From Burkholderiaceae bacterium 26 (lineage in GTDB: Bacteria; Pseudomonadota; Gammaproteobacteria; Burkholderiales; Burkholderiaceae): a DNA stretch of 64,000 bases. Position 1 is the first letter of the stretch, and every line of letters starts with the position of its first letter. The DNA is taken from positions 186,001 to 250,000 of the forward strand of contig JYOB01000007.1 in the NCBI GenBank assembly GCA_000955795.1, given 5' to 3'. Below are positions 1 to 64,000 of the stretch, piece by piece. A program made the translations under genes and the position numbers. The notes beneath the pieces were generated by a model. The model ran no database searches, was not told the DNA's origin, and saw only the letters and a program-made list of their open reading frames with translations.

Positions 1-574
1 GCGTCGTCGCGTCGGCATCGGCGCTGGTATTCGATTGGCCTGCGGGCTGGGCAAGCGGCTGTTGCGCGGTTGCGGCCTGCTGCGCAGCCTGGCGGGCGGC
101 CTCGATCTGCGCCGCCAGTTGTGCAGCCGGATCGACCACGGCCTGCTGCGCAGCGGTATCGAGATCCTTGGCGTTGGCAGGCTGCGCCGGCTTGGCGTTG
201 GCCGTATCGACGGTGCCGCTGGCCGGCGTGGTAACAGCTTGCGCCGGCGTGTTGGCATCGGCCGGTTTCGCATCCTGATCGTTGCGCGCGGCGCCGGTGC
301 GTGCGACATCCTTGCGGGCGATATCGGCACGGCGGCTGGCATCGTCGGCGGCGGATTGTGCATCGGCGCGACGGCGCGCGGCGTCCTGAGCCAGGCGGTC
401 CGACAACAGGTTGCCGAAGGTATCAGTGCCCGACGAGGAGGCCTGTGTCTTGTCGGCGGCGGCAGTATTGCCGGCCGACAGCATGGCGCCCAGGTCCTTG
501 GCGGCGGCGTTGGGGGTGGCACTCAAGCCCACGTTGACTCCATCTTGCGACTGCGTGTTCGCGTTGGTCTTCAA
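1..574 (-). CDS. fliK: Flagellar hook-length control protein FliK (N-terminal part, cut by window edge)
   Basis: An open frame continues off the left edge right after fliJ. The probable start is TTG at 574-572, overlapping the fliJ stop (TTGA); an in-frame GTG lies 14 codons further in. The visible 190 or so residues are rich in Ala, Gln, Asp and Thr with low-complexity stretches, as expected of the secreted molecular-ruler N-terminus of FliK. FliK measures the hook and switches the export gate (FlhB) from rod/hook to filament substrates. The call rests mainly on position as last gene of fliFGHIJK and on composition, because the diagnostic C-terminal switch domain lies outside the window. Confidence 0.8.
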   Translation of the reverse strand, partial: MKTNANTQSQDGVNVGLSATPNAAAKDLGAMLSAGNTAAADKTQASSSGTDTFGNLLSDRLAQDAARRRADAQSAADDASRRADIARKDVARTGAARNDQDAKPADANTPAQAVTTPASGTVDTANAKPAQPANAKDLDTAAQQAVVDPAAQLAAQIEAARQAAQQAATAQQPLAQPAGQSNTSADADATT

Positions 575-1035
575 TTGCCGCCCTGTGCCGCACGCATGCG
601 GATCACCTTGGCGGCGTGTTCGTCGTTGTCGCGCTGGGCTCGGCGTTCTTCGTCCAGGCGCTGCTCTTCAATGTGGCGCTGGCGCAGGATGTCGAACGAC
701 TGCTCGCGGCGCTGCTTTTCCAGCCAGTTGGCACGGCTCATCGCAAGCTGCTGCTCCAGCGCGTTGATGGTGCCCTTCTGCTGGTGCACGGCATTGCCCA
801 GGCGGTCGATAAAGGCCGCGTAGTTGCGCAGGCGCGTGATGTCCATGCCGCCTTCGGCGGTGCTCAGCATTTGCTGGTGATAGTTGTTGCGGTAGTCAGA
901 CAACAGCGCCAGCTTTTGCGTGGCGGCCTCGCGCGTGTTCATCAGGCGGCCGACTTCCTGCGTGGCTTTCTCGGTGTCCTTCTGGGCCAGTTCCAGCACG
1001 GTTTCGAGGCGGAACGGCTTGTTCATGGTGGTCAT
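571..1035 (-). CDS. fliJ: Flagellar export protein FliJ
   Basis: A 154-aa, highly charged, almost wholly helical protein rich in Gln, Arg and Glu, matching the usual size (about 147 aa) and coiled-coil nature of FliJ. FliJ sits in the central hole of the FliI hexamer, resembles the gamma stalk of F1-ATPase, and cycles export chaperones to the FlhA gate. The start is the ATG at 1035, preceded by GGAGGG seven bases upstream; a second Met three codons later is less well spaced. It lies 108 bp downstream of fliI and overlaps the presumed fliK start by four bases. Confidence 0.93.
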   Translation of the reverse strand: MTTMNKPFRLETVLELAQKDTEKATQEVGRLMNTREAATQKLALLSDYRNNYHQQMLSTAEGGMDITRLRNYAAFIDRLGNAVHQQKGTINALEQQLAMSRANWLEKQRREQSFDILRQRHIEEQRLDEERRAQRDNDEHAAKVIRMRAAQGGN

Positions 1036-1143
1036 CGGTAGACCCTCCAGCTTCCCGTTACATCAACCCATCGGACGCAAACCCGGCGGCTTTAGCCCCC
1101 GGCTTGCACAACGCTCGCGGCTTCACAGTGTCAAGCGGGCACA

Positions 1144-2592
1144 TCACGCCAGCACTCCCTGCATCTTCTCCAGCGTGTGCTCGCGGCTTTCGTTCTCGAA
1201 CATGCCCTGCTGCAGGAACGCTTCCATGTCGGGGTAGCGCGCGATGGCCTGGTCGGTCACCGGGTCGCTGCCACGTGCGTAGGCGCCCACGGCAATCAGG
1301 TCGCGGTTGCGCTGGTAGCGGGCATAGAGCTGCTTGAAGCGGCGGGCCGTGTCGAGCTGCTCGCGCGGCACGATGGCCGACATCACGCGGCTGATCGACT
1401 GTTCGATATCGATGGCCGGGTAGTGGCCCTGCTCGGCCAGCTTGCGCGAGAGCACAAAGTGACCGTCCAGAATGGCGCGCGCCGCATCGGCAATCGGATC
1501 CTGCTGGTCATCGCCTTCGGCCAGCACGGTGTAGAACGCGGTGATGGAGCCGCCGCGCCCGTTGGCATCCACCATGCCGTTACCGGCACGCTCGACCAGC
1601 GCGGGCAGCTTGGCAAACGCCGAGGGCGGATAGCCCTTGGTGGCCGGCGGCTCACCGATGGCCAGGGCGATCTCGCGCTGCGCCATCGCATAGCGCGTAA
1701 GCGAATCGACGATCAGCAGCACGTTGCAGCCGCGGTCGCGGAAGTACTCGGCAATCGTGTGGGCGTAAGCGGCGCCCTGCAGACGCATCAGTGGCGAGGT
1801 GTCGGCCGGTGCGGCCACCACGGCCGAGCGTGCCATGCCTTCGTCCCCAAGGATCTCGTCGATGAATTCCTTCACTTCGCGGCCGCGCTCGCCGATCAGC
1901 CCCACCACCACCACGTCGGCTTCGGTATAGCGGGCCATCATGCCCAGCAACACGCTCTTGCCCACGCCGGAGCCGGCGAACAGACCCAGACGCTGGCCCT
2001 GACCAACGGTCAGCAGACCGTTGATGGCGCGCACGCCCACGTCGAGCACGTGCTCGATCGGCTTGCGCTTGAGCGGGTTCAGCGGTGCCGGGTTCAATGT
2101 GCCCCAGGCCAGGTCTTCATGCGCACCCAGCGGCCCCTTGCCGTCGAGCGGCTCACCGTTTGCGTCCACCACACGCCCCAGCAGGCGCGGCCCCACGGGC
2201 AGGTATTTGCTGTGTGAAATCGTTGGGTCGGCGCCGTCTTCGCTCGACACCGCCAGACGTTGCGGCTCCAGCGGGAACACGCGCGCACCGGGCACCACGC
2301 CCATCAGATCCGTTTGCGGCATCAGGAAAGCGCGCTCTTCGGCAAAGCCCACCACTTCGGCCAGCACGTGCCGGCCGTGCGGCAGTTCCACGCGGCAGGC
2401 ACTGCCCACCGGCAGCTTCAAGCCAACGGCTTCCATGACCAGGCCGGCCACACGCGTGAGCTTGCCGCACGTCACCACCGGGCGTGCCAGACGCGCACGC
2501 TGCGCGGTCTGCTGCAAGTGGGTTTGCCACATGCGCACGTTGGGATTGTTGACGGCGCCCTGCGTTGCCGGCTGCATGGTCTCAAGCGACAT
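1144..2592 (-). CDS. fliI: Flagellum-specific ATPase FliI
   Basis: Type III export ATPase that, with FliH and FliJ, unfolds and delivers flagellar substrates to the export gate. The 482-aa product has a Walker A loop AGSGVGKS at about residues 206-213, a Walker B segment ending [11 protein letters not shown], and the GERGREV stretch shared with F1 beta subunits. The frame opens further upstream, but the ATG at 2592 is chosen because GGAGGGG lies six bases before it. This start overlaps the end of fliH by 11 bp, which suggests translational coupling. Confidence 0.97.
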
Positions 2593-3319
2593 GGAGTGCC
2601 CCTCCTGCCACGCGTTCGGCTTCCGAGCGCTCGCTGGCAAGCCATGCGGTATCGCGGCCCAGCGCGCGGGTCAGTTCGGCCCAGCGGGTTTGCAGCGTGG
2701 CATCGGTTTCGCCAAAGCGGGTCTGCAAGCGGCAGCCGCCGCGCTCGATGGCGGCATCGACGATGAGCGTCCAGCCGGCGGCGGCCAGCTCGGTGCCCAG
2801 CGTCTGGCGGATCAGCTCTGCATCATCGGCATGCACGCGCAACATGGCGGGCGCCGGTGCGGTGGGCGCGTCGCCCAGCACTTCGCGAATCAGCGGCAGG
2901 ATGCGCTCGGGCTGCGCGTGCAGCGCGCCGCGCAGAAACTGCTGCGCCAGTTGCAGCGCCAGATCCACCAGCTCTTCGGCAACGCTGCCGTTCAGTTGGT
3001 CGATCGCATCGCGCACGGATTGCATCAGCGTGGCGATGTGCTTTGAGTCTTCCTCACCCTGGCGGCGGCCTTGTTCAAAGCCATCCTGAAAGCCTTGCGC
3101 AAAACCATCGCGGCGGCCTTCGTCGCGGGCGGTGGCAAGCTCCGCGTCCAGCGCGGCCTGCCATTCCTCTTCGGAAATCGGCGGCTCTTCAGGCTCGGGC
3201 GGCGGCGGGGGCGGCGCGGCTGCAGCGGCGGCCTGTGCGGCCTGGCGCTCGAAGTCGGTCGGCTCCCACGGCTGGCAGTTGACCAGCGTATCGCGCGGGA
3301 TGATCGGCGGACGTGGCAT
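2582..3319 (-). CDS. fliH: Flagellar assembly protein FliH (ATPase regulator)
   Basis: FliH forms a dimer that binds FliI, restrains its ATPase and docks it to the C-ring through FliN. The 245-aa product has a proline/glutamate-rich N-terminal part, then a glycine-repeat helix (AxxxGxxxG-like pattern around residues 65-85: [20 protein letters not shown]) typical of FliH, then a C-terminal domain related to the F1 b/delta subunits. A GGAG lies seven bases before the start ATG. The gene sits between fliG and fliI as usual. Confidence 0.94.
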
Positions 3320-3354
3320 CTCAGCGCTCCGTCACAACATGGCAACCAGCGCGG

Positions 3355-4347
3355 TCAGACATACGCGTCCTCCGCCTTGCGGCCGATCGTGATCTCGCCT
3401 TCGTCGGCCAGGCGGCGCGCAACAACCAGGATTTCCTTTTGCTGCGCTTCGACTTCCGACACCTTGACGGGGCCCAGCACTTCCAGTTCTTCCTTGAGCA
3501 TCGTGCCGGCACGCTGCGACATGTTGGCGAACACCTTGTCGCGGAACTCCTGCTTGGCGCCCTTGAGGGCCACCACCAGAACGTCCTGGCTGATCTCGCG
3601 CAGCAGCGTCTGCAGCGCACGGCCGTCCAGATCGATCAGGTTGTCGAACACGAACATCTTCTCGACGATGGCATCGGCCAGTTCCGGATCGCGTGAGCGC
3701 ACGCCTTCGATGACGGAGCTTTCCACGGCGCTCGGCACCAGGTTGAGGATTTCCGCTGCCGTGAGCACGCCACCCATCGCGTTCTTCTTGCGATGGTCGT
3801 TGCCTTGCAGCAGCTTGGTCAGCACGTCGTTCAGCTCGCGCAGGGCGCTGGGCTGAATGCCGTCGAGCGTGGCGATACGCAGGATGGTGTCGTTGCGCAG
3901 GCGCTCGGTGAAATAGGTCAGGATTTCCGAAGCCTGATCGCGGTCCAGGTGGACCAGGATCGTGGCGATGATCTGCGGGTGTTCGTTGCGGATCAGTTCC
4001 GCCACCGACGATGCGTCCATCCACTTCAGGCCTTCGATGCCGCTGGTGTCGCCGCCCGAGAGGATGCGGTCGATGATATTGGCGGCGCGGTCGTCGCCCA
4101 GTGCCTTGCGGAAGACGGTGCGGATGTACTCGTTGGAATCCACGTCCAGCGGCAGGTCTTCGGCTTCGATGAAGAACGCGTCAAAGGCGTCGAGCACACG
4201 CTCGCGCGACACGTTCTTCAGCGCGGCCATGGTGGCGCCGAGCTTCTGCACTTCACGCGGGCCCAGGTGCTTGAGCACTTCGGCGGCTTCGCTTTCGCCC
4301 AGCGACATCATGAGGATGGCGCTGCGTTGGAGTCCTTCGGCGCTCAT
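3355..4347 (-). CDS. fliG: Flagellar motor switch protein FliG
   Basis: Rotor protein linking the MS ring (FliF) to FliM/FliN and taking torque from the stator through its C-terminal charged ridge. At 330 aa it is full length. It shows the N-terminal FliF-binding helices (LQRSAILMMSLGE), the EHPQIIATIL motif of the middle domain near residue 120, and the C-terminal torque region with alternating charges (RSRDPELADAIVEKMFVFDNL). Its ATG overlaps the fliF stop (ATGA), so translation is probably coupled. Confidence 0.98.
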   Translation of the reverse strand: MSAEGLQRSAILMMSLGESEAAEVLKHLGPREVQKLGATMAALKNVSRERVLDAFDAFFIEAEDLPLDVDSNEYIRTVFRKALGDDRAANIIDRILSGGDTSGIEGLKWMDASSVAELIRNEHPQIIATILVHLDRDQASEILTYFTERLRNDTILRIATLDGIQPSALRELNDVLTKLLQGNDHRKKNAMGGVLTAAEILNLVPSAVESSVIEGVRSRDPELADAIVEKMFVFDNLIDLDGRALQTLLREISQDVLVVALKGAKQEFRDKVFANMSQRAGTMLKEELEVLGPVKVSEVEAQQKEILVVARRLADEGEITIGRKAEDAYV

Positions 4348-6179
4348 TCGTTACTCACCCATTGTTTGATGACGGCCGCGACTGCGCGCGGGTTGCTCTG
4401 CGCCACGCGGCGCATGGTCTCGAGCTTCTTCTCGAAGTCGTTGTTCTTGAGTTGCGGCAACGCGTCCGGCAGATCTTCGGAATCGGCGCCGGCAGCCCCC
4501 GGGCCTTCCAGCTCCGGCCCGGCCGAAGCGGCGGCACCGGTGATGATCGGGGCGTTCGGGTCTTCGCCTTCGCGGCCGACGAAGGTGGGCGTTGCTGCCT
4601 CGGCCTTCTTGCCCATCGAGCGGATCGCCGGACGGATCACCGCGAACACCAGGATCAGGAAGCCGATTGCCAGCGCCAGATACTTGGCGGCCTGGATGGC
4701 GTACTGGATCATCTCCGGCTGCTTCCACAGCGGCAGGTCGTCCTTGGCCATCGGCAGCGTGCCCGAGAACTGGCTGTTGACCACGTTCACGGAGTCGCCG
4801 CGCTTGGCGTCAAAGCCCACGGCATCCTTGACCAGCGCGTTGAGGTTGGCCATCTCGGCTTCCGACAACGGCTTCCAGGTCTTGCCGTCGCCACGGTAGT
4901 TGACCACCACGGCCACCGACAGGCGGCGCACGGTGCCCACTGCGGCGCGGGTGCGGCGCACGGTCTTGTCGACTTCGTAATTGGTCGTGGTGTCGCGGGT
5001 GCTCGACGAGTTGCCGCTGGTTGCGGTACCGCTCGTGTTGGCAGCCGCCGCTTGTTGCGGTTGGCCATTCGGGCCGGTTGCCGCCGGTTGCGACGCCGAG
5101 GCCGGCGCCGGTGCGGTCGGCAACATGCGCGGCGCGGTCGGCGGTTGGTTGGACAGCGCGCCCGGCACGCCGCCCTGGGCGTCGGCCTTGTTCTGCGTGG
5201 CTTCAGCGGTGTGCGTGCTGCGCACGGCTGCGTTGGCCGGGTCCTGGTTCGGACGATACGTTTCGGCCATCTGCTCGGTGTTGTCCAGATCGACGTCGGC
5301 CGTCACCTGCGCACGCACGTTGTCCTCACCCACCACGGGGCCGAGGATGGCTTCGATGCGCTTGATATAACCCTGCTCGACGTCGCGCACATAGCTCAAC
5401 TGCGTCGGGTCAAGGCCCGAGGCGGTGTCCTGGAACGACGACGACAGCAGGCGACCCGATTGGTCGACCACCGTCACGTTGGCCAGCGGCAGGTTTGGCA
5501 CGCTGCTCGACACAAGGTGGCCAATGGCCTGCACCTGCGAGCGGTCGAGCATGCGGCCCGGATACAGCTTGAGCAGCACCGACGCACTGGGCTTGGCCTG
5601 CTCGCGCACGAACACCGACGGCTTGGTCATGGCCAGATGCACGCGGGCGGACTGCACCTCCTGCATGGCCTGGATGGTGCGGGCCAGCTCGCCTTCCAGG
5701 GCGCGCTGGTAATTGACTTGCTCGGCAAACTGGCTCGTGCCGAACTTCTGGTTTTCCATCAGCTCGAAACCGGCCTGGCCGCCCTTGGGCAGACCTTGCG
5801 AAGCGAGCTTCAGACGGGCTTCATGCACGCTCGTCTCGGGCACCATGATGGCGGTGCCGCCTTCGGCAAAGCGGTACGGCACATTCATTTGCTGCAGCGC
5901 AGCGATGATCGCCCCGCCGTCGCTGTCGGACACATTGCTGTACAGGACGCGGTAGTCCGGAGCGCGGCTCCACAGCATCGCGGCGGCAATGACAGCCACC
6001 AGCGCGGCACCGCCGATCATCAGCAGCAGTCGCGGCGACAGACGGCCGAGCGGGCCCAGGGCGCCCAGCGCACCTGCACCTCCCGCTTTCTGGCGCGTCA
6101 TCGCGCCCTGGCCCACCGCCGGCATATCAACCGTACCGAGCGTGTCGGCGACAGCAACCGAATCGGCTGTCGTTGGCAT
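4344..6179 (-). CDS. fliF: Flagellar MS-ring protein FliF
   Basis: Forms the inner-membrane MS ring on which the whole basal body is built. The 611-aa protein has an N-terminal transmembrane segment near residues 50-70 (LLLMIGGAALVAVIAAAMLW), the YscJ/FliF ring-building domains, a Pro/Ala/Gln/Ser-rich linker around residues 330-390 in the periplasmic part, a second transmembrane helix near 490-510, and a C-terminal tail ending AAVIKQWVSNE that binds FliG. AGGAG lies six bases before the ATG. It is the first gene of the fliFGHIJK operon and diverges from fliE across 282 bp that hold both promoters. Confidence 0.98.
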   Translation of the reverse strand: MPTTADSVAVADTLGTVDMPAVGQGAMTRQKAGGAGALGALGPLGRLSPRLLLMIGGAALVAVIAAAMLWSRAPDYRVLYSNVSDSDGGAIIAALQQMNVPYRFAEGGTAIMVPETSVHEARLKLASQGLPKGGQAGFELMENQKFGTSQFAEQVNYQRALEGELARTIQAMQEVQSARVHLAMTKPSVFVREQAKPSASVLLKLYPGRMLDRSQVQAIGHLVSSSVPNLPLANVTVVDQSGRLLSSSFQDTASGLDPTQLSYVRDVEQGYIKRIEAILGPVVGEDNVRAQVTADVDLDNTEQMAETYRPNQDPANAAVRSTHTAEATQNKADAQGGVPGALSNQPPTAPRMLPTAPAPASASQPAATGPNGQPQQAAAANTSGTATSGNSSSTRDTTTNYEVDKTVRRTRAAVGTVRRLSVAVVVNYRGDGKTWKPLSEAEMANLNALVKDAVGFDAKRGDSVNVVNSQFSGTLPMAKDDLPLWKQPEMIQYAIQAAKYLALAIGFLILVFAVIRPAIRSMGKKAEAATPTFVGREGEDPNAPIITGAAASAGPELEGPGAAGADSEDLPDALPQLKNNDFEKKLETMRRVAQSNPRAVAAVIKQWVSNE

Positions 6180-6461
6180 CCCAAATCTCCTGACTGACTA
6201 CGTTGCTTGAGCGCTCACCCAATGTCTGGGCATGGCTCCGTGGTTGCCATTATCGGCAGTGGGGGCGCAAGCAAATCGGCAAGAAGAGGGCCTTTTCCCG
6301 TTCTTTTGGGCGCTTGGGAACGACGGCTTGGCGGCTACCTTTGCATCACCGTGGCGCCATAGCGACCAACCGGCCGGGGTGGAAAGCCCCCAAGAAAGCC
6401 GGCCCAGGCAGCTAAGCAACGGCGCCGCAAGCAAGACAGAGAAAAGAGGAGCTTTCTTCAC

Positions 6462-6806
6462 ATGGATATTACGAACGCCAATTCAGTGGTCTCGCTGATG
6501 AACAGCGTGCTGGCGCCGTCCAGCACGGTGGGTGGCATTGGCGGGGGTGTCGGTTCGGCCACGGGCGACGGCGCCAAGGTCAGCGTGGACTTCGGGGCGG
6601 TGCTCAAGTCGTCGCTGGACCGGGTCGACGCGTCGCAGCAGAAGGCTGAATCCGTTTCGCGCAGCTTCGAAATGGGCAACAACGACGTGGATCTGCACGA
6701 CGTGATGCTCTCGCTGCAGAAGGCCAACATCGACATGCAGACCGCGGTGCAGGTGCGCAACAAGTTCGTCTCGGCGTACCAGAGCATCATGAGCATGTCG
6801 ATCTGA
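6462..6806 (+). CDS. fliE: Flagellar hook-basal body complex protein FliE, copy 1
   Basis: FliE joins the MS ring to the proximal rod and is needed early to open rod export. The 114-aa protein has the conserved FliE C-terminal half (SRSFEMGNNDVDLHDVMLSL to the end), with a Gly-rich variable linker near residues 24-38. GAGGAG lies ten bases upstream of the ATG. It diverges from fliF as in other Ralstonia and Burkholderia, but it is followed by a glycosyltransferase and sugar genes rather than more basal-body genes. A near-identical second copy lies at 16079. Confidence 0.97.
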   Translation: MDITNANSVVSLMNSVLAPSSTVGGIGGGVGSATGDGAKVSVDFGAVLKSSLDRVDASQQKAESVSRSFEMGNNDVDLHDVMLSLQKANIDMQTAVQVRNKFVSAYQSIMSMSI

Positions 6807-6842
6807 CGTCACTTTTTCTACGCTTTCTTTTCTTCGCGCCGC

Positions 6843-7952
6843 ATGTCCAAACACGCCAAACACCGCGCAAAGCCCGCCCGGGGCAGTCTTGCGCTGGTCG
6901 TCATCGCCCGCGACGAGGCCGCCTGCATCGAGCGCTGCCTGATGAGCGCCAAGCCGCACGTCGACCGCATGATCGTGCTGGATACCGGCTCGACCGACGA
7001 CACCGTGGCGATTGCCAAGGCGTGCGGCGCGCAGGTGCACCATTTCACGTGGGTGGATGACTTTTCCGCCGCCCGCAATGCCGCGCTCGCCGCCGCCAAT
7101 GCGGATTGGAACCTCGTGCTGGACGCCGACGAATGGATTGAAAGCGGCACGGACGAGCTGCGCGACGCCTGCACCTTCGGCCCGTTGCTGGGCGTGGTGT
7201 GCATCCGCAGCGGATTTGAAGTCTCAGGCAAGGTGGAGCAATCCAACAGCTGGATTGCGCGCCTGCTGCCGCGCGGCGTGCGCTACAAGGGCCGCATCCA
7301 CGAGCAACCCGATGCCGATCTGCAACGGGTCCGCCTGCCGCTGGTGATCGGCCACGACGGCTACTTGGACGTGAAGCTCGACAAGAAGCGCGGGCGCAAC
7401 CACACCCTGCTGCAGCTGGAGCTGGCCGCCCGCCCAGACGATCCGTACGTGCTTTACCAACTCGGCAAGGATTTCCAGATCAACCTGGGCGACGCCGCCC
7501 AGGCCGCCGAGTATTACCGGCGCGCCGTGGCGACGGCGCCCAAGCAGTCGCCCTATCGGCATGACCTGTGTATCTGCCTGCTGGCGTGCCTGAGCCAGAC
7601 CGGGCAGTTGGACGAGGCCATCACCCTTGCCGGTGAGTGGATGGACGAATGGTCTGGCTCGCCGGACTACTTCTACCTGCTCGGCCACCTGATGTTTGAA
7701 GCCGCCGCAAAACACCCGGCCCAGGCCGAAAAGCAGTGGCTGCCGATGGCGGAAAACGCGTTCCTGAAGTGCCTGGAGATTGGCGAGCAGCCCAAGCTGG
7801 ACGCTGCCGTGTTCGGGCGCGGCAGCTTTGCCGCCGCAAAGTACCTGGCGCTGACCTACCGCGCCCTGGCCGACACACTGGCCATCAAGTCGAACCAATA
7901 TTCCGACCTCGCGCGGCAGATGCAGGAACGCAGCGCAGTCGCCGCCGCATGA
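6843..7952 (+). CDS. Family 2 glycosyltransferase with TPR-like C-terminus (paralogue 1), probable flagellin glycosyltransferase
   Basis: The 369-aa protein starts with a GT-A fold: [17 protein letters not shown] near residues 19-35, [16 protein letters not shown], and the DxD-type metal site in [10 protein letters not shown] near residue 96. The C-terminal 150 residues are helical with TPR-like repeats ([27 protein letters not shown]), suited to binding a protein substrate. It follows fliE by 36 bp and has no strong Shine-Dalgarno. Proteins of this build beside flagellin genes modify flagellin in other bacteria; that role here is inference from context. A clear paralogue lies at 17501. Confidence 0.85.
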
Positions 7953-7962
7953 GCACGCAATC

Positions 7963-8736
7963 ATGAAGACAGTCATCCTGGCCGGGGGCCTCGGCACGCG
8001 CATCAGCGAGGAATCGCACCTGCGGCCCAAGCCGATGATCGAGATTGGTGGCCGCCCGATCCTGTGGCACATCATGAAGATCTATGCCGCGCACGGTATC
8101 AACGATTTCATCATCTGCCTCGGTTACAAGGGCTACGTGATCAAGGAGTACTTCGCCAACTACTTCCTGCACATGTCGGACGTGACGTTCGATATGTCGA
8201 AGAACGAAGTGACCGTGCATGAACGCCACGCCGAGCCCTGGCGCGTCACGCTGGTCGACACGGGCGAACAATCGCAGACCGGCGGGCGCCTGAAGCGCGT
8301 GGCCGCTTATCTGGACCCGAACGAGCCGTTCTGCTTCACCTACGGCGACGGCGTGTCTGACATCGACATCACCAGCAAGATCGCCTTCCACCGCGAGCAC
8401 GGCAAGATGGCCACCGTGACGGCCGTGCAACCGCCTGGCCGCTACGGCATGCTCCAGCGCGACGGCGCACGCGTGACCGGCTTTACTGAAAAGCCGCCCG
8501 GCGACGGCGGCAGCTGGATCAACGGCGGCTTCTTCGTGCTCAATCCGTCCGTCATCGAGTACATCGCAAGCGAAGACACCCCGTGGGAAGGCGCGCCAAT
8601 GGCACGCCTTGCCGAGATGGGCGAACTGAACACGTTCGAGCACCACGGCTTCTGGCAGCCGATGGACACGCTGCGCGACAAGAACAGTCTGGAAGCCCTT
8701 TGGCAAGCGGGGAGTGCACCGTGGAAAAAGTGGTGA
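7963..8736 (+). CDS. rfbF: Glucose-1-phosphate cytidylyltransferase
   Basis: Makes CDP-glucose from glucose-1-phosphate and CTP, the first step to CDP-linked 6-deoxysugars. The 257-aa product begins with the nucleotidyltransferase signature [13 protein letters not shown] and the downstream [19 protein letters not shown] block, specific to the cytidylyltransferase branch; the usual length is about 257 aa. It starts 10 bp after the glycosyltransferase stop and its last 16 bp overlap the next gene, as expected for a co-translated pathway pair. Confidence 0.95.
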
Positions 8737-9827
8737 CGCTCGACACGCGTGCGTGGGCTGGCAAGCGCGTCTTCCTGACCGGACATACCGGTTTCAAGGG
8801 CAGCTGGCTTGCGCTCTGGCTGCGCCAGCTTGGCGCCGAAGTGTATGGCTACAGCCTGGCACCGCAAACGCACCCGAATCTCTTTTCGCTGGCCGAGGTG
8901 GAATCCGCCATGGCCGGCCACACGCTGGGTGATATCCGTGACGCAGATGGCCTGCGTGCTGCCATGACCGCAGCGCGGCCCGACATCGTCTTTCACCTCG
9001 CAGCCCAACCGCTGGTGCGCGCGTCGTATCAAGACCCGGTCGGCACCTATGCCACCAATGTGATGGGCACCGTGAACGTGCTGGAGGCCGCGCGCGGCTG
9101 CACGAACCTGTCCGCCATCGTCGTCGCCACCACCGACAAGTGCTACGACAACCGCGAGTGGGCCTGGGGCTATCGCGAGACCGATGCACTCGGCGGCCAT
9201 GACCCGTACAGCGCATCCAAGGCCTGCGCCGAACTGGTGGCCGCAAGCTACCGGCGCGCCTTCTTCGCCAACGGCCCGCTGCTGGCCACGGGCCGCGCAG
9301 GCAATGTGATCGGCGGCGGCGACTGGTCCGAAGACCGGCTGATCCCCGACGCCGAGCGCGCGATGCGTGCCGGTGCGCCGCTGATCATCCGTTCACCTCA
9401 CGCCACGCGGCCGTGGCAACACGTTCTGGATTGCCTGCATGGGTACTTGGTGCTCGCGCAACGGCTGCTGGCCGGTGACGCGGCCTGTGCGACCGCCTGG
9501 AACTTCGGCCCGGACAGCGCCGCCACGCGCACGGTCGAACAGGTCTTGCAAGGCTTGCAACAACATTGGCCCACGCTGATCTGGCAACTGGACGCCAATG
9601 CCACCACCGGCAAGCACGAGGCCGGCATGCTGCATCTGGACGCCAGCCGGGCACGCCAGCAACTAGGCTGGCAGACAGCGTGCCCGTTCGAGACCGCGCT
9701 GGAACAGACCGCCGCGTGGTATCGGCATCTGCATGAAAAGACAGCGGGCGCACGCGCGCTCTGTGACCAGCAGATTGACCGCTTCACCGCCGTCGCGTCT
9801 GCTGCCACATCCAGGAGCGCCGCATGA
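8721..9827 (+). CDS. rfbG: CDP-glucose 4,6-dehydratase
   Basis: Converts CDP-glucose to CDP-4-dehydro-6-deoxyglucose. It is an extended SDR with the NAD-binding motif [10 protein letters not shown] near residues 20-29 and the catalytic YSASK (Tyr/Lys) in [13 protein letters not shown]. The frame is open upstream inside rfbF, but the GTG at 8721 is preferred because GGGGAG lies six bases before it, giving a 368-aa protein close to the family's usual 356-360. It overlaps rfbF by 16 bp and the next gene by ATGA. Confidence 0.95.
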
Positions 9828-10417
9828 GCCGTTTCACCATCCAACCGACACTGCTGGCCGGCGTGGTTGAAATCAGCCGCAAGGTCATGGGTGACCATCG
9901 CGGTTACTTCACGCGTTTCTTCTGTGCGGATGAACTTGCCGCCGCCGGCTTCGACAGCCCGGTCGCGCAGATCAACCATTCCTATTCGGCCAAGCGCGGC
10001 ACCGTGCGCGGGCTGCACTTTCAATACCCGCCGCATGCCGAGATCAAGCTCGTGAGCTGCGTGCGTGGCCGTGTCTTCGATGTGGCCGTTGACTTGCGTG
10101 CAGGCTCGCCAACGTTCCTGCAATGGCATGCGGTGGAGTTGTCTGCCGAACGCCACAACAGCCTGCTGGTGCCGCGCGGGTTTGCCCACGGCTTCCAGGC
10201 GCTGGAAGACGATTGCGAGCTTTTGTATCTGACCTCGACGCCGTACGCGCAAGCCGCTGAAGACGGGCTCAACCCGACCGACAGCCGCCTGGGCATTGCT
10301 TGGCCGCTGACCATTACCGAATGCTCCGACCGGGACCGCAACCATCCGCCGCTGACCGACGCGTTTGCGGGCATCACGCTGCGGGCCCTGAATCCTGAAC
10401 TGCAGGAACAGCCATGA
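9824..10417 (+). CDS. dTDP-4-dehydrorhamnose 3,5-epimerase-like sugar epimerase (RmlC family)
   Basis: The 197-aa cupin protein has the RmlC hallmarks: RGGYF-like DHRGYFTRFF near residue 26, NHSYSAKRGTVRGLHFQ with the catalytic His, VRGRVFDVAVDLR and the VPRGFAHGF segment. It would epimerise C3 and/or C5 of the 4-keto-6-deoxy sugar made by rfbG. Because the two preceding genes make a CDP sugar, the substrate is more likely CDP- than dTDP-linked. It is ATGA-coupled to both neighbours. Whether it epimerises one or two centres cannot be read from the sequence. Confidence 0.88.
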   Translation: MSRFTIQPTLLAGVVEISRKVMGDHRGYFTRFFCADELAAAGFDSPVAQINHSYSAKRGTVRGLHFQYPPHAEIKLVSCVRGRVFDVAVDLRAGSPTFLQWHAVELSAERHNSLLVPRGFAHGFQALEDDCELLYLTSTPYAQAAEDGLNPTDSRLGIAWPLTITECSDRDRNHPPLTDAFAGITLRALNPELQEQP

Positions 10418-11565
10418 CCCAAAAGATTCTGTACTCCAAGCCGTCGATCACCGAGCTGGAAGTCGAATACGCCACCGACGCCGCACGCAACGGCTGGGGC
10501 GACCAGTGCTACGCCTACATCAATCGCTTCGAAAAACAGTTTGCCGAGTTTGTCGGCACGCAATATGCCATTGCCACATCAAGCTGCACCGGTGCCATGC
10601 ACATGGGCTTGGCGGCGCTCGGCATCGGTGCCGGGGACGAGGTGATTCTGGCCGACACCAACTGGATCGCCACGGCATCGCCCATCACTTACGTGGGCGC
10701 CACGCCGGTGTTTGTCGACATCCTGCCGGACACGTGGTGCCTGGACCCGGCACTCGTGGAAGCGGCCATCACGCCGCGCACGAAAGCCATCATCGCTACG
10801 CACCTCTACGGCAACCTGTGCGAAATGGACCGCCTGCTGGACATCGGCAAGCGCCACGGCATTCCTGTCATCGAAGACGCAGCCGAAGCCATTGGCTCGC
10901 GCTGGCACGGGCATGCAACGGGCGCGCAAGGCATCTTCGGCACGTTCTCGTTTCATGGCACCAAGACCATGACGACGGGCGAAGGCGGCATGTTCGTCAC
11001 CAACGACCGCGCGCTGTACGACCGGGTGATGACGCTGAACAACCATGGCCGCGTACCCGGCGGCAAGCAGTTCTGGTCTGACTTCATCGGCTTCAAGTAC
11101 CGCATTTCCAACGTGCAGGCCGCCATCGGCTGCGCGCAGCTTGAGCGCATCGATGCACTGGTTGCACGTAAGCGCGAGATCTTTGCCGAGTATCAGGCGC
11201 ACCTGGGCAGCGTTGCCGGCCTTGCACTGAACCCCGAGGCGCCCGGCACGCTCAACAGCTACTGGATGCCCACCGTCGTGTTTGACGAAGCGCTGGGCAT
11301 TACGCGCGACGGGCTGTTGGCTGCGTTCTCGCGCCGCGGCATCGATGCCCGCGTGTTCTTCTATCCGCTGAGCGAAACCGGGCTGTTCGGCACGTCCGCC
11401 GCCACCGCGCGCCACAACGCGCCCAACAGCTACGCGATTGCCGAGCGCGCTATCAACCTGCCGTCGTATCACGACATGTCGAGCGAGAACATCGCGACGG
11501 TCTGCAACGTCGTGCTCGATCTCGTGAAAGCCCATCAGGAGACGCTGACATGCCTGGCATCCTGA
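10414..11565 (+). CDS. DegT/DnrJ/EryC1/StrS-family PLP sugar aminotransferase
   Basis: The 383-aa protein carries the family blocks: EKQFAEFVGTQYAIATSSCTGAM (phosphate binding), VIEDAAEAIGS with the PLP-nitrogen Asp near residue 155, and SFHGTKTMTTGEGGMF with the PLP lysine at about K184. The presence of that lysine separates it from RfbH-type 3-dehydrases, which have His there and also an iron-sulfur cluster. It should therefore transfer an amino group to the keto sugar, giving an amino-dideoxyhexose. It is coupled by overlap to genes on both sides (4 bp upstream, 16 bp downstream). Confidence 0.93.
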   Translation: MTQKILYSKPSITELEVEYATDAARNGWGDQCYAYINRFEKQFAEFVGTQYAIATSSCTGAMHMGLAALGIGAGDEVILADTNWIATASPITYVGATPVFVDILPDTWCLDPALVEAAITPRTKAIIATHLYGNLCEMDRLLDIGKRHGIPVIEDAAEAIGSRWHGHATGAQGIFGTFSFHGTKTMTTGEGGMFVTNDRALYDRVMTLNNHGRVPGGKQFWSDFIGFKYRISNVQAAIGCAQLERIDALVARKREIFAEYQAHLGSVAGLALNPEAPGTLNSYWMPTVVFDEALGITRDGLLAAFSRRGIDARVFFYPLSETGLFGTSAATARHNAPNSYAIAERAINLPSYHDMSSENIATVCNVVLDLVKAHQETLTCLAS

Positions 11566-12392
11566 GCCCCGATCAGATCGAGACCTTCCAGCGTGACGGC
11601 CTGCTGATCCTGCGCGACTTTTACGCGCCGTCGCAGGTGGAGCCGATTCAGCGAGCGATCTACGACATCATCGGTCTGGTGATCGACAAATACCGTCTCG
11701 ACATCGAGCGCGCGCCGTTTGCGCCCGAACGATTCGACGACGGCTATCAGGCGGTCATCAAAGCCAATCGAAAATACGGCGCCGAAGTGTACGACGCCGT
11801 GAAGCAGATCCCCGCGTTTGTCCGCCTGCTGGGCGACGAGCGCCATGAGCAGCTCGTTCGGAGCGTGCGCCCCGGCGCGCTGCCGGGCATTGCGCACGCT
11901 GGCTCCGGCATCCGCATCGATAACCCGCGTGAAGAGAAATTTCGCGCCAACTGGCATCAGGAATATCCGGCCCAGTTGCGCAGCCTTGATGGCGTGGTGT
12001 TCTGGAGCCCGCTGGTGGAGATCACGCCCGAGATCGGGCCAGTGGAGTTCTGCCCCGGCTCGCACGTGGAAGGGCCCCTGCCCGTCTTCAGCGCCGATCC
12101 GGACAACGCCGGCAAGCAAGGCGCCTATGCATTGCTGATCAAGAACGAGGCGAGCTATCTCGCGCGCTATCCGCACGTGCAGCCGCTGACCAAGCCGGGC
12201 GATCTGGTGATGGTCGACTTTCTGGTGCTGCACGCATCGGGCCACAACACGAGCCAGCGCTCACGGTGGTCGATGCAGTTTCGCTACTTCAATTTCTGCG
12301 AGCCGACCGGGCGCTCGCACGGTTGGAAGGGTTCGTACGCCAACGGCGTCGATTTCCGTACCGTCCACCCCGAACTCTCCGTGGAAGCCTGA
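11550..12392 (+). CDS. Phytanoyl-CoA dioxygenase (PhyH) family Fe(II)/2-oxoglutarate oxygenase
   Basis: The 280-aa protein resembles PhyH-family non-heme iron oxygenases. Candidate metal ligands are the H136-x-E138 pair in NWHQEYPAQL and a distal His in VLHASGHNTS (H228 or H232), followed by the Arg-rich strand SRWSMQFRYFNF that usually binds 2-oxoglutarate. It overlaps the aminotransferase by 16 bp and ends two bases before the methyltransferase ATG. In this setting it may hydroxylate or otherwise oxidise the sugar or its acyl group; the substrate is unknown. The HxE rather than HxD reading is from inspection only. Confidence 0.82.
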   Translation: MPGILSPDQIETFQRDGLLILRDFYAPSQVEPIQRAIYDIIGLVIDKYRLDIERAPFAPERFDDGYQAVIKANRKYGAEVYDAVKQIPAFVRLLGDERHEQLVRSVRPGALPGIAHAGSGIRIDNPREEKFRANWHQEYPAQLRSLDGVVFWSPLVEITPEIGPVEFCPGSHVEGPLPVFSADPDNAGKQGAYALLIKNEASYLARYPHVQPLTKPGDLVMVDFLVLHASGHNTSQRSRWSMQFRYFNFCEPTGRSHGWKGSYANGVDFRTVHPELSVEA

Positions 12393-12394
12393 CC

Positions 12395-13570
12395 ATGACC
12401 CAAGGTGCACTGCCCTGCAATGTCTGCCAGCAACCGCTGCCAGAACCGATTTACCGCGCAGCGCCGCAGAGCTCGCTGTCGTCCCTGCGCCGCGCCATGG
12501 ACGGCACGCTCGAGGTCTTCTGCTGCGCCGCGTGCGGCCACATCCAGACCGTCGAGCTGTGTGACAACGGCAGCTTCTACGACACCGAGTACGACATCCT
12601 CGTGGGCAGCGAGGAGGAAGACCAGATTTACGCCGTCGAGAACGGCCAGAAGATCTTCCGCGCCGACCACCAGGTCGCCACGTTCCAGCGCAAGCTCGCC
12701 TTACCGGAAGGTGCGCGCGTCGTCGACTTCGGTTGTGCGAAGAGCGCGACCATGCGCCTGCTGAAGCAGCAGCGTCCGGACGTGAACGTCCACCTGTTCG
12801 ACATCAGCGACCGCTACGTGGGCTTCTGGGAGAAATTCCTGAGCCCCGAGCAATGGGCCACGTACACGATCCCGCCGGCATGGCAGCGTTCGTTCGATGT
12901 CGTCACCTCGTTCTTCTCGCTGGAGCACATCCCAGACCTGAAGACGGCGCTGCGCAGCATCCACGGCCTGCTGCGCGACGGCGGCCGCCTGTACGCCATC
13001 GTGCCGAACACATTCACCAATTCGGTGGATTTTCTGGTGGCTGATCACGTCAACCACTTCACGCATACGTCGCTGCAGACGCTGCTGGCCAATCACGGGT
13101 TTGACCTGCTCGAGGCCGATGCGCAAAGCCACCGTGGCGCGTTCGTCGTGACCGCCGTGCGCCGTCCTGGCGACAGTAAAGTCGCGCCGGTGGTCGACGC
13201 ACAAGAATTGGCCGACACACAAAGCGCAGCCAACAAGCTGGCCAACTTCTGGCAGCAAGCGTCCAGCCATCTGACCGACTTTGAAACGCAGCACGGCAGC
13301 GCGCCTGCCGTGATCTATGGCGCCGGTTTCTATGGCGCCTACACCGCGAGCAATCTGCAACAGCCTCATGCCCTGCGCGCGTTTGTCGATCAGAACCCGT
13401 ACCTGCAAGGGTCCTCCCTGGCAGGTAAGCCGGTTGTTGCGCTGGACAGCATTCCGGATGAGGTTGAAGTGGTGTACCTGGCCGTCAACCCTGTCATTGC
13501 CGATGAAGTGCGGCACACCGTGGAAGCCGCGTATCCGAATCGCTTCCGCTATTTCCGCTTCCAGCCATGA
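12395..13570 (+). CDS. Class I SAM-dependent C-methyltransferase with N-terminal zinc-binding domain
   Basis: The 391-aa product has the three-part build of NDP-hexose C-methyltransferases such as TylCIII: a zinc-binding N-terminus with Cys pairs CNVC (residues 8-11) and CAAC (44-47), a SAM domain with VVDFGCAKSATMRLL and the FFSLEHIPD stretch, and a C-terminal Rossmann-like domain with VIYGAGFYGAYTA. Such enzymes methylate a carbon next to the keto group of a nucleotide sugar. The frame extends upstream, but the ATG at 12395 is chosen because it follows the previous stop by two bases and places the Cys pair at the N-terminus. Confidence 0.88.
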   Translation: MTQGALPCNVCQQPLPEPIYRAAPQSSLSSLRRAMDGTLEVFCCAACGHIQTVELCDNGSFYDTEYDILVGSEEEDQIYAVENGQKIFRADHQVATFQRKLALPEGARVVDFGCAKSATMRLLKQQRPDVNVHLFDISDRYVGFWEKFLSPEQWATYTIPPAWQRSFDVVTSFFSLEHIPDLKTALRSIHGLLRDGGRLYAIVPNTFTNSVDFLVADHVNHFTHTSLQTLLANHGFDLLEADAQSHRGAFVVTAVRRPGDSKVAPVVDAQELADTQSAANKLANFWQQASSHLTDFETQHGSAPAVIYGAGFYGAYTASNLQQPHALRAFVDQNPYLQGSSLAGKPVVALDSIPDEVEVVYLAVNPVIADEVRHTVEAAYPNRFRYFRFQP

Positions 13571-14082
13571 TCGCGCGCGGCTCACTCGTCCTTCGAGAAT
13601 GGCGCGAGAGCGACATCGCGCAACTGCTGCCGTTGCGCAACGACGTGCCGACGCAGCTGCAGCTCATGACGCGCCCGCGACCCAACTCGGCCGCGAGCGT
13701 GCGCGACTGGCTGATCGCGAAATCCAAGCAGAGCGACCTGGTGCTCTTTGTCATTGCCAGCCAGGCAGATGACAGCGTGCTGGGCTACCTGCAGTTGAAC
13801 CACATCGATGCGGTGAACAGGCACGCTTCGCTCGGCATCTGCCTGTCGTCGTCCGCGCAAGGCAAGGGCCACGGGCGCGCCGCATGCGAAGCCGTCTTTG
13901 CTTACGCCAGCGAAACGCTGTGTCTGCGCAAGATCACGCTGGAAGTGCTGGCCGAAAACACACGCGCCATCGCGCTATACGAGAAGCTCGACTTCCGGAC
14001 CATCGGCACGTTGGCTGGCCACTACCTACAAGACAACCGCTGGCACGACGTTGTCCTCATGGAACGGATGCTGGCGTCATGA
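13567..14082 (+). CDS. GNAT-family N-acetyltransferase
   Basis: The 171-aa protein is a RimJ/RimL-type GNAT: an N-terminal RGSLVLREWRESDIAQLLPL block, LGYLQLNHIDAVNRHASLGI strands, an acetyl-CoA loop SSSAQGKGHGRAA near residues 98-110, and the C-terminal NTRAIALYEKLDFRTIG. It overlaps both neighbours by ATGA. In this operon the natural acceptor would be the amino group placed by the aminotransferase, giving an acetamido sugar; that is inference from context. Confidence 0.9.
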   Translation: MIARGSLVLREWRESDIAQLLPLRNDVPTQLQLMTRPRPNSAASVRDWLIAKSKQSDLVLFVIASQADDSVLGYLQLNHIDAVNRHASLGICLSSSAQGKGHGRAACEAVFAYASETLCLRKITLEVLAENTRAIALYEKLDFRTIGTLAGHYLQDNRWHDVVLMERMLAS

Positions 14083-14795
14083 AGGTCGTGATCACACAAC
14101 CGATGCTGTTCCCGTGGGTCGGGCTGCTTGAGCAGATCATGCTGGCCGACGTGCTCGTCAATTACGCCGACGTGCAGTTCTCCAAGGGCAGCTTCACCAA
14201 CCGCGTGCAGATCAAGGAGCCGGCCGGCACGCGCTGGATGACGGTGCCGCTGGAGAAGTTCCACCTCGGCGCGCGCATCGACGAGGTCAAACCCGCCACC
14301 AACGTTGACTGGCGCGCGCAGCATCTGCGCATGCTGGAGCAGGCCTATGAGGCCGCGCCGCATGCAGGCGACATGCTGGCGCTGGTGCGCTCCGTGTACG
14401 AAGCCGACTACCCGAACATGGGCGCTCTGGCACTGGCGTCCATGCGCGCGGTGTGCCGCTACCTGGGCATCGAGCTGGACAGCAAGTTTGTCGATTCGCC
14501 TGAACTGGACATTCCCGGCCGCAATACCGATCGCGTGCTCGCGATCGTGCAGAAGCTGCAAGGCGATACCTACATCACCGGGCACGGCGCCAAGAACTAC
14601 CTAGCCCATGCCGAGTTCGAGCAGCACGGCATCGCCGTCGAATACATGAACTACGCCATGCGGCCGTATCCGCAACTGCATGGTGCGTTCACCCCGTTTG
14701 TCAGCAGCCTGGACCTGATTGCCAATCACGGCCCAGCCGGCAAGCAGTACATGTGCCCTCAGACCCTCCACTGGCGCGAGTTCATCCATGAGTGA
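14079..14795 (+). CDS. WbqC-like family protein
   Basis: The 238-aa protein begins MKVVITQPMLFPWVGLLEQI, the typical opening of the WbqC family, followed by the conserved FSKGSFTNRVQIK and the YITGHGAKNYL segment. WbqC proteins recur in O-antigen, capsule and flagellin-glycan loci; their chemistry is poorly defined, with proposals of a role in acylating or modifying amino sugars. The start is set by the ATGA overlap with the GNAT gene although the frame is open further upstream. It overlaps the next gene by 8 bp. Confidence 0.88.
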   Translation: MKVVITQPMLFPWVGLLEQIMLADVLVNYADVQFSKGSFTNRVQIKEPAGTRWMTVPLEKFHLGARIDEVKPATNVDWRAQHLRMLEQAYEAAPHAGDMLALVRSVYEADYPNMGALALASMRAVCRYLGIELDSKFVDSPELDIPGRNTDRVLAIVQKLQGDTYITGHGAKNYLAHAEFEQHGIAVEYMNYAMRPYPQLHGAFTPFVSSLDLIANHGPAGKQYMCPQTLHWREFIHE

Positions 14796-16062
14796 GATCG
14801 AAGCAATCCAACCCGAAGCGCTGCAGGACGTTGCGCCCGTGAAGCATGGCGAGGTCATCCAGCAGGTTGCGTTGAGCGTCTGCATCCCGACCTACAACCG
14901 CGCCCGCTACCTCGACAACCTGCTTGCAGAACTCGTCTCGCAGATTGGCGAACTGAAGTTCAGCTACGAACTGCTGATCGGCGACAACTGCTCGACCGAC
15001 GCCACCGAAGAGGTCGTCGGCCGCTACCAAGACAAGCTGAACATCCGGTATTTCCGCCGCCCGTCCAACCTGGGCTCGGCAGAAAACCTGAACCAGCTCT
15101 ATCGCAGCGCGCAGGGCAAGTACGTGCTCTACCACGCCGATGATGACCTGCCGATCCTGGCCGAGATCAACAACAACATCGACATCTTCGAGCGCAACCC
15201 GGGCGTGGATGTCATCTTTGCGCCGTGGTTCATTCACGACTTGCCGACGCGGCAGGATGTCACCGCGTTCTATCGCCAGGACGACAACTACCTGATCGAG
15301 CAGCACGACTACGCCAAGCTGCTGGCGCTGGTCTTGTCGCACCACCTGTTTCCGGAGATCTACCTGGCACGCCGCGAGGTGATGGACCGCATCTACTTCA
15401 GCGCGCCGGAACACGCGTTCTACGCGTTCGTACACGCGGCAGAAATGCTCGGCTCCAGCGCCGTGTACTTCAGCAAGACGCCGTTCTATCGGTCGGTCTC
15501 ACGCTACTTTGCCGACGAGACCCGCGCCCAGGCCGGCAACGAAGAAGTGAAGCATGCGTGGGACCGGTATCGCGGCGGTCTGGAATACCTGTTCGGCAAG
15601 TTTTCGCACACGCTGCCGGCAGCCGAGCGCCCGGAGTGGCTGAACGCCATCAACCAGTTTGTGCTGGCGCGCATGAAGGTCGCGCTGCGCCTGCGCACGC
15701 ATGAAGGCGGCAACTGGATCGACAACTATTACATCGCCAACCGCGTCCGCGCGCTGGGTGAAGTGTCCGATCTGCCCGCGCCGTATGACCTGTACCGCGT
15801 CAACGCGGCGTTCGAATACCTGACCAAGCTCGACCCGTTCAAGCCCGAGCCGCCCAAGTACGCCACCCTGCGCCGCGCGCCGCTGCAGGTCTTCCACCAC
15901 GCGCACGGCTTTGCCGAAACCGAGTTTCTGGTGCTCGACGATGATGCCGCCATTCCGCATCACACCATCGTCGTGACGCCGATTCCGATGGACATTGCGG
16001 TGCCGGCCGGCCGTGAAGTCCGCTTCGTATCGGAACTCGAAACGCTCGCCAAATTCCCCTGA
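14788..16062 (+). CDS. Family 2 glycosyltransferase
   Basis: The 424-aa protein has a GT-A domain with LSVCIPTYNRARYLDNLL near residues 30-47, GDNCSTDATEEV, and YVLYHADDDLPI with the DxD metal motif near residue 118. The C-terminal 200 residues are unlike the TPR tails of the other two glycosyltransferases here. The ATG at 14788 overlaps the wbqC-like stop; upstream in-frame codons lie inside that gene. Position at the end of the sugar block suggests it transfers the finished sugar, to flagellin or to a sugar already placed on it. Confidence 0.87.
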   Translation: MSEIEAIQPEALQDVAPVKHGEVIQQVALSVCIPTYNRARYLDNLLAELVSQIGELKFSYELLIGDNCSTDATEEVVGRYQDKLNIRYFRRPSNLGSAENLNQLYRSAQGKYVLYHADDDLPILAEINNNIDIFERNPGVDVIFAPWFIHDLPTRQDVTAFYRQDDNYLIEQHDYAKLLALVLSHHLFPEIYLARREVMDRIYFSAPEHAFYAFVHAAEMLGSSAVYFSKTPFYRSVSRYFADETRAQAGNEEVKHAWDRYRGGLEYLFGKFSHTLPAAERPEWLNAINQFVLARMKVALRLRTHEGGNWIDNYYIANRVRALGEVSDLPAPYDLYRVNAAFEYLTKLDPFKPEPPKYATLRRAPLQVFHHAHGFAETEFLVLDDDAAIPHHTIVVTPIPMDIAVPAGREVRFVSELETLAKFP

Positions 16063-16078
16063 GTCACGTCACGCCAAC

Positions 16079-16408
16079 ATGGACCTCTCCAACGCCAATT
16101 CCGTGGTCTCGCTGATGAACAGCGTGCTGGCACCGGCAAGCGCCGTCGTCAGCAGCACCGCCGGCGGCGATGCCGGCAAACCCAGCGTCGACTTCGGCTC
16201 CGTGCTCAAGTCGTCGCTGGACCGTGTCGACGCTTCACAGCAAAAGGCCGAAACCATTTCGCGCAGCTTTGAGATGGGCAACAACGACGTCGACCTGCAC
16301 GACGTGATGCTCTCGCTGCAAAAAGCCAACATCGACATGCAGACTGCCGTGCAGGTGCGCAACAAGCTGGTCTCGGCTTATCAAAGCATCATGAGCATGT
16401 CGATCTGA
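16079..16408 (+). CDS. fliE: Flagellar protein FliE, copy 2
   Basis: The 109-aa protein is a second complete FliE. Its last 60 or so residues differ from copy 1 (6462-6806) at only about three positions, while the DNA differs at many third positions, so both copies appear to be under selection. The central linker is shorter and different (SAVVSSTAGGDAGKP). The ATG at 16079 aligns with the copy-1 start; it follows the glycosyltransferase stop by 16 bp. The two copies are direct repeats bracketing the sugar island. Confidence 0.95.
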   Translation: MDLSNANSVVSLMNSVLAPASAVVSSTAGGDAGKPSVDFGSVLKSSLDRVDASQQKAETISRSFEMGNNDVDLHDVMLSLQKANIDMQTAVQVRNKLVSAYQSIMSMSI

Positions 16409-16470
16409 GATCACGCCCCTCCGCCCTTCTCTACGTTCCGGAAGAGGGTTTCCGGTTGTCCTTGCCATTT

Positions 16471-16486
16471 ATATTGCGCACAATAT
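16471..16486. promoter_or_regulatory. Candidate OhrR operator: inverted repeat ATATTG-CGCA-CAATAT
   Basis: A perfect 6-bp-arm inverted repeat with a 4-base spacer, followed by a further AATTGCGC that repeats half of it directly (16488-16494 region). It sits 78 bp before ohr in an AT-rich patch that is otherwise rare here. MarR-type OhrR regulators bind such AT-rich palindromes at ohr promoters, and ohrR is the next gene. Assignment is by position and shape only. Confidence 0.6.
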
Positions 16487-16563
16487 AATTGCGCCATCGA
16501 TTTTAAGATCGATTCCCGGCCGACGTGTCGCCGACCGGGCTTCCCATATAAGAGGACCCGACC

Positions 16564-16986
16564 ATGAAGACGCTCTACCAGACCCAAGTCACCGCTGAAG
16601 GCGGCCGCGCCGGCCATGTTCGCAGCGCCGATGGCACGCTGGATCTGCCCCTGTCGCTGCCACGCGAACTCGGCGGCGCCGGCGGTGCCGCCACGAACCC
16701 GGAGCAACTATTTGCCGCCGGTTATGCCGCCTGCTTTGAAAACGCTGTGCTGCATGTTGCACGTGGCAAGCAGATCAAGCTGGCGTCGACATCGGTCACG
16801 GCCACGGTGGGCATTGGCCCGCGCGAAGATGGCGGGTTTGCGTTGACAGTGTCGCTGGCTGCCACCCTGGGCGGCGTGGATCAGGCGACGGCGGAGGCGC
16901 TTGTGGCTGCCGCGCATGGTGTATGCCCCTATTCGCATGCCGTCCGTGGCAATATTGACGTCCAATTGAACACGGTCACGCGCTGA
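16564..16986 (+). CDS. ohr: Organic hydroperoxide resistance protein (Ohr subfamily of OsmC)
   Basis: Thiol peroxidase that reduces organic and fatty-acid hydroperoxides with lipoyl-protein or similar thiols. The 140-aa product has both redox cysteines, C57 in AAGYAACFENAV and C121 in VCPYSHAVRGN, the NPEQLFAAGYAACF block typical of Ohr rather than OsmC, and a conserved Arg near residue 20. AGAGGA lies upstream of the ATG. It has its own promoter region after fliE copy 2 and is followed by ohrR, so it is probably a stress-defence pair unrelated to flagella. Confidence 0.95.
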   Translation: MKTLYQTQVTAEGGRAGHVRSADGTLDLPLSLPRELGGAGGAATNPEQLFAAGYAACFENAVLHVARGKQIKLASTSVTATVGIGPREDGGFALTVSLAATLGGVDQATAEALVAAAHGVCPYSHAVRGNIDVQLNTVTR

Positions 16987-17060
16987 GCCTCGCTTAGCCC
17001 TTTTCGGGCCGATGCGGCACTCGCCGCTCGGGCGCCAGACCGTCCCCCCGGGAGTTTTCC

Positions 17061-17504
17061 GTGAACGACGTGCTGGCGCTCGATCAGCAGCTTTGCTTTC
17101 CTTTGTATGCCGCCGGCCATTTGCTGACGCGCCTCTACCGCCCGCTGCTGGATGAACTGGGCCTGACCTACCCGCAATACCTCGTGATGCTGGCGTGCTG
17201 GCAGCAGGCGCCGTGCGCTGTGGGTGACCTCGGCCGCACGCTGTACCTCGATACGGGCACGCTGACGCCGCTGCTCAAGCGCCTGGAAGAACAAGGCCTC
17301 GTCACCCGCACGCGCGATCCCGATGACCAGCGCCGCGTCGTTATTGAGTTGACCGATGCCGGTCGCACGCTACGCGAACGCGCCGCCAAGGTGCCCGAAG
17401 CGCTTGCGTGCAAGATTCCGCTGGAACGCGATGAAATTGGCGCCACGCGCAACGTACTGCGCAAGCTACTCGACGCCCTCGCCACGGCGGAGGACCGCGA
17501 ATGA
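17061..17504 (+). CDS. ohrR: Organic-hydroperoxide-sensing MarR-family regulator OhrR
   Basis: The 147-aa winged-helix protein starts with the OhrR signature LALDQQLCFPLYAAGHLLTRLY; the single N-terminal Cys (C12 by this start) is the peroxide sensor. The wing (TRTRDPDDQRRVVIELT) is that of MarR proteins. The start is GTG with a GGGAG six bases upstream. It would repress ohr and itself until the Cys is oxidised. Its stop overlaps the following glycosyltransferase ATG (ATGA), which is unusual and is discussed in the findings. Confidence 0.94.
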   Translation: MNDVLALDQQLCFPLYAAGHLLTRLYRPLLDELGLTYPQYLVMLACWQQAPCAVGDLGRTLYLDTGTLTPLLKRLEEQGLVTRTRDPDDQRRVVIELTDAGRTLRERAAKVPEALACKIPLERDEIGATRNVLRKLLDALATAEDRE

Positions 17505-18583
17505 GCGCCCCGTCCGCTTCCGCCGATGTGGCGTTGGTCGTCATCGCCCGCAATGAAGCCGCCAGCATTGCGCGCTGCCTGCTGAGCGCGAAGCCGTTTG
17601 TCGATCGCATGGTGGTGCTGGATACGGGCTCCACGGATGACACCGTGGCCATTGCCCAGTCGTGCGGCGCGCTCGTCAGCCACATGGGCTGGACGAACGA
17701 CTTTTCGGCCGCGCGCAACACCGCACTGCAGGCTGCCAATGCCGACTGGAACCTCATCCTCGACGCTGACGAATGGCTGGAAAGCGGCGGCGAACATCTG
17801 CGCACGCTCAGCGGTGCCGAGCCGGCCGTCGGCGTGGTGTGCGTCAAGAACGATACCGATGCGGCCGAAGCCGCCAGCCAACTGATTGCGTGGATCCCGC
17901 GTGTGCTGCCCCGTGGCGTGCACTACACGGGGCGCATTCACGAGCAGCCCGTGTCGTCATTGCCTGCGGCGCGCGTGCCAATCGTGGTGCGCCACGACGG
18001 CTATACCGCGGCCAAGATGCAGAAGAAAGGCGAGCGCAATATGCAACTGCTGCTCGATGAACTCGTGCACAGGCCGGACGACCCGTATGTGCTGTATCAG
18101 CTCGGCAAGGAAACCGAACTGCATCACGAAGACTACGCGAAGGCCGTGAATTACTACGCACGCGCCTTCAGCCTTGCGCCGCCTGATGCGCCGTACCGCC
18201 GCAACCTGACGCTGCGCTATGTGTATAGCCTGGGCAAGGCCGATCGCGTTGAAGAGGCGCTCGCGCAAGGCGATGTCGCCATCCAGACGTGGCCAGATTT
18301 TCCGGACCTTTGTTTTGCGCTGGGATTGGTCTTGCTGGATGCGGCGGCCCGGCACCCTGATGAGGCGAGTGCCCGGTGGCTACCGCTGGCAGAACAGGTC
18401 TTCAACCGCTGCCTTGAGATCGGCGATCATCCGGAGATGGACGGCAGCGTCGTCGGCCGGGGCAGCTTCCTCGCTGCCCAGCAACTGGCGATCGTGTACC
18501 AGATGCAGAGCCACGCGCTCGCACGCAAGTCCGAGCACTATCTGACGCTGTCAAAACAACTGCAGGACGCTTCGTCTCAGTAA
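17501..18583 (+). CDS. Family 2 glycosyltransferase with TPR-like C-terminus (paralogue 2)
   Basis: The 360-aa protein matches the 6843 gene across its whole length: [57 protein letters not shown] (metal site near residue 90) and the C-terminal [12 protein letters not shown] repeats. ATGA overlap with ohrR sets the start and implies translational coupling. It converges on fliT, with the two stops overlapping by 7 bp. Like its paralogue it is a good candidate flagellin glycosyltransferase, lying beside the fliTSDC genes. Confidence 0.85.
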   Translation: MSAPSASADVALVVIARNEAASIARCLLSAKPFVDRMVVLDTGSTDDTVAIAQSCGALVSHMGWTNDFSAARNTALQAANADWNLILDADEWLESGGEHLRTLSGAEPAVGVVCVKNDTDAAEAASQLIAWIPRVLPRGVHYTGRIHEQPVSSLPAARVPIVVRHDGYTAAKMQKKGERNMQLLLDELVHRPDDPYVLYQLGKETELHHEDYAKAVNYYARAFSLAPPDAPYRRNLTLRYVYSLGKADRVEEALAQGDVAIQTWPDFPDLCFALGLVLLDAAARHPDEASARWLPLAEQVFNRCLEIGDHPEMDGSVVGRGSFLAAQQLAIVYQMQSHALARKSEHYLTLSKQLQDASSQ

Positions 18584-18933
18584 CGCGCCATGCTGCCGTA
18601 AGCGTTGCTTGCGGTGGTGGCGCGGCGCGCCGTGTCGATACGCTTTTGCAGGCGGTCCAGGCGCGGATACACCATGGCGCGCACGCGGGCGTCATCTTCC
18701 AGAATACGTACTAGCAGCGTGCGCTTGCGCTCCACATCTGCGCGCGAGAGCTGCGGATGCGGCTCGGAACGGCGCAGTGCGTCCACGTAAGCGGCGCTCT
18801 CGCGTTCAAGCGTACTGACGACTTCCCAGTTACCCACTTCGGCCGCGCTGACCATTTCGGCGGTCAGGCGTGCGATGGCTTCGTAGCAGGTGAACAGACT
18901 TTCGCTGTCCTTGATCGGGATGTTGCGGTGCAT
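18577..18933 (-). CDS. fliT: Flagellar export chaperone FliT
   Basis: A small helical protein (118 aa from the ATG at 18933, chosen for the GGAG five bases upstream) just after fliS, where fliT normally lies. FliT is the chaperone for the cap protein FliD and in enteric bacteria also restrains FlhDC. The sequence is alpha-helical with a mid-region basic helix (RADVERKRTLLVRILEDDARV) as in FliT, but family members are weakly conserved, so position carries much of the call. It overlaps the convergent glycosyltransferase by 7 bp. Confidence 0.8.
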   Translation of the reverse strand: MHRNIPIKDSESLFTCYEAIARLTAEMVSAAEVGNWEVVSTLERESAAYVDALRRSEPHPQLSRADVERKRTLLVRILEDDARVRAMVYPRLDRLQKRIDTARRATTASNAYGSMARY

Positions 18934-18990
18934 ATTGGCTCCAGTTGGGCCGAATTCAGTCAAAGGTCGCTTTACTAAAACGACCAGCAA

Positions 18991-19428
18991 TCAACTCACA
19001 ACGCTCAGGTGGCTGTTCGCCACGGCGGCGCCAGGCTGGCCCATCTGGCCAATGGCGAGCCACGCATCCTGCAGCGGGACCAGCAAGCCATCCACTTCTG
19101 CAAGGATCGTCAGATCGTTGTTGCCGTTGGCCACCAGCAGGCGGCGCAGCATGTAGTCGTACAGCGTGTTCAGTTGCACGGCGATGTCGCCGCCGCGCTG
19201 GTGATCAAGGCTGGCCTGCAGGCCCTGGCCGATGATCGAGATGGCCTTGTCAAACGCCCTCACCTTGGCCAGCACGTCACCACGCTGGATGGCAGCGCCA
19301 GCCAGGTTGATGGCGGCGCGCGCCCCTTCAAACAGCATGGCAATCAGGCGGTGCGGATTGGCGTCTACCACGGACGTCTCGATGCCGACTTGCGCATAGG
19401 CACCGATGGCACGGCGTGCAGCGTACAT
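18991..19428 (-). CDS. fliS: Flagellin export chaperone FliS
   Basis: Binds the C-terminus of newly made flagellin and delivers it to FlhA. The 145-aa product has the FliS signature: an N-terminal Tyr/Ala segment (MYAARRAIGAYAQVGIETSV), PHRLIAMLFEGARAAINLA, and the DYMLRRLLVANGNND helix. It follows fliD by 60 bp in the fliDST unit. The downstream gene is fliT. Confidence 0.95.
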   Translation of the reverse strand: MYAARRAIGAYAQVGIETSVVDANPHRLIAMLFEGARAAINLAGAAIQRGDVLAKVRAFDKAISIIGQGLQASLDHQRGGDIAVQLNTLYDYMLRRLLVANGNNDLTILAEVDGLLVPLQDAWLAIGQMGQPGAAVANSHLSVVS

Positions 19429-19488
19429 GGAAAAGGTCCTCGCTGTAGTCTGTTTTGTTTTGGGTTGTGCTCTAAACCTGAACCTGGC

Positions 19489-21537
19489 TTAGTTGCTGCT
19501 CGAAGTCTGCTTTGTAATGGCCGCGAGCTGCGTCGTCAGGTAATTGCTTGTATTCGTCATGCTCGCCACCGCTGCCGACAACGCGTTGAACTGCGTGTAG
19601 TACAGCGCCTGCTTGTTATCCAGTCGCGTCTGCATGGCGGTGATCTGGCTGGCAAGCGAGGTGAGCGAACTGTTGATCGAGTCCGTCTCGTTCTGCACCA
19701 TGCCGCTGGACGACAGCAGGTTGGTCATCACCGTGTTGAGCTGGGCAGCGTAACCGCGCTGCACCGTGACCGTGCCACGGGCGCCCAGCGGGCCGCCGGC
19801 CACCTGCACCGTCAAGCCGTCGGTTGCCGAACCGCTGATGCCATACAGGTTCTGCCCCGAACCGGTGGCAGCAACGCCGTTGATGGTGCCCTGCACATCC
19901 AGACCGTTGGCGGCCGTGGGGCTCGCGCCGAAGAGCGACGAAGCACCCGCCCCTGATACAGACACTGCCGACACCGAGCCGAACTGGCTATCGGTAACGC
20001 TCAGCACGCCGCTGGCATCAGCCGACACCGACGCGTTAACCTTGGCGCCTTGCAGCGTGGTCGATGCGTTGATCTGGCTCTGGATCTGCGCAGCCAGCGT
20101 CGCCGCGGTGTAGCTGCCGGCCGCCAACGTCACGTTGACGGACATGCCGCTGATGTTGAACGCGAGCGTGTCGTTCACACCCGCCGTGATGGTCGTGTTG
20201 GCGGCGGCCGAACCCGTAAGCGTGCCCTGCGTGGCCAACTGCGTCACGTTGACGGCGTAGCTGCCGGACTGCGTGGAATCCGAGAACGTCGGCACGCTGA
20301 CCAGCGAATCGGTGGCCGTGCCGGTACCGGCAAACAAACCGGCCACCTGACTGGGCGACTTTGCAACCGCAGCCGACAGCTTGGTTTTGTCAACCGACAG
20401 CGTGCCGTCGGAATTCATCGTTACGCCCACGCTGCCCAGCGACTGGTAATTGCCGTTGCCCACTGCCTGGCCCAGCACGTCGGTAATCTGGTTGATGAGC
20501 GTCTTGGTGCTCACATCGCCTGCCAGCGGGCCGTTGTTGGCCTTGTTGGTGGTGTCGATATTGGTGAGCGAGTTCAGTTGCGTGCGCAGCGCGTTGTAGC
20601 CGCTGACGAAGTTGTTGACGGCGGTGGTGGTGGCGGTCGGGTCGTTGGCGACCGTCACGTTGGTGCTGCCCGTCTTGGACAACGTGAACGACGTACCGTC
20701 CACCACGTTCGACAACGTGTTGGTCGGGCTCTGCACGGCAATGCCGTTGATGGTGGCCAGGGCGTTCTGGCCCGTGGTCACTTCGGTCATGTTCTGTGTG
20801 CCTGCCGGGTCTTGCGAGAGCAGCGATTGCAGCGTCGAGTCGCCCGACACTGAAATCTTCATCTCCGAGCTGGAGCCGCCCGCGGTCGACGTCAGCACCA
20901 GGCGGTACGGGCTGCCGCTGCCGTCGTTCACGATGCTGGCCGAGACACCCACGTTGGCCGAGTTGATCGCATCACGGATACCCGCGAGCGTGTTGTTGGA
21001 CGAGTCGATCGTGATCGAGCCACCCGCCAGGTTGCCGTTCTGCGTGAACGTCGAACCGGTGTACTTGCCACCCGAAAGCGAGCCGCCCGACACAGAGCCG
21101 AACGAGAACGAAATCGTGGTCGAGGCGCCGCTGCCGATGGCGGTCGTGGTGGACGTCTGCCCCTGCGCCGCCAGCACCTGCGATTGCGCAAGCTGCGTGA
21201 CATTCACCGCGTAGGAACCTGCAGGCGCCGAGCCCGTCACCGACGCACTCAGCATCGAGGTGTCGTAGCCGCTGGCCTTCATCGCGCTGTAGTTCGACGC
21301 GCTCGTCAGGTTCGACAGCGCGGTCTGGAAGGTCGACAGCGCACTCTTGAGCGAGCCCACGGCCGACAGCTGCGTCTGGTACGAGCTTTGCTGCGTCTGC
21401 AGTTGCGTCAGCGGCAGGCTTTCCACCTTCATGAGGCTGGACACCAGCGAATTGACGTCGATGCTCGTCCCGATGCCGGGAATGGAGATCGGCGGTACGT
21501 AGCTGCTGGTTGAGGAGGTGGTAGTGGTAGTCGCCAT
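19489..21537 (-). CDS. fliD: Flagellar filament cap protein FliD (long variant)
   Basis: Caps the growing filament and folds incoming flagellin. It has the N-terminal FliD core (ISIPGIGTSIDVNSLVSSLMKVE, residues 17-37) and a C-terminal coiled coil (SINSSLTSLASQITAMQTRL). At 682 aa it is far longer than the usual 450-480. The motif GSYAVNVTQLA appears twice, near residues 111 and 424, so the hook-IN-type module seems to be duplicated in the exposed part of the protein. The protein is very rich in Ser, Thr and Ala and almost free of Cys, as expected of surface appendage proteins. Confidence 0.96.
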   Translation of the reverse strand: MATTTTTSSTSSYVPPISIPGIGTSIDVNSLVSSLMKVESLPLTQLQTQQSSYQTQLSAVGSLKSALSTFQTALSNLTSASNYSAMKASGYDTSMLSASVTGSAPAGSYAVNVTQLAQSQVLAAQGQTSTTTAIGSGASTTISFSFGSVSGGSLSGGKYTGSTFTQNGNLAGGSITIDSSNNTLAGIRDAINSANVGVSASIVNDGSGSPYRLVLTSTAGGSSSEMKISVSGDSTLQSLLSQDPAGTQNMTEVTTGQNALATINGIAVQSPTNTLSNVVDGTSFTLSKTGSTNVTVANDPTATTTAVNNFVSGYNALRTQLNSLTNIDTTNKANNGPLAGDVSTKTLINQITDVLGQAVGNGNYQSLGSVGVTMNSDGTLSVDKTKLSAAVAKSPSQVAGLFAGTGTATDSLVSVPTFSDSTQSGSYAVNVTQLATQGTLTGSAAANTTITAGVNDTLAFNISGMSVNVTLAAGSYTAATLAAQIQSQINASTTLQGAKVNASVSADASGVLSVTDSQFGSVSAVSVSGAGASSLFGASPTAANGLDVQGTINGVAATGSGQNLYGISGSATDGLTVQVAGGPLGARGTVTVQRGYAAQLNTVMTNLLSSSGMVQNETDSINSSLTSLASQITAMQTRLDNKQALYYTQFNALSAAVASMTNTSNYLTTQLAAITKQTSSSN

Positions 21538-21651
21538 GATCGGGTCCGATAAGCATCTGCGCCGGCGGAAGTCTCTCTACACAACGGCACGGGCTGCAGC
21601 TTCTTTAGGGCAGGTTATGCAGGCGCCACCCACGAAAAAGTGGGGTATCCG

Positions 21652-21693
21652 TCAAAAGAAAAAGGGCCGGCGCCCCGAGGAGCGCCGGCCCTT
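21652..21693 (-). terminator. Rho-independent terminator of fliC
   Basis: A perfect 10-bp stem GGGCCGGCGC / GCGCCGGCCC (21664-21673 and 21682-21691) with an 8-base loop. Read on the minus strand it is followed by TTTTTCTTTTG. It begins 44 bp after the fliC stop, as expected for a very highly expressed single gene. Confidence 0.9.
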
Positions 21694-21734
21694 GGCCCAA
21701 CCGCGAGGCGGCGGGGCTGCATCCAACTTACTGA

Positions 21735-22556
21735 TTAACCCTTCAGCAGGCTCAGGATGCTGTTCGGTGCCGAGTTGGCTTGCGCCAGCATCGCCGTACC
21801 CGCTTGCTGCAGGATGTTCTGGCGGGTCATGTTCGACGTTTCCGACGCGTAGTCCGTATCGACCATGGCCGACTTGGCAGCCGACAGGGCGGTGTTCGAC
21901 GAGGTCAGCGTGTTGATGGTCGAGCTCAGACCGCTTTGCTGTGCACCCAGGTCAGCGCGAGCTGCCTTCAGGCTGGCCAGATCGGTGTCGATCTTGCCCT
22001 GAGCGGCCGTTGCGTTGGCCGTCGACGTCACGCTCGTGCCGGTCAGCGTACCGAAGCTTGCCAGGTTGGCGTTGGTGACGGTTGCCACGTCGGTCGACGC
22101 GTTTTGGCCGTACTGGAACGTGGTCGAGCTTACCGAACCATCGAACAGCTTGGCGCCGTTGTAGTTGGCGTTCGTCTCGATGTTCTTGTTGGCCGTGGCC
22201 AGCTGTTGGTATTCCTTGTCCAGGTTGGCCTGGTCGGTGGTCGACAGACCGCCGTTGTTGGCTTCCACAGCCAGTTGGCGCATACGTTGCAGGTTGTTTT
22301 CAACCTGGCCCAGGTACGAGTCAGCCGTTTGCAGGTACGACTGTGCGTTGTTGGCGTTCTGGATACCTTGGGTTTGCGAGTTCAGCGTGGTCGTCAGGCT
22401 GGAGGCCACAGCGTAGGCAGCGGCATCGTCCTTCGCGCTGTTCACGCGCAGGCCGGTCGACAGACGTTGCAGCGAGGTCTGCAGCGCATCCTTCGAGGCC
22501 GACAGTGCTTGCTGCGTTTGCAGGGACGAGATATTGGTATTGAGGCTGAGGGACAT
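21735..22556 (-). CDS. fliC: Flagellin FliC
   Basis: Filament subunit. The 273-aa protein has conserved D0/D1 ends: MSLSLNTNISSLQTQQALSA at the start with LSTGLRVNSAKDDAAAYAVA, and a C-terminus with TRQNILQQAGTAMLAQANSAPNSILSLL. The central domain is short and rich in Ser and Thr (SSTTFQYGQNASTDVATVTN and the following SVTSTANATAA), offering many possible O-glycosylation sites; this fits the neighbouring sugar island. It is monocistronic, with a sigma-28-type promoter and a strong terminator. Confidence 0.98.
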   Translation of the reverse strand: MSLSLNTNISSLQTQQALSASKDALQTSLQRLSTGLRVNSAKDDAAAYAVASSLTTTLNSQTQGIQNANNAQSYLQTADSYLGQVENNLQRMRQLAVEANNGGLSTTDQANLDKEYQQLATANKNIETNANYNGAKLFDGSVSSTTFQYGQNASTDVATVTNANLASFGTLTGTSVTSTANATAAQGKIDTDLASLKAARADLGAQQSGLSSTINTLTSSNTALSAAKSAMVDTDYASETSNMTRQNILQQAGTAMLAQANSAPNSILSLLKG

Positions 22557-22665
22557 GACGGCTCCTAAGTTTCCCGATGGTTTGTTGCCCGTGTTTGCTA
22601 ATTCCGGCTAGGCCGGGCAACGTGACCTGCAACTTGAAGGGGATCAGGTCTGCGTTGTACTCAGG

Positions 22666-22692
22666 TTATCGGTGGCCTCTGAGGAAAGTTTA
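22666..22692 (-). promoter_or_regulatory. Sigma-28 (FliA) promoter of fliC
   Basis: On the minus strand the sequence reads TAAACTTT, 11 bases, ACCGATAA, against the FliA consensus TAAAGTTT-N11-GCCGATAA: seven of eight matches in each box with exact spacing. It lies 110 bp before the fliC ATG, leaving an untranslated leader of roughly 100 bases. Confidence 0.9.
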
Positions 22693-22844
22693 GGGTCGCC
22701 TTGACAAATTTGTGCGTCGGCGGCGGTTTGGGCTTGCGGGCGCCTGACTTCCGACACCCCCTCCAAAAGAGGCGGCAAGCCTGCTTCTTGGCCTGCAGAC
22801 CCTCGGCTATACTCGTTCGACCAGTCCATAGGCGCCAGCATCCC

Positions 22845-22858
22845 TCTATATATAGAGC
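22845..22858. promoter_or_regulatory. Perfect 14-bp palindrome CTCTATATATAGAG
   Basis: An AT-rich perfect palindrome in otherwise GC-rich DNA, 110 bp before the LuxR-type regulator and about 35 bp after its candidate -10 box. Shape and position suit a dimeric regulator, possibly the adjacent gene product acting on itself. There is no direct evidence. Confidence 0.4.
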
Positions 22859-22967
22859 GCCACACAGTGCACAGATGGGGAGTTGCAAGCCCGCCAGTTC
22901 GGCCGGAAGGCCTGCGGGCGGAAAGAAGAGCTCGATGCGAGCCCGCGTTTGACCCGCAACACCCACC

Positions 22968-23603
22968 ATGCTCAATGTCCTGATCGTCGAACCGCACGAT
23001 ATTGCCCGTGTCGGCCTGCGCCAGATCCTCAAGGATTCGCGCCTGGCCCGGCAGATCGAGGCCGTGCCGGACCTGCGCGATGCCAATAACGACCTGCTCG
23101 CCCAGCGCGAGTGGGACGTCATGCTCTTCTCGGTGGAATCGGCCACCGGAGACGAATTCCAGACCATCAAGACCGTGCGCCAGCAGCATGCGCGCCTGGC
23201 TGTGCTGGCACTGGGCCGCCACCCTGAAGCGCTGCTTGCCGTCCGGGCGCTGAAAGCTGGCGCCGCCGGCTATCTGCCGATGGACGCCAGCCAGCCGCAG
23301 TTGCTGGCCGCCGTCAACGCCATCTCCAAGGGCAAGAAATACTTGCCTTCGGACCTTGTGGAAGTCCTGGCCGACAACCTGAACGTCGACTGGGACAAGC
23401 CCCGCCACGACATCCTTTCCGACCGCGAATTCCAGACGCTGCGCATGCTCGGCTCCGGCCGCACGTTGGGCGAGATTGCCGAGGCGCTGCAGATCAGCGT
23501 CAAGACGGTCAGCGTGTACCGGGGGCGCGTGCTCTCGAAAATGAAGCTGCGCAACAACGCCGAGCTGACCATGTACGTGGTCAGCAACGGCCTGCAACTC
23601 TAG
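22968..23603 (+). CDS. LuxR/NarL-type regulator with degenerate receiver domain
   Basis: The 211-aa protein has an N-terminal CheY-like fold and a C-terminal LuxR helix-turn-helix (LSDREFQTLRMLGSGRTLGEIAEALQIS...VSVYRGRVLSKM, residues 146-190). The receiver lacks its active site: the usual acidic pair is Glu-Pro (VEPHD), the phosphoacceptor Asp is Ser (DVMLFSVES), and the conserved Lys is Pro (GYLPMD). It therefore cannot be a normal phospho-switch. No histidine kinase is adjacent. It diverges from fliC, so control of motility is plausible but unproven. Confidence 0.88.
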   Translation: MLNVLIVEPHDIARVGLRQILKDSRLARQIEAVPDLRDANNDLLAQREWDVMLFSVESATGDEFQTIKTVRQQHARLAVLALGRHPEALLAVRALKAGAAGYLPMDASQPQLLAAVNAISKGKKYLPSDLVEVLADNLNVDWDKPRHDILSDREFQTLRMLGSGRTLGEIAEALQISVKTVSVYRGRVLSKMKLRNNAELTMYVVSNGLQL

Positions 23604-23722
23604 GGTGTCCCGTAAAGCTACTGCGCGGCCCGATCTTGGCGGTGCGATGCTCGCCGTACACATGTACGGCTGCGCTTCTCCCACCAACTTCGGGTCGCTC
23701 GCTACGCTTTCCGGGACACCCT
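23602..23722. repeat. Long structured inverted repeat (possible intergenic repeat element or bidirectional terminator)
   Basis: The outer arms AGGGTGTCCCGTAAAGC (23602-23618) and GCTTTCCGGGACACCCT (23706-23722) pair at 16 of 17 positions. Between them a second hairpin GCCGTAC-ACAT-GTACGGC lies in the middle. The whole fills the gap between the plus-strand regulator and the convergent GGDEF-EAL gene, and the left arm includes the regulator's stop codon. The nested form resembles dispersed palindromic repeat elements; no second copy was noticed in the window. Confidence 0.65.
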
Positions 23723-23737
23723 AAATAGACTCAAGAC

Positions 23738-25651
23738 TCATAGAAACCGGGGAACGCGCTCGCCGTAGCGGCGGGCGTTCTCGCGCACGAGGTCCTGCAC
23801 CGCTGCAGGCTCCAGCGGCCGCGTGAGCAGGTAGCCCTGAAACTCGTCGCAGCCGACTTCGCGCAGGAATTCAAGTTGCCCGGTGGTCTCCACGCCTTCG
23901 GCCACGGTCTTCATGCCCATGGCCTGCGCCATCATGATGATGGCGCGCGTGATGGCCGCGCGCTCTGCCACGTGCGGCAGGTCTTGCACGAACGAACGGT
24001 CGATCTTCAACGTATCGATCGGGAAGCGGTGCAGATACGACAGCGACGAATATCCGGTACCGAAATCGTCCAGCGCCAGCGACACGCCCATCGCACGCAG
24101 CTCGGTCAGCAACGCATGCAATGACGGATCGTCGCGAATCAGAATGCCTTCGGTCATCTCCAGTTCCACCGCGTTGCCGGGCAAGCCGCTGGTTGATAGC
24201 GCGCCACGCACCATCGCGCTCAACTGCCCAGAGCTGAATGCCTGGCCCGACAGGTTGATCGACATGCGCAAGTCCGGCAGCCCGATGCGGCGCCAGCGCG
24301 CAAGCTGGTCGCAGGCAGCGCGCAGAATCCAGCGGTCGATCTCGACGATCAGGCCGGTTTCTTCGGCGTCCTGAATGAACTGGCCAGGCATCATGCGGCC
24401 GAAATCGGCCGAGTTCCAGCGGATGAGGGCTTCCACGCCGACGATGCGGCCGCTCTTGACGTCCACGCGCGGCTGGTAATCGGCGTAGAACTCGTTGCGG
24501 TCGCTCGCCCGCCGCAAGCCCGATTCAATGCGGAAGCGGCGCGAGACGCGGTCGTCCAGGTCGCTCGTAAAGGTCTGGAAGTTGTTGCGGCCGCGCTCCT
24601 TTGCCAGATACATGGCGGCATCGGCCTTGCGCAGCAGCGTGTTCGGGTCGTCGCCGTCGTGCGGCGCCACCGCAATCCCGATCGACACACCCAGGTACAG
24701 CTCCTGCCCTTCGATATAGAACGGCGCGCTGATGGCCGAGAGAATGCGCTCGGCCACGCGCCGCGTGCCCAGGCCATCGAGCGCTTCGAGCATGACGACA
24801 AACTCATCGCCGCCCAGCCGGGCCACGGTATCGGCCTCGCGCGCGCAGGCCTGCAGGCGGGCCGCCACTTCGCGCAGCAGCATGTCGCCAAACTGGTGGC
24901 CCAGCGTGTCGTTGACGTTCTTGAAACGATCCAGGTCAAGAAACATGACCGAGACGCGCGAGCGATTGCGGCGCGCGATCGCCAGCGCGTGCTCCAGGCG
25001 ATCTTCCAGCGCGGAGCGGTTCAGCAACCCCGTCAGCGTGTCGTGCGTGGCCAGGTGCCGGATTCGTTGCTGCGCTTCGCGGATCTGCGTGATGTCGACC
25101 AGCGACACCAGCACCGAATATGGCGTCGCACCGGCTTCCGACGCCCGCGGCGAGGCCGTCATCGAATGACCGCCATCGGCATACAGCGGCGTCCAGTTGC
25201 TGGAAACCCACACCGTGCGGCCATCCACGCAGTGCATCCCGAAAATCTGGTTCAACTGCGGCTGCCCTTCGGCGATCACGTCCTGATCGGGCCAGTCGGC
25301 CTCGTGGATGGACGCGTCGAACTCGTCCACCGCGGCATTGACGACCGTGGGCAGCAAACGCCCCACCAGCGCTTCCACCGGCAAACCCAGCAGCCGTGCG
25401 GCACTCGGATTGGCGTAGGTGATGCGGCGATCTGTTCCGCACACCAGAATGCCCTCCGTCAGCGCGTTGACCATCGACAGCAGGTCCAGCTTCGGGCAGA
25501 AGCCCGGCGGCTCGCCGCGCGCAGGACAGTCGGCCGGCAAGCCTCCGGCATCGACGAGCGCAAGGTCAATACGAGTGGAAAAGGGTAAGGAATTCAAGGC
25601 GGCTTCCGGCAAGGCAACGCAGGTATGCAGGGCCGGAACGTGCCGGCGCAT
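23738..25651 (-). CDS. PAS-GGDEF-EAL protein (c-di-GMP turnover)
   Basis: The product is about 637 aa from the ATG at 25651. It has a PAS domain near residues 55-180, a GGDEF domain with intact GGDEF near residue 280 and LDLDRFKNVNDTLGH before it, and an EAL domain with intact EAL near 407, ELEMTEG, LDDFGTGYSSL, LKIDRSF and AEGVE. Both diguanylate cyclase and phosphodiesterase sites look complete, so its net activity is open. The frame is open to 25783 (GTG) but the strong Shine-Dalgarno there serves another frame, so the start is uncertain. It lies between fliC and fliL, suggesting motility control. Confidence 0.9.
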   Translation of the reverse strand: MRRHVPALHTCVALPEAALNSLPFSTRIDLALVDAGGLPADCPARGEPPGFCPKLDLLSMVNALTEGILVCGTDRRITYANPSAARLLGLPVEALVGRLLPTVVNAAVDEFDASIHEADWPDQDVIAEGQPQLNQIFGMHCVDGRTVWVSSNWTPLYADGGHSMTASPRASEAGATPYSVLVSLVDITQIREAQQRIRHLATHDTLTGLLNRSALEDRLEHALAIARRNRSRVSVMFLDLDRFKNVNDTLGHQFGDMLLREVAARLQACAREADTVARLGGDEFVVMLEALDGLGTRRVAERILSAISAPFYIEGQELYLGVSIGIAVAPHDGDDPNTLLRKADAAMYLAKERGRNNFQTFTSDLDDRVSRRFRIESGLRRASDRNEFYADYQPRVDVKSGRIVGVEALIRWNSADFGRMMPGQFIQDAEETGLIVEIDRWILRAACDQLARWRRIGLPDLRMSINLSGQAFSSGQLSAMVRGALSTSGLPGNAVELEMTEGILIRDDPSLHALLTELRAMGVSLALDDFGTGYSSLSYLHRFPIDTLKIDRSFVQDLPHVAERAAITRAIIMMAQAMGMKTVAEGVETTGQLEFLREVGCDEFQGYLLTRPLEPAAVQDLVRENARRYGERVPRFL

Positions 25652-25695
25652 TCCTTCATTACAACGGCAAGTGCGGGCAAATCTTTCGGGCAACG

Positions 25696-25773
25696 TCACT
25701 TTTGCGGTGGAGCCGGCGAGCTGCGCGACGGGCAAGGCGCCCGGCGCAACGTAACCGCCACATAAAAGTGCAT
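25696..25773 (-). CDS. Possible 25-aa leader peptide upstream of the GGDEF-EAL gene
   Basis: An ATG at 25773 stands nine bases after a perfect AGGAGG on the minus strand and opens a 25-codon frame (MHFYVAVTLRRAPCPSRSSP and five more residues) ending with TGA at 25698-25696, 45 bp before the preferred start of the GGDEF-EAL gene. It is in a different frame from that gene. No protein family is recognised. It could be a regulatory upstream frame or mark a frameshift at the gene's 5' end. Confidence 0.35.
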   Translation of the reverse strand: MHFYVAVTLRRAPCPSRSSPAPPQK

Positions 25774-25987
25774 TAACAATCACCTCCTGCGCTCATACCG
25801 TCCCACCCTGCACATCGCAAACGCCCGAGATAAGCGGGATTGACCGCGTTTCTTGCTGGAATGAGCTGGACAGAGGTGGGGAAGAATGCCATCCGAGAAC
25901 CCGACTCTGTGCTTTGCGTTGATTTACGGTGTTTTGCGCGACGCGAGCCGGGAAAGCCCACCCCCCCCTAGTCCCCGAGTGATCCCC

Positions 25988-26485
25988 ATGGCCGAAGCCG
26001 CTGCCGCCACTACCGCCCCCGCCCCAGCAAAGGGCGGCTCCACCAAGCTGCTGCTGATCATCCTGATCGTGCTCCTGCTCGTCGGCATGGGCGGCGGCGC
26101 TGCCTGGTTCTTCCTCGGAGGCGGCAATCACGCCGCATCCGGCCCCGCCGCACCGCCCAAGCCCAAAGAGCCGGTGTTCGTGGCCATGGAAACCCTGACC
26201 GTCAATCTGCAGCCCGAAGAAGGCAACGACCGTTACCTGCAGATCGGCATTACGTTCAAGAGCTTCGACAAGCATGCCGAAGACGAGATCAAGACCTATA
26301 CGCCCGAGCTGCGCAGCAAGGTCCTGATGCTGCTGGCCAGCAAGACGCCCACCGAGCTGTACCCGGCGGAGGGCAAGGTCAAGCTGTCCAAGGAAATCGT
26401 TGAACTGTGCGAACACGTCTTCAAGGCTGTCGGCAAGGAATCGCCCGTGGCAGACGTCTTGTTCACCAACTTTGTGATCCAGTGA
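25988..26485 (+). CDS. fliL: Flagellar basal body-associated protein FliL
   Basis: Single-pass inner-membrane protein that surrounds the stator and supports torque. From the ATG at 25988 it is 165 aa: a short Ala/Thr-rich cytoplasmic tail, a transmembrane helix near residues 19-42 (KLLLIILIVLLLVGMGGGAA), a linker and the periplasmic FliL domain ending DVLFTNFVIQ. The frame opens 34 codons earlier with unlikely sequence; the chosen start has only a weak ribosome site. It heads fliLMNOPQR, with fliM one base downstream. Confidence 0.95.
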   Translation: MAEAAAATTAPAPAKGGSTKLLLIILIVLLLVGMGGGAAWFFLGGGNHAASGPAAPPKPKEPVFVAMETLTVNLQPEEGNDRYLQIGITFKSFDKHAEDEIKTYTPELRSKVLMLLASKTPTELYPAEGKVKLSKEIVELCEHVFKAVGKESPVADVLFTNFVIQ

Positions 26486-26486
26486 C

Positions 26487-27497
26487 ATGCTCAAGGAAGA
26501 GTTTCTTTCCCAGGAGGAAATCGACGCGCTCCTGAAGGGCGTGTCCGATGACGCCGACGACGACCCCGTCGAAGCCGCCGACCCCTCAGGCGTACGCTCG
26601 TACAACCTGGGCTCGCAGGAGCGCATTGTCCGTGGGCGCATGCCCACGCTGGAAATCATCAACGAGCGGTTCGCGCGCAACTGGCGCATCGGGCTGTTCA
26701 ACTTCATGCGGCGCAACGCGGAAATCTCCGTCGGGCCGGTGAAGGTGCAGAAGTACAGCGAGTTCATCCGCAACCTGGTGGTGCCGACCTCGCTCAACCT
26801 TGTGCACGTCAAGCCGCTGCGCGGCACGGCGCTGTTCGTGTTCGACCCCAACTTGATCTTCCTGGTGGTCGACAACCTGTTCGGCGGTGACGGGCGCTTC
26901 CACATGCGCGTGGAAGGCCGCGACTTTACCGACGTGGAGCAGCGCATCATCCAGCGCATGCTGCACCTCGTCTTCGAGCACTACGCCAAGGCGTGGCAGC
27001 CGGTCTACCCGATCGATTTCGAATTCCTGCGCATGGAAATGCACACCGAGTTCGCCAACGTGGCCACGCCCAATGAAGTGGTGATCACCACCAGCTTCAG
27101 CATTGAGCTTGGCAACAACGGCGGCGACGTGCACATCTGCATGCCGTACACCATGATCGAGCCGATCCGCGACCGGCTCACCTCCGCCATCCAGGGCGAA
27201 GCGCTGGAAGTGGACAAGCGCTGGCTGCGGCTGCTGTCGCAACAGGTGCAGACCGCCGAGGTGGAGCTGATTGCCGACCTCGCTACGGCCAAGGTGCAGG
27301 TGTCCGACATCCTGAACATGAAGGTGGGCGACGTCATTCCGCTGGAGCTGGACGACTGCGTGACCGCCAAGGTAGACGGCGTGCCCGTCATGGAATGCAA
27401 CTACGGCACGTTCAACGGCCAATACGCACTGCGGGTCAACCGCATGCTGAATATGAGCGGCAGCGAGTCTGCCACGGAGTCTGACGATGACAACTGA
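26487..27497 (+). CDS. fliM: Flagellar motor switch protein FliM
   Basis: C-ring protein that binds phospho-CheY. The 336-aa product has the CheY-binding N-terminal motif LSQEEIDALL (residues 7-16), the middle domain with GRMPTLEIINERFARNWR, and the C-terminal SpoA-like domain. It begins one base after the fliL stop and overlaps fliN by 11 bp. Confidence 0.98.
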   Translation: MLKEEFLSQEEIDALLKGVSDDADDDPVEAADPSGVRSYNLGSQERIVRGRMPTLEIINERFARNWRIGLFNFMRRNAEISVGPVKVQKYSEFIRNLVVPTSLNLVHVKPLRGTALFVFDPNLIFLVVDNLFGGDGRFHMRVEGRDFTDVEQRIIQRMLHLVFEHYAKAWQPVYPIDFEFLRMEMHTEFANVATPNEVVITTSFSIELGNNGGDVHICMPYTMIEPIRDRLTSAIQGEALEVDKRWLRLLSQQVQTAEVELIADLATAKVQVSDILNMKVGDVIPLELDDCVTAKVDGVPVMECNYGTFNGQYALRVNRMLNMSGSESATESDDDN

Positions 27498-27939
27498 ACC
27501 GACCATGAACCCCGAAGCCAACGCCGACGACATCGATGTCGAGATGACGATGGAAGAGGCCATGGCCATGGAAGCCGCACAGCGTGCTGCGGCCAACCCG
27601 CCGGCCGCTGCGCCCGCCGCCGAATCCAGCACGGTGTTCAAGCCCCTGACGGCCGACGGCATGGGCGGCGCCCAACGCCAAGACATCGACATGATCCTGG
27701 ACATCCCCGTGCAGTTGACGGTGGAGCTGGGCCGCACCAAGGTGCCCATCAAGAACCTGCTGCAACTCGCGCAAGGTTCGGTGGTGGAACTCGACGCGCT
27801 GGCCGGTGAGCCGATGGATGTCCTTGTCAACGGCTACCTGATCGCCCAAGGTGAAGTGGTGGTGGTCAACGAGAAGTTCGGTATCCGCCTCACCGACATC
27901 ATTACGCCGTCGGAACGTATCCGTAAGTTGAACCGATAA
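27487..27939 (+). CDS. fliN: Flagellar motor switch protein FliN
   Basis: C-ring component that also anchors FliH. The 150-aa protein has an acidic Met/Glu/Ala-rich N-terminal extension of about 70 residues and the SpoA domain with DIPVQLTVELGRTKVPIKNL near residue 78, LNGYLIAQGEVVVVNEKFG-like strand and the conserved GIRLTDIITP end. A GGAG lies seven bases before the ATG, inside the end of fliM. Confidence 0.97.
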   Translation: MTTEPTMNPEANADDIDVEMTMEEAMAMEAAQRAAANPPAAAPAAESSTVFKPLTADGMGGAQRQDIDMILDIPVQLTVELGRTKVPIKNLLQLAQGSVVELDALAGEPMDVLVNGYLIAQGEVVVVNEKFGIRLTDIITPSERIRKLNR

Positions 27940-28007
27940 GCCACACAAGTACGCCGTCAATCGGCACCCTGACAGCAACCAGTGCTCCCCCCGGGCAAGG
28001 TGTTGAA

Positions 28008-28409
28008 ATGAACCATGCAGTTGATTGGGCCCGCACGCTAGGCGGGCTGTTTGTAGTGTTGGCGATGATCGTGGCGGCCGGCTGGCTGCTGCGCCGTCTG
28101 CAGCAGCGCGCGGGCATGGGCCCCGCAGGTTTAGGCCGGCGCCGCAGCCAGGTGATTACCGTGGTCGCACAGCAGATGCTGGGCGCCCGCGAGAAGGTCG
28201 TCGTCGTCGATGTGGAAGGCACTTGGCTCGTGTTGGGCGTGACTCAGCAGCACGTGCAGACGCTCCACACGCTGCCGCGCCCTGCAGAAGCTGCTTCCAC
28301 GCCGGACGACCAATCCGGCGACGGCACTTCCGGCTCCGGCAAGCCGCCCCGCTTTGCCGACGCGCTGTCCATCCAGCTCAAGCGTCACCTGACGGGAAAG
28401 TCGGAATGA
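28008..28409 (+). CDS. fliO: Flagellar biosynthetic protein FliO
   Basis: Small membrane protein that helps assemble the FliP ring of the export gate. The 133-aa product has one N-terminal transmembrane helix (residues 10-28, [20 protein letters not shown]) and a cytoplasmic domain with the [25 protein letters not shown] block typical of FliO. It overlaps fliP by ATGA. Confidence 0.94.
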
Positions 28410-29155
28410 GCGCGCGCACCTTCTTCCGTTGCCTGATTGCATTGGCGCTGCTGGGCGCCGCGCCCGCCGTATTCGCACAGGCGCAACCCGGTCTGCCGCT
28501 GCTCACGGGCACCGCCGGTGGCCAAAGCTATTCGCTGCCCGTCCAGACGCTGGTCTTCCTGACCTCGCTCGGGTTTCTGCCGGCGATCATCCTGATGATG
28601 AGCAGCTTCACGCGCATCATCATCGTGCTGTCATTGCTGCGCCATGCGCTGGGCACGCAAACCACGCCGCCCAACCAGGTGCTGATCGGGCTGGCGCTGT
28701 TCCTCACGTTCTTCGTCATGTCGCCGGTGCTCGACAAGGTCTACACCGACGCCTACGTGCCGCTGCGTGACAACAAGATCACCGTCGAACAAGCCATGGA
28801 TACGGCCGCCACGCCGCTGCGCCAGTTCATGCTCAAGCAGACGCGCGAGCCGGACCTCGCCCTGTTCGTCAAGATGGGCAACATGCCGGCCATTGCCTCG
28901 CCCGAGCAAACGCCCATGCGTGCGCTCATCCCCGCCTTCGTCACCAGCGAGCTGAAGAGCGCATTCCAGATCGGGTTTGCCATCTTCATCCCGTTCCTGG
29001 TGATCGACATCGTGGTGGCGGCGGTGCTGATGTCGATGGGGATGATGATGGTCACGCCGTCGATCTTCTCGCTGCCGTTCAAGATCATGCTGTTCGTGCT
29101 GGTGGATGGCTGGCACCTGCTGCTGGGCTCGCTGGCGCAGAGCTTTGTGCAATAA
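28406..29155 (+). CDS. fliP: Flagellar export gate protein FliP
   Basis: Core of the FliP5-FliQ4-FliR1 export gate. The 249-aa protein has a cleavable signal peptide (residues 1-25, ending AVFAQA), the [18 protein letters not shown] motif, and C-terminal helices with [20 protein letters not shown]. The frame opens earlier within fliO, but the ATGA overlap and the signal peptide fix the start at 28406. Confidence 0.98.
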
Positions 29156-29174
29156 GCGCCGATAGGAAACCGAC

Positions 29175-29444
29175 ATGACACCCGAGTACGTTCTGGATAT
29201 GGCCCGCCAGGCCATGCAGGTCGCCATGATGGTGGGCGCGCCGATGTTGCTGGTGTCGCTCGTCGTCGGCCTGCTGGTGGCAGTGTTCCAGGCAGCCACG
29301 CAGCTCAACGAACAGACGCTGTCGTTCATCCCCAAGCTGCTGGCCGTCGCGGCCACGATGGTGCTCGCCGGCCCGTGGATCGTCGCCGTGATCGTCGACT
29401 ACACGCGCGGCGTGCTGACCAATATCCCCAACTACGTCAACTGA
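29175..29444 (+). CDS. fliQ: Flagellar export gate protein FliQ
   Basis: The 89-aa protein is two transmembrane helices of the export gate: residues 16-38 with MVGAPMLLVSLVVGLLVAVF and 50-76 with KLLAVAATMVLAGPWIV, separated by the conserved ATQLNEQTLSFIPK loop. AGGA precedes the ATG by seven bases. Length matches the family exactly. Confidence 0.98.
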   Translation: MTPEYVLDMARQAMQVAMMVGAPMLLVSLVVGLLVAVFQAATQLNEQTLSFIPKLLAVAATMVLAGPWIVAVIVDYTRGVLTNIPNYVN

Positions 29445-29468
29445 CGCGACGTAGCGCGCAGGCCGCCG

Positions 29469-30263
29469 ATGATCCAATTCACCGCCACGCAACTCAACGG
29501 CTGGATCGCCATGTACTGGTGGCCGCTGGTGCGCGTACTGGCGTTCATCGCCATTGCGCCCCCGTTTGCCAATACCGAGATCCCGACATCGATCAAGGTG
29601 GCATTTGGCGTGGTCATCACGGTGGCGCTGGCGCCCATGCTGCCGGTGCCCGCAGGCGTGTCGGTGGGTTCATACAAAGGGCTGTGGATCACGCTGGTGC
29701 AGGTGTTGATCGGGTTGGCGCTGGGCTTTTGCGTGCAGCTCGTGTTCTCGGCCATCAGCGGTGCCGGCGAGGTGATGTCGGTGCAGATAGGCCTGGGTTT
29801 CGCCTCGCTGCTCGACCCGACGCAAACCGAGAGCAGCATGTTGCTCGGCCGCTTCCTCAGCCTCACGGCCGTCACCGCGTTCATTGCCGGCGACGGCCAT
29901 CTGGTGTTGCTGCACGCCCTGTTCGACAGCTTCACCGCCCTGCCCGTCTCGGCAGCGCCGCTGGCCAATCCGGGCTGGCAGACGCTGGCCGGCGGCGGCA
30001 CGATTGTCTTTGCACTGGCCCTGCGCATCGCCTTGCCCATCATCGCGATCATGATGATCGTCAACCTTGGCTTTGCCGTGCTCTCGCGCACGGCACAGGC
30101 GCTCAACCCGTTTGCGGTCGGCATCGCCGCCACGCTCGTGGTGGGGCTGATGCTCGTCATGGTGATGATGACGTCGCTGGCGCCGGTGGTGGAGCGGTCT
30201 GTGATGGATGCGCTGGATTTGGGTGGGCGGGCGTTTAGCGAGTTCAGTACCCTGCCGCGGTAA
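29469..30263 (+). CDS. fliR: Flagellar export gate protein FliR
   Basis: Seals the helical export gate. The 264-aa protein has six hydrophobic segments, the N-terminal WPLVRVLAFIAIAPPFANTEIP block and the GEVMSVQIGLGFASLLDP motif of FliR near residue 100. It ends the fliLMNOPQR operon; the next gene in the same direction starts 85 bp later and is not a flagellar gene (flhB is not in the window). Confidence 0.97.
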   Translation: MIQFTATQLNGWIAMYWWPLVRVLAFIAIAPPFANTEIPTSIKVAFGVVITVALAPMLPVPAGVSVGSYKGLWITLVQVLIGLALGFCVQLVFSAISGAGEVMSVQIGLGFASLLDPTQTESSMLLGRFLSLTAVTAFIAGDGHLVLLHALFDSFTALPVSAAPLANPGWQTLAGGGTIVFALALRIALPIIAIMMIVNLGFAVLSRTAQALNPFAVGIAATLVVGLMLVMVMMTSLAPVVERSVMDALDLGGRAFSEFSTLPR

Positions 30264-30348
30264 GCGTCCACCGCTCGCGCGGGCAAGCCCCCGGCTCATG
30301 CGATGATCGCGGTATTCAGCCGAACGATCTTCAAGGGAGTCTCACCAC

Positions 30349-31077
30349 ATGAGCCGCCGTGTTCTTGTGACGGGTGCGAGCCGCGGTATTGGCCGCGCCA
30401 TCGCCTATCAACTGGCATCCGACGGGTTTGACGTTTCCGTGCATTGCCGCAGCAGCCGTGCAGAGGCCGATGCCATCGTCGCAGACATCCAGGCAAAGGG
30501 CGACATTGCCCGCGTGCTGCAGTTCGACGTGCGCGATCGCGACGCCTGCCGCACACAACTCAACGCGGACCTTGAAGCACACGGTGCCTACTACGGCATC
30601 GTCCTCAGCGCAGGCGTCACACGTGACGCTGCCTTCCCCGCCCTGACCGACGAAGACTGGGACATCGTTCTTGAAACCGGCCTGGACGGTTTCTACAACG
30701 TTGTGCACCCCCTGACCATGCCGATGGTGCGTGCGCGCAAGGGCGGACGCATCGTCACCATAGCGTCCGTCTCGGGTGTGATGGGCAACCGCGGGCAGGT
30801 CAATTACAGCGCGGCCAAGGCCGGCCTGATCGGTGCCACCAAGGCACTGGCAGTGGAGCTTGCCTCGCGCCATATCACCGTCAACTGCGTGGCACCCGGG
30901 TTGATCGAAACCGACATGCTGGCCCACATGGAACACATCGACCAAGCCCTGCAAGCCGTGCCGATGCAACGTGTCGGCCAACCCGCAGAAGTGGCTTCCG
31001 TGGTCGGCTTCCTGATGTCGGATGCAGCGTCGTATGTGACGCGACAAGTGATTGGCGTAAACGGAGGCATGATCTGA
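30349..31077 (+). CDS. 3-oxoacyl-ACP reductase-like short-chain dehydrogenase (FabG family)
   Basis: The 242-aa SDR has the NADP motif TGASRGIG (residues 8-15), the structural NxG-equivalent LSAGVT, the catalytic Ser-Tyr-Lys in ASVSGVMGNRGQVNYSAAK, and a VNGGMI C-terminus. It is the FabG variant often found in aryl-polyene and related fatty-acid-like pathways. AAGGGAG precedes the ATG. It shares one base with the following flavoprotein (TGATGA), so the two are co-translated. Confidence 0.88.
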   Translation: MSRRVLVTGASRGIGRAIAYQLASDGFDVSVHCRSSRAEADAIVADIQAKGDIARVLQFDVRDRDACRTQLNADLEAHGAYYGIVLSAGVTRDAAFPALTDEDWDIVLETGLDGFYNVVHPLTMPMVRARKGGRIVTIASVSGVMGNRGQVNYSAAKAGLIGATKALAVELASRHITVNCVAPGLIETDMLAHMEHIDQALQAVPMQRVGQPAEVASVVGFLMSDAASYVTRQVIGVNGGMI

Positions 31078-32318
31078 TGACCGCTGAAGCAACACACGTC
31101 GACGTCGCCATCATTGGCGCGGGCCCTTCAGGCGCGGTAGCGGCAGCCTTGCTGCAGCGCGCCGGGCGCAATGTGCTGGTGCTCGAGCGCCAGCATTTCC
31201 CGCGCTTCTCCATTGGCGAAAGCCTGCTGCCCCAAAGCATGGCCTACCTTGAAGCGGCGGGCATGCTGCAAGCCGTTGTGGAAGCGGGATTCCAGTACAA
31301 GAACGGGGCGTATTTCGTACATCAGGACAAGCACGCCTCCTTCGATTTCCGAGACAAGCATTCCGCTGGTTGGGGCACGACGTATCAGGTCGAACGCGCG
31401 GTGTTTGATCAAACGCTGATCAGAAGCGCCGCCGAACAAGGCGCAGACGTTCGCTTCGGCCACACCGTGCGCACGATGCAGCCGGGCGATGCGCCTGTGC
31501 TGGAAGTTGAAGACGAAGCCGGAAACGCTTATGCCGTTCATGCCCGCTTCGTGCTAGACGCCAGCGGTTTTGGCCGCGTGCTACCGCGCCTGCTGAATCT
31601 TGAAGCGCCGACCCGCATGCCAACGCGCGCAGCGCTGTTCACGCACGTGCGCGACGCGTTGCCTGCCGGTAGCACCGATCGCGACAAGATCTGCATCGCC
31701 GTTCACCCCGAGCGGCGCGATGTCTGGTACTGGATGATCCCGCTGGCCAACGGTCGCTCGTCAGTCGGCTGCGTAGCCGAAGCGAGTTTCCTCGACGTAC
31801 CGGAGGAAGAACGCGAAGCGACGTTGCGCCAGCTGATCCAGGCCGAACCGAATATTGCAGCGCTGATTGGCGATGCGCCGTTTCTCATGCCGGTGCGCCA
31901 GATTGGGGGCTACGCCGCCAATGTGGAGCGCCTCTATGGGCCAGGCTATGCGTTGCTGGGCAATGCGGGCGAGTTCCTGGACCCGGTGTTCTCGTCAGGC
32001 GTAACGATCGCATTGCGCTCGGCGGACCTGGCGACGCGCGTCCTCGTGCGTCAACTCAACGGCGAAACCGTCGATTGGCTTGCCGATTACGACAAGCCGC
32101 TACGCAAAGGCGTCGATACGTTCCGCGCCTTCGTTGACCGGTGGTACTCGGGCGAGCTACAGGACATCATCTTCCACCCACGCCATTCGCCAGGCATCCG
32201 CCGCATGATCAGCGCCATCCTAGCGGGCTACGCCTGGGACGAAACGAATCCGTTTGTGGTCAATCCAGAGCGGCGCCTGAATACGCTGCACGAGGTATGC
32301 CGGCGGGAAATGGCCTAA
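31077..32318 (+). CDS. Halogenase-like FAD-dependent oxidoreductase
   Basis: The 413-aa flavoprotein has the FAD motif IIGAGPSGAVAAALLQRAG near residues 12-30, FSIGESLLPQ, and the DPVFSSGVTIAL flavin-contact segment. WYWMIP at residues 217-222 fits the WxWxIP motif of flavin-dependent halogenases, which keeps out monooxygenase chemistry. Relatives also occur in aryl-polyene clusters as desaturase-like oxidoreductases without proven halogenation. It is coupled to a FabG-like reductase, with no ketosynthase, ACP or halide-specific gene nearby in the window. Substrate unknown. Confidence 0.82.
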   Translation: MTAEATHVDVAIIGAGPSGAVAAALLQRAGRNVLVLERQHFPRFSIGESLLPQSMAYLEAAGMLQAVVEAGFQYKNGAYFVHQDKHASFDFRDKHSAGWGTTYQVERAVFDQTLIRSAAEQGADVRFGHTVRTMQPGDAPVLEVEDEAGNAYAVHARFVLDASGFGRVLPRLLNLEAPTRMPTRAALFTHVRDALPAGSTDRDKICIAVHPERRDVWYWMIPLANGRSSVGCVAEASFLDVPEEEREATLRQLIQAEPNIAALIGDAPFLMPVRQIGGYAANVERLYGPGYALLGNAGEFLDPVFSSGVTIALRSADLATRVLVRQLNGETVDWLADYDKPLRKGVDTFRAFVDRWYSGELQDIIFHPRHSPGIRRMISAILAGYAWDETNPFVVNPERRLNTLHEVCRREMA

Positions 32319-32359
32319 GGGAAGCGCCGCGCGCGCAGGCCGATGCAGCCCGGGCCCGC

Positions 32360-33103
32360 TTACCACCTGCGTGCCAACAAATCATCCACCACCGGCACAA
32401 CGGCCAGCAGCATCAGGATGGACGCCAGCGGAATCGTGGCGGCATAACCCAGATACTTGAAGCCCAACGCGCCAGCGACGCCGCCCACGAAGAACATCCC
32501 CAGCAACGACGCCAGCAGTCGCAGCTTGGGCCGGTTGGCCACGACGGCCGGCAGGTTGCGATGCCCGTGGTTCCAGTAGATCGCCTTGCCGATTTCGATG
32601 CCGATATCGGTGGCCAGGCCGGTCACGTGCGTGGTGCGGATTTCCGCTTTCGAAATCTTGGTGATGATGGCGTTCTGCAGGCCCATCAGGAAACACAGCA
32701 GCGCCACGGTGGCCGGCACAAACACGACCCGGTATTGCCCCAGCGACGTGCCCATCAGGCCGAAGAGCAACAGCAGCGCGGCCTCAAGCATGAGCGGCAA
32801 CGCGAATTCGCTCTGCGTGCTGCGCCGGCGGCCCCAGTTGACGAGCACCGCCGTGCAGGCGGCACCACAAAGGAATGCCAGCAGCGAGGCGAAGCCGGCG
32901 AGCACAAGCACGATATCGCCCAGCACAAGCGAGTCGGCCATCGCCGAGACGATGCCGGACATGTGGGAGGTGTATTGCTTGACGGCGAGGAATCCGCCTG
33001 CGTTGGCGGCGCCGGCCACGAAGGCCAGCGACTGACCGAGGCGCCGGTTGGCGTCCTCTGAGCGTTCCGGGCTGGTCAGGCGGCGAAGATACTGGATAGG
33101 CAT
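32360..33103 (-). CDS. YoaK/DUF1275-family membrane protein
   Basis: The 247-aa protein has about six transmembrane segments, the N-terminal SLAFVAGAANAGGFLAV (residues 22-38) typical of DUF1275, followed by YTSHMSGIVSAMAD, and TTHVTGLATDIGIEIG in the second half. The role of the family is not defined; some members are linked to small-molecule transport. The ATG at 33103 is preferred because AGGA lies six bases upstream; earlier in-frame ATGs lack a ribosome site. It lies downstream of flgL in the same direction, with a 67-bp gap. Confidence 0.85.
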   Translation of the reverse strand: MPIQYLRRLTSPERSEDANRRLGQSLAFVAGAANAGGFLAVKQYTSHMSGIVSAMADSLVLGDIVLVLAGFASLLAFLCGAACTAVLVNWGRRRSTQSEFALPLMLEAALLLLFGLMGTSLGQYRVVFVPATVALLCFLMGLQNAIITKISKAEIRTTHVTGLATDIGIEIGKAIYWNHGHRNLPAVVANRPKLRLLASLLGMFFVGGVAGALGFKYLGYAATIPLASILMLLAVVPVVDDLLARRW

Positions 33104-33170
33104 GACCAGTCCTGACGGTAGGTTAGCCGACATGATACGCCGCGCCACCTCACCGTCTGCCCGCGACAGA

Positions 33171-34130
33171 TCAAGGATTGATGTACTGGAACAGCGACAT
33201 GCCCTGCATGGCCGTGAACGTCTTCTGCGCGGCCTGCAGCGACACCTGCTGCTGAGAAAACTGCGAAATGGCGGTGGTGTAGTCCACCGATTGCAGCTTC
33301 GAGATCTGCTCCTTCAACTGCTCGCCGTAGTTCGAGCCGCTGCTATTGAGCGTGGTGATCTGCGCTTGCTGCGTGCCCACCGTCACTTGCGCTTGCAGGG
33401 CGACCTGGTAAGCGTTGTCCAGATTGCCCTGCGCCGTCTGCACGGCCTTTTGCAGGTTCGCGACGTCGGTGGCCTGGGTGGCCGCGCTGATCGGGGTCGA
33501 CAGCGCCGAGATCAGGTTCTCGTACGTCTTGAAGATGCTCTGGTTGGTGTTCGGGTTGGACGTATCCGAGTTGGGGATGCGCACGAACACCGAATCGCCC
33601 GACACCGAATTCGGCATCGAAATGTTCTGTGACACCTGTACCGTGGGCGGCTGACCGCTACCAACGTACTGCACGGAACCGCTGGTGTTGGTGAAAGGAT
33701 CGGTCGTGCCGTTGGCGCCGCCAAACAGGGCCACGCCTGCGGCATCGCGCTGGTTGGCCGTCGACAGCAGCTGCTGGTACTGCTGCTTGACCTGCGCCAG
33801 CACACCAATTCGCTGCGAATCCGTCATCAGCGAGGTGTTGGCCCCCACCAATGTCTGCTTGCCCTGCTGCAGCGTGGTCACTAGGTTGGTCAGCGCCGAA
33901 GACACGTTGGTCAGACGCGCGTCGGTGGCGTCGCGATTGGATTGGTATTGATCGTTGGCGTCCTGCGTTTGCTGCAGTTGCGCCATCTGACCAAACGCGC
34001 TGGGGTTGTCGCCCGCGCTGTTGAGCGCGATGCCGCTCGCAATCTGCTGCTGCAACGTGAGCAGGTTCGATTGCGTGTTCTGCATCGAAGCGGAAGACGC
34101 TGCAAAGAATTGGGCGGTACTGACTCGCAT
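33171..34130 (-). CDS. flgL: Flagellar hook-filament junction protein FlgL (HAP3)
   Basis: The 319-aa protein joins FlgK to the filament. It starts MRVSTAQFFAASSASM, has the flagellin-like N-terminal helices with LTLQQQIASGIALNSAGDNP, and ends with a long coiled coil (KLQSVDYTTAISQFSQQQVSL). It lies 67 bp after flgK and is probably driven by the same sigma-28-type promoter. Confidence 0.96.
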   Translation of the reverse strand: MRVSTAQFFAASSASMQNTQSNLLTLQQQIASGIALNSAGDNPSAFGQMAQLQQTQDANDQYQSNRDATDARLTNVSSALTNLVTTLQQGKQTLVGANTSLMTDSQRIGVLAQVKQQYQQLLSTANQRDAAGVALFGGANGTTDPFTNTSGSVQYVGSGQPPTVQVSQNISMPNSVSGDSVFVRIPNSDTSNPNTNQSIFKTYENLISALSTPISAATQATDVANLQKAVQTAQGNLDNAYQVALQAQVTVGTQQAQITTLNSSGSNYGEQLKEQISKLQSVDYTTAISQFSQQQVSLQAAQKTFTAMQGMSLFQYINP

Positions 34131-34197
34131 GATCGGTCCGGACGGTAGGGCTTTAGGACGTTATCGGCAGGCGGGGCGATTTCTTCAGCCGTCCCGA

Positions 34198-36135
34198 TCA
34201 GCCGCCGGCAATCGACAGCAAGCTGGCGAACAGCGAATTGGCGGTCTGCATCACCTTGGCCGAGGCCTGGTAGGCCTGCTGATACTTCATCAGGTTCATC
34301 GCTTCGTCATCGAGGTTCACCCCCGACACCGACTGCTGCTGTTGCGTGGAGCTGGCCAGCAGCGCCTTCTGCGAGGTCAGGTTGGTGCTGGCCCGGTTGG
34401 CCTGCACACCCACCTGGGTGACGAGGTTGTTCCACGCTGTGCCGATCGACGTCGTGCCGCCGTCCAGCAGGTTGCTGTTGCGCAGCTTGGCCAGCGCGCT
34501 GGCGTTGCCGTTGTCGGTGCTGTTGGCGGTGTTGGCCGAAATGGTGAACGTATCGCCATTGCCGGGCGAGCCCGACAGCGTCATCTGCACGCCGTTGAAC
34601 GCATACGTCGCGCCCTGCGTGTACGGTGCCGTGCCACCCGTGTACGTGGTGGACGTGCCGCCCGCCGTGACCGTCACGCTGCCTGGGAACCCCGACAGCG
34701 AGCCGCCGACGGCCGAGCTGTACGTCAGGTTGATTGGCGAAGTGAGCGGCGAACCGGCATACGTGCTGTCCACGCCCAAGGACGACACCGCGGCGCTGCC
34801 CGTGTTGTTGCTGCCCTGGTTGAGCACCACGGGCGAGGCCGCCGCCACGTTGTGGTAATCGGTGGTGAGCGTCTGCATGGTCGCGGCCGCGTTGGCGGTC
34901 GGACGCACCAGGAAGGAATCGCCGCTGTTCATCGTGCCCGACAGGTTCAGCGTGACACCGTCAATCGTGGTCGGCCAGCTCGACACCGTTACAGAGGCGG
35001 AGCCGTCCGGATAGTGCGAAACGGTGTAGGCGCCGCCCTGGTACTTGACCTGGTAGTCGTAGCCTTGCCCCGCATTGGCGTTGGTGATGCTGGCAGTGAG
35101 CGTGCCGCTGCCGGTGTTGTTCGCGCTGGGCGCAACGCTCGGGCTGGCCACGGAGAAGAGGTCCGTGCCCATCTTGCCGTTGGCGTCCATGCCGAGCTTG
35201 TTCTGCGCATTCACGTCGGCCGTCACGGCCGTGGCCAAGCGGCCCAGGCTGTTCTGCGCCGGAATGAGCGTGTTGCTGCGGAAGTCCATCAGGCCGCCGA
35301 GCGCACCGCCGCCGAGCTGGCTGTCGTCGATGTTGACCGTGCCGCCCGGGCTCTTGTAGCCGACCGACAGTTGCGTCGGATCGTACTGCGACGGCACCGC
35401 CGTCAACTGATAGCTCTGGTTGCCCTGCACCAGCGCCTGGCCATTGCCCACGTAGATGTTGAACTGGCCGTCGCCGGTCTGCACCACGCTCGCCTTGATC
35501 GACTGGTTGAGCGTCTGCACAAGCTGGTCGCGCTGGTCACGCAGGTCATTGGCCGGCTGGCCGGTCGACGCTTCCGCCTTGGAAATCTGGTCGTTCAACG
35601 AGGCGATCTGCTGGGCGGTGCCGTTGACCGAGCTGATCTGCGTCTGCACCTGCGTATTGACCTGGTTGTTGAGCGAACTCAGCTGCCCGGCAATCGAATT
35701 GAAGCGGCTTTGCAGGCCCGCAGCCGCGTTCAGGAAAACCTGGCGCGCGGTGGTATCCGACGGCTTGGAGGCCAGGCCATCGGCGGCATTGAAGAAACTG
35801 GTGAGCGACGAAGTCAGGCCGCTGTTGCTGTCCGACATGTACTTGCTCAGGCCCGACACCAGGCTGTTGAGCTGGTCGGCCGCGCTGGTCGAAGCCTGGC
35901 CGCTTTGTACCTGCGCAGTCAGGAACTGGTCGTAGATGCGCTTGACGGTCGTGACATTGGCGCCCTGGCCGAGATAGCCCACGCCGGCGTACAGCGGAAT
36001 GTTTTCCGTCTGCACGGCTTCCTGGCGGGAATAGCCGGGCGTGCTGGCGTTGGCAATGTTGTTGCCGGTCACTTGCAGGTTGATATCGGCAACCCGCAGG
36101 CCGGACGCGCCAATATTCAGAAGGGAGCTGCTCAT
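34198..36135 (-). CDS. flgK: Flagellar hook-associated protein FlgK (HAP1)
   Basis: The 645-aa protein links hook and filament. It has the conserved N-terminus (LLNIGASGLRVADINLQVTGNNIANASTPGYSRQ) split here by family blocks, and a C-terminus with GVNLDDEAMNLMKYQQAYQASAKVMQT. The central Ser/Thr/Gly-rich region is larger than in enteric FlgK (547 aa) and contains two related beta-rich stretches (SGTMNSGDSFLV and SGSPGNGDTFTI). Confidence 0.97.
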   Translation of the reverse strand: MSSSLLNIGASGLRVADINLQVTGNNIANASTPGYSRQEAVQTENIPLYAGVGYLGQGANVTTVKRIYDQFLTAQVQSGQASTSAADQLNSLVSGLSKYMSDSNSGLTSSLTSFFNAADGLASKPSDTTARQVFLNAAAGLQSRFNSIAGQLSSLNNQVNTQVQTQISSVNGTAQQIASLNDQISKAEASTGQPANDLRDQRDQLVQTLNQSIKASVVQTGDGQFNIYVGNGQALVQGNQSYQLTAVPSQYDPTQLSVGYKSPGGTVNIDDSQLGGGALGGLMDFRSNTLIPAQNSLGRLATAVTADVNAQNKLGMDANGKMGTDLFSVASPSVAPSANNTGSGTLTASITNANAGQGYDYQVKYQGGAYTVSHYPDGSASVTVSSWPTTIDGVTLNLSGTMNSGDSFLVRPTANAAATMQTLTTDYHNVAAASPVVLNQGSNNTGSAAVSSLGVDSTYAGSPLTSPINLTYSSAVGGSLSGFPGSVTVTAGGTSTTYTGGTAPYTQGATYAFNGVQMTLSGSPGNGDTFTISANTANSTDNGNASALAKLRNSNLLDGGTTSIGTAWNNLVTQVGVQANRASTNLTSQKALLASSTQQQQSVSGVNLDDEAMNLMKYQQAYQASAKVMQTANSLFASLLSIAGG

Positions 36136-36186
36136 AGTTGTCTCGGTGCGGGCAGCATGAAGCCGCCGAAATAAGCTCTAGAAACA

Positions 36187-36213
36187 ACATCGGCCGGACA
36201 AGCGCAAACTTGA
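36187..36213 (-). promoter_or_regulatory. Sigma-28 (FliA) promoter of flgKL
   Basis: The minus strand reads TCAAGTTT, 11 bases, GCCGATGT: seven of eight and six of eight matches to TAAAGTTT-N11-GCCGATAA, with exact spacing. It lies 52 bp upstream of the flgK ATG in the flgJ-flgK gap, so flgKL can be made as late genes separately from flgB-J. Confidence 0.85.
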
Positions 36214-36250
36214 GCCGGCCGTCGTCGCCAAAATATGCTTTTTAAATCAC

Positions 36251-37336
36251 TCAAACGATCTGTTTGAGCACCGCCATGATCTTGTGGGCGTAGTTCGGAT
36301 CGGTGGCGTAGCCCGCGCGCTGCAAGCCCTTGGCGAACGACGCCGCATCATTGCCGTTGCCGGCTGCCACGACGTTGCTGTAGCGCGGGTTGTTGGCCAG
36401 CAGGTTGGCGTAATCCTTGAACGCCTCGGCATATGAGCTGTAGGCGCGGAATTTCTCCTGAACCTTGTGGGCGACGCCGCCGATGTATTCGGTGGTGGTT
36501 ACCGTGGCGGTCTTGCCTGCCCACGAGCCGCCGGCCTTGATGCCGAACAGGTTGTGCGTGTTCGTGCCGTCGCGTGCCTTGATCTCGCGACGGCCCCAGC
36601 CGGACTCCAGCGCGGCATGGCCGATCATGAAGTTGGCCGGAATGCCAGTTTCCTGCGCGGCCTGCGATGCGTGGCCGATCAGCTTGTTGTAGAAGCTGGT
36701 CATGCGCTCGCCGCGCGGCTCAGACGCCACCGTCGACAGGTCAACCTCGGGCGGTGCGCTCGGCGCCTGGGCTTGCGCATCCGCCTGCTTGCGCAGGGCG
36801 GCCAGTGCACGTTGCACGCGTTCTTCCAGGCCCGGGCGCGGCACGGTGCTGATGCCCGAACCGTCGTCTTCCGTGCCTGGCGCAACGGCGGCGGCCATGC
36901 TGTTGAGCGACGAGCGGGCGATCGCCTTGGCGGCATCGCTCGTGGAGCCGGCCGCACCTGGCAGCGCGGTATTGGTGGCCGTGGTGTTGGACAGCGCGGT
37001 ATTCACCTTGCCGCCCGCGTCCGGGTTCACATGCGCGGCCTGACGCAGCATCTGCTTCAGAAGCTGGTCTGCTACGCCCACGCCGCGCGAGGCCATCGTC
37101 TGCGAAAGCTGCTGGTCGAGCATCGACGTGTACATCTTGCTCGACGAGGAATCGAGCGGCCCGTTCTGCGGCGTTGCATCGCGCATCTGCTTGAGCATCA
37201 TGTTCACGAAGATCGCGTCGAACTGCTTGGCGACGGTCTTGGCGGCGCCGGTCGGGTCCGTACGCGCCGTTTGCTTGAGCGACTCGAAACCCTTGGAATC
37301 GAGCGCCAGGCGGCTGGTGAGGTCTGTTTGGTTCAT
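36251..37336 (-). CDS. flgJ: Flagellar rod cap and peptidoglycan hydrolase FlgJ
   Basis: Bifunctional protein: the N-terminal rod-binding domain (residues 30-100) helps rod assembly and the C-terminal glucosaminidase domain (from about 212) cuts peptidoglycan for the rod. The catalytic Glu is E244 in HAALESGWGRR, and NLFGIKAG follows. Between the domains is an Ala/Pro-rich linker. From the ATG at 37336, with GGGGAGG five bases upstream, it is 361 aa, a little longer than enteric FlgJ (313). It follows flgI by 16 bp. Confidence 0.96.
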   Translation of the reverse strand: MNQTDLTSRLALDSKGFESLKQTARTDPTGAAKTVAKQFDAIFVNMMLKQMRDATPQNGPLDSSSSKMYTSMLDQQLSQTMASRGVGVADQLLKQMLRQAAHVNPDAGGKVNTALSNTTATNTALPGAAGSTSDAAKAIARSSLNSMAAAVAPGTEDDGSGISTVPRPGLEERVQRALAALRKQADAQAQAPSAPPEVDLSTVASEPRGERMTSFYNKLIGHASQAAQETGIPANFMIGHAALESGWGRREIKARDGTNTHNLFGIKAGGSWAGKTATVTTTEYIGGVAHKVQEKFRAYSSYAEAFKDYANLLANNPRYSNVVAAGNGNDAASFAKGLQRAGYATDPNYAHKIMAVLKQIV

Positions 37337-37352
37337 CGTGGCCTCCCCAGCG

Positions 37353-38486
37353 TCAGATGATTTCCAGATCGGCGCGCAGCGCATTGGCCGCCTTCATCGC
37401 CTGCAGGATCGAGATCAGGTCTTGCGGGTTGGCGCCAATCGCGTTGATGGCCTTGACCACGTCCGCCAGGTTGGTGCCGCCCTTCACGTTGATAAGGCTG
37501 CCGCCTTGCTGCTTGACCTCGATGTTCGAGCGCGCTGCGGCCACCGTCTGCCCTTGCGAGAACGGCGCCGGCTGGCTCACGACCGGATCTGTGCTGATGG
37601 TGACCGACAGGCTGCCGTGCGCCACCGCGCAGGGCTCGAGCTTGACGAGCTGGTTCATGACCACCGAGCCCGTGCGGGCGTTGATCACCACACGTGCGGC
37701 GGCCAGCGCCGGCGTCACGTCAATGTTCTGCAGCTTGGCCAGGAAACCGACGCGGTCCGACGCCAGGGCCGGTGCGCGCACGTTGATCGTGCGGCCGTCC
37801 GCGGCTTGCGCCGTGTCCGTGCCGAACTGCTTGTTGATGGCGGTAACGATGTTCTGCACGGTGCCGAAATCCGTCGTGCCGGTATCGAGCTGGATGCTGC
37901 CGGCCTCACCCACCGTGGCCTGCACGGCGCGCTCCACCGTGGCGCCATTGGCGATGCGGCCAGCGCCGAGTTGATTGATCTGCACCTTGCTGCCATTGGC
38001 CGATGCGCCTGCGCCGCCAATCACCACGTTGCCTTGTGCCAATGCGTAGAGCTGGCCGTCCACGCCCTTGAGCGGCGTGAGCAGCAGCGTGCCGCCACGC
38101 AGGCTCTTGGCGTTACCGATGGACGACACCGTCACGTCGATGGTCTGGCCCGGCCGCACAAAGGCGGGCAGCGTGGCCGTCACCACCACGGCAGCGGTGT
38201 TCTTGAGCTGGATGCTCGCACCGGGCGGCACGTTGATGCCGAACTGCGTGAGCATGTTGTTGAAGCTCTGGACCGTGAACGGGGTTTGCGTGGTCTGGTC
38301 GCCGCTACCGTCCAGGCCCACGACAAGGCCGTAGCCGATCAGCGCGTTGTCGCGCACGCCGGCAACGGTGGTCAGATCCTTGATGCGATCAGCGTGTGCC
38401 GTTGTCGGAACAACCGCGGAAATTGCGCTCAGTGCCACCAGGGCCGCGCCAAGGGTTCGATAGAACCTCGTTCGATGCAAAGTCAT
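37353..38486 (-). CDS. flgI: Flagellar P-ring protein FlgI
   Basis: Periplasmic bushing around the rod. The 377-aa precursor has a signal peptide ending [11 protein letters not shown] (cleavage near residue 32) and the conserved [23 protein letters not shown] block, plus [10 protein letters not shown] and the C-terminal [22 protein letters not shown]. It lies 10 bp after flgH. Confidence 0.97.
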
Positions 38487-38496
38487 GGCAGATCCC

Positions 38497-39249
38497 TTAG
38501 AACGGTGACACGGTCAGGAAGAACCGCGACAGCCAGCCCATCTGCTGCGACTCGGCCACATAGCCCGTGCCGCGGTATTCCATGCGTGCGTCCGCCACCT
38601 GGGTGGACAACACGGTGTTTTGATTGTTGACGGTGGTCGGGTTGACCACGCCTGAGAACTTGATCGACTCGGTGCCCTGGCCAACGGCCATCTGCTTCTC
38701 GCCGCTCACCACCAGGTTGCCGTTGCCCAGCACCTCGACCACCGTGACGGTAATCGTGGCCGTGAAGTTGTTCTGCGCACCGTTGGCGCCCTTGCTGTCG
38801 AACTTGTTGGCGTCGCTGGCCGACACACCCAGCAAAGACAGCACGCCAGCGTTCATGCCGGCGAAGGTCGGCACCGAAGCGCTCATGCTGCCCGAGCGGT
38901 TGACGCTGCCGGAGGTCTGCTTGCTGGCCGCCGTGTTCTCGGTGATCACGATCGTGATCGTGTCGCCCACCATGTGGGCGCGGCGGTCTTCAAACATGCC
39001 GCGGAAACCACCGCTGCCCGATGCCACTTCCTGGTAGATCGCCCCGTTCTGGCGCGGCGCCATCACCGGCATCGGTGGGCGCGCGGTTGTCGGACCCTGC
39101 ACGATCGGGGCCGGCGGCGGCAGCATGCCGCACGCCGTAGCGAGCAAGGCGGCCGCGCCAAGCACGGCCAATCGAACGACTCGAACAGCAGACACAGCGC
39201 GGCCGCTGTGCTTGCCATTCTGGAGCGAGTAAACCGGGGGGGTATGCAT
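38497..39249 (-). CDS. flgH: Flagellar L-ring lipoprotein FlgH
   Basis: Outer-membrane ring of the basal body. The 250-aa precursor has a long N-terminal extension and a lipobox LLATAC with the lipidated Cys at about residue 40; a GTG about 22 codons before that Cys is an alternative start giving a normal-length signal peptide. The [18 protein letters not shown] block and the C-terminal [20 protein letters not shown] with GWLSRFF are typical of FlgH. Confidence 0.96.
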
Positions 39250-39281
39250 CGCACTACATCCTAAAAAACTGCGCCGTCAGC

Positions 39282-40064
39282 TCAAAGCTGAGACAGCTTC
39301 TCCAGCATCTGGTCCGACGTCTGGACCGACTTGCTGTTGATCTCATACGCACGCTGCGTCTGGATCATGTTGACCATTTCTTCCACCACGTTCACGTTGG
39401 ACGTTTCAACGTAGTTCTGATTGAGCGCACCCACGCCGTTCGAGCCCGGGTTGGCCAGGTTGGCCGTGCCCGACGCTTCGGTTTCGGCGTACAGGTTTTC
39501 GCCCATGCTGCGCAGGCCGGCCGGGTTGATGAAGTTGGCCAGCTGGAACGTGCCCACCTGCGTGTTGTTGACCGTGCCCGGCGTGGTGACCGTCACGACG
39601 CCGTCCTTGCCGATGGTCAGGCTGGTGGCGTTCTGCGGCACCGTCACGGCCGGCTGGACCGGGTAACCGCTCGAGGTCACGAGCTGACCCTGCGCGTTGA
39701 TCTGGAAGCTGCCGTCACGCGTGTAGGCCAGCGTGCCGTCGGGCATCTGCACCTGGAAGAAGCCGTTGCCGTTGATGGCCACGTCGGTCGAATTGCCGGT
39801 CTGCTGCAGGTTGCCCTGCGTGTGCAGACGCTCGGTGGCGACGATGCGCGTACCGGTACCGATCTGCATGCCCGAAGGCAGCGTGGTCTGTTGCGACGAC
39901 TGCGCACCCGGCTCGCGCACGTTCTGATACAGCAAGTCTTCGAACACGGCGCGCGAGCGCTTGAAGCCCGTCGTGTTGACGTTCGCCAGGTTGTTCGAGA
40001 TGACATCCAGCTGCGATTGCTGGGCGTCCATCCCGGTCTTGGAAATCCACAGGGAGCGAATCAT
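39282..40064 (-). CDS. flgG: Flagellar distal rod protein FlgG
   Basis: The 260-aa rod protein starts [20 protein letters not shown] with [19 protein letters not shown], and ends [20 protein letters not shown] with [11 protein letters not shown], the rod-protein D0 helices. Length equals enteric FlgG (260). AAGGA precedes the ATG by seven bases. Confidence 0.98.
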
Positions 40065-40104
40065 GTTCGAGTCCTTGGTTGATTCAATTCATTGCGCCGG
40101 CCGT

Positions 40105-40842
40105 TCAGGCGTGGCGCAGCAGTTCATTGGCCGACTGGGCGTTCGTGTCGCTCGTGTGCAGCGACTTCATCTGCATTTCCAGTTGGCGCGAGATTTCGAT
40201 CATGTTGACCAGCGAGTCGGTCAGGTTGACGTTGCTGCCTTCCAGCGCCCCGCCGGTCACACGAACTTTTTCATCCACGTCGGCGTCCTGACCGTCGCGC
40301 TGACGGAACAGGCCGTCGGCGCCGCGGTCGATGTTCGACGGGTCGATGCTCACCAGCTTCAGACGGCCCAGCGACACGGGCGGCGTACGGCTGTCGGCGC
40401 TGATCGCGTTGACCGTGCCGTCCTTGGCAAACTGCACCGTGGTGTCGGGCGGCAGCGTGATCGGGCCGCCGTCACCCAGCACGGGCTGGCCGGAGAGCGT
40501 CTGGATCGTGCCGTCAGGACCGAGCTGGAACGTACCGGCGCGGGTGTAAGCCTCGCCGCCTTCGGGCGTCTGCACGGCAAAGAAGCCTTGCCCGTCGATG
40601 GCCACGTCCAGGCTGCGGCCCGTGGTCTCGATCGGGCCGGGCGCGAGGTCCGTACCGATGGCCGAGGCCATCACATAGCTGCGCGTGGGCGAGCCATCGC
40701 CTTGCACACCCACCGTATGGAACGCGTCGATCTGCGCCTTGAAGCCGGTAGTGCTGGCGTTGGCGAGGTTGTTGGCGCTGGCAGCCTGTTGATCGAACAG
40801 GTGCTTTACGCCAGTCATCGACACGTAGATCGAGCGGTCCAT
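40105..40842 (-). CDS. flgF: Flagellar proximal rod protein FlgF
   Basis: The 245-aa rod protein starts MDRSIYVSMTGVKHLFDQQA and contains ANNLANASTTGFKAQIDAFH and the C-terminal DSLVNMIEISRQLEMQMKSL helix. It lies 40 bp upstream of flgG and has an AAGGA ribosome site. It is 35% shorter than FlgE and lacks the hook insert, separating it from flgE next door. Confidence 0.97.
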   Translation of the reverse strand: MDRSIYVSMTGVKHLFDQQAASANNLANASTTGFKAQIDAFHTVGVQGDGSPTRSYVMASAIGTDLAPGPIETTGRSLDVAIDGQGFFAVQTPEGGEAYTRAGTFQLGPDGTIQTLSGQPVLGDGGPITLPPDTTVQFAKDGTVNAISADSRTPPVSLGRLKLVSIDPSNIDRGADGLFRQRDGQDADVDEKVRVTGGALEGSNVNLTDSLVNMIEISRQLEMQMKSLHTSDTNAQSANELLRHA

Positions 40843-40887
40843 GCGAGTGTCCTTGGTGTGCGGTCAGTCAGCTTCGGGCAACGACGA

Positions 40888-42096
40888 TTACATCGTCACC
40901 AGGGTCTGCAGAATGGTGTCCTGCGTCTTGATGGTCTGCGCGTTGGCCTGATACGAGCGCTGGGCAATGATCATGTTGACCAGCTCGGCAGACAGATCCA
41001 CGTTGGATTGCTCCACCGCCGATGACTGCAGCAGGCCGAACGAGCCCATGCCCGGCGTACCCAGGTTGGGGGCGCCCGAGTTGGACGTTTCCACCCACTG
41101 GTTGCCGCCGATGTTCTGCAGGCCTTCCGGTGCCTTGAAGTTGGCCATGGCGACCTGGCCCAGCGTTGCCGTGCGGCCGTTGGAGTAGCGCGCGGTGACA
41201 GTGCCATCGGTACCGACCGCGTAGCTGGCCAGGCGGCCAGTGGCGTAACCGTCTTGCGTCACGCCCGGGGCGGTGTCGTTGTAGCCGCCGCCGTACTGCG
41301 TGGTGCCCGTGAAATCCATGCTGGCGATGCTCATGCCGGGGAAGGCCGTGGCGATCTTGCTCGGCGTGGAAGTCAGCTGGCCGCTGCTGTTGAAGGTGAG
41401 CGACGTCACCGGGTTGCCGCCGGTCGGGTTGTTGCCGTCAACTTGCGAGTACACATCCCAGCCCGCGGCGGTGCGCACGTAGTAGTTGGTCAGCATGTGG
41501 GCCGTGCCCGTGCCGTCGTACACCTGTTCCGAAACGGAGTGGTTGAACGTGGCCGAGTTGGTGGGCGAAAACGGCGTGGTGGTCGGCGCCGTGGCGGCAG
41601 CATCCAGGTTCACGCCGAACGCGGTGTTGGTGGTGGCCAGCGGCGCCAGGTCGTTGACGGGAATCTTCAGGTTGGTCAGCACGGCCGTGTTGACCTTGCC
41701 GGTGGAATCCACGCCGTAGCCGGTCAGATTCTGGCCGGTGGCCGAGATGATGAAGCCGTTCTTGTCGGTCTGGAACTGGCCGTTACGCGTGTACGACACC
41801 TGGCCGCTGGACGGGTCGACCATGCGGTAGAAGCCCGTGCCGTTGATGGCGATGTCCAGCGGGTTGCCGGTGTTAGTCACGTTGCCCTGCGTGAACGACT
41901 GCGACACCTTGGTCACACTCACGCCCTGGCCGATCTGATTGTCGGACGCACCCACGAGCGAGCGTGCGTACACGTCGCCAAACTCGGCGGTCGATTTCTT
42001 GTAGCCGACAGTATTGGCGTTTGCCACGTTGCTGCCGATCACGTCGAGGTTTGCAGAGGCGGCGTCGAGACCGCTGAGGCCTTGCTGGAATCCCAT
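40888..42096 (-). CDS. flgE: Flagellar hook protein FlgE
   Basis: Hook subunit, 402 aa, the usual length. It has the N-terminal MGFQQGLSGLDAASANLDVI and NVANANTVGYKKSTAEF, a variable Thr/Gly-rich middle, and C-terminal VDLSAELVNMIIAQRSYQAN with AQTIKTQDTILQTL. GGGAG precedes the ATG. Confidence 0.98.
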   Translation of the reverse strand: MGFQQGLSGLDAASANLDVIGSNVANANTVGYKKSTAEFGDVYARSLVGASDNQIGQGVSVTKVSQSFTQGNVTNTGNPLDIAINGTGFYRMVDPSSGQVSYTRNGQFQTDKNGFIISATGQNLTGYGVDSTGKVNTAVLTNLKIPVNDLAPLATTNTAFGVNLDAAATAPTTTPFSPTNSATFNHSVSEQVYDGTGTAHMLTNYYVRTAAGWDVYSQVDGNNPTGGNPVTSLTFNSSGQLTSTPSKIATAFPGMSIASMDFTGTTQYGGGYNDTAPGVTQDGYATGRLASYAVGTDGTVTARYSNGRTATLGQVAMANFKAPEGLQNIGGNQWVETSNSGAPNLGTPGMGSFGLLQSSAVEQSNVDLSAELVNMIIAQRSYQANAQTIKTQDTILQTLVTM

Positions 42097-42133
42097 AATG
42101 TTCTCCCGTAGATAAAAAAGCGGGTTCGACCCG

Positions 42134-42790
42134 TTACTGAATGGTGGTGACGTCCGACAGCTTGGCCGTGTTGCCCGAGGCCAGTTGCAGCTGCGTCGTT
42201 CCGTTGGTGATGGTCACGCCCGTCACCTTGTCGGCGCCGGTGGCGTTGGCCGTTGTGATCTTGCCGCCGAGCGTGGCGGAAACCGAGATGGAGTACGAGC
42301 CGTCGGCCACCGTGGCGCCGCTGTCGTTCTTGCCGTTCCAGGTGTAGTTGCCGCTGCCGGCGGACATCTGGCCCAGATCGACCGAACGCACGGTGTTGCC
42401 GTTGGCATCCTTGATGGTCACGACCACATCGTCGGCGCCGTTGGGTACCGAGATGCCGAAGTTGGCCGTGCTGGAGGCCAGCGTCAGGTTGGACGACGGC
42501 ACCTGCACGGTGCGGCCGATCAGCGACGAAGCTTGCGTGGCCGCGCTCTGCGTTGCCATGCTCGACATGGTGGTGTTCAGTTGCTGGATACCGTTCACAG
42601 TGTTGATCTGCGCAAGCTGCGAGGTCATCTGCGAGTTGTCCATCGGGTTGAGCGGATCCTGGTTCTGCAACTGCGCAACCAGCAACTGCATGAACGTGTT
42701 CTGCAGATCGGTGCCGCTGGTGATGGCAAGCTGGTTGCCGGAGGTCGTGCTAGAGGTGCCGGTGGTGCTGCTGGTTGAGCTGACGGTCAT
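42134..42790 (-). CDS. flgD: Hook assembly scaffold protein FlgD
   Basis: Hook cap protein, 218 aa. The N-terminal third is Ser/Thr-rich, followed by the conserved FMQLLVAQLQNQDPLNPMDN and QLAQINTVNGIQQLN segments, then a FlgD Ig-like domain with YTWNGKNDSGATVADGSY. It lies 37 bp upstream of flgE. Confidence 0.97.
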   Translation of the reverse strand: MTVSSTSSTTGTSSTTSGNQLAITSGTDLQNTFMQLLVAQLQNQDPLNPMDNSQMTSQLAQINTVNGIQQLNTTMSSMATQSAATQASSLIGRTVQVPSSNLTLASSTANFGISVPNGADDVVVTIKDANGNTVRSVDLGQMSAGSGNYTWNGKNDSGATVADGSYSISVSATLGGKITTANATGADKVTGVTITNGTTQLQLASGNTAKLSDVTTIQ

Positions 42791-42818
42791 GTTCGTGTCT
42801 CGCGATGAATAGAGCCGC

Positions 42819-43226
42819 TTACTGGCCCAGAGTCAGAGCCTTGGAGGCCATCGTCTTGGTGGTGTTGGCGACTTCCACGTTGGCCTGGTACGAGCGCGAC
42901 GCAGAAATCATGTTGACCATTTCGTCCACCACATCGACGTTCGGCATGGTCACGTAGCCGTCTGCATCGGCCAGCGGGTTGCCCGGCTGGTGCATGCGCT
43001 TCATGGGGGTGACGGTGTCTTCGACCACACGGTCGACCGACACGCCGGTGGCGTAGTCGTCAGACTCCTGCACGGGCGAGAACACCACCTGCTTGGCGCG
43101 GTACGCCTTGCCGTCCGGGCCCGTCACGCTTTCGGCGTTGGCCAGGTTGGAGGCGACCACGTTCATGCGCTTGGACTGCGCGGTGAGCGCGCTGCCAGCT
43201 ACATCCATCACCTTGAATAGCGACAT
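42819..43226 (-). CDS. flgC: Flagellar proximal rod protein FlgC
   Basis: The 135-aa rod protein starts [20 protein letters not shown] with [13 protein letters not shown] and ends with [20 protein letters not shown] and the D0 helix. The frame is open 37 codons further upstream, but the ATG at 43226 matches the family's N-terminus and length. Confidence 0.97.
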
Positions 43227-43424
43227 GTTGATTCCGATGTCTTCAAATACTGTTGCCGGCACCGCTGCCGGACCGATCCGGTTGTTCTGTATGGCGGCTT
43301 GCTCCGGACCGATATTTCCCGGCCCGGAGCGCCACACAGTTCCCGCCCCTCTTTCGCCGCGCGTGATTGCTGCGCGGTCGTCTTAATTGCCTGTCTGCTG
43401 CTCTTGCTGCTCTGCTACGTCGCG

Positions 43425-43880
43425 CTAGCTGTTTTGAATCGCTGCCAGCATCGACTTGATCTTCTGCGTCACGATGCTCAGATCGGCCTCGTAGCGCACG
43501 GTGTTATCGGCAAAGCGCATGCGCTCGCCATCCATGTCCACCGTGTTGCCGTCGATGGACGGCTGCTGCGACGTGCGGTACTGCACTTCGCCCTGCAGCG
43601 CCTTGGTCTGCTGCGACAGCGACGCCTGCATCAGCGACACATCGCCGGCCGGTGCGCCATCTACCGTCAGGTGGCCCGCAGCCGTTGCCGTCATCGGCAG
43701 GCTGTTACCGCTTTGCTGGCCGACCGCCTTCTGCAGCGCCGACTGAAAATCGAAGTCGCGCGCCTTGTAGTTAGGCGTATCGGCGTTGGCGATGTTCGAG
43801 GCCAGGATCTGGTGACGCTGCGAGCGCAAGTGCAGCGCCTGCTCCTGAAAACCGAACAACTGATCCAGCTTGTCGACCAT
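43425..43880 (-). CDS. flgB: Flagellar proximal rod protein FlgB
   Basis: First rod protein, 151 aa from the ATG at 43880. Conserved features are LRSQRHQILASNIANADTPN with YKARDFDF, and the C-terminal DNTVRYEADLSIVTQKIKSM. An ATG three codons earlier (43889) directly abuts the AAGGA ribosome site, while 43880 lies nine bases after it, so the latter is preferred. First gene of the flgBCDEFGHIJ operon. Confidence 0.96.
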   Translation of the reverse strand: MVDKLDQLFGFQEQALHLRSQRHQILASNIANADTPNYKARDFDFQSALQKAVGQQSGNSLPMTATAAGHLTVDGAPAGDVSLMQASLSQQTKALQGEVQYRTSQQPSIDGNTVDMDGERMRFADNTVRYEADLSIVTQKIKSMLAAIQNS

Positions 43881-44314
43881 GTCTGTCATTCCTTGCGTGT
43901 GGCGCCCTGGTTACTGCTGCCACCCGCCGGGGTTGCGTTCTGTATTGCGTTTGCGTGTTGCGCGTTCCCTTCGGACGGAGAACTCGGCATCAGCGGCCCC
44001 TTCAAAACCGCCGATGCCGTCTCCAAAACCGCTGAACCGCTTGTCATGCTGAGTTGCCGTCATGCGACCTCAGTGGAAAAGACCTGTCTGCGAATCCGAT
44101 ATCTGGCCGAAGAACGAGCAACCTCGCCACCTACCGGAACAGGCTGTACGGCCAGGAACCGCACAACGCCAGGGACTTCACCACGTTGCAAAGTCTAGGG
44201 GCCGGTGTGCAAGACCATTCGTCCGAATAAGGGGGGGATTGGCCGGCATTTCCGCATTTGGCGCTCGCGCACGCGTGGCTAAACTTCACCGGACTTTTGA
44301 TGAAGGGGCTCTCC
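43881..44314. promoter_or_regulatory. Divergent flgB / flgA intergenic region
   Basis: About 430 bp between the divergent flgB and flgA operons, presumably with both class-2 promoters. No convincing sigma-28 or sigma-54 match was found. Ralstonia flagellar class-2 genes are controlled by FlhDC in R. solanacearum, whose loose binding site cannot be called by eye. Confidence 0.5.
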
Positions 44315-45172
44315 ATGTCCACGCGGTTTGCACGCAGCGCGCACCACCCGACCCGAACTTCCGTCACGGCCATGCCGCTGGCTGGGCGCCAGCGCAAGCT
44401 GTTGTTGATCCTGGCGCTGGGCCTGCTGGCCAGCGTCGTGCACCCGATCCTGGCGCACGCACAGGGCATGGTGCGCGTCGGCTATCCGCCGGCCCAGGCC
44501 GTGCAACAGCCCGCGCAGCCCACCACCATCCAGGGGCCGAACGCCATCCAGATGCAGATTCAGCAGCAACTGCAGTCGCAACTGGACATCCTGGGCGGCA
44601 CGAATGAGACGGGCGCGCCACGTGCGTCGGTGGAAGTCGGCCCGGTAGATGCCCGCGTGGCCAATCAGCCCTGCGACCAGATCGACCTGATGCTGCCGGC
44701 GGCCAACCGCCTGCGCGGCCGTATACAAGTGGGCGTGCGCTGCCGCTCGCCGCACGCCTGGGCGGCCTGGGTGCCGGCCACGATTCAGATTACGGGGACG
44801 TATTACGTCGCCTCGCACCAACTCTCGCCGGGCAAGACGCTCGATATGGGCGATCTGGAAGCCCGCACGGGCGACCTGTCGATGCTGCCGGCCTCGGTCG
44901 TGCAACAGCCGGCCGATGTGGTGGGGCGTGTACTGCTCACCAGCGTGGCTGCCAACCAGCCGCTGCGCGCCGAAAGCCTGCGCCTGCCGATTGCCGTGCA
45001 GGCCGGCCAGACCGTCAAGCTCCTCGCCGAGGGCGGCGGCTTCCAGGTCAGCAGCGACGGCCGGGCCTTGAACCAGGCGGCCGTGGGCCAGGTGGCGCAG
45101 GTGCGCACCGCCAACGGCAATGTCGTCTCCGGCATTGCTCAGTCCGCTGGCGTCGTGGCGATCCAGTTTTAA
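44315..45172 (+). CDS. flgA: Flagellar P-ring chaperone FlgA
   Basis: Periplasmic chaperone for FlgI assembly. From the ATG at 44315 (GAAGGGG six bases upstream) the precursor is 285 aa, with a late signal peptide (LLLILALGLLASVVHPILAHAQG, cleavage near residue 50) and a C-terminal SAF/FlgA domain with VASHQLSPGKTLDMGDLEAR and LPIAVQAGQTVKLLAEGGGF. Divergent from flgB as in related species. Confidence 0.94.
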   Translation: MSTRFARSAHHPTRTSVTAMPLAGRQRKLLLILALGLLASVVHPILAHAQGMVRVGYPPAQAVQQPAQPTTIQGPNAIQMQIQQQLQSQLDILGGTNETGAPRASVEVGPVDARVANQPCDQIDLMLPAANRLRGRIQVGVRCRSPHAWAAWVPATIQITGTYYVASHQLSPGKTLDMGDLEARTGDLSMLPASVVQQPADVVGRVLLTSVAANQPLRAESLRLPIAVQAGQTVKLLAEGGGFQVSSDGRALNQAAVGQVAQVRTANGNVVSGIAQSAGVVAIQF

Positions 45173-45181
45173 GACCAAATT

Positions 45182-45218
45182 GATAACGACTGATCACTTT
45201 TAACCGTGATGCGTTATC
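45182..45218. repeat. Imperfect inverted repeat between flgA and the flgM promoter
   Basis: GATAACG...ATCAC (left) pairs with GTGAT...CGTTATC (right) around a TTTTAACC loop, with a small bulge. It begins 10 bp after the flgA stop and ends 13 bp before the flgM -35 box. It has no U-tract, so an operator or mRNA-end hairpin is more likely than a classic terminator. Confidence 0.45.
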
Positions 45219-45230
45219 GATACCTGCCGC

Positions 45231-45258
45231 TAAAGTTTGAGCCGGGGTTGGCCGTTAT
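45231..45258 (+). promoter_or_regulatory. Sigma-28 (FliA) promoter of flgM
   Basis: TAAAGTTT is a perfect -35 box; 12 bases later GCCGTTAT matches GCCGATAA at six of eight. Spacing is one base longer than ideal. It lies 36 bp before the flgM GTG, allowing FliA to drive its own anti-sigma factor as in other flagellar systems. Confidence 0.75.
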
Positions 45259-45293
45259 GGGTGATAGGATGAACGCGCTCTTCGGAGACACCC

Positions 45294-45614
45294 GTGAAAA
45301 TCAACCATATCGTGAACAACACGCCGGCCGTTGCGCCGACCAAGGACGCTGCGTCCGGGTCGACGCGCGCGACCGGCTCGTCCCCGGCCGCTACGACGGC
45401 TTCGGGCACCACGCGCCACACCGGCGATTCGCCGTCGCTGTCGGTCCAACAAGTCTCGCGCCAAGTGGGCAGCGGCGACTTCGACGCCGCACGCGTCGAG
45501 CAGATCCGCAGTGCTATTCAGAACGGCACGCTCAAGATGGACGCCGGCAAGATCGCCGATGCGGCGCTTTCCGACGCGCAATCGCTGCTCTCCACGCGCT
45601 CCAAGAAGGTCTGA
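45294..45614 (+). CDS. flgM: Anti-sigma-28 factor FlgM
   Basis: Holds FliA inactive until the hook is finished and FlgM is exported. The 106-aa protein has a disordered Thr/Ser/Ala-rich N-terminus starting VKINHIVNN and the conserved C-terminal FliA-binding helices (FDAARVEQIRSAIQNGTLKM then DAGKIADAAL). The start is GTG with GGAG six bases upstream, common for low-level regulators. Confidence 0.95.
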   Translation: MKINHIVNNTPAVAPTKDAASGSTRATGSSPAATTASGTTRHTGDSPSLSVQQVSRQVGSGDFDAARVEQIRSAIQNGTLKMDAGKIADAALSDAQSLLSTRSKKV

Positions 45615-45747
45615 CGGGGGGTTCCCGTCGTCCGTCCCCTGTATTTTCTGACGCCGCCGGTCCGAGGGTTTCCGCCTCCGGACTGATCGCGGCGGGGCGG
45701 CGTGCCGGCCGGCGGCTGCCCAAGCTTCCCAGCCTGAGGTAGTCACC

Positions 45748-46209
45748 ATGGACAACACACTGCTGATCCGCACCCTTGCCGACGAGCAGGAACTGCTGCG
45801 CGCAGCCACCCTCACCCTGGATGCCGAAGCGCAGGCGTTGCGCGATGGCGACATGGTGGAACTCGAGCACATCACCCAGACCAAGCAGAAACAGCTCGCT
45901 GCGTTGGGCGAAGCCGACCGCGACCGCCGCCTGTGGTGGGCCCAGCACGGCGGCGCCGATCCGTACGGGCTGGTCAAATACCTGCGCACCGATGAAACCG
46001 CCAGCCGCCTGTTCGACGAAAACCTGGCCCTGGCCCGCCTGCTGCGCCAGCGCAACATCGACAACGGCACCCTGATTGACCTGCGCCTGCGTGCCACGCA
46101 GAACGCGCTGTCCGTCCTGCATGCTGCCAACAACGGCGGCGGCACACCCTACGGCCGCGACGGCAAACAACCGTTGTCGATGCCACGCTTCTCCGTCGTC
46201 GCGCAATAA
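45748..46209 (+). CDS. flgN: Flagellar chaperone FlgN
   Basis: Export chaperone for FlgK and FlgL. The 153-aa all-helical protein follows flgM, the usual place, and has the FlgN pattern with LADEQELLRAATLTLDAEAQ at the start and LLRQRNIDNGTLIDLRLRAT in the last third. GAGG precedes the ATG by eight bases. Confidence 0.93.
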   Translation: MDNTLLIRTLADEQELLRAATLTLDAEAQALRDGDMVELEHITQTKQKQLAALGEADRDRRLWWAQHGGADPYGLVKYLRTDETASRLFDENLALARLLRQRNIDNGTLIDLRLRATQNALSVLHAANNGGGTPYGRDGKQPLSMPRFSVVAQ

Positions 46210-46666
46210 GCCACCACAACACGTTTTTTTGGTACAAAAGCCCCGCATTACGCTTACGTCAATGGGCGTGAAGTGGGGCTAGCTGCTGCTGCCTGATCCT
46301 GCTATGTATAGAGGGTCCAGCACACCACCGATCGGGGTAAACAAAAAGGTTTACATCCCATTGATGGGTGCAACAAGCATGCTGGGGATTTATTCTGCGA
46401 TTTTGGCGGGGTTAATCCTCCGCGCCTGGCGACATAAACAAGAAAAACCGGAAGGAAATTGCGCCTGAATGGCATGCCAAGGTTTCGGCCCGGCGGCACC
46501 GCACTGCGGTGACTGCCGGTTGAACGGGGAAAATACCGAGACCGCACGCCAGAAGCATTTTCCACAAGCACGGCTGCATTGATTTTGGACCCAGTGGTCC
46601 AAATAGGCGCGGCAACAAGCTGATTCCGGAAATGGGCAAACAAACCATAACCAGACAGGCGGCGCA
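46210..46666. promoter_or_regulatory. Structured 457-bp intergenic region upstream of the second LuxR-type regulator
   Basis: Lower in GC than its surroundings and without a convincing gene. It holds a hairpin AGCCCC...ACGC / GCGT...GGGGCT (46239-46280, after flgN, without a U-tract), GTAAAC-AAAAAG-GTTTAC (46337-46354), CCCAT-TG-ATGGG (46357-46368), and a perfect 8-bp-arm repeat at 46584-46603. Confidence 0.5.
46584..46603. promoter_or_regulatory. Perfect inverted repeat TTTGGACC-CAGT-GGTCCAAA
   Basis: Eight-base arms with a four-base spacer, ending 63 bp before the regulator's start codon. This is the size and position of a dimer operator, so autoregulation by the LuxR-type protein is a reasonable guess. 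Confidence 0.5.
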
Positions 46667-47383
46667 GTGAAATCAATCGTAGTGGAGGCACACCCTTTGG
46701 TGCGTGCCGGCGCGACCCATGTGTTGCAATCCTTGCCGGCCATCACCGAAGTGGTCAGCGTCGAGCCGGACGAAGCTCTCTTTGAAAACCTCGCGGCGCA
46801 TGCGGACGCCGAACTGGCCCTGATCGGCCTGCCCTTACCCGGCATCGACGATCTGCCAGCCCTCTCCCGGCTGCTGCAACAGCCGCATCCCCGACATGTC
46901 GCCGTACTGGGCGAAACCGATTCCGCTGCGCATGTGCGTACGTTGATGCAATTGAATGTCTCGGCATATCTGCTGAAAAGCTATTCCGGCAAATTGATTG
47001 CAGCGGCATTGGAATTGGTGCTCGCCGGCGGCCGTTATGTGCCGGCGTCGATCGTGCTGACACGGCCTGAAGCCATTGCGGCAGGTTCTGCCAACGGTAA
47101 TGACGATGGCGCGTTGCTCGGCCTGACGCAGCGGCAATATGAGATTCTCGTCTTGCTCTCGCGCGGGCATCCGGTCAAAACCATCAGCCGCATGCTGAGT
47201 ATTTCCGAGGCGACAACCAAGGCGCATATCAACGCGCTGTATCGCCGGCTTGAAGTGCGCAGCCGTACCGAGGCTGTCTTCGTGGCCACGCAGCGTGGCG
47301 CCATGCTGCTGAATCAGCCAAACATTGGAGCCGAGGCCCCAGCGCCGCTCTCGCCGCCGTTGCGCCTGGCGCGCACCGGCTGA
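46667..47383 (+). CDS. LuxR/NarL-type regulator with degenerate receiver domain (second)
   Basis: The 238-aa protein (GTG start) has a receiver-like N-terminus and a LuxR helix-turn-helix near residues 150-205 (LTQRQYEILVLLSRGHPVKT, ATTKAHINALYRRL). The acidic pair is Glu-Ala (VVEAHP) and the phosphoacceptor position is Gly (ELALIGLPLPG), while the late Lys is kept (YLLKSY). It is therefore not switched by normal phosphorylation. It follows flgN and precedes a porin; no kinase gene is near. It parallels the regulator at 22968 in design but is not a close copy. Confidence 0.87.
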   Translation: MKSIVVEAHPLVRAGATHVLQSLPAITEVVSVEPDEALFENLAAHADAELALIGLPLPGIDDLPALSRLLQQPHPRHVAVLGETDSAAHVRTLMQLNVSAYLLKSYSGKLIAAALELVLAGGRYVPASIVLTRPEAIAAGSANGNDDGALLGLTQRQYEILVLLSRGHPVKTISRMLSISEATTKAHINALYRRLEVRSRTEAVFVATQRGAMLLNQPNIGAEAPAPLSPPLRLARTG

Positions 47384-47413
47384 CGCCGCCGCCCTTTCGG
47401 TTTTTCCACATAA

Positions 47414-47443
47414 CAAAAAACGGCGCCCGGAATCCGGACGCCG
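47414..47443 (-). terminator. Rho-independent terminator of the porin gene
   Basis: On the minus strand CGGCGTCCGGATTCCGGGCGCCG forms a GC-rich stem followed by TTTTTTGTTATG. It begins about 65 bp after the porin stop codon. It may also stop transcription from the converging regulator gene. Confidence 0.85.
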
Positions 47444-47507
47444 TTGCAAATGCCCGCCCACGCTGTCGAGACGTGGGCGGTGACAAGGAAAAGCAGAACG
47501 CGAAGGC

Positions 47508-48569
47508 TTAGAACTTTGCGCGAATGCCTACACCGAAGGTGTCAGCCGTCGAGAGGTCCGACACCTTGTCGCGGAAGTAAGCCGCATACACATCGGTGCG
47601 CTTGGACAACGAATAGTCGTAGCCCACCGCCCAGGTGTTGCGCTTCACGTCAGCCGCACCCGAAGTCTTCGTATAGGCATACGATGCCAGCACGGCGCCC
47701 GGGCCCACCGGAATCGACACGCCCAACTGACCGCCGTTGCTCTTCGCGTCGCCGGTGCTGATCGTGTTCTTGATGTACTGGTATTGGCCGTACAGCTTGA
47801 CCACGCCAAAGTCATACGTGGCACCCAACTGCCCCGCCGTCTGGCGCGCAAAGCCAGCCACCAGGCTGTTCAGGTCACCAGGCGCGCCGTCGTAGCGCAC
47901 CTGCTGGAACGCCGCCGTTGCTGCAAAGTTGCCACGGAAGTACAGCAGGCTGCCGCCCCACTTGTTCTGACCATTGTGGCCGGCTTGCTCGCCCGCGCCG
48001 TAGATCAGGTTGGCCGTCAGGCCGCCCATGTCCGGCGTGGAATACATGATCGAGTTGTCCCAGCCCGAATCCCCCACCAGGCCCGAGATACCTGCGGCGC
48101 CCGTACGGCCGTTGCCGAGGTAGGTGTGGAACACCATCGGCGAGAACGTATACGAATCGATGAACGGATTAAACAGGATCGTCGAAACGAAGTACGGCGG
48201 GGTGTTACGGCCGAGCTTGATCGAGCCCCAGCTGTTCGACTGCAGACCGACAAATGAATTACGGGCGAAGAAGTGGTCGCCATCAAAGCGGCCGGACTTG
48301 CCGGTGTCGGGGCGGAAGAACGCTTCCAGCGTGAAGATCGCCTTCAGGCCGTTGCCCAGATCTTCGCTGCCCTTCATGCCCCAGTATGACGTCGACATGC
48401 CGCCCGAGTTGACGCCCCAGGCGCGGTCCTGGCCCAGGTTCTTGGTGGCGCCCGCCCAGGCATCCACCTGGCCATACAGCGTCACAGACGATTGGGCCTG
48501 CGCCGCGCCTGCAGTCAGGGCCGCCGCGGCAGCCAGTGCGGCCAGCGAAAAACGTCGCTTGAGTTGCAT
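47508..48569 (-). CDS. Gram-negative porin (Burkholderia/Ralstonia type)
   Basis: Outer-membrane trimeric general porin, 353 aa. It has a clear signal peptide (MQLKRRFSLAALAAAAALTA, cleavage after AQA near residue 25), starts mature with QSSVTLYGQVDAW, and carries the porin features LGNGLKAIFTLEAFF and NSFVGLQSNSWGSIKLGR (loop/strand 3), ending with a strand and terminal Phe (GVGIRAKF). Substrate preference cannot be read. Confidence 0.95.
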   Translation of the reverse strand: MQLKRRFSLAALAAAAALTAGAAQAQSSVTLYGQVDAWAGATKNLGQDRAWGVNSGGMSTSYWGMKGSEDLGNGLKAIFTLEAFFRPDTGKSGRFDGDHFFARNSFVGLQSNSWGSIKLGRNTPPYFVSTILFNPFIDSYTFSPMVFHTYLGNGRTGAAGISGLVGDSGWDNSIMYSTPDMGGLTANLIYGAGEQAGHNGQNKWGGSLLYFRGNFAATAAFQQVRYDGAPGDLNSLVAGFARQTAGQLGATYDFGVVKLYGQYQYIKNTISTGDAKSNGGQLGVSIPVGPGAVLASYAYTKTSGAADVKRNTWAVGYDYSLSKRTDVYAAYFRDKVSDLSTADTFGVGIRAKF

Positions 48570-48829
48570 TGTTGATTTCTCCCTCTTGTGGTTCCGATGT
48601 GTTGAATCGACTGAATCAGCTTTGAGGCGGCAGGTGGCTCAACCCACTGCTGCTGAGATGGCGCCATGAATGCAACAGCCGTGCCAATACGTTGTCGGCA
48701 AAGCGTCGCTTCACAAATAAATACGTTTTCTGGGGAAGGGGCGCAGACTAGCTTGAATACTTTAGGCGGACAAGTCCCCATCGCGGGGTGTGTGGCGCCG
48801 TTTCTGCACCGGTCTGGCGCAGTGCGCTT

Positions 48830-49558
48830 TCAGTCGTTTTGGAGCACGCGGATGTCGACTTCGCGCGTGTAGCGCTCGGGGGAAAAATCGCAGTACGTGA
48901 GGGAGATCGGCACGTCGGCCACGCTGTAGCCGATGCGGCGCACGCGCACCAGGGGCACACCCGCTTCCACGCCGAGCTGGGCGGCCTGGTGGGCATCGGC
49001 CACACAGGCAAGCGGCGCCTCGCGAGAGCGCGCGATAGTCAGGTTGGCGCGCTGGAAGACCTGCACGAACAGGCGATCTTCAAAGTCGCGCGCCTCCAGC
49101 ATCGCCGCGAGCCGGGACGTCAGCCACGTGCGCAGCAGCATGATCGGCTGCCCGTCCACCTGGGCGCGCCGCTCGACAAACGCCACCTGCGCGCCCACCG
49201 CCAGATCAAGCGCTGCGGCCACGGTCTCGTCGGCCGCCTCCAGCCGAAATGCACTGACCGTATAGACGGCGCCCGGGACGTATTCCAGCGCTGCGTCGGA
49301 CTGGCCCGGCGCGTACAGCACCGGCCGATGCGGTCCCACGCGATCGAGCACCACGCTCCGCTGCCCCCGCGAGCGCCGGAGCAGCCCGCGCGCCGCCAGC
49401 TCATTCAGCGTGCGGCGCGCCGTCAAGCGCGATACGCCGTAGCGCTGGGCGACTTCGTTCTCGCTGGGCGCGATGCTGCCCGCCGGCAGCGTTCCGTGCA
49501 GGATGTCGAGCCGAATGCGGTCGGCCAGTTCAAGGTATTTGGGCAGGCGTGGCGTCAT
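48830..49558 (-). CDS. GntR-family transcriptional regulator (HutC/UTRA type)
   Basis: The 242-aa protein has an N-terminal winged helix (residues 8-70: APSENEVAQRYGVSRLTARR, TLNELAARGLLRR) and a C-terminal UTRA ligand domain with VFVERRAQVDGQPIMLLRTW-like strands and PLVRVRRIGYSVADVPISLT. HutC/UTRA members sense small metabolites. Its target is not obvious; the porin lies downstream in the same direction, 260 bp away with its own leader. Confidence 0.92.
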   Translation of the reverse strand: MTPRLPKYLELADRIRLDILHGTLPAGSIAPSENEVAQRYGVSRLTARRTLNELAARGLLRRSRGQRSVVLDRVGPHRPVLYAPGQSDAALEYVPGAVYTVSAFRLEAADETVAAALDLAVGAQVAFVERRAQVDGQPIMLLRTWLTSRLAAMLEARDFEDRLFVQVFQRANLTIARSREAPLACVADAHQAAQLGVEAGVPLVRVRRIGYSVADVPISLTYCDFSPERYTREVDIRVLQND

Positions 49559-49591
49559 GCCGTCGTTATACAGGAACGATCATCGGGCGCA

Positions 49592-49634
49592 GCAATGCAA
49601 ATGGCCCACCGGGCAGGTGGGCCATTTGCATTGC
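49592..49634. repeat. Perfect 19-bp inverted repeat between gntR and the H-NS-like gene
   Basis: GCAATGCAAATGGCCCACC (49592-49610) pairs perfectly with 49616-49634 around a five-base loop. It lies 34 bp downstream of the H-NS-like gene's stop and 34 bp upstream of the gntR start. It has no U-tract on either strand. It may end the H-NS-like message or overlap the gntR promoter. Confidence 0.8.
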
Positions 49635-49668
49635 ACGCTTGCGCGCGCGTCAGGCAGAGCCTGGCAGA

Positions 49669-49959
49669 TCAGGCGATCAGGAATTTATCGCGGTTCTTGC
49701 CGATCCAGGCCGGAGCACGGCCGCGGCCGGACCACGTTGCGCCCGTCTTCGGGTCACGGTACTTGGCCGGCACCGGCGCTTTCGCACCGGCACGGCGGCC
49801 GCGACGCTGAGCCAGGCCCAGGTCTTCAGCCGTCAGGCCATATTCGGCAACCGTCTGGCGCACTTGCTGGATAACCGCTTCCAGTTCCTTGGCACGCGCA
49901 GTTTCGATCTGCTCTTCGAGTTTGGCCTTTTGTGCAACCAATTCCTTGTATGTCGCCAT
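49669..49959 (-). CDS. H-NS-like nucleoid protein (Burkholderiales H-NS family)
   Basis: The 96-aa protein has a coiled-coil oligomerisation N-terminus (MATYKELVAQKAKLEEQIET), a basic linker (QRRGRRAGAKAP) and the C-terminal DNA-binding motif KYRDPKTGATWSGRGRAPAW, with the conserved tail KNRDKFLIA. It silences or bends AT-rich DNA. From the ATG at 49959, with GGGAG five bases upstream; the frame is open further but the extension is unlike the family. Confidence 0.94.
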   Translation of the reverse strand: MATYKELVAQKAKLEEQIETARAKELEAVIQQVRQTVAEYGLTAEDLGLAQRRGRRAGAKAPVPAKYRDPKTGATWSGRGRAPAWIGKNRDKFLIA

Positions 49960-49987
49960 ATGCGCTCCCAATAAATTCTGGTGTGAA

Positions 49988-50005
49988 ATCTGGTGTGGAC
50001 CAGAT
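49988..50005. promoter_or_regulatory. Perfect inverted repeat ATCTGGT-GTGG-ACCAGAT upstream of the H-NS-like gene
   Basis: Seven-base perfect arms, with an additional TCTGGTGTG half-site copy just before it (49978-49985 region). It lies 28 bp before the start codon in an AT-rich stretch (to about 50045), a common setting for autoregulated H-NS genes. The binding factor is unknown. Confidence 0.5.
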
Positions 50006-50037
50006 ATTAGATCAATTGTATTCATAACTGAAATCAA

Positions 50038-50427
50038 ATTTCAACGTTTTTGATCAAGCCCCTTCAAACCGCATCACTAAGCCAAAAATCAACTCGAGGC
50101 ACACCGGATGCCCAGGTTTCAACCCGAAAGCCAGATTGGCGCATCGGATTAGCGTGCGCGATCATGCAAGGCCGCAAGCTGGTATCGCGCTGCATTTCAG
50201 TGCCACCACCATAGCAAGCGCCGTCGGGTCCCGCAATTCCGGCTTTTGCCGCAAGCGTCAATCTGCAGCATCGCAGCAGTACAGCAAACGCAATATCAAT
50301 TCATACGCAAGCCGCCGCCCAGGTGTGCCATTGCACCGCGATGGCGCTCGCCATGGCATGCCAATTTGGCTTGGTCGTAAAACGATTCAAAGCACCACCT
50401 CCCAGGTTGCAGTTGGATGAGACAACG
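50038..50427. other. Intergenic region without a recognised gene
   Basis: About 390 bp between the H-NS-like gene and the small membrane protein. GC is below the local average at its left end. Short open frames exist but none has a ribosome site with plausible protein sequence. Nothing else is seen. Confidence 0.4.
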
Positions 50428-50787
50428 ATGAATTCGCTCTTGCCACGTCGTTTTTACTCTCTGCTTTTGGTCTTTGACGCGCTGGTCGGCTCCCTGTTTG
50501 TTGCCGCGACGCTTTTCTTTCCCGAACGTTCTGTCGAACGGATCAGCGCTTATTTGATCCTGACAATGGGAACATGCGTTTTGATGTGTGCAATCGGATT
50601 GGCACTGACGCATCGCTGGATCGATCAGCACTTCACCGTGCAGGAAAGTGGAAATGGCCGGGATTCCGAAATGGAACCAGCGCCGCCAGCCAAGCCACGG
50701 CAAACCGATTTGAAACCCGCCACCCACCCGAACAACATCGGGACCGACAAACCAAATCCGCAATGTGTTGTATCGGCCACAAACTAG
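50428..50787 (+). CDS. Small two-helix membrane protein, function unknown
   Basis: The 119-aa frame starts MNSLLPRRFYSLLLVFDALV and has two hydrophobic segments (residues 9-28 and about 39-60, ISAYLILTMGTCVLMCAIGL) followed by a hydrophilic Pro/Lys/Asn-rich tail of about 55 residues. Codon use is less GC-rich than its neighbours and the ribosome site is weak, so it is only probably a gene. The next gene, 139 bp on, is a c-di-GMP protein. No family recognised. Confidence 0.5.
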   Translation: MNSLLPRRFYSLLLVFDALVGSLFVAATLFFPERSVERISAYLILTMGTCVLMCAIGLALTHRWIDQHFTVQESGNGRDSEMEPAPPAKPRQTDLKPATHPNNIGTDKPNPQCVVSATN

Positions 50788-50925
50788 GCTTTGCGCCGCG
50801 CACGACTTTTGCGCATCATGAAGAGCATTGCCCTCGGCTTCCGGTAGCCGGCGTTCTCGTGGCCAGCGTCGCCCGAGGTCCATGCTGAGTGAGATATTGG
50901 GCAATACCTCAGGTTGGAGCGTGGG

Positions 50926-53595
50926 ATGCCAGACGAAATTTCCTACCCGTTGTCGGCGCAAAGCCTTCCGGTTCCGCTCTATGTGGTGCTCGAAGGCCGC
51001 ATCGTCTTTGCCAATGCAGCCGGCGTTTGCATGGTGCGGGCGCTTTCGTCCGACCAACTGCTCGGCGAGCCCTTTTCGCGCTTCTTCCAAGACGTGCCCG
51101 CCTGGCTCGAGACCCATACCGGCGGCGACGCCGATGCAAGCCCGCCCGATGCTGGCGCCACGTCGGCGGCGCAACTTGTCTCCGCCCTTTGCGCAGGCGA
51201 CTCCAACGAGGTGGTCAGCGTTCGGCTGACGGTCACGCCAACCCGCTTTGACGGGCTGCCGGCGCAGCAGGTTGTCGTGCACGGATTGCCGCTGCCGCTC
51301 GATGCGCAACTGCCGGGCAAGGCCGGCGAACGCGTGCTCAGCGTCGAGGCCATTGGTGCCGCGCTGCCGCACGAGCATCTCGATCATCTGCTTTCCACAC
51401 TGCCGTCCGCCGCCTCGCTGGGCGAGCGGTTGCATGCTGCGCTGCGGGCGCTGGAAGCAGCGTTGCCATCGACGCTCTGCGTGGTGGTGCGTGTCGTCTC
51501 CGGGCGCGCGAGGCTCTATGGCACGCAGCGCGCCCGGGCGAAGCTGGCATTGCGCGACGATCGTGCAGCGCACCTGCCCACCGCAGCGCAGGGTGAATTC
51601 GATATCGAACTGGCACGCATCGCGCCACTGCTCAATGAGCTGGCGCCCATCGAGCTGATTCGCGAAACCAATGCGCCCACGGCTGTGCGCGAAGCGCTCG
51701 TGCGCGTGTTGGATACCGCGCAGCCGACATGGCTGTGCCGTATCCCGGCCCAGCATGGCGGCATGGCCGTCGCCGATGATCTGCTCTGCCTCTTCTTCCC
51801 AACGGCCAACCCGACCGACGACGCAACGTTGCGCGCCGAGTGCGGCCGCTACATCGCCGCGCTGGTCAAGCTGCTGCGCCTGGAGAATGAATATCGCCAG
51901 TCCCGCGAGCTGCGCGATCAGTACCGGCTGGTCGTCAATCATTTGAGCGAGGGCGTGCTGACGCTGTCCACCGATGGCCGCGTGCTGTCGTACAACCGCA
52001 GCGCGGCCGAGATCCTGCGCATGTCGGGCCCGTCATGGAAAGGCCGCCCGCGTGTGGCACTGAACGACATGATGTTGGGCGAAGACGGCGCCATCCTGCC
52101 GCGCGCCGCATGGCCCTCCACGCTGGCCGCCCGCACGGGGCGCGCGATCAGCAACGTCGTCGTGGGCGTGCCGGCTGGCAATGGGCAGATCGTGTGGCTG
52201 CGTGAATCGGTGCTGCCGATGTTCTCGCCAGACAGCGCATCACCGCATGCGGTGCTGGTCATCTTTACCGACATCACGGCCGAGCGGTCCGCCTACGAGC
52301 AACTTCGCCTGCTGGAGACCAAGGATTCGCTCACGGGTCTGCCCAATCGGGCGGCGTTCATCGAGCGGCTCGATGCGCGGCTGACGCTGCCGTCCACGGG
52401 GGAATCCGCGCTGCTGTATATCGGGCTGGACCACTTCAAAACCGTGAACGAGGCGATGGGGCACCACGTGGGCAACCAGGTGCTGAACATGGCGGCGCAG
52501 CGCATCCGCACCCAGGCAGGCCAGCGCGCGTTGCTGGCCCGCCTGGGTGGCGACCAGTTCTGCGTGGCCATCGATGACCCGAAGGCCGCCGACACACTCG
52601 CGCAACAGGTGCTCGACGCGCTGGCCCGCCCCTTCACCGGCGGCGAACGCGAGGTGCATTTGTCCGCCAGCATTGGCGTGGCGGCCTACCCCGAAGACGG
52701 CGCCGATGCGGCCTCGCTGGTCAGTCACGCTGAAGCCGCCATGTACCGCGCCAAGGAAAACGGCCGCAACCGCATCACCCGGTATTCTCGGGCGCTGGAA
52801 ACACAGATGCTGCGCCGCTTCACGCTCAACGAGCGCATGCGGCGTGCGCTGGGGCGTGGTCAGGTGCGACTGGTGTATCAACCCAAGTACGCGCTGGAAT
52901 CTGGCGAACTGGTGGCGGTCGAAGCGCTGATGCGGTGGTCCGACCCCGAGCTTGGCGCGGTGTCGCCCACCGAGTTCATCGACGTGGCGGAGGAGTCGGG
53001 CTACATCCTCGAACTCGGCCGCTGGGCGCTCATGCAAGCCTGCGCGCAGGGCGAGGCATGGGCGCGCAAGTTCGGCTTCACGGGCCGCATGGCGGTCAAC
53101 GTGTCCGCGCGGCAGTGCGATGCCGGCGTGATCGAGCGCGACGTCGACGAGGCACTCAAGTCCTCGGGCATGGCGCCGGGCCGGCTGGAGCTTGAATTGA
53201 CGGAAAGCGTGCTGCTGGCCGACCGGCAATCGACACAGCGTCTGCTGATGAGTCTGGCCGCGCGGGGCGTGCGTATCTCCCTTGATGATTTCGGCATCGG
53301 GTTCTCTTCGCTGTCGTATCTGCGCAGCTTGCCGATCCACAACATCAAGATCGATCGATCGTTCATCAGCGGCGTACCCGGGGTGGCCGACTGCGTGGCA
53401 CTCACCAAGACCATCATCGCAATGGCCCGCGCACTGAACATGACGGTCACGGCCGAAGGTGTGGAGACCCCCGAGCAATCGGCGTTCTTGTCCGCGCACG
53501 CATGCGACGAAGTGCAGGGCTTCCTGTTTGGGCGACCCCTTGAAATGTCTGCACTGGAAGAGTTGCTGCGCACCCGAAGCCGCGCGCAGGCATAA
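50926..53595 (+). CDS. PAS-GGDEF-EAL protein with degenerate GGDEF; probable c-di-GMP phosphodiesterase
   Basis: The 889-aa protein has an N-terminal PAS-like segment, a GAF-like region in the middle, a second PAS near residues 335-450, a GGDEF domain (about 465-620) and an EAL domain (about 640-880). The GGDEF signature is GGDQF (residues 541-545) and the usual metal Asp is Gly500 (YIGLDHFK), so cyclase activity is probably lost. The EAL side is intact: EAL at 666, NVSARQ, ELTES, LDDFGIGFSSL, IKIDRSF and AEGVETPEQ. ATG at 50926 has GGAG six bases upstream. Confidence 0.92.
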   Translation: MPDEISYPLSAQSLPVPLYVVLEGRIVFANAAGVCMVRALSSDQLLGEPFSRFFQDVPAWLETHTGGDADASPPDAGATSAAQLVSALCAGDSNEVVSVRLTVTPTRFDGLPAQQVVVHGLPLPLDAQLPGKAGERVLSVEAIGAALPHEHLDHLLSTLPSAASLGERLHAALRALEAALPSTLCVVVRVVSGRARLYGTQRARAKLALRDDRAAHLPTAAQGEFDIELARIAPLLNELAPIELIRETNAPTAVREALVRVLDTAQPTWLCRIPAQHGGMAVADDLLCLFFPTANPTDDATLRAECGRYIAALVKLLRLENEYRQSRELRDQYRLVVNHLSEGVLTLSTDGRVLSYNRSAAEILRMSGPSWKGRPRVALNDMMLGEDGAILPRAAWPSTLAARTGRAISNVVVGVPAGNGQIVWLRESVLPMFSPDSASPHAVLVIFTDITAERSAYEQLRLLETKDSLTGLPNRAAFIERLDARLTLPSTGESALLYIGLDHFKTVNEAMGHHVGNQVLNMAAQRIRTQAGQRALLARLGGDQFCVAIDDPKAADTLAQQVLDALARPFTGGEREVHLSASIGVAAYPEDGADAASLVSHAEAAMYRAKENGRNRITRYSRALETQMLRRFTLNERMRRALGRGQVRLVYQPKYALESGELVAVEALMRWSDPELGAVSPTEFIDVAEESGYILELGRWALMQACAQGEAWARKFGFTGRMAVNVSARQCDAGVIERDVDEALKSSGMAPGRLELELTESVLLADRQSTQRLLMSLAARGVRISLDDFGIGFSSLSYLRSLPIHNIKIDRSFISGVPGVADCVALTKTIIAMARALNMTVTAEGVETPEQSAFLSAHACDEVQGFLFGRPLEMSALEELLRTRSRAQA

Positions 53596-53597
53596 AA

Positions 53598-53630
53598 AAA
53601 CGGACCAAAGGTTTAACCTCGGGTCCGTTT
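53598..53630. terminator. Bidirectional rho-independent terminator
   Basis: AAACGGACC / GGTCCGTTT (53598-53606, 53622-53630) with A-rich and T-rich flanks on both sides, between the convergent phosphodiesterase gene and the small lipoprotein gene. It can end both messages. Confidence 0.88.
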
Positions 53631-53662
53631 CTTTTCAGGTCGACGCCCAGGTCGAACCGAAA

Positions 53663-53866
53663 TCAACGCGTCGATACGTTGCCCACCAGGCCGCCCAGCG
53701 CGGCGCCGCCCAGCGTAGCACCGGGGCCGCCAATCAAGGCTGCGCCGGCCAAGCCACCCACACCCGCACCAATGGCGGTATTACGTTGACGTGCCGTCAT
53801 GTCGGCACAGCCGGTTGCAGTCAGCAGCGTGGCACCGGCCAGCAGAATCGTCAGTACCCGAACCAT
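53663..53866 (-). CDS. Small glycine-zipper lipoprotein
   Basis: The 67-aa precursor has a lipoprotein signal peptide with lipobox LTATGC (Cys20) and a mature part dominated by glycine-zipper repeats (AIGAGVGGLAGAALIGGPGA, then LGGAALGGLVGN). Such proteins insert in the outer membrane or envelope and are often induced by stress; a precise role is unknown. AAGGAG lies six bases upstream of the ATG. Confidence 0.85.
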   Translation of the reverse strand: MVRVLTILLAGATLLTATGCADMTARQRNTAIGAGVGGLAGAALIGGPGATLGGAALGGLVGNVSTR

Positions 53867-54067
53867 GTTCTTCTCCTTGAATGCGTCGGTCGCGATCAGC
53901 CATCGCGTATCGGAAGTCTGGCCAACGGGCGCTCAATATGCTGTTTCAAGTTGTAATCAATCGTTGCAATGTGCAGACCGGCGTCTCCCGACAATCCCCT
54001 GCCACATTCGCGAGCAGCGCCGATCAAAACCCGTCACCACGCGGGTCGGATGATGTTTCCCACAGAC

Positions 54068-54282
54068 TTATCCACATGTTCTGTGCATAACCTGCCCAAA
54101 CGGCGAAGACCCAGGTCACAAAAGGGCTTGACGGGTTTGTGCAAACGTGCAGATCACGTAAAACGTATGCGCGCGGGGTGAGTTATCCACATCGAAGGTG
54201 CCTGTTACATCGTGCAACAAACCCTTGTGCGTCAAATGCTTGCGGGAGGTTCTGCAAGCGGTGCGCACGATGCTGTGGACAA
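54068..54282. other. Cluster of four DnaA-box 9-mers
   Basis: Two perfect TTATCCACA boxes (54068-54076 and 54183-54191, plus strand), TGTGCATAA (54082-54090, i.e. TTATGCACA on the minus strand) and TGTGGACAA (54274-54282, i.e. TTGTCCACA on the minus strand). Such AT-rich 9-mers are rare by chance in DNA this GC-rich. No replication gene is adjacent. It could be an origin, a remnant of one, or a DnaA-titrating locus. Confidence 0.7.
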
Positions 54283-54311
54283 GTGGCGTCGACCGAAAAC
54301 GCGTCGTGAAG

Positions 54312-54413
54312 CGCTCGATTAGTTGCGGATACAACGCTCGATTAGTTTGGGATACACCGTCCCTGTATCAGCCGCAAAGTCTTACTGGGTAAGGCGTATC
54401 CGTAACTAATCGA
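54312..54413. repeat. Iteron-like repeats CGCTCGATTAGTTnnGGATAC (two direct, one inverted)
   Basis: Direct copies at 54312-54332 and 54335-54355 (23-bp period, differing at two or three bases) and an inverted copy GTATCCGTAACTAATCGA at 54396-54413. They start 30 bp after the last DnaA box. Layouts like this occur as replication iterons and at the ends of some recombinase-driven elements. Confidence 0.75.
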
Positions 54414-54957
54414 CGATGGGCAAAGTATCAGGCTATGCCGGGTGATCGAGCATTGCCGCAACGCGGCATACGAATTGTTCGCTCAGGCAATCCGGAATGC
54501 AGCTGCTAGGGACCCCATGCGGATCGAGAACGCCGCCAAGCTATACGGATTTAGATCGCCTTGCCGTGATGCGAAAGACAACCGCATATGCTGGAGCATG
54601 CCCCGCCTCTCATACGAGATTGTGAGCAGACCGGTGTTTCCAGGAACGAAGCTTGTTCTCTTCATCCTTTCTGGTACTTGCCACAACTGCCGCGCTCCCT
54701 TGAATGTCGTGCACAGGGACGAACGCCACGTCCGCTCGATTGTTACCCCGCGGACTCTTCAGCAGACAAATAGCGCTCACAAAGTCTGGCCAACCGCATA
54801 GAGCCTACTTGGCCCGACTTTTTTGTCTCTCAACGCGGGCTGGGAAGCTTCGGCCAATTCCGGATATCACACGCGGGAACAGGATAACGACCACACCATG
54901 CGCTCATAAGCTGCAATCGGGCGGGACGCACTTCCCGCCAAGATCGGGGGTAACGTC
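54414..54957. other. Intergenic region without a convincing gene
   Basis: About 540 bp following the repeats. Frames up to about 120 codons exist on both strands but lack family resemblance, good ribosome sites or the codon pattern of the neighbours. It may be degraded coding DNA. No tRNA or IS end was recognised. Confidence 0.4.
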
Positions 54958-55500
54958 ATGGGCTATGCGCTCCAACACCAGTGCACCGAACACGGCGGTG
55001 CGATCGTGATCGGTACTATTCATTGGCGCCTGCACAAGGACACACCACTGGCTCTCGGCACGCATCTCATCACGCCTCGCCTAGGGTATTGGCACCACGG
55101 CGTCTACGTTGGCGGTGGAAAGGTTGTGCATTACGCAGGTCTGTCCCGAACGTTTCTGCGCGGCCCAGTCGAGGAAATCACGGTTGAAGACTTCGCCCAC
55201 GGTCGCACCCTCTGGGTCAGGCACCCTTGCCAATGCAGATTCTCCGGCCAAGACGTCGTGCGCCGGGCCCGTTCGCGACTCGGCGAATCACGGTATCGGA
55301 TTCTCACCAACAATTGCGAGCACTTCTGCAACTGGTGCCTGAATGACGAGAACCACAGCGACCAGGCTGAGATATTGCTCGCTGGGCCCCGTGCACTGTT
55401 TGGCATGGTGCGGCGTGTGGTCGGCGTGCTACTGAATCTGCCGCGCTATCTCCTCCCGCATTCAGCCCGCACACCCACAATGGTGATGACGCAGCAGTAG
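54958..55500 (+). CDS. LRAT-domain (lecithin:retinol acyltransferase-like, NlpC/P60 superfamily) protein
   Basis: The 180-aa protein has the full LRAT catalytic pattern: H47 in YWHHGVYVGGG, H59 in KVVHYAG, and the nucleophile C120 in TNNCEHFCNW. These enzymes cleave or transfer acyl groups on phospholipids or N-acyl substrates. The C-terminal 35 residues contain a hydrophobic helix (MVRRVVGVLLNLPRYLL) that could sit on a membrane. A run of G lies seven bases before the ATG. It stands alone between the DnaA-box region and the catabolic operon; its substrate is unknown. Confidence 0.85.
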   Translation: MGYALQHQCTEHGGAIVIGTIHWRLHKDTPLALGTHLITPRLGYWHHGVYVGGGKVVHYAGLSRTFLRGPVEEITVEDFAHGRTLWVRHPCQCRFSGQDVVRRARSRLGESRYRILTNNCEHFCNWCLNDENHSDQAEILLAGPRALFGMVRRVVGVLLNLPRYLLPHSARTPTMVMTQQ

Positions 55501-55821
55501 ATCGACCCGCGTCGGTCGCAGGCTCTGCGCGCGCAACGGGTAGGCCATCCCGACACCATGAGCTGATTGCCACGTCAGATGCTTTCCATGCGCCCCCAGC
55601 GCGAGAGGGCGGGCGCCCGGCCGCCGGTCCGACACCGTACACAGCCGCAGCACTCCCCCGCGTTCGTTACCGCAGATCAATCGATCTCCGAATACCAGCA
55701 ATGGACGGATAGCCGCAGCACGAAGCGGATATATGCCTACCCCGTTCGCAATCCATCATGCATTCAAGCGCGTCGCCAACGATTTGCGCAAGACGACATC
55801 CAGCGAACAAGGGAGACACCC
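55501..55821. promoter_or_regulatory. Upstream region of the indole/aromatic oxidation operon
   Basis: About 320 bp with no convincing gene although one frame stays open into the SDR gene. It presumably holds the operon promoter. A half-site TCATGCAT at 55756-55763 recalls the palindromes at 63118 and 63381. Nothing else is seen. Confidence 0.4.
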
Positions 55822-56610
55822 ATGAAAGATCTCAACGACAAGGTCGCCATCGTGACTGGCGGCGCCACCATCATCGGAGCGGCGGTCGTCAACGCGCTTC
55901 GCAGCCACCAGGTCAAGGTAGCCCTGTTCGACATCGACGCAGTCGGCGGCGATCGCGTTGCCACGGCCGACCCGGAAGGCATCCATTTCTGGCAAGTCGA
56001 TATCGCAGACGACCAGCAATTGGAACGCGCTGTCGCAGATGTGGCCGCCCAGTTCGGACGCGTGGACTTCTTAGTGAACCTCGCCGCCACGTATCTGGAC
56101 GACGGCGAAAAATCCGGTCGCGCTGACTGGCTCAAAGCATTGGACGTCAACGTGGTGAGCGCCGTCATGGCTGCGCATGCGGTGCGTCCGCACATGGTTG
56201 CCGCGGGTGGCGGCGCCATCGTCAACTTCACCAGCATCTCGTCCAGCGTTGCGCAAACCGGCCGTTGGCTCTATCCGGTCTCCAAGGCTGCGCTGGTACA
56301 AGTCACGCGAAGCATGGCGATGGACTTTGCTGCTGACGACATCCGCGTGAATTCGGTCTCGCCCGGATGGACGTGGTCACGCGTGATGGACGAGATCACG
56401 CACGGTGACCGCGCCAAGACTGACCGTGTCGCAGCCGACTATCACCTGCTGCGCCGCGTGGGCAACCCGGAGGAGGTTGCCGATGTTGTCACGTTCCTCC
56501 TGTCTGGACATGCCTCGTTTGTCACCGGCGCGGACTACGCCGTCGACGGTGGCTATTCGGCCATGGGGCCTGAGCAAGCCAAGCCGGCAATTCCACGCCT
56601 GGCCGAGTAA
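55822..56610 (+). CDS. Short-chain dehydrogenase/reductase (probable indole-diol or similar dehydrogenase)
   Basis: The 262-aa SDR has a slightly unusual cofactor loop TGGATIIG (residues 12-19, instead of TGxxxGIG), NLAAT, the catalytic Tyr-Lys in YPVSKAALVQ near residue 156, and a GGYSAMGPEQ tail. From the ATG at 55822 (GGGAG six bases upstream). It begins an operon with a StyA/StyB-type oxygenase pair; in the known Acinetobacter iif pathway an SDR oxidises the diol formed from indole. Assigning that step here is inference from gene order. Confidence 0.85.
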   Translation: MKDLNDKVAIVTGGATIIGAAVVNALRSHQVKVALFDIDAVGGDRVATADPEGIHFWQVDIADDQQLERAVADVAAQFGRVDFLVNLAATYLDDGEKSGRADWLKALDVNVVSAVMAAHAVRPHMVAAGGGAIVNFTSISSSVAQTGRWLYPVSKAALVQVTRSMAMDFAADDIRVNSVSPGWTWSRVMDEITHGDRAKTDRVAADYHLLRRVGNPEEVADVVTFLLSGHASFVTGADYAVDGGYSAMGPEQAKPAIPRLAE

Positions 56611-56663
56611 CGCCGCCCTGCACCACCGGGCCGAACTTTCATCAAGGATCAAGGAGAACTCTC

Positions 56664-57908
56664 ATGCGTCGAATCGCAATTGTGGGTGGTGGCCAGGCTG
56701 GCCTGCCGCTGGCCTTTGGGCTGCTGGACAAGGGTTATGAAGTCACCGTCGTTTCCAACCGTACGCCGGACGACATCCGCAACGGCAAGGTCATGTCCAG
56801 CCAGTGCATGTTCGATCCTGCACTGCGGATCGAACGTGACCTTGGCATCAACGATTGGGAGAGCACCTGTCCGCCCGTTGAAGGCATCGGCTTTGCCGTG
56901 CCGCACCCGGAGCAACCTGGCGCGAAGGCCATTGAATGGAGCGCTCGGCTGGACCGCCCCGCGCAGTCGGTTGACCAGCGCGTGAAGATGGCCTGGTGGC
57001 TGGAGCAGCTTGAATCGCACGGGGGCCGACTGGTGATTCAGGACGCGGGCGTTGCCGAACTCGAAGCGCTGGCGGAAAGCCATGATCTGGTTCTCCTGGC
57101 GGGCGGCAAGGGTGAAGTCGTCAAGCTGCTGGAGCGCGACGCGTCTCGTTCCCCCTTCGACAAGCCGCAGCGTGCGTTGGCGTTGACCTACGTGCATGGC
57201 CTGCAGCCAACGCGGGACTACTCGCGCGTGTCGTTCAACCTGATTCCGGGTGTGGGTGAGTACTTCGTCTTTCCCGCGTTCACGCTCAGTGGCCCGTGCG
57301 ACATCATGGTGTTTGAAGGCGTACCAGGCGGCCCGCTCGACTGCTGGCGCGACGTGCGCACCCCGCAAGAACATCTGGCGACCAGCCTGCGCTTCCTGCA
57401 GACCTACCTGCCGTGGGAAGCCGATCGCGCACGCAACGTGGAGCTGACGGACGACAAGGGCGTGCTGGCTGGCGCCTTCGCTCCTACCATACGCAAGCCC
57501 GTCATGACGCTGCCGTCCGGCCGCCTGGTATTTGGTCTGGGCGATGCCGTGGTCACCAATGACCCGATCACCGGACAGGGCTCGAACAACGCCACAAAGG
57601 CGTGCAAGGTCTATCTTGACGCCATCGTGGCCCGCGCCGACCAGCCCTACACGCGCGACTGGATGGAAGCGACGTTCGAGCAGTTCTGGGACTACGCCCA
57701 ATGGGTCGTGCAATGGACGAACTCGCTGCTGACCCCGCCGCCGCCGCACATTCTCGGTTTGCTGGGCACTGCGCAGCAATCGCCGTCGCTGGCCAGCACG
57801 ATTGCGAACGGCTTTAACCACCCGCCGAGCTACTTCCCGTGGTGGGCAGACGCACAAGCCTGCGAACGCTTCATCGCAGAACACCAAGCCGTGCCGGCCA
57901 CGGCCTGA
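56664..57908 (+). CDS. Styrene/indole monooxygenase, StyA-type flavoprotein oxygenase
   Basis: The 414-aa protein is a single-component-fold group E flavoprotein monooxygenase that uses FADH2 from a separate reductase. It has the FAD motif VGGGQAGLPLAFGLL (residues 7-21), SSQCMFDPAL, FNLIPGVGEYFVFP and the late flavin motif GDAVVTNDPITGQGSNNA. Relatives epoxidise styrene (StyA) or oxidise indole (IifC). The partner reductase gene follows 11 bp later. The rest of the operon favours indole over styrene because no styrene-oxide isomerase is present. Confidence 0.9.
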   Translation: MRRIAIVGGGQAGLPLAFGLLDKGYEVTVVSNRTPDDIRNGKVMSSQCMFDPALRIERDLGINDWESTCPPVEGIGFAVPHPEQPGAKAIEWSARLDRPAQSVDQRVKMAWWLEQLESHGGRLVIQDAGVAELEALAESHDLVLLAGGKGEVVKLLERDASRSPFDKPQRALALTYVHGLQPTRDYSRVSFNLIPGVGEYFVFPAFTLSGPCDIMVFEGVPGGPLDCWRDVRTPQEHLATSLRFLQTYLPWEADRARNVELTDDKGVLAGAFAPTIRKPVMTLPSGRLVFGLGDAVVTNDPITGQGSNNATKACKVYLDAIVARADQPYTRDWMEATFEQFWDYAQWVVQWTNSLLTPPPPHILGLLGTAQQSPSLASTIANGFNHPPSYFPWWADAQACERFIAEHQAVPATA

Positions 57909-57919
57909 GGAGAACCGCC

Positions 57920-58471
57920 ATGCTGTCATGTCTCGCTCCCGAGTCCGTTGCCATGCGCACCGACCACTGCGACGCCTGGGGCAACGTCGACCTCGAACCC
58001 AAGGCCCTGCGCAATCTGTTCGGCAGCTACCCGACAGGCGTTGCCATCGTGACGACGCGCACGCCGGACGGGCGTTCTGTAGGCCTGACCATCAACTCCT
58101 TCGCCACCCTGTCCCTGGACCCGCCGTTGGTGCTGTGGAGCTTGGTTGACCGTTCCCCCAATCTGGCCGCGTTTCGCGAGAGCACGCATTTTGCGATCAA
58201 CATCCTGGCGAATGGCCACGAAGACCTCGCCAAGCGTTTTGCCAGTGCGGCGGTGCCGGACAAGTTCGAGGGCGTGACGGTACAAGAAACGCCCGAGGGC
58301 ATTCCCGCCATCGAGGGTGCGGTCGCGACGCTGGTCTGCGCGCACGACCACTGCCGGCACGTGGGAGACCACCTGCTGCTGATCGGCAAAGTGGTACGCA
58401 CCGCCAATCAGCCTGGTACGCCGCTGGTGTTCCACGCCGGCCGGTTCACGTCACTGCAAGCAGCCTGGTAG
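57920..58471 (+). CDS. NAD(P)H:flavin reductase, StyB-type partner of the oxygenase
   Basis: The 183-aa protein has the flavin-reductase-like fold: LRNLFGSYPTGVAIVTT near residues 31-47, LTINSFATLSLDPPLVLWSL, and FAINILANGH. It supplies reduced FAD to the StyA-type oxygenase. The ATG at 57920 is preferred, with GAGGAG seven bases upstream, although the frame is open earlier inside the oxygenase gene. Confidence 0.92.
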   Translation: MLSCLAPESVAMRTDHCDAWGNVDLEPKALRNLFGSYPTGVAIVTTRTPDGRSVGLTINSFATLSLDPPLVLWSLVDRSPNLAAFRESTHFAINILANGHEDLAKRFASAAVPDKFEGVTVQETPEGIPAIEGAVATLVCAHDHCRHVGDHLLLIGKVVRTANQPGTPLVFHAGRFTSLQAAW

Positions 58472-58506
58472 ACCACTTCGCTATCCCATACCGCCGGAGA
58501 CAGACC

Positions 58507-59298
58507 ATGACGTCCACCACCCCCACCCTGTTGTCTGCAGTGGCCGAAGGCTTGGCGCGGGGCAACATCCGCGTTGTCGACCTTACGCAGACGCTGTCGC
58601 CTTCGTTTCCTGCGCTGCAACTGCCGCCGCAGTTCGGGCAGGTCCAGGCTTTCAAGGTCGAGCGCATTTCGCACTACGACGAGGCTGGTCCCGCCTGGTA
58701 CTGGAACAACTTCTCGTGCGGCGAGCACACAGGCACGCATTTCGATGCCCCCGTGCACTGGATCACGGGGCGCGATTACCCCGGCAACAGCGTGGACACC
58801 ATCGCCCCGGAAAACTTCGTTGCGCCTGCGGTGGTGGTGGACGCCAGCACGCAGGTCCGCGAGAACGAAGACTGGCTGCTGACCGTGGAATTCCTGCAGG
58901 CCTGGGAACAGCGCCACGGACGCATCCCAGAAGGTGCGTGGGTGCTGTTCCGCACGGATTGGTCACACCGCGTGAATGATGCTGCGGCATTCCTGAACCT
59001 TCGCGAAGACGGTGCCCACACGCCTGGGCCAACGCAGGAAGCAGTCGAGTGGCTGATCCACGAGCGGAACGTGCACGGCTTCGGCGTGGAAACGATCAAT
59101 ACCGACGCCGGGCAGTCATATGCATGGCCAACGGCCTATCCGTGCCACACGTTGATGCATGGCGCAAACCGGTACGGCTTGCAGTGCCTGAAGAACCTCG
59201 ATCAGTTGCCGCCGCAGGGTGCGTTGATCGTGTCGGCGCCGCTCAAGATCGAAGGCGGCTCGGGCAGCCCGCTGCGCGTCCTCGCACTGGTGGAGTAA
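58507..59298 (+). CDS. Cyclase/isatin hydrolase-like metal-dependent hydrolase
   Basis: The 263-aa protein carries the metal motif of the cyclase superfamily, HTGTHFDAPVH (H74, H78, D80, H84), matching the His-x3-His-x-Asp set of isatin hydrolase and kynurenine formamidase. Isatin hydrolase opens isatin to isatinate, a step from indole toward anthranilate, which suits the oxygenase upstream. Alternatives are a lactone or formamide hydrolase. It has an AGACAG-type leader and is in the same direction with 35 bp spacing. Confidence 0.85.
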   Translation: MTSTTPTLLSAVAEGLARGNIRVVDLTQTLSPSFPALQLPPQFGQVQAFKVERISHYDEAGPAWYWNNFSCGEHTGTHFDAPVHWITGRDYPGNSVDTIAPENFVAPAVVVDASTQVRENEDWLLTVEFLQAWEQRHGRIPEGAWVLFRTDWSHRVNDAAAFLNLREDGAHTPGPTQEAVEWLIHERNVHGFGVETINTDAGQSYAWPTAYPCHTLMHGANRYGLQCLKNLDQLPPQGALIVSAPLKIEGGSGSPLRVLALVE

Positions 59299-59301
59299 GC
59301 C

Positions 59302-60909
59302 ATGGCCGCGTCGTCGGATCCGCAGGTCATCTTTGTCGGCAGCGGCATCAATTCGCTGGTCAGTGCGGCGCTGCTGGCCACGCGCGGCAAGCGTGTGCTG
59401 GTGCTCGAGCGCAATGACAGGCTGGGCGGCTGCATTCGCACCGAAGAGCTGTTTCCCGGCTATCACCATGAGGTGATGTCGTCATGGTATCCGCTGTTCG
59501 TCGGCAGCCCGGGCTATGCGGAACTCAAGCCTGCGCTGGAAAAGGCCGGGTTGACGTTCTTGTCGCCGGAATACACCACGGGCCTGGTTCAACCGGACGG
59601 ACGCGGCGTAGCATTCAAGCAGGATATGGCCGATGCGGTACGGTGTCTGGATGCGTTGGCGCCCGGAGACGGCACCGCCCTGGGTGCCATGGCGGACAGG
59701 CTCTTCGGCCCCGATGCAGAATTGACATTCGGCTTGCTCAGCCAGAACCCCTATGGCTGGGCGATGCTCAAGCTGCTGTTCAGCCAATGGCGCAAGCGTG
59801 GCACGGACGGCCTCGCGGGGTTCGCCGCCGATTCGCTGGAAACCTTCCGCCGCTGGTCCGAGCGCGCGCTGCACTCGGACCTCGCCCGCGCACTTATCGC
59901 GCCATGGGTGCTGCACTCGGGGCTCGGCCCCGATGATGCCGGCTCTGCATTGATCGGCAAGCTGACGTTTGCCTCGGTGGTCAGTGGCGGCATGCCGGTG
60001 GTCAAGGGTGGCGGAAGCCGCCTTGTTGAAGCCATCGCGCAGGTGATCGAGCAGCACGACGGGCGATTGATGACCGGTGTATCGGTCGAATCCGTGTTGA
60101 CCAGCGGGCACGGTCGCGGCCGTCACGCGATCGGCGTGAAGACAACCGACGGGCAAACCTTCCGTGCCCAGGAGGCGGTAGTCTGCAATGTCACGCCTCA
60201 GCAGTTGTACGGCCGCCTGTTGAGCGACATGCCGCAGCCCGTGCGCGAACGCGCGGAAGGCTATCGCTACGGCCGCGGCGACATGCAGATTCACTTCGCG
60301 CTCAATGCCCCGCCCGCCTGGTGCGACCCGGATCTGGCGCGTGTGCCGCTCGTGCACCTGACCGAGAGCATGGAGCAGGTCTGCACGTCGGTCACCGAAG
60401 CCAACAACGGCCTGCTGCCGCATCGCCCGACCCTTGGCATCGGCCAACCCACGGTGGCGGATCCGTCGCGCGCGCCCGAAGGCGGCTGGATCCTGTGGAT
60501 CCAGATGCAGGAGCTGCCGACCCGCCTCAAGGGCGATGCGGCGGACGAGATTGCCGTGCCCGCAGACGGCCGTTGGACAGCGGCCGTGCGCGAGGCCTTC
60601 GCAGACCGCGTACAGGCGCGACTGGAGCGCGTCATGCCGGGGCTCGCGCAACGCATCGTCGGGCGTCGCGCTTATTCGCCGGCAGATCTGGAGGCACTCA
60701 ACTGCAACCTGGTCGGAGGCGATCCGTACTCCGGCGTGTGTTCGCCTGATCAGTTCTTCTGGCTGCGCCCATTCGCGAGCAGCCATGGGGCTCGAGCCCA
60801 TCGGACCCCGCTGGCCAACGTGTTCCACATCGGCGCCAGTACACACCCGGGGCCCGGCCTGGGCGCCGGATCAGGGTTCATGGTGGCCCAGCACCTCAGT
60901 CCGCGCTAG
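59302..60909 (+). CDS. CrtI/phytoene-desaturase-like FAD-dependent oxidoreductase
   Basis: The 535-aa flavoprotein has the dinucleotide motif VGSGINSLVSAALLATRGKR (residues 12-31), VLERNDRLGGCIRTEE, and the C-terminal CrtI-like flavin contact FHIGASTHPGPGLGAGSG. The family includes carotenoid desaturases and many uncharacterised oxidases. It begins three bases after the hydrolase stop, so it is surely part of the operon, but this enzyme type is not a standard step of the published indole or styrene routes. Substrate unknown. Confidence 0.85.
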   Translation: MAASSDPQVIFVGSGINSLVSAALLATRGKRVLVLERNDRLGGCIRTEELFPGYHHEVMSSWYPLFVGSPGYAELKPALEKAGLTFLSPEYTTGLVQPDGRGVAFKQDMADAVRCLDALAPGDGTALGAMADRLFGPDAELTFGLLSQNPYGWAMLKLLFSQWRKRGTDGLAGFAADSLETFRRWSERALHSDLARALIAPWVLHSGLGPDDAGSALIGKLTFASVVSGGMPVVKGGGSRLVEAIAQVIEQHDGRLMTGVSVESVLTSGHGRGRHAIGVKTTDGQTFRAQEAVVCNVTPQQLYGRLLSDMPQPVRERAEGYRYGRGDMQIHFALNAPPAWCDPDLARVPLVHLTESMEQVCTSVTEANNGLLPHRPTLGIGQPTVADPSRAPEGGWILWIQMQELPTRLKGDAADEIAVPADGRWTAAVREAFADRVQARLERVMPGLAQRIVGRRAYSPADLEALNCNLVGGDPYSGVCSPDQFFWLRPFASSHGARAHRTPLANVFHIGASTHPGPGLGAGSGFMVAQHLSPR

Positions 60910-61017
60910 CCGCCCGCGCCGCATCCACCCTTCGACTCATCGCCCCGCCCTGCCGCTCCGGCCAGGGCGCGGGCGGTGTCGTCCCTCGTTTTCTCAACCA
61001 TGGTCAAGGAAAACGCC

Positions 61018-61911
61018 ATGCGCATGTCTGCTGTCAAGAAACTCCTGCCGGGTGTGCTGGCGTGTGCCGCCAGCCTCAATGCGGCGCACGCCACCGAAGG
61101 CGGCGGCCTGTCCATCTATCCGGATGGGCTCGAAAACTATCTGGTGGGCGCCTTGCCACCACCAGGCGTCCACATGCTGGTGTATGCCGGCGCTGCACGC
61201 TATGACACGCTGCGCGGCAACAGTGGGCAGTCTCTGCTGCAGGACTTCAAGGTGGACGTCAATGTGTTGGCGCCACGCCTGATCTGGGTGACACCGGCAC
61301 AGGTGTTCGGCGGGCAACTGGCATTCCATGCCATCGCACCGCTGCTCGACGTCGACTTCCGTGCCAACGGCGCACGCTTCAAGAGCTCGGGCCTGGGCGA
61401 CATGACGTTCGGCACGGCGCTCGGCTATCACGTCTCTCCGGCGCTGCACTATGTGCTCGGCCTGGACATGTACGCGCCCACCGGCCACTACGATCCGACC
61501 GACCCCTCCAGCCTTGGCAAGAACTACTGGACGGCGCAGCCGGTTGCGGCCATTACCTACATGCAACCGAGCGGCTTCAACGGCGATCTGAAGGTCATGT
61601 ACGACTTCAATCTGCGCAACGACAAGACGGACACCCGCTCGGGCCAAGCCATTCACGCCGACTACAGCGCCGGCTGGGGCATCGGCAACGGCTGGGTGTT
61701 CGGGGTGGGCGGCTATGTCTATCAGCAGACCACGAATGACCAAGGGCCGGCCGCCGCACAGGGCAAAGCGCGCGCGCTGGCCGCCGGGCCGTCCATCCGC
61801 TATGCGAACGATCGCGGCTGGCTGGTGACGGTCAAGTGGCAGAAGGAATTTGAAGTGCGGAACCGCCCGTCGGGCAGCCAGTTCTACGTGAAGGCGTCGA
61901 TTCCGTTCTGA
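61018..61911 (+). CDS. Outer-membrane channel, SphA/phenol-MetA family
   Basis: The 297-aa precursor has a signal peptide (MSAVKKLLPGVLACAASLNA, cleavage near AHA) and then a beta-barrel pattern with alternating aromatic strands (VWVTPAQVFGGQLAFHAIAP-like, YMQPSGFNGDLKVMYDFNLR), ending in Phe. This MetA-pathway family occurs in many aromatic-degradation operons, where it probably takes up hydrophobic substrates. ATG at 61018 has AAGGA seven bases upstream; two other Met codons lie nearby. Confidence 0.88.
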   Translation: MRMSAVKKLLPGVLACAASLNAAHATEGGGLSIYPDGLENYLVGALPPPGVHMLVYAGAARYDTLRGNSGQSLLQDFKVDVNVLAPRLIWVTPAQVFGGQLAFHAIAPLLDVDFRANGARFKSSGLGDMTFGTALGYHVSPALHYVLGLDMYAPTGHYDPTDPSSLGKNYWTAQPVAAITYMQPSGFNGDLKVMYDFNLRNDKTDTRSGQAIHADYSAGWGIGNGWVFGVGGYVYQQTTNDQGPAAAQGKARALAAGPSIRYANDRGWLVTVKWQKEFEVRNRPSGSQFYVKASIPF

Positions 61912-61921
61912 CGGCAAAACA

Positions 61922-61947
61922 AAAGGCGGCATCCGAAGATGCCGCCT
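61922..61947. terminator. Bidirectional hairpin terminator
   Basis: A perfect 11-bp stem AAGGCGGCATC / GATGCCGCCTT with a CGAA loop, between the convergent channel and araC-type genes. On the minus strand it is followed by TTGTTTTG, so it ends the regulator's message well; on the plus strand the U-run is short. Confidence 0.85.
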
Positions 61948-61992
61948 TGCTGATACAGATGTTCACGCACTTGCCACGGCAAACAGCGAGCC

Positions 61993-63021
61993 TTACCGCC
62001 GCCGCAGCGTCTGGCTGGGGGTCTCGCCGTAGCGCTGCTTGTAATCGTTGCTGAACCGGCCCATGTGCGCAAACCCCCAACGCAGCGCCACGCCAGCCAC
62101 ATTACTGGCTTCACCACTCGTCAGTTCGGTACGCGCGCGTTCCATCCGCAAGTCGCGCAGATAGTGCATCGGGCTAACGCCCAGAAAGTCCTTGAACCCG
62201 GTATAAAGACTTCTCACGCTCACGCCAACGACTTGCGCAAGCTTGCCTGCGCACACAGGCTCGTGCGCATGCGCTTCCAGGTAATCCTGCGCGCGGCGGA
62301 CATGGCGCGGCAGGATGGTGCCACGGCGAGCAGGCGCGGCCTCGCTGTGGTTGTGCCGGTGCGAAACCAGCAGCACCGACGCCGCCAACTGCTCGATCTG
62401 GGCAATCACCAGCTTGTGCTGCGCCAGGTCAAGACCTTGCGTCGAACAATCCATCAGATAGCTCAACAGGCAGCGCCACTGCCCACACTCGCGCCAGCGA
62501 AAACCAAGTTCAAACTGCAGCGGCTGTTCCAGCGGGTGGCCGAAATGGCCGACCAATGTGCGCTCCACCAGCGAACGCGACAGACGCAGCATCAGTTGTT
62601 CGTTCCCGGCGAGCCACCGCATTCTTGTTTCATTGTCCGGGCTGAGAACCGAGGCAACCTCCGGGCCGGACTCGACATGCTGGCCACCGCTATCAACGAT
62701 GGCGGACCCCAGAATGGGCATCTGCACCAAAAAGAAGCTTTCCAGCGGGCCCGGCTCAATTTCGACGGTGCCCCCGTAGCGCAGCCGGCTGAGTGAAATG
62801 TCACCCAGCGGAGTGTAGTGCATGCGCGCATCCAGGCGGTCGCCCCCATTGGTGAGGACAAGACGGTGCGGCTTCATGACCCGGCCGACCATCGAGCGCA
62901 CTTCATCAATATCGGTCGAGGCAAAAAGCAGCCGTTCCGGTGTGTATGGAAACGGATCAAACGCCGCCGAGGGTGCTGCTTGACGCGGCACGGCGGTCAG
63001 TGGGGGCGCGGAATTCAACAT
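61993..63021 (-). CDS. AraC-family transcriptional regulator
   Basis: The 342-aa protein (ATG at 63021; GAGGC upstream) has an N-terminal AraC-binding-like domain (residues 40-210) and a C-terminal double helix-turn-helix (VCAGKLAQVVGVSVRSLYTG near 265 and SNVAGVALRWGFAHMGRFSN near 312). Family members with this N-terminus often sense aromatic compounds. It lies between the oxidation operon and the ior gene, divergent from ior, so it probably controls one or both. Confidence 0.93.
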   Translation of the reverse strand: MLNSAPPLTAVPRQAAPSAAFDPFPYTPERLLFASTDIDEVRSMVGRVMKPHRLVLTNGGDRLDARMHYTPLGDISLSRLRYGGTVEIEPGPLESFFLVQMPILGSAIVDSGGQHVESGPEVASVLSPDNETRMRWLAGNEQLMLRLSRSLVERTLVGHFGHPLEQPLQFELGFRWRECGQWRCLLSYLMDCSTQGLDLAQHKLVIAQIEQLAASVLLVSHRHNHSEAAPARRGTILPRHVRRAQDYLEAHAHEPVCAGKLAQVVGVSVRSLYTGFKDFLGVSPMHYLRDLRMERARTELTSGEASNVAGVALRWGFAHMGRFSNDYKQRYGETPSQTLRRR

Positions 63022-63117
63022 GGCTTTTTGCCTCTTTTCTTGGCGGTGCAGGTACTGCCTCAATCACTTCCTCCGCTATCACGGAAGGTGAGCGTGACTC
63101 GCAAGACCCGTACCAAC

Positions 63118-63137
63118 ATGCATGATTTTTCATGCAT
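63118..63137. promoter_or_regulatory. Palindrome ATGCATGA-TTTT-TCATGCAT (operator candidate 1)
   Basis: Perfect eight-base arms. It lies 97 bp upstream of the araC-type start. It shares the 18-mer pattern TGCATGATT..TCATGyA with the palindrome at 63381-63394, pointing to one dimeric regulator that acts on both sides of the intergenic region. Confidence 0.65.
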
Positions 63138-63380
63138 AGATGTTCTGCCGCCGTTGTCATGGTATGCCCCGGTCGACAAGCCGCAATGTGCACCGCAGCA
63201 CCTGCAGCCAATTCACAGTCCCGGATGGGCACCCATTCTTCAAATATTCCGATGAAGCATGGAGTTCGTTCATCGTACCCGCCTGACCGTATTGCGCCAC
63301 CTCAGGAAAACCCCCGCCCGTTGCTCGCTCTTTATCCCCTTCTTGCGACTGTTATCCGTGTCTTGCTGAAAGTGCAATTG

Positions 63381-63394
63381 CATGATTAATCATG
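63381..63394. promoter_or_regulatory. Palindrome CATGATTAATCATG (operator candidate 2)
   Basis: A perfect 14-bp palindrome inside TGCATGATTAATCATGTA, 78 bp upstream of the ior gene. It matches operator candidate 1 at all but a few central and edge positions. Confidence 0.65.
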
Positions 63395-63472
63395 TATTGA
63401 CGGAGCCTCGTCCCGCAACGAAAGTGAAAGTCATGGGCACAACGTGCCCGATGAACCGAGACGAGGAGCACC

Positions 63473-64000
63473 ATGGCCGAGCGGTCGTTTGTGGAAGAAG
63501 TCAAGAAGCTGCGCCTGGGCGCGGGCGAGGTTTTCAGCGGTGAGGGCATCCTGGCCGTCACGAAAGCGCTACTCGAATCCGGTGTCGCCTATGTGGCCGG
63601 CTATCAGGGCGCGCCCATCTCGCACCTGATGGACGTGCTGGCCGATGCGCAGGACATCCTCGGCGAACACGGCATCCGCTTCGAGAACAGCGCGAGCGAA
63701 GCAACGGCGGCCGCCACACTGGCCGCATCGGTCAACTACCCGCTGCGCGGTGCGGTGACCTTCAAGGCGACAGTTGGCACCAACGTCGCATCGGATGCGC
63801 TGGCCAACCTGTCGTCGGGTGGCGTGCTCGGTGGTGCGCTCGTCATCGTGGGCGAAGACTATGGTGAAGGCTCCTCCATCATGCAGGAGCGCAGCCACGC
63901 CTTCGCGATGAAATCGCAGATGTGGCTGCTCGATCCGCGCCCCAACCTGCCGTGCATCGTGCAGGCAGTCAAGGACGGTTTTGACCTATCGGAAGCCAGC
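63473..64000 (+). CDS. Indolepyruvate:ferredoxin oxidoreductase-like protein, N-terminal part (cut by window edge)
   Basis: The first 176 residues are visible and stay open to the edge. They show the alpha-subunit pyrimidine domain of 2-oxoacid:ferredoxin oxidoreductases: GEVFSGEGILAVTKALLESG, VAYVAGYQGAPISHLMDVLA, ENSASEATAAATLAASVN, and ALVIVGEDYGEGSSIMQERS. In aerobic betaproteobacteria these are often long fused IorAB proteins that oxidise arylpyruvates to arylacetyl-CoA. GAGGAG lies four bases before the ATG. Whether a gamma-type domain follows cannot be seen. Confidence 0.88.
   Translation, partial: MAERSFVEEVKKLRLGAGEVFSGEGILAVTKALLESGVAYVAGYQGAPISHLMDVLADAQDILGEHGIRFENSASEATAAATLAASVNYPLRGAVTFKATVGTNVASDALANLSSGGVLGGALVIVGEDYGEGSSIMQERSHAFAMKSQMWLLDPRPNLPCIVQAVKDGFDLSEAS

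Follow-up and report, generated by a model that had tools for sequence, protein, structure and literature searches.

Why would a bacterium keep two copies of fliE, the gene for a rod-base protein of the flagellum, on either side of a run of sugar-nucleotide genes? The question is raised by the window, a 64,000-nucleotide stretch of contig JYOB01000007.1 from Burkholderiaceae bacterium 26, in which an earlier note had described two near-identical fliE genes in direct orientation bracketing a sugar-nucleotide island. The bracket is confirmed: 9,272 bases (9.27 kb) lie between the copies and hold ten genes of a CDP-sugar/glycosyltransferase cluster, all on one strand (Table 1). The explanation we consider rather probable is that an old duplication of fliE together with a glycosyltransferase gene gave rise to the pair, and that fliE2 closes an operon for flagellar glycosylation, where it is retained as a diverged FliE isoform.

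Both copies are full length (114 aa for fliE1, 109 aa for fliE2) and lie on the same strand. The start of fliE2 was taken as the ATG at 16079, which aligns to the fliE1 start; in the open reading frame list the frame opens further upstream, at a TTG (15995). The two proteins are identical at 93 of 114 residues (BLASTP, E 3e-65) and exceed the cut-offs of both TIGR00205 (30) and PF02049, and a profile search found no third PF02049 match anywhere in the genome. At the DNA level 275 of 327 aligned bases are identical (84.1%), with repeat blocks of 249 nt at 87% and 70 nt at 84%, so the wording "near-identical" overstates the match a little. The conserved half has a pN of 0.023 against a pS of 0.418, and the differences there are therefore mostly synonymous, as had been claimed. 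The residues 3' of the linker are PSVDFG in 13/13 fliE2 and VSVDFG in 15/15 fliE1 sequences.

Table 1. Features of the fliE locus (positions within the window)
Feature	Position	Strand	Evidence or remark
fliG	3355-4347		after fliF; gene order and synteny
fliF	4344..6179	-	divergent from fliE1; PF01514 match G000:C42:191442-191966
fliF-fliE1 intergenic region	6180..6461	.	short blocks identical in 15/15 aligned genomes
fliE1 ribosome-binding site	6442-6451		AAAAGAGGAG, within the intergenic region
fliE1	6462..6806	+	ancestral-position copy; TIGR00205 95.3 bits; divergent fliF neighbour as in 17/17 outgroup regions
GT1, family-2 glycosyltransferase	6843..7952	+	PF00535; weak TPR matches; GT3 paralogue by tree; repeat D1
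rfbF-type glucose-1-phosphate cytidylyltransferase	7963..8736	+	TIGR02623 458 bits, cut-off 300
rfbG-type CDP-glucose 4,6-dehydratase	8742..9827	+	TIGR02622 490 bits, cut-off 278; 8742 (GAC) is the boundary of the stretch used, the true start lying somewhat upstream
rfbC-type sugar 3,5-epimerase	9824..10417	+	PF00908
DegT/DnrJ/EryC1 sugar aminotransferase	10414..11565	+	PF01041; below every NCBIfam cut-off
PhyH-type dioxygenase	11550..12392	+	PF05721
Methyltransferase	12395..13570	+	PF13489
GNAT acetyltransferase	13567..14082	+	PF13302
WbqC-like protein	14079..14795	+	PF08889
GT2, family-2 glycosyltransferase	14788..16062	+	PF00535
fliE2	16079..16408	+	closes the gene run, 16 nt past the GT2 stop; TIGR00205 98.1 bits
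Terminator-like hairpin 3' of fliE2	16438..16455	+	consensus scan only; the region has 16 sites of this kind against a mean of 10.8 in shuffles
Sigma-70-like promoter upstream of ohr	16462..16489	+	TTGCCA-16-TATAAT; consensus scan, 11/12 matches
Ohr-family peroxiredoxin	16564..16986	+	TIGR03561 179.5 bits, cut-off 88.85
MarR/OhrR-type regulator	17061..17504	+	best match NF052638 167 bits, under cut-off 200
GT3, GT1 paralogue	17501..18583	+	PF00535; tree
Far locus border	18577..21537	-	fliT position 18577-18990, fliS 18991-19428, fliD-like 19489-21537
Flagellin gene	21735-22556

The sugar-nucleotide and transferase genes sit within the flagellar cluster, between fliF/fliE and the fliT-S-D block, the position by which a glycosylation island is recognized, and flagellin would be the likely target of the glycan. 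At the borders, fliS exceeds the TIGR00208 cut-off and the best FliD match lies under its own; we take fliG to be such from gene order plus synteny across genomes rather than from a family search, and fliT presumably occupies its place by gene order. The GC content of the island (0.61-0.67 in 1-kb windows) is inside the range of the whole window (0.54-0.69) and is not distinctive. Flagellin glycosylation islands are located in the flagellar locus, and those of Pseudomonas, Aeromonas, Enterobacteriaceae and Geobacillus, in the accounts accessible to us, likewise consist of nucleotide-sugar and glycosyltransferase genes that vary between species. The Ralstonia locus is unlike the islands in those accounts in that a duplicated rod gene closes the cluster, and we know of no glycosylation island flanked by a rod-gene pair. 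Among the matches listed in a literature search of mostly non-subscription papers, no title or abstract start concerned the Ralstonia fliE pair.

The ribosome-binding site of fliE1 pairs with the 16S tail at -7.8 to -8.6 kcal/mol in 14/15 genomes (-3.1 in G013). Before fliE2 the pairing is -2.2 to +0.6 kcal/mol in 13/13 genomes, which leaves it with no good ribosome-binding site; this absence is nothing special, since the sites of GT1 and GNAT in the window are likewise poor. The site before ohr is the only promoter-like one between positions 6000 and 19000, a span in which shuffled sequences average 2.7. The gene run appears to form an operon, and fliE2 is probably expressed by read-through transcription and by translational coupling to GT2.

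We surveyed 16 Ralstonia genomes, one per species, and found both copies at the locus in 13, a single copy in two and none in one. All 13 have an identical bracket, order and orientation around one cluster, and the PhyH island gene is present in exactly these genomes and absent from the remaining three. In both single-copy genomes the fliE2 position is occupied by other genes: an rfbF-like gene follows fliE in G009 and GT1 follows it in G001, a MAG (90% complete) whose locus is split over two contigs. Judged by these two genomes, fliE2 acts as a component of the cassette, with which it would be co-inherited and lost upon cassette replacement. The single FliE of other Burkholderiaceae resembles the Ralstonia arrangement in that fliE is divergent from fliF (17/17 outgroup regions), with matches resembling fliT, fliS and fliD further along in 11 of the 17. 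Each of those regions has one fliE, whereas the Ralstonia locus has two, close together; among 36 multi-fliE genomes from other genera of the family, same-contig pairs are never closer than ~184 kb.

The absence of fliE2 from both locus-bearing genomes without the present cassette is also what a passive origin would give, in which fliE2 is a remnant of cassette entry, still working and redundant; a circle with fliE and sugar genes, integrating by one crossover, yields fliE-island-fliE, the layout seen here. We regard this as unlikely. A redundant copy is expected to drift, but over the 13 two-copy genomes pN/pS is 0.155 for fliE1 (95% codon bootstrap 0.091-0.231) and 0.156 for fliE2 (0.101-0.226), and a fliE2-specific linker end is conserved in 13/13. 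Within genomes, omega between the copies is 0.096-0.187 at a dS of 0.46-0.78. Purifying selection is thus equal on the two genes. The alignment and dN/dS comparison that the earlier note had suggested therefore agrees with its view that both copies look functional, and both are retained in 13/16 genomes of the genus. Since each copy is predicted from its sequence to be a complete rod-base subunit, is under purifying selection and has its own conserved linker, fliE2 has most probably been retained as a FliE isoform with some specialisation of its own, tied to the glycosylation cassette.

The duplication is old. G013, a two-copy genome, branches off before the rest of the sampled members in the FliF+FliG tree (97/94), and the single-copy G009 shares a clade with nine two-copy genomes (100/99); because the most basal genome has both copies, the duplication is older than the sampled genus. 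The GT1/GT3 split also predates the diversification of the sampled genus in the tree, and both keep the fliE-then-glycosyltransferase order; we infer that fliE and the glycosyltransferase gene were duplicated as a single unit. In the whole-gene fliE tree the 13 fliE2 sequences form one group (bootstrap 83). The best topology is the copy-by-copy one, clade-wise grouping of both copies being 25.8 log units worse and not quite rejected (AU 0.059). In the conserved-half tree, fliE1 of G013 joins its own fliE2 (97) and the single fliE of G009 joins the clade-A fliE2 (88); here the copy-by-copy topology loses 16.8 log units but is again not rejected (AU 0.084). This unclean separation fits some old gene conversion. 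Ongoing gene conversion as a general process was rejected: at synonymous sites in the conserved half, the genome's own fliE2 is closest to fliE1 in only 3/13 genomes. A shared-run test gave long runs in G011 and G015 (2/13) at an uncorrected p of 0.02, with the others not below 0.05, and exchange between the copies is at most weak or old.

The earlier note had proposed that recombination between the direct repeats could remove the island and leave a single fliE and an unglycosylated flagellum, a possible on/off route for flagellin modification. Identity between the copies is 83-87% across the 13 genomes, and their longest perfectly matching stretches measure 24-69 nt (29 nt in the window's genome), near or above the RecA threshold of about 25-30 nt; in both single-copy genomes the 5' half of the gene is of fliE1 type and some sites of the 3' half resemble fliE2. 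Because the flank of G009 was replaced, that genome could have undergone a past loop-out and then received a new cassette. The identity and run lengths, however, describe copies that are not homogenised, rather than the long near-identical flanking repeats of a phase-variable island, and a Pfam search found no recombinase or integrase among the ten island genes. The search for island-less relatives with one fliE, which the note had recommended, found the bare excision product (one fliE, then ohr/ohrR) in 0/15 locus-bearing genomes, one per species; G009 and G001 carry other genes there, and G001 retains GT1 beside fliE. Neither single-copy gene is a clean fliE1/fliE2 hybrid as a loop-out scar should be: the 26 diagnostic sites alternate, in G009 without a single switch point, and the downstream flanks do not fit. 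Several fliE2-like sites of G009 also occur in fliE1 of G013, so such sites may be ancestral. We judge the switch to be very improbable. The note had named as evidence against itself a genus in which all relatives keep both copies, with no island-less form, and one copy is silent or under relaxed selection; most relatives do have two copies and no island-less form was seen, but neither copy shows signs of relaxed selection.

Cassette change would instead involve, at least in parts, allele exchange. Exchange tracts lie inside GT1 and also run up to the GT2 end, ~200-300 bp short of fliE2. The GT1 alleles of G001, G006 and G008 conflict with the FliF/FliG tree, and between G007 and G008 identity jumps from 80% to 97-99% at that distance upstream of fliE2 and is 96-99% through it. 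These tracts could also mean that fliE2 and the 3' end of GT2 form a conserved right border for cassette swaps between strains, and that fliE2 was kept as a homology arm. This would require no protein-level selection, however, and ohr/ohrR past fliE2 would be equally usable; we consider it quite improbable.

Nor is it likely that the copies feed different basal bodies, as had also been suggested. Only one of the three PF01514 matches in the genome lies in a FliF-sized frame, that of the window (248 bits, 617 aa); the other two score 103 and 85 bits in frames of 374 and 261 aa, and no second flagellar FliF was found. In G003 and G010 a distant fliF has a third fliE beside it, a divergent one (~30% identity), so those two genomes appear to carry another system.

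Under the duplication that we favour, fliE and a family-2 glycosyltransferase gene would have been duplicated in the ancestor of the sampled Ralstonia, in the interval bounded by the divergent fliF/fliE promoter on one side and by fliT-S-D on the other. A CDP-sugar cluster would have arrived between the duplicated units, to give fliE1-GT1-(eight sugar genes)-GT2-fliE2-ohr-ohrR-GT3, and fliE1 would have kept the ancestral site, the conserved upstream region and the strong ribosome-binding site.

In Salmonella one protein fills all six FliE positions, and these positions on FliP/FliR are not equivalent (PMC12403130). The Ralstonia copies belong to the same family as that protein, but Ralstonia encodes two isoforms and Salmonella one; the non-equivalence of the Salmonella positions would leave room for two. 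A mixed rod base is conceivable, if improbable, in which FliE2 is made only upon translation of the operon's last glycosyltransferase and the start of the rod is tied to glycosylation readiness. A rod-base protein present in about six copies per flagellum, on the Salmonella count in that source, is kept across the genus as two diverged, equally constrained copies, and in the window's genome, with its one flagellar FliF, the second of them is part of a glycosylation cassette. Were both in use, the first rod layer would consist of two isoforms, and rod assembly would be linked genetically to flagellin modification; otherwise the locus would be a clear example of an old duplicate that persists through linkage to an exchangeable surface-sugar cassette.

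The window holds two full-length FliE genes in direct orientation around a sugar island, and this arrangement, described in the earlier note, is real: 9,272 bases and ten genes separate the copy beside the divergent fliF (fliE1) from the copy that closes the island (fliE2). A family search of the whole 5.68-Mb genome found no FliE match beyond these two. The ten island genes are closely packed on the strand of the fliE pair, overlapping at six of nine junctions by the coordinates used here, and 16 nt separate the GT2 stop from the fliE2 start.

Features of the fliE locus in the window (GT, family-2 glycosyltransferase)
Feature	Position	Strand	Description
fliE1	6462-6806	same as fliE2	full-length FliE gene
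GT1	6843-7952	same as fliE pair	first island gene; mosaic
Island		same as fliE pair	GT1, glucose-1-phosphate cytidylyltransferase, CDP-glucose 4,6-dehydratase, 3,5-epimerase, DegT aminotransferase, PhyH-type dioxygenase, methyltransferase, GNAT, WbqC-like, GT2
fliE2	16079-16408	same as fliE1	full-length FliE gene
ohr/ohrR-type pair	16564-17504		inside flagellar locus

A strong ribosome-binding site precedes fliE1 in 14 of 15 genomes, and short blocks upstream are identical in all 15. None worth the name precedes fliE2 in any of 13 genomes; GT1 and GNAT in the window likewise lack one. A consensus scan placed a terminator-like hairpin and then a promoter-like site, the only one in the region, between fliE2 and ohr; this site is no proof, because the scan yields fewer such sites than shuffles. 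These signals fit, without proving it, a fliE2 expressed by transcription that reads through from fliE1 and by translational coupling to GT2.

We sampled 16 Ralstonia genomes, the window's own included. At least two fliE genes were found in 13, one in two (G001 and G009) and none in G002, which is 97% complete and either non-flagellate or gapped. The same bracket occurs in all 13 multi-fliE genomes (start-to-start distance 9.6-11.7 kb), and the island PhyH gene was matched in exactly these 13 of the 16; G008 has a second, weak PhyH match. G010 (locus L051) and G003 (L052) each have a third, divergent fliE, next to a fliF with about 30% identity; apparently these two genomes carry a second flagellar system. 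Across the family, a FliE match was found in 313 of 398 genomes, an even sample of a larger group with the 16 among them. Among the 36 genomes outside Ralstonia with at least two matches (all 75 covered), no pair on one contig lay nearer than ~184 kb (G150), with several copies on short contigs where closeness is possible. A single fliE stood beside a divergent fliF in 17 of 17 outgroup regions.

In a FliF and FliG tree, G013 branches first (97/94); since it has both copies, the pair is older than the sampled genus. G001 branches next, between two-copy lineages, and G009 groups with nine two-copy genomes (100/99); G009 therefore lost fliE2, and G001 most simply lost it too. When orthologues are compared across the 13 two-copy genomes, pN/pS is 0.155 for fliE1 and 0.156 for fliE2, with overlapping bootstrap ranges (0.074 and 0.095 without the linker); the window's own pair has dS 0.68, dN 0.076 and omega 0.112. 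The linkers are copy-specific: the longest fliE1 linker has five columns that fliE2 lacks, and all 13 fliE2 carry PSVDFG where all 15 fliE1 have VSVDFG.

It had been proposed that recombination between the copies loops out the island as an on/off switch for flagellin modification, which would leave a single fliE directly before ohr/ohrR. Neither G009 nor G001 is such a bare excision product, and the switch is not supported. In G009, fliE1 is followed by rfbF/rfbG/rfbC-like genes (protein identity 68-75%), a C-methyltransferase, a CmcI-type methyltransferase, a GT2-like gene (51%), a hexapeptide protein and an epimerase; two GT1/GT3-like genes end the replacement stretch, reaching the MarR gene, and neither ohr nor fliE2 was found in the stretches read. 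The locus of G001, a 90%-complete MAG, is seen as two contig ends, its middle part not covered: one runs from fliE1 through GT1 into the start of another gene, and the other opens with the end of another gene directly before ohr, the usual fliE2 place. Cassette (judged by PhyH) and fliE2 are both present in 13 and both absent in two of the 15 locus-bearing genomes, a joint loss that counts as two events, not fifteen independent ones.

Allele exchange inside the cassette is visible. Identity between G006 and the window's genome (G000), and between G008 and G004, drops to 75-86% in a tract within GT1, about +660 to +1260 from the fliE1 start, and is 91-100% in the other windows compared. G008 and G007 are 97-99% identical from +900 to +1380, differ until ~200-300 bp before fliE2 and are then 96-99% identical through fliE2. 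The GT1 alleles are at odds with the FliF/FliG tree. GT1 is a mosaic in the window and in the loci of G001, G006 and G008; at least two classes of allele occur in its 3' half, spread against that tree, and the G001 allele nests with those of G000, G004, G005 and G015.

Homogenisation between the fliE copies is weak, conserved-half pS between them being 0.395 within and 0.408 across genomes. All fliE2 fall together in the whole-gene tree (83); grouping the copies by clade instead costs 25.8 log units, short of rejection (AU 0.059). Against such a separation of the copies, the conserved-half tree pairs the two G013 copies (97) and places the G009 fliE beside clade-A fliE2 (88), a copy-by-copy tree being 16.8 log units worse (AU 0.084); because of these groupings, old conversion between copies, or a hybrid origin of the G009 fliE, is possible.

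GT1 and GT3 (the glycosyltransferase after ohr/ohrR) are old paralogues, each represented by one row in the 13 genomes and in G001, 14 in all; in the 13 each lies downstream of one fliE, and the two GT1/GT3-like genes of G009 fall outside this scheme. The simplest reading of the layout is that a fliE-GT unit was duplicated, we infer as one event; the sugar cluster would then separate the two units, and ohr/ohrR would fall within the second. A CmcI-type O-methyltransferase (PF04989) lies between WbqC and GT2 in G007 (L042, 11248-11994) and is absent there from the window; G014, G011 and G013 have ~0.8 kb gaps at this place, PF04989 having been tested in G007 only of these four. In G003, G010 and G011, as in G009, the stretches read gave no ohr match; all four retain the MarR gene.

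Flagellin glycosylation islands are already known from the literature matched. In the portions available, one paper gives six FliE per rod (PMC12403130) and another lists four genes that are often multi-copy, fliC, fliL, motA and motB, a set without fliE (PMC13063649). No report of the Ralstonia fliE pair was among the literature matches listed, as titles and abstract openings. The pair is old, retained in 13 of the 16 sampled Ralstonia genomes and under selection.
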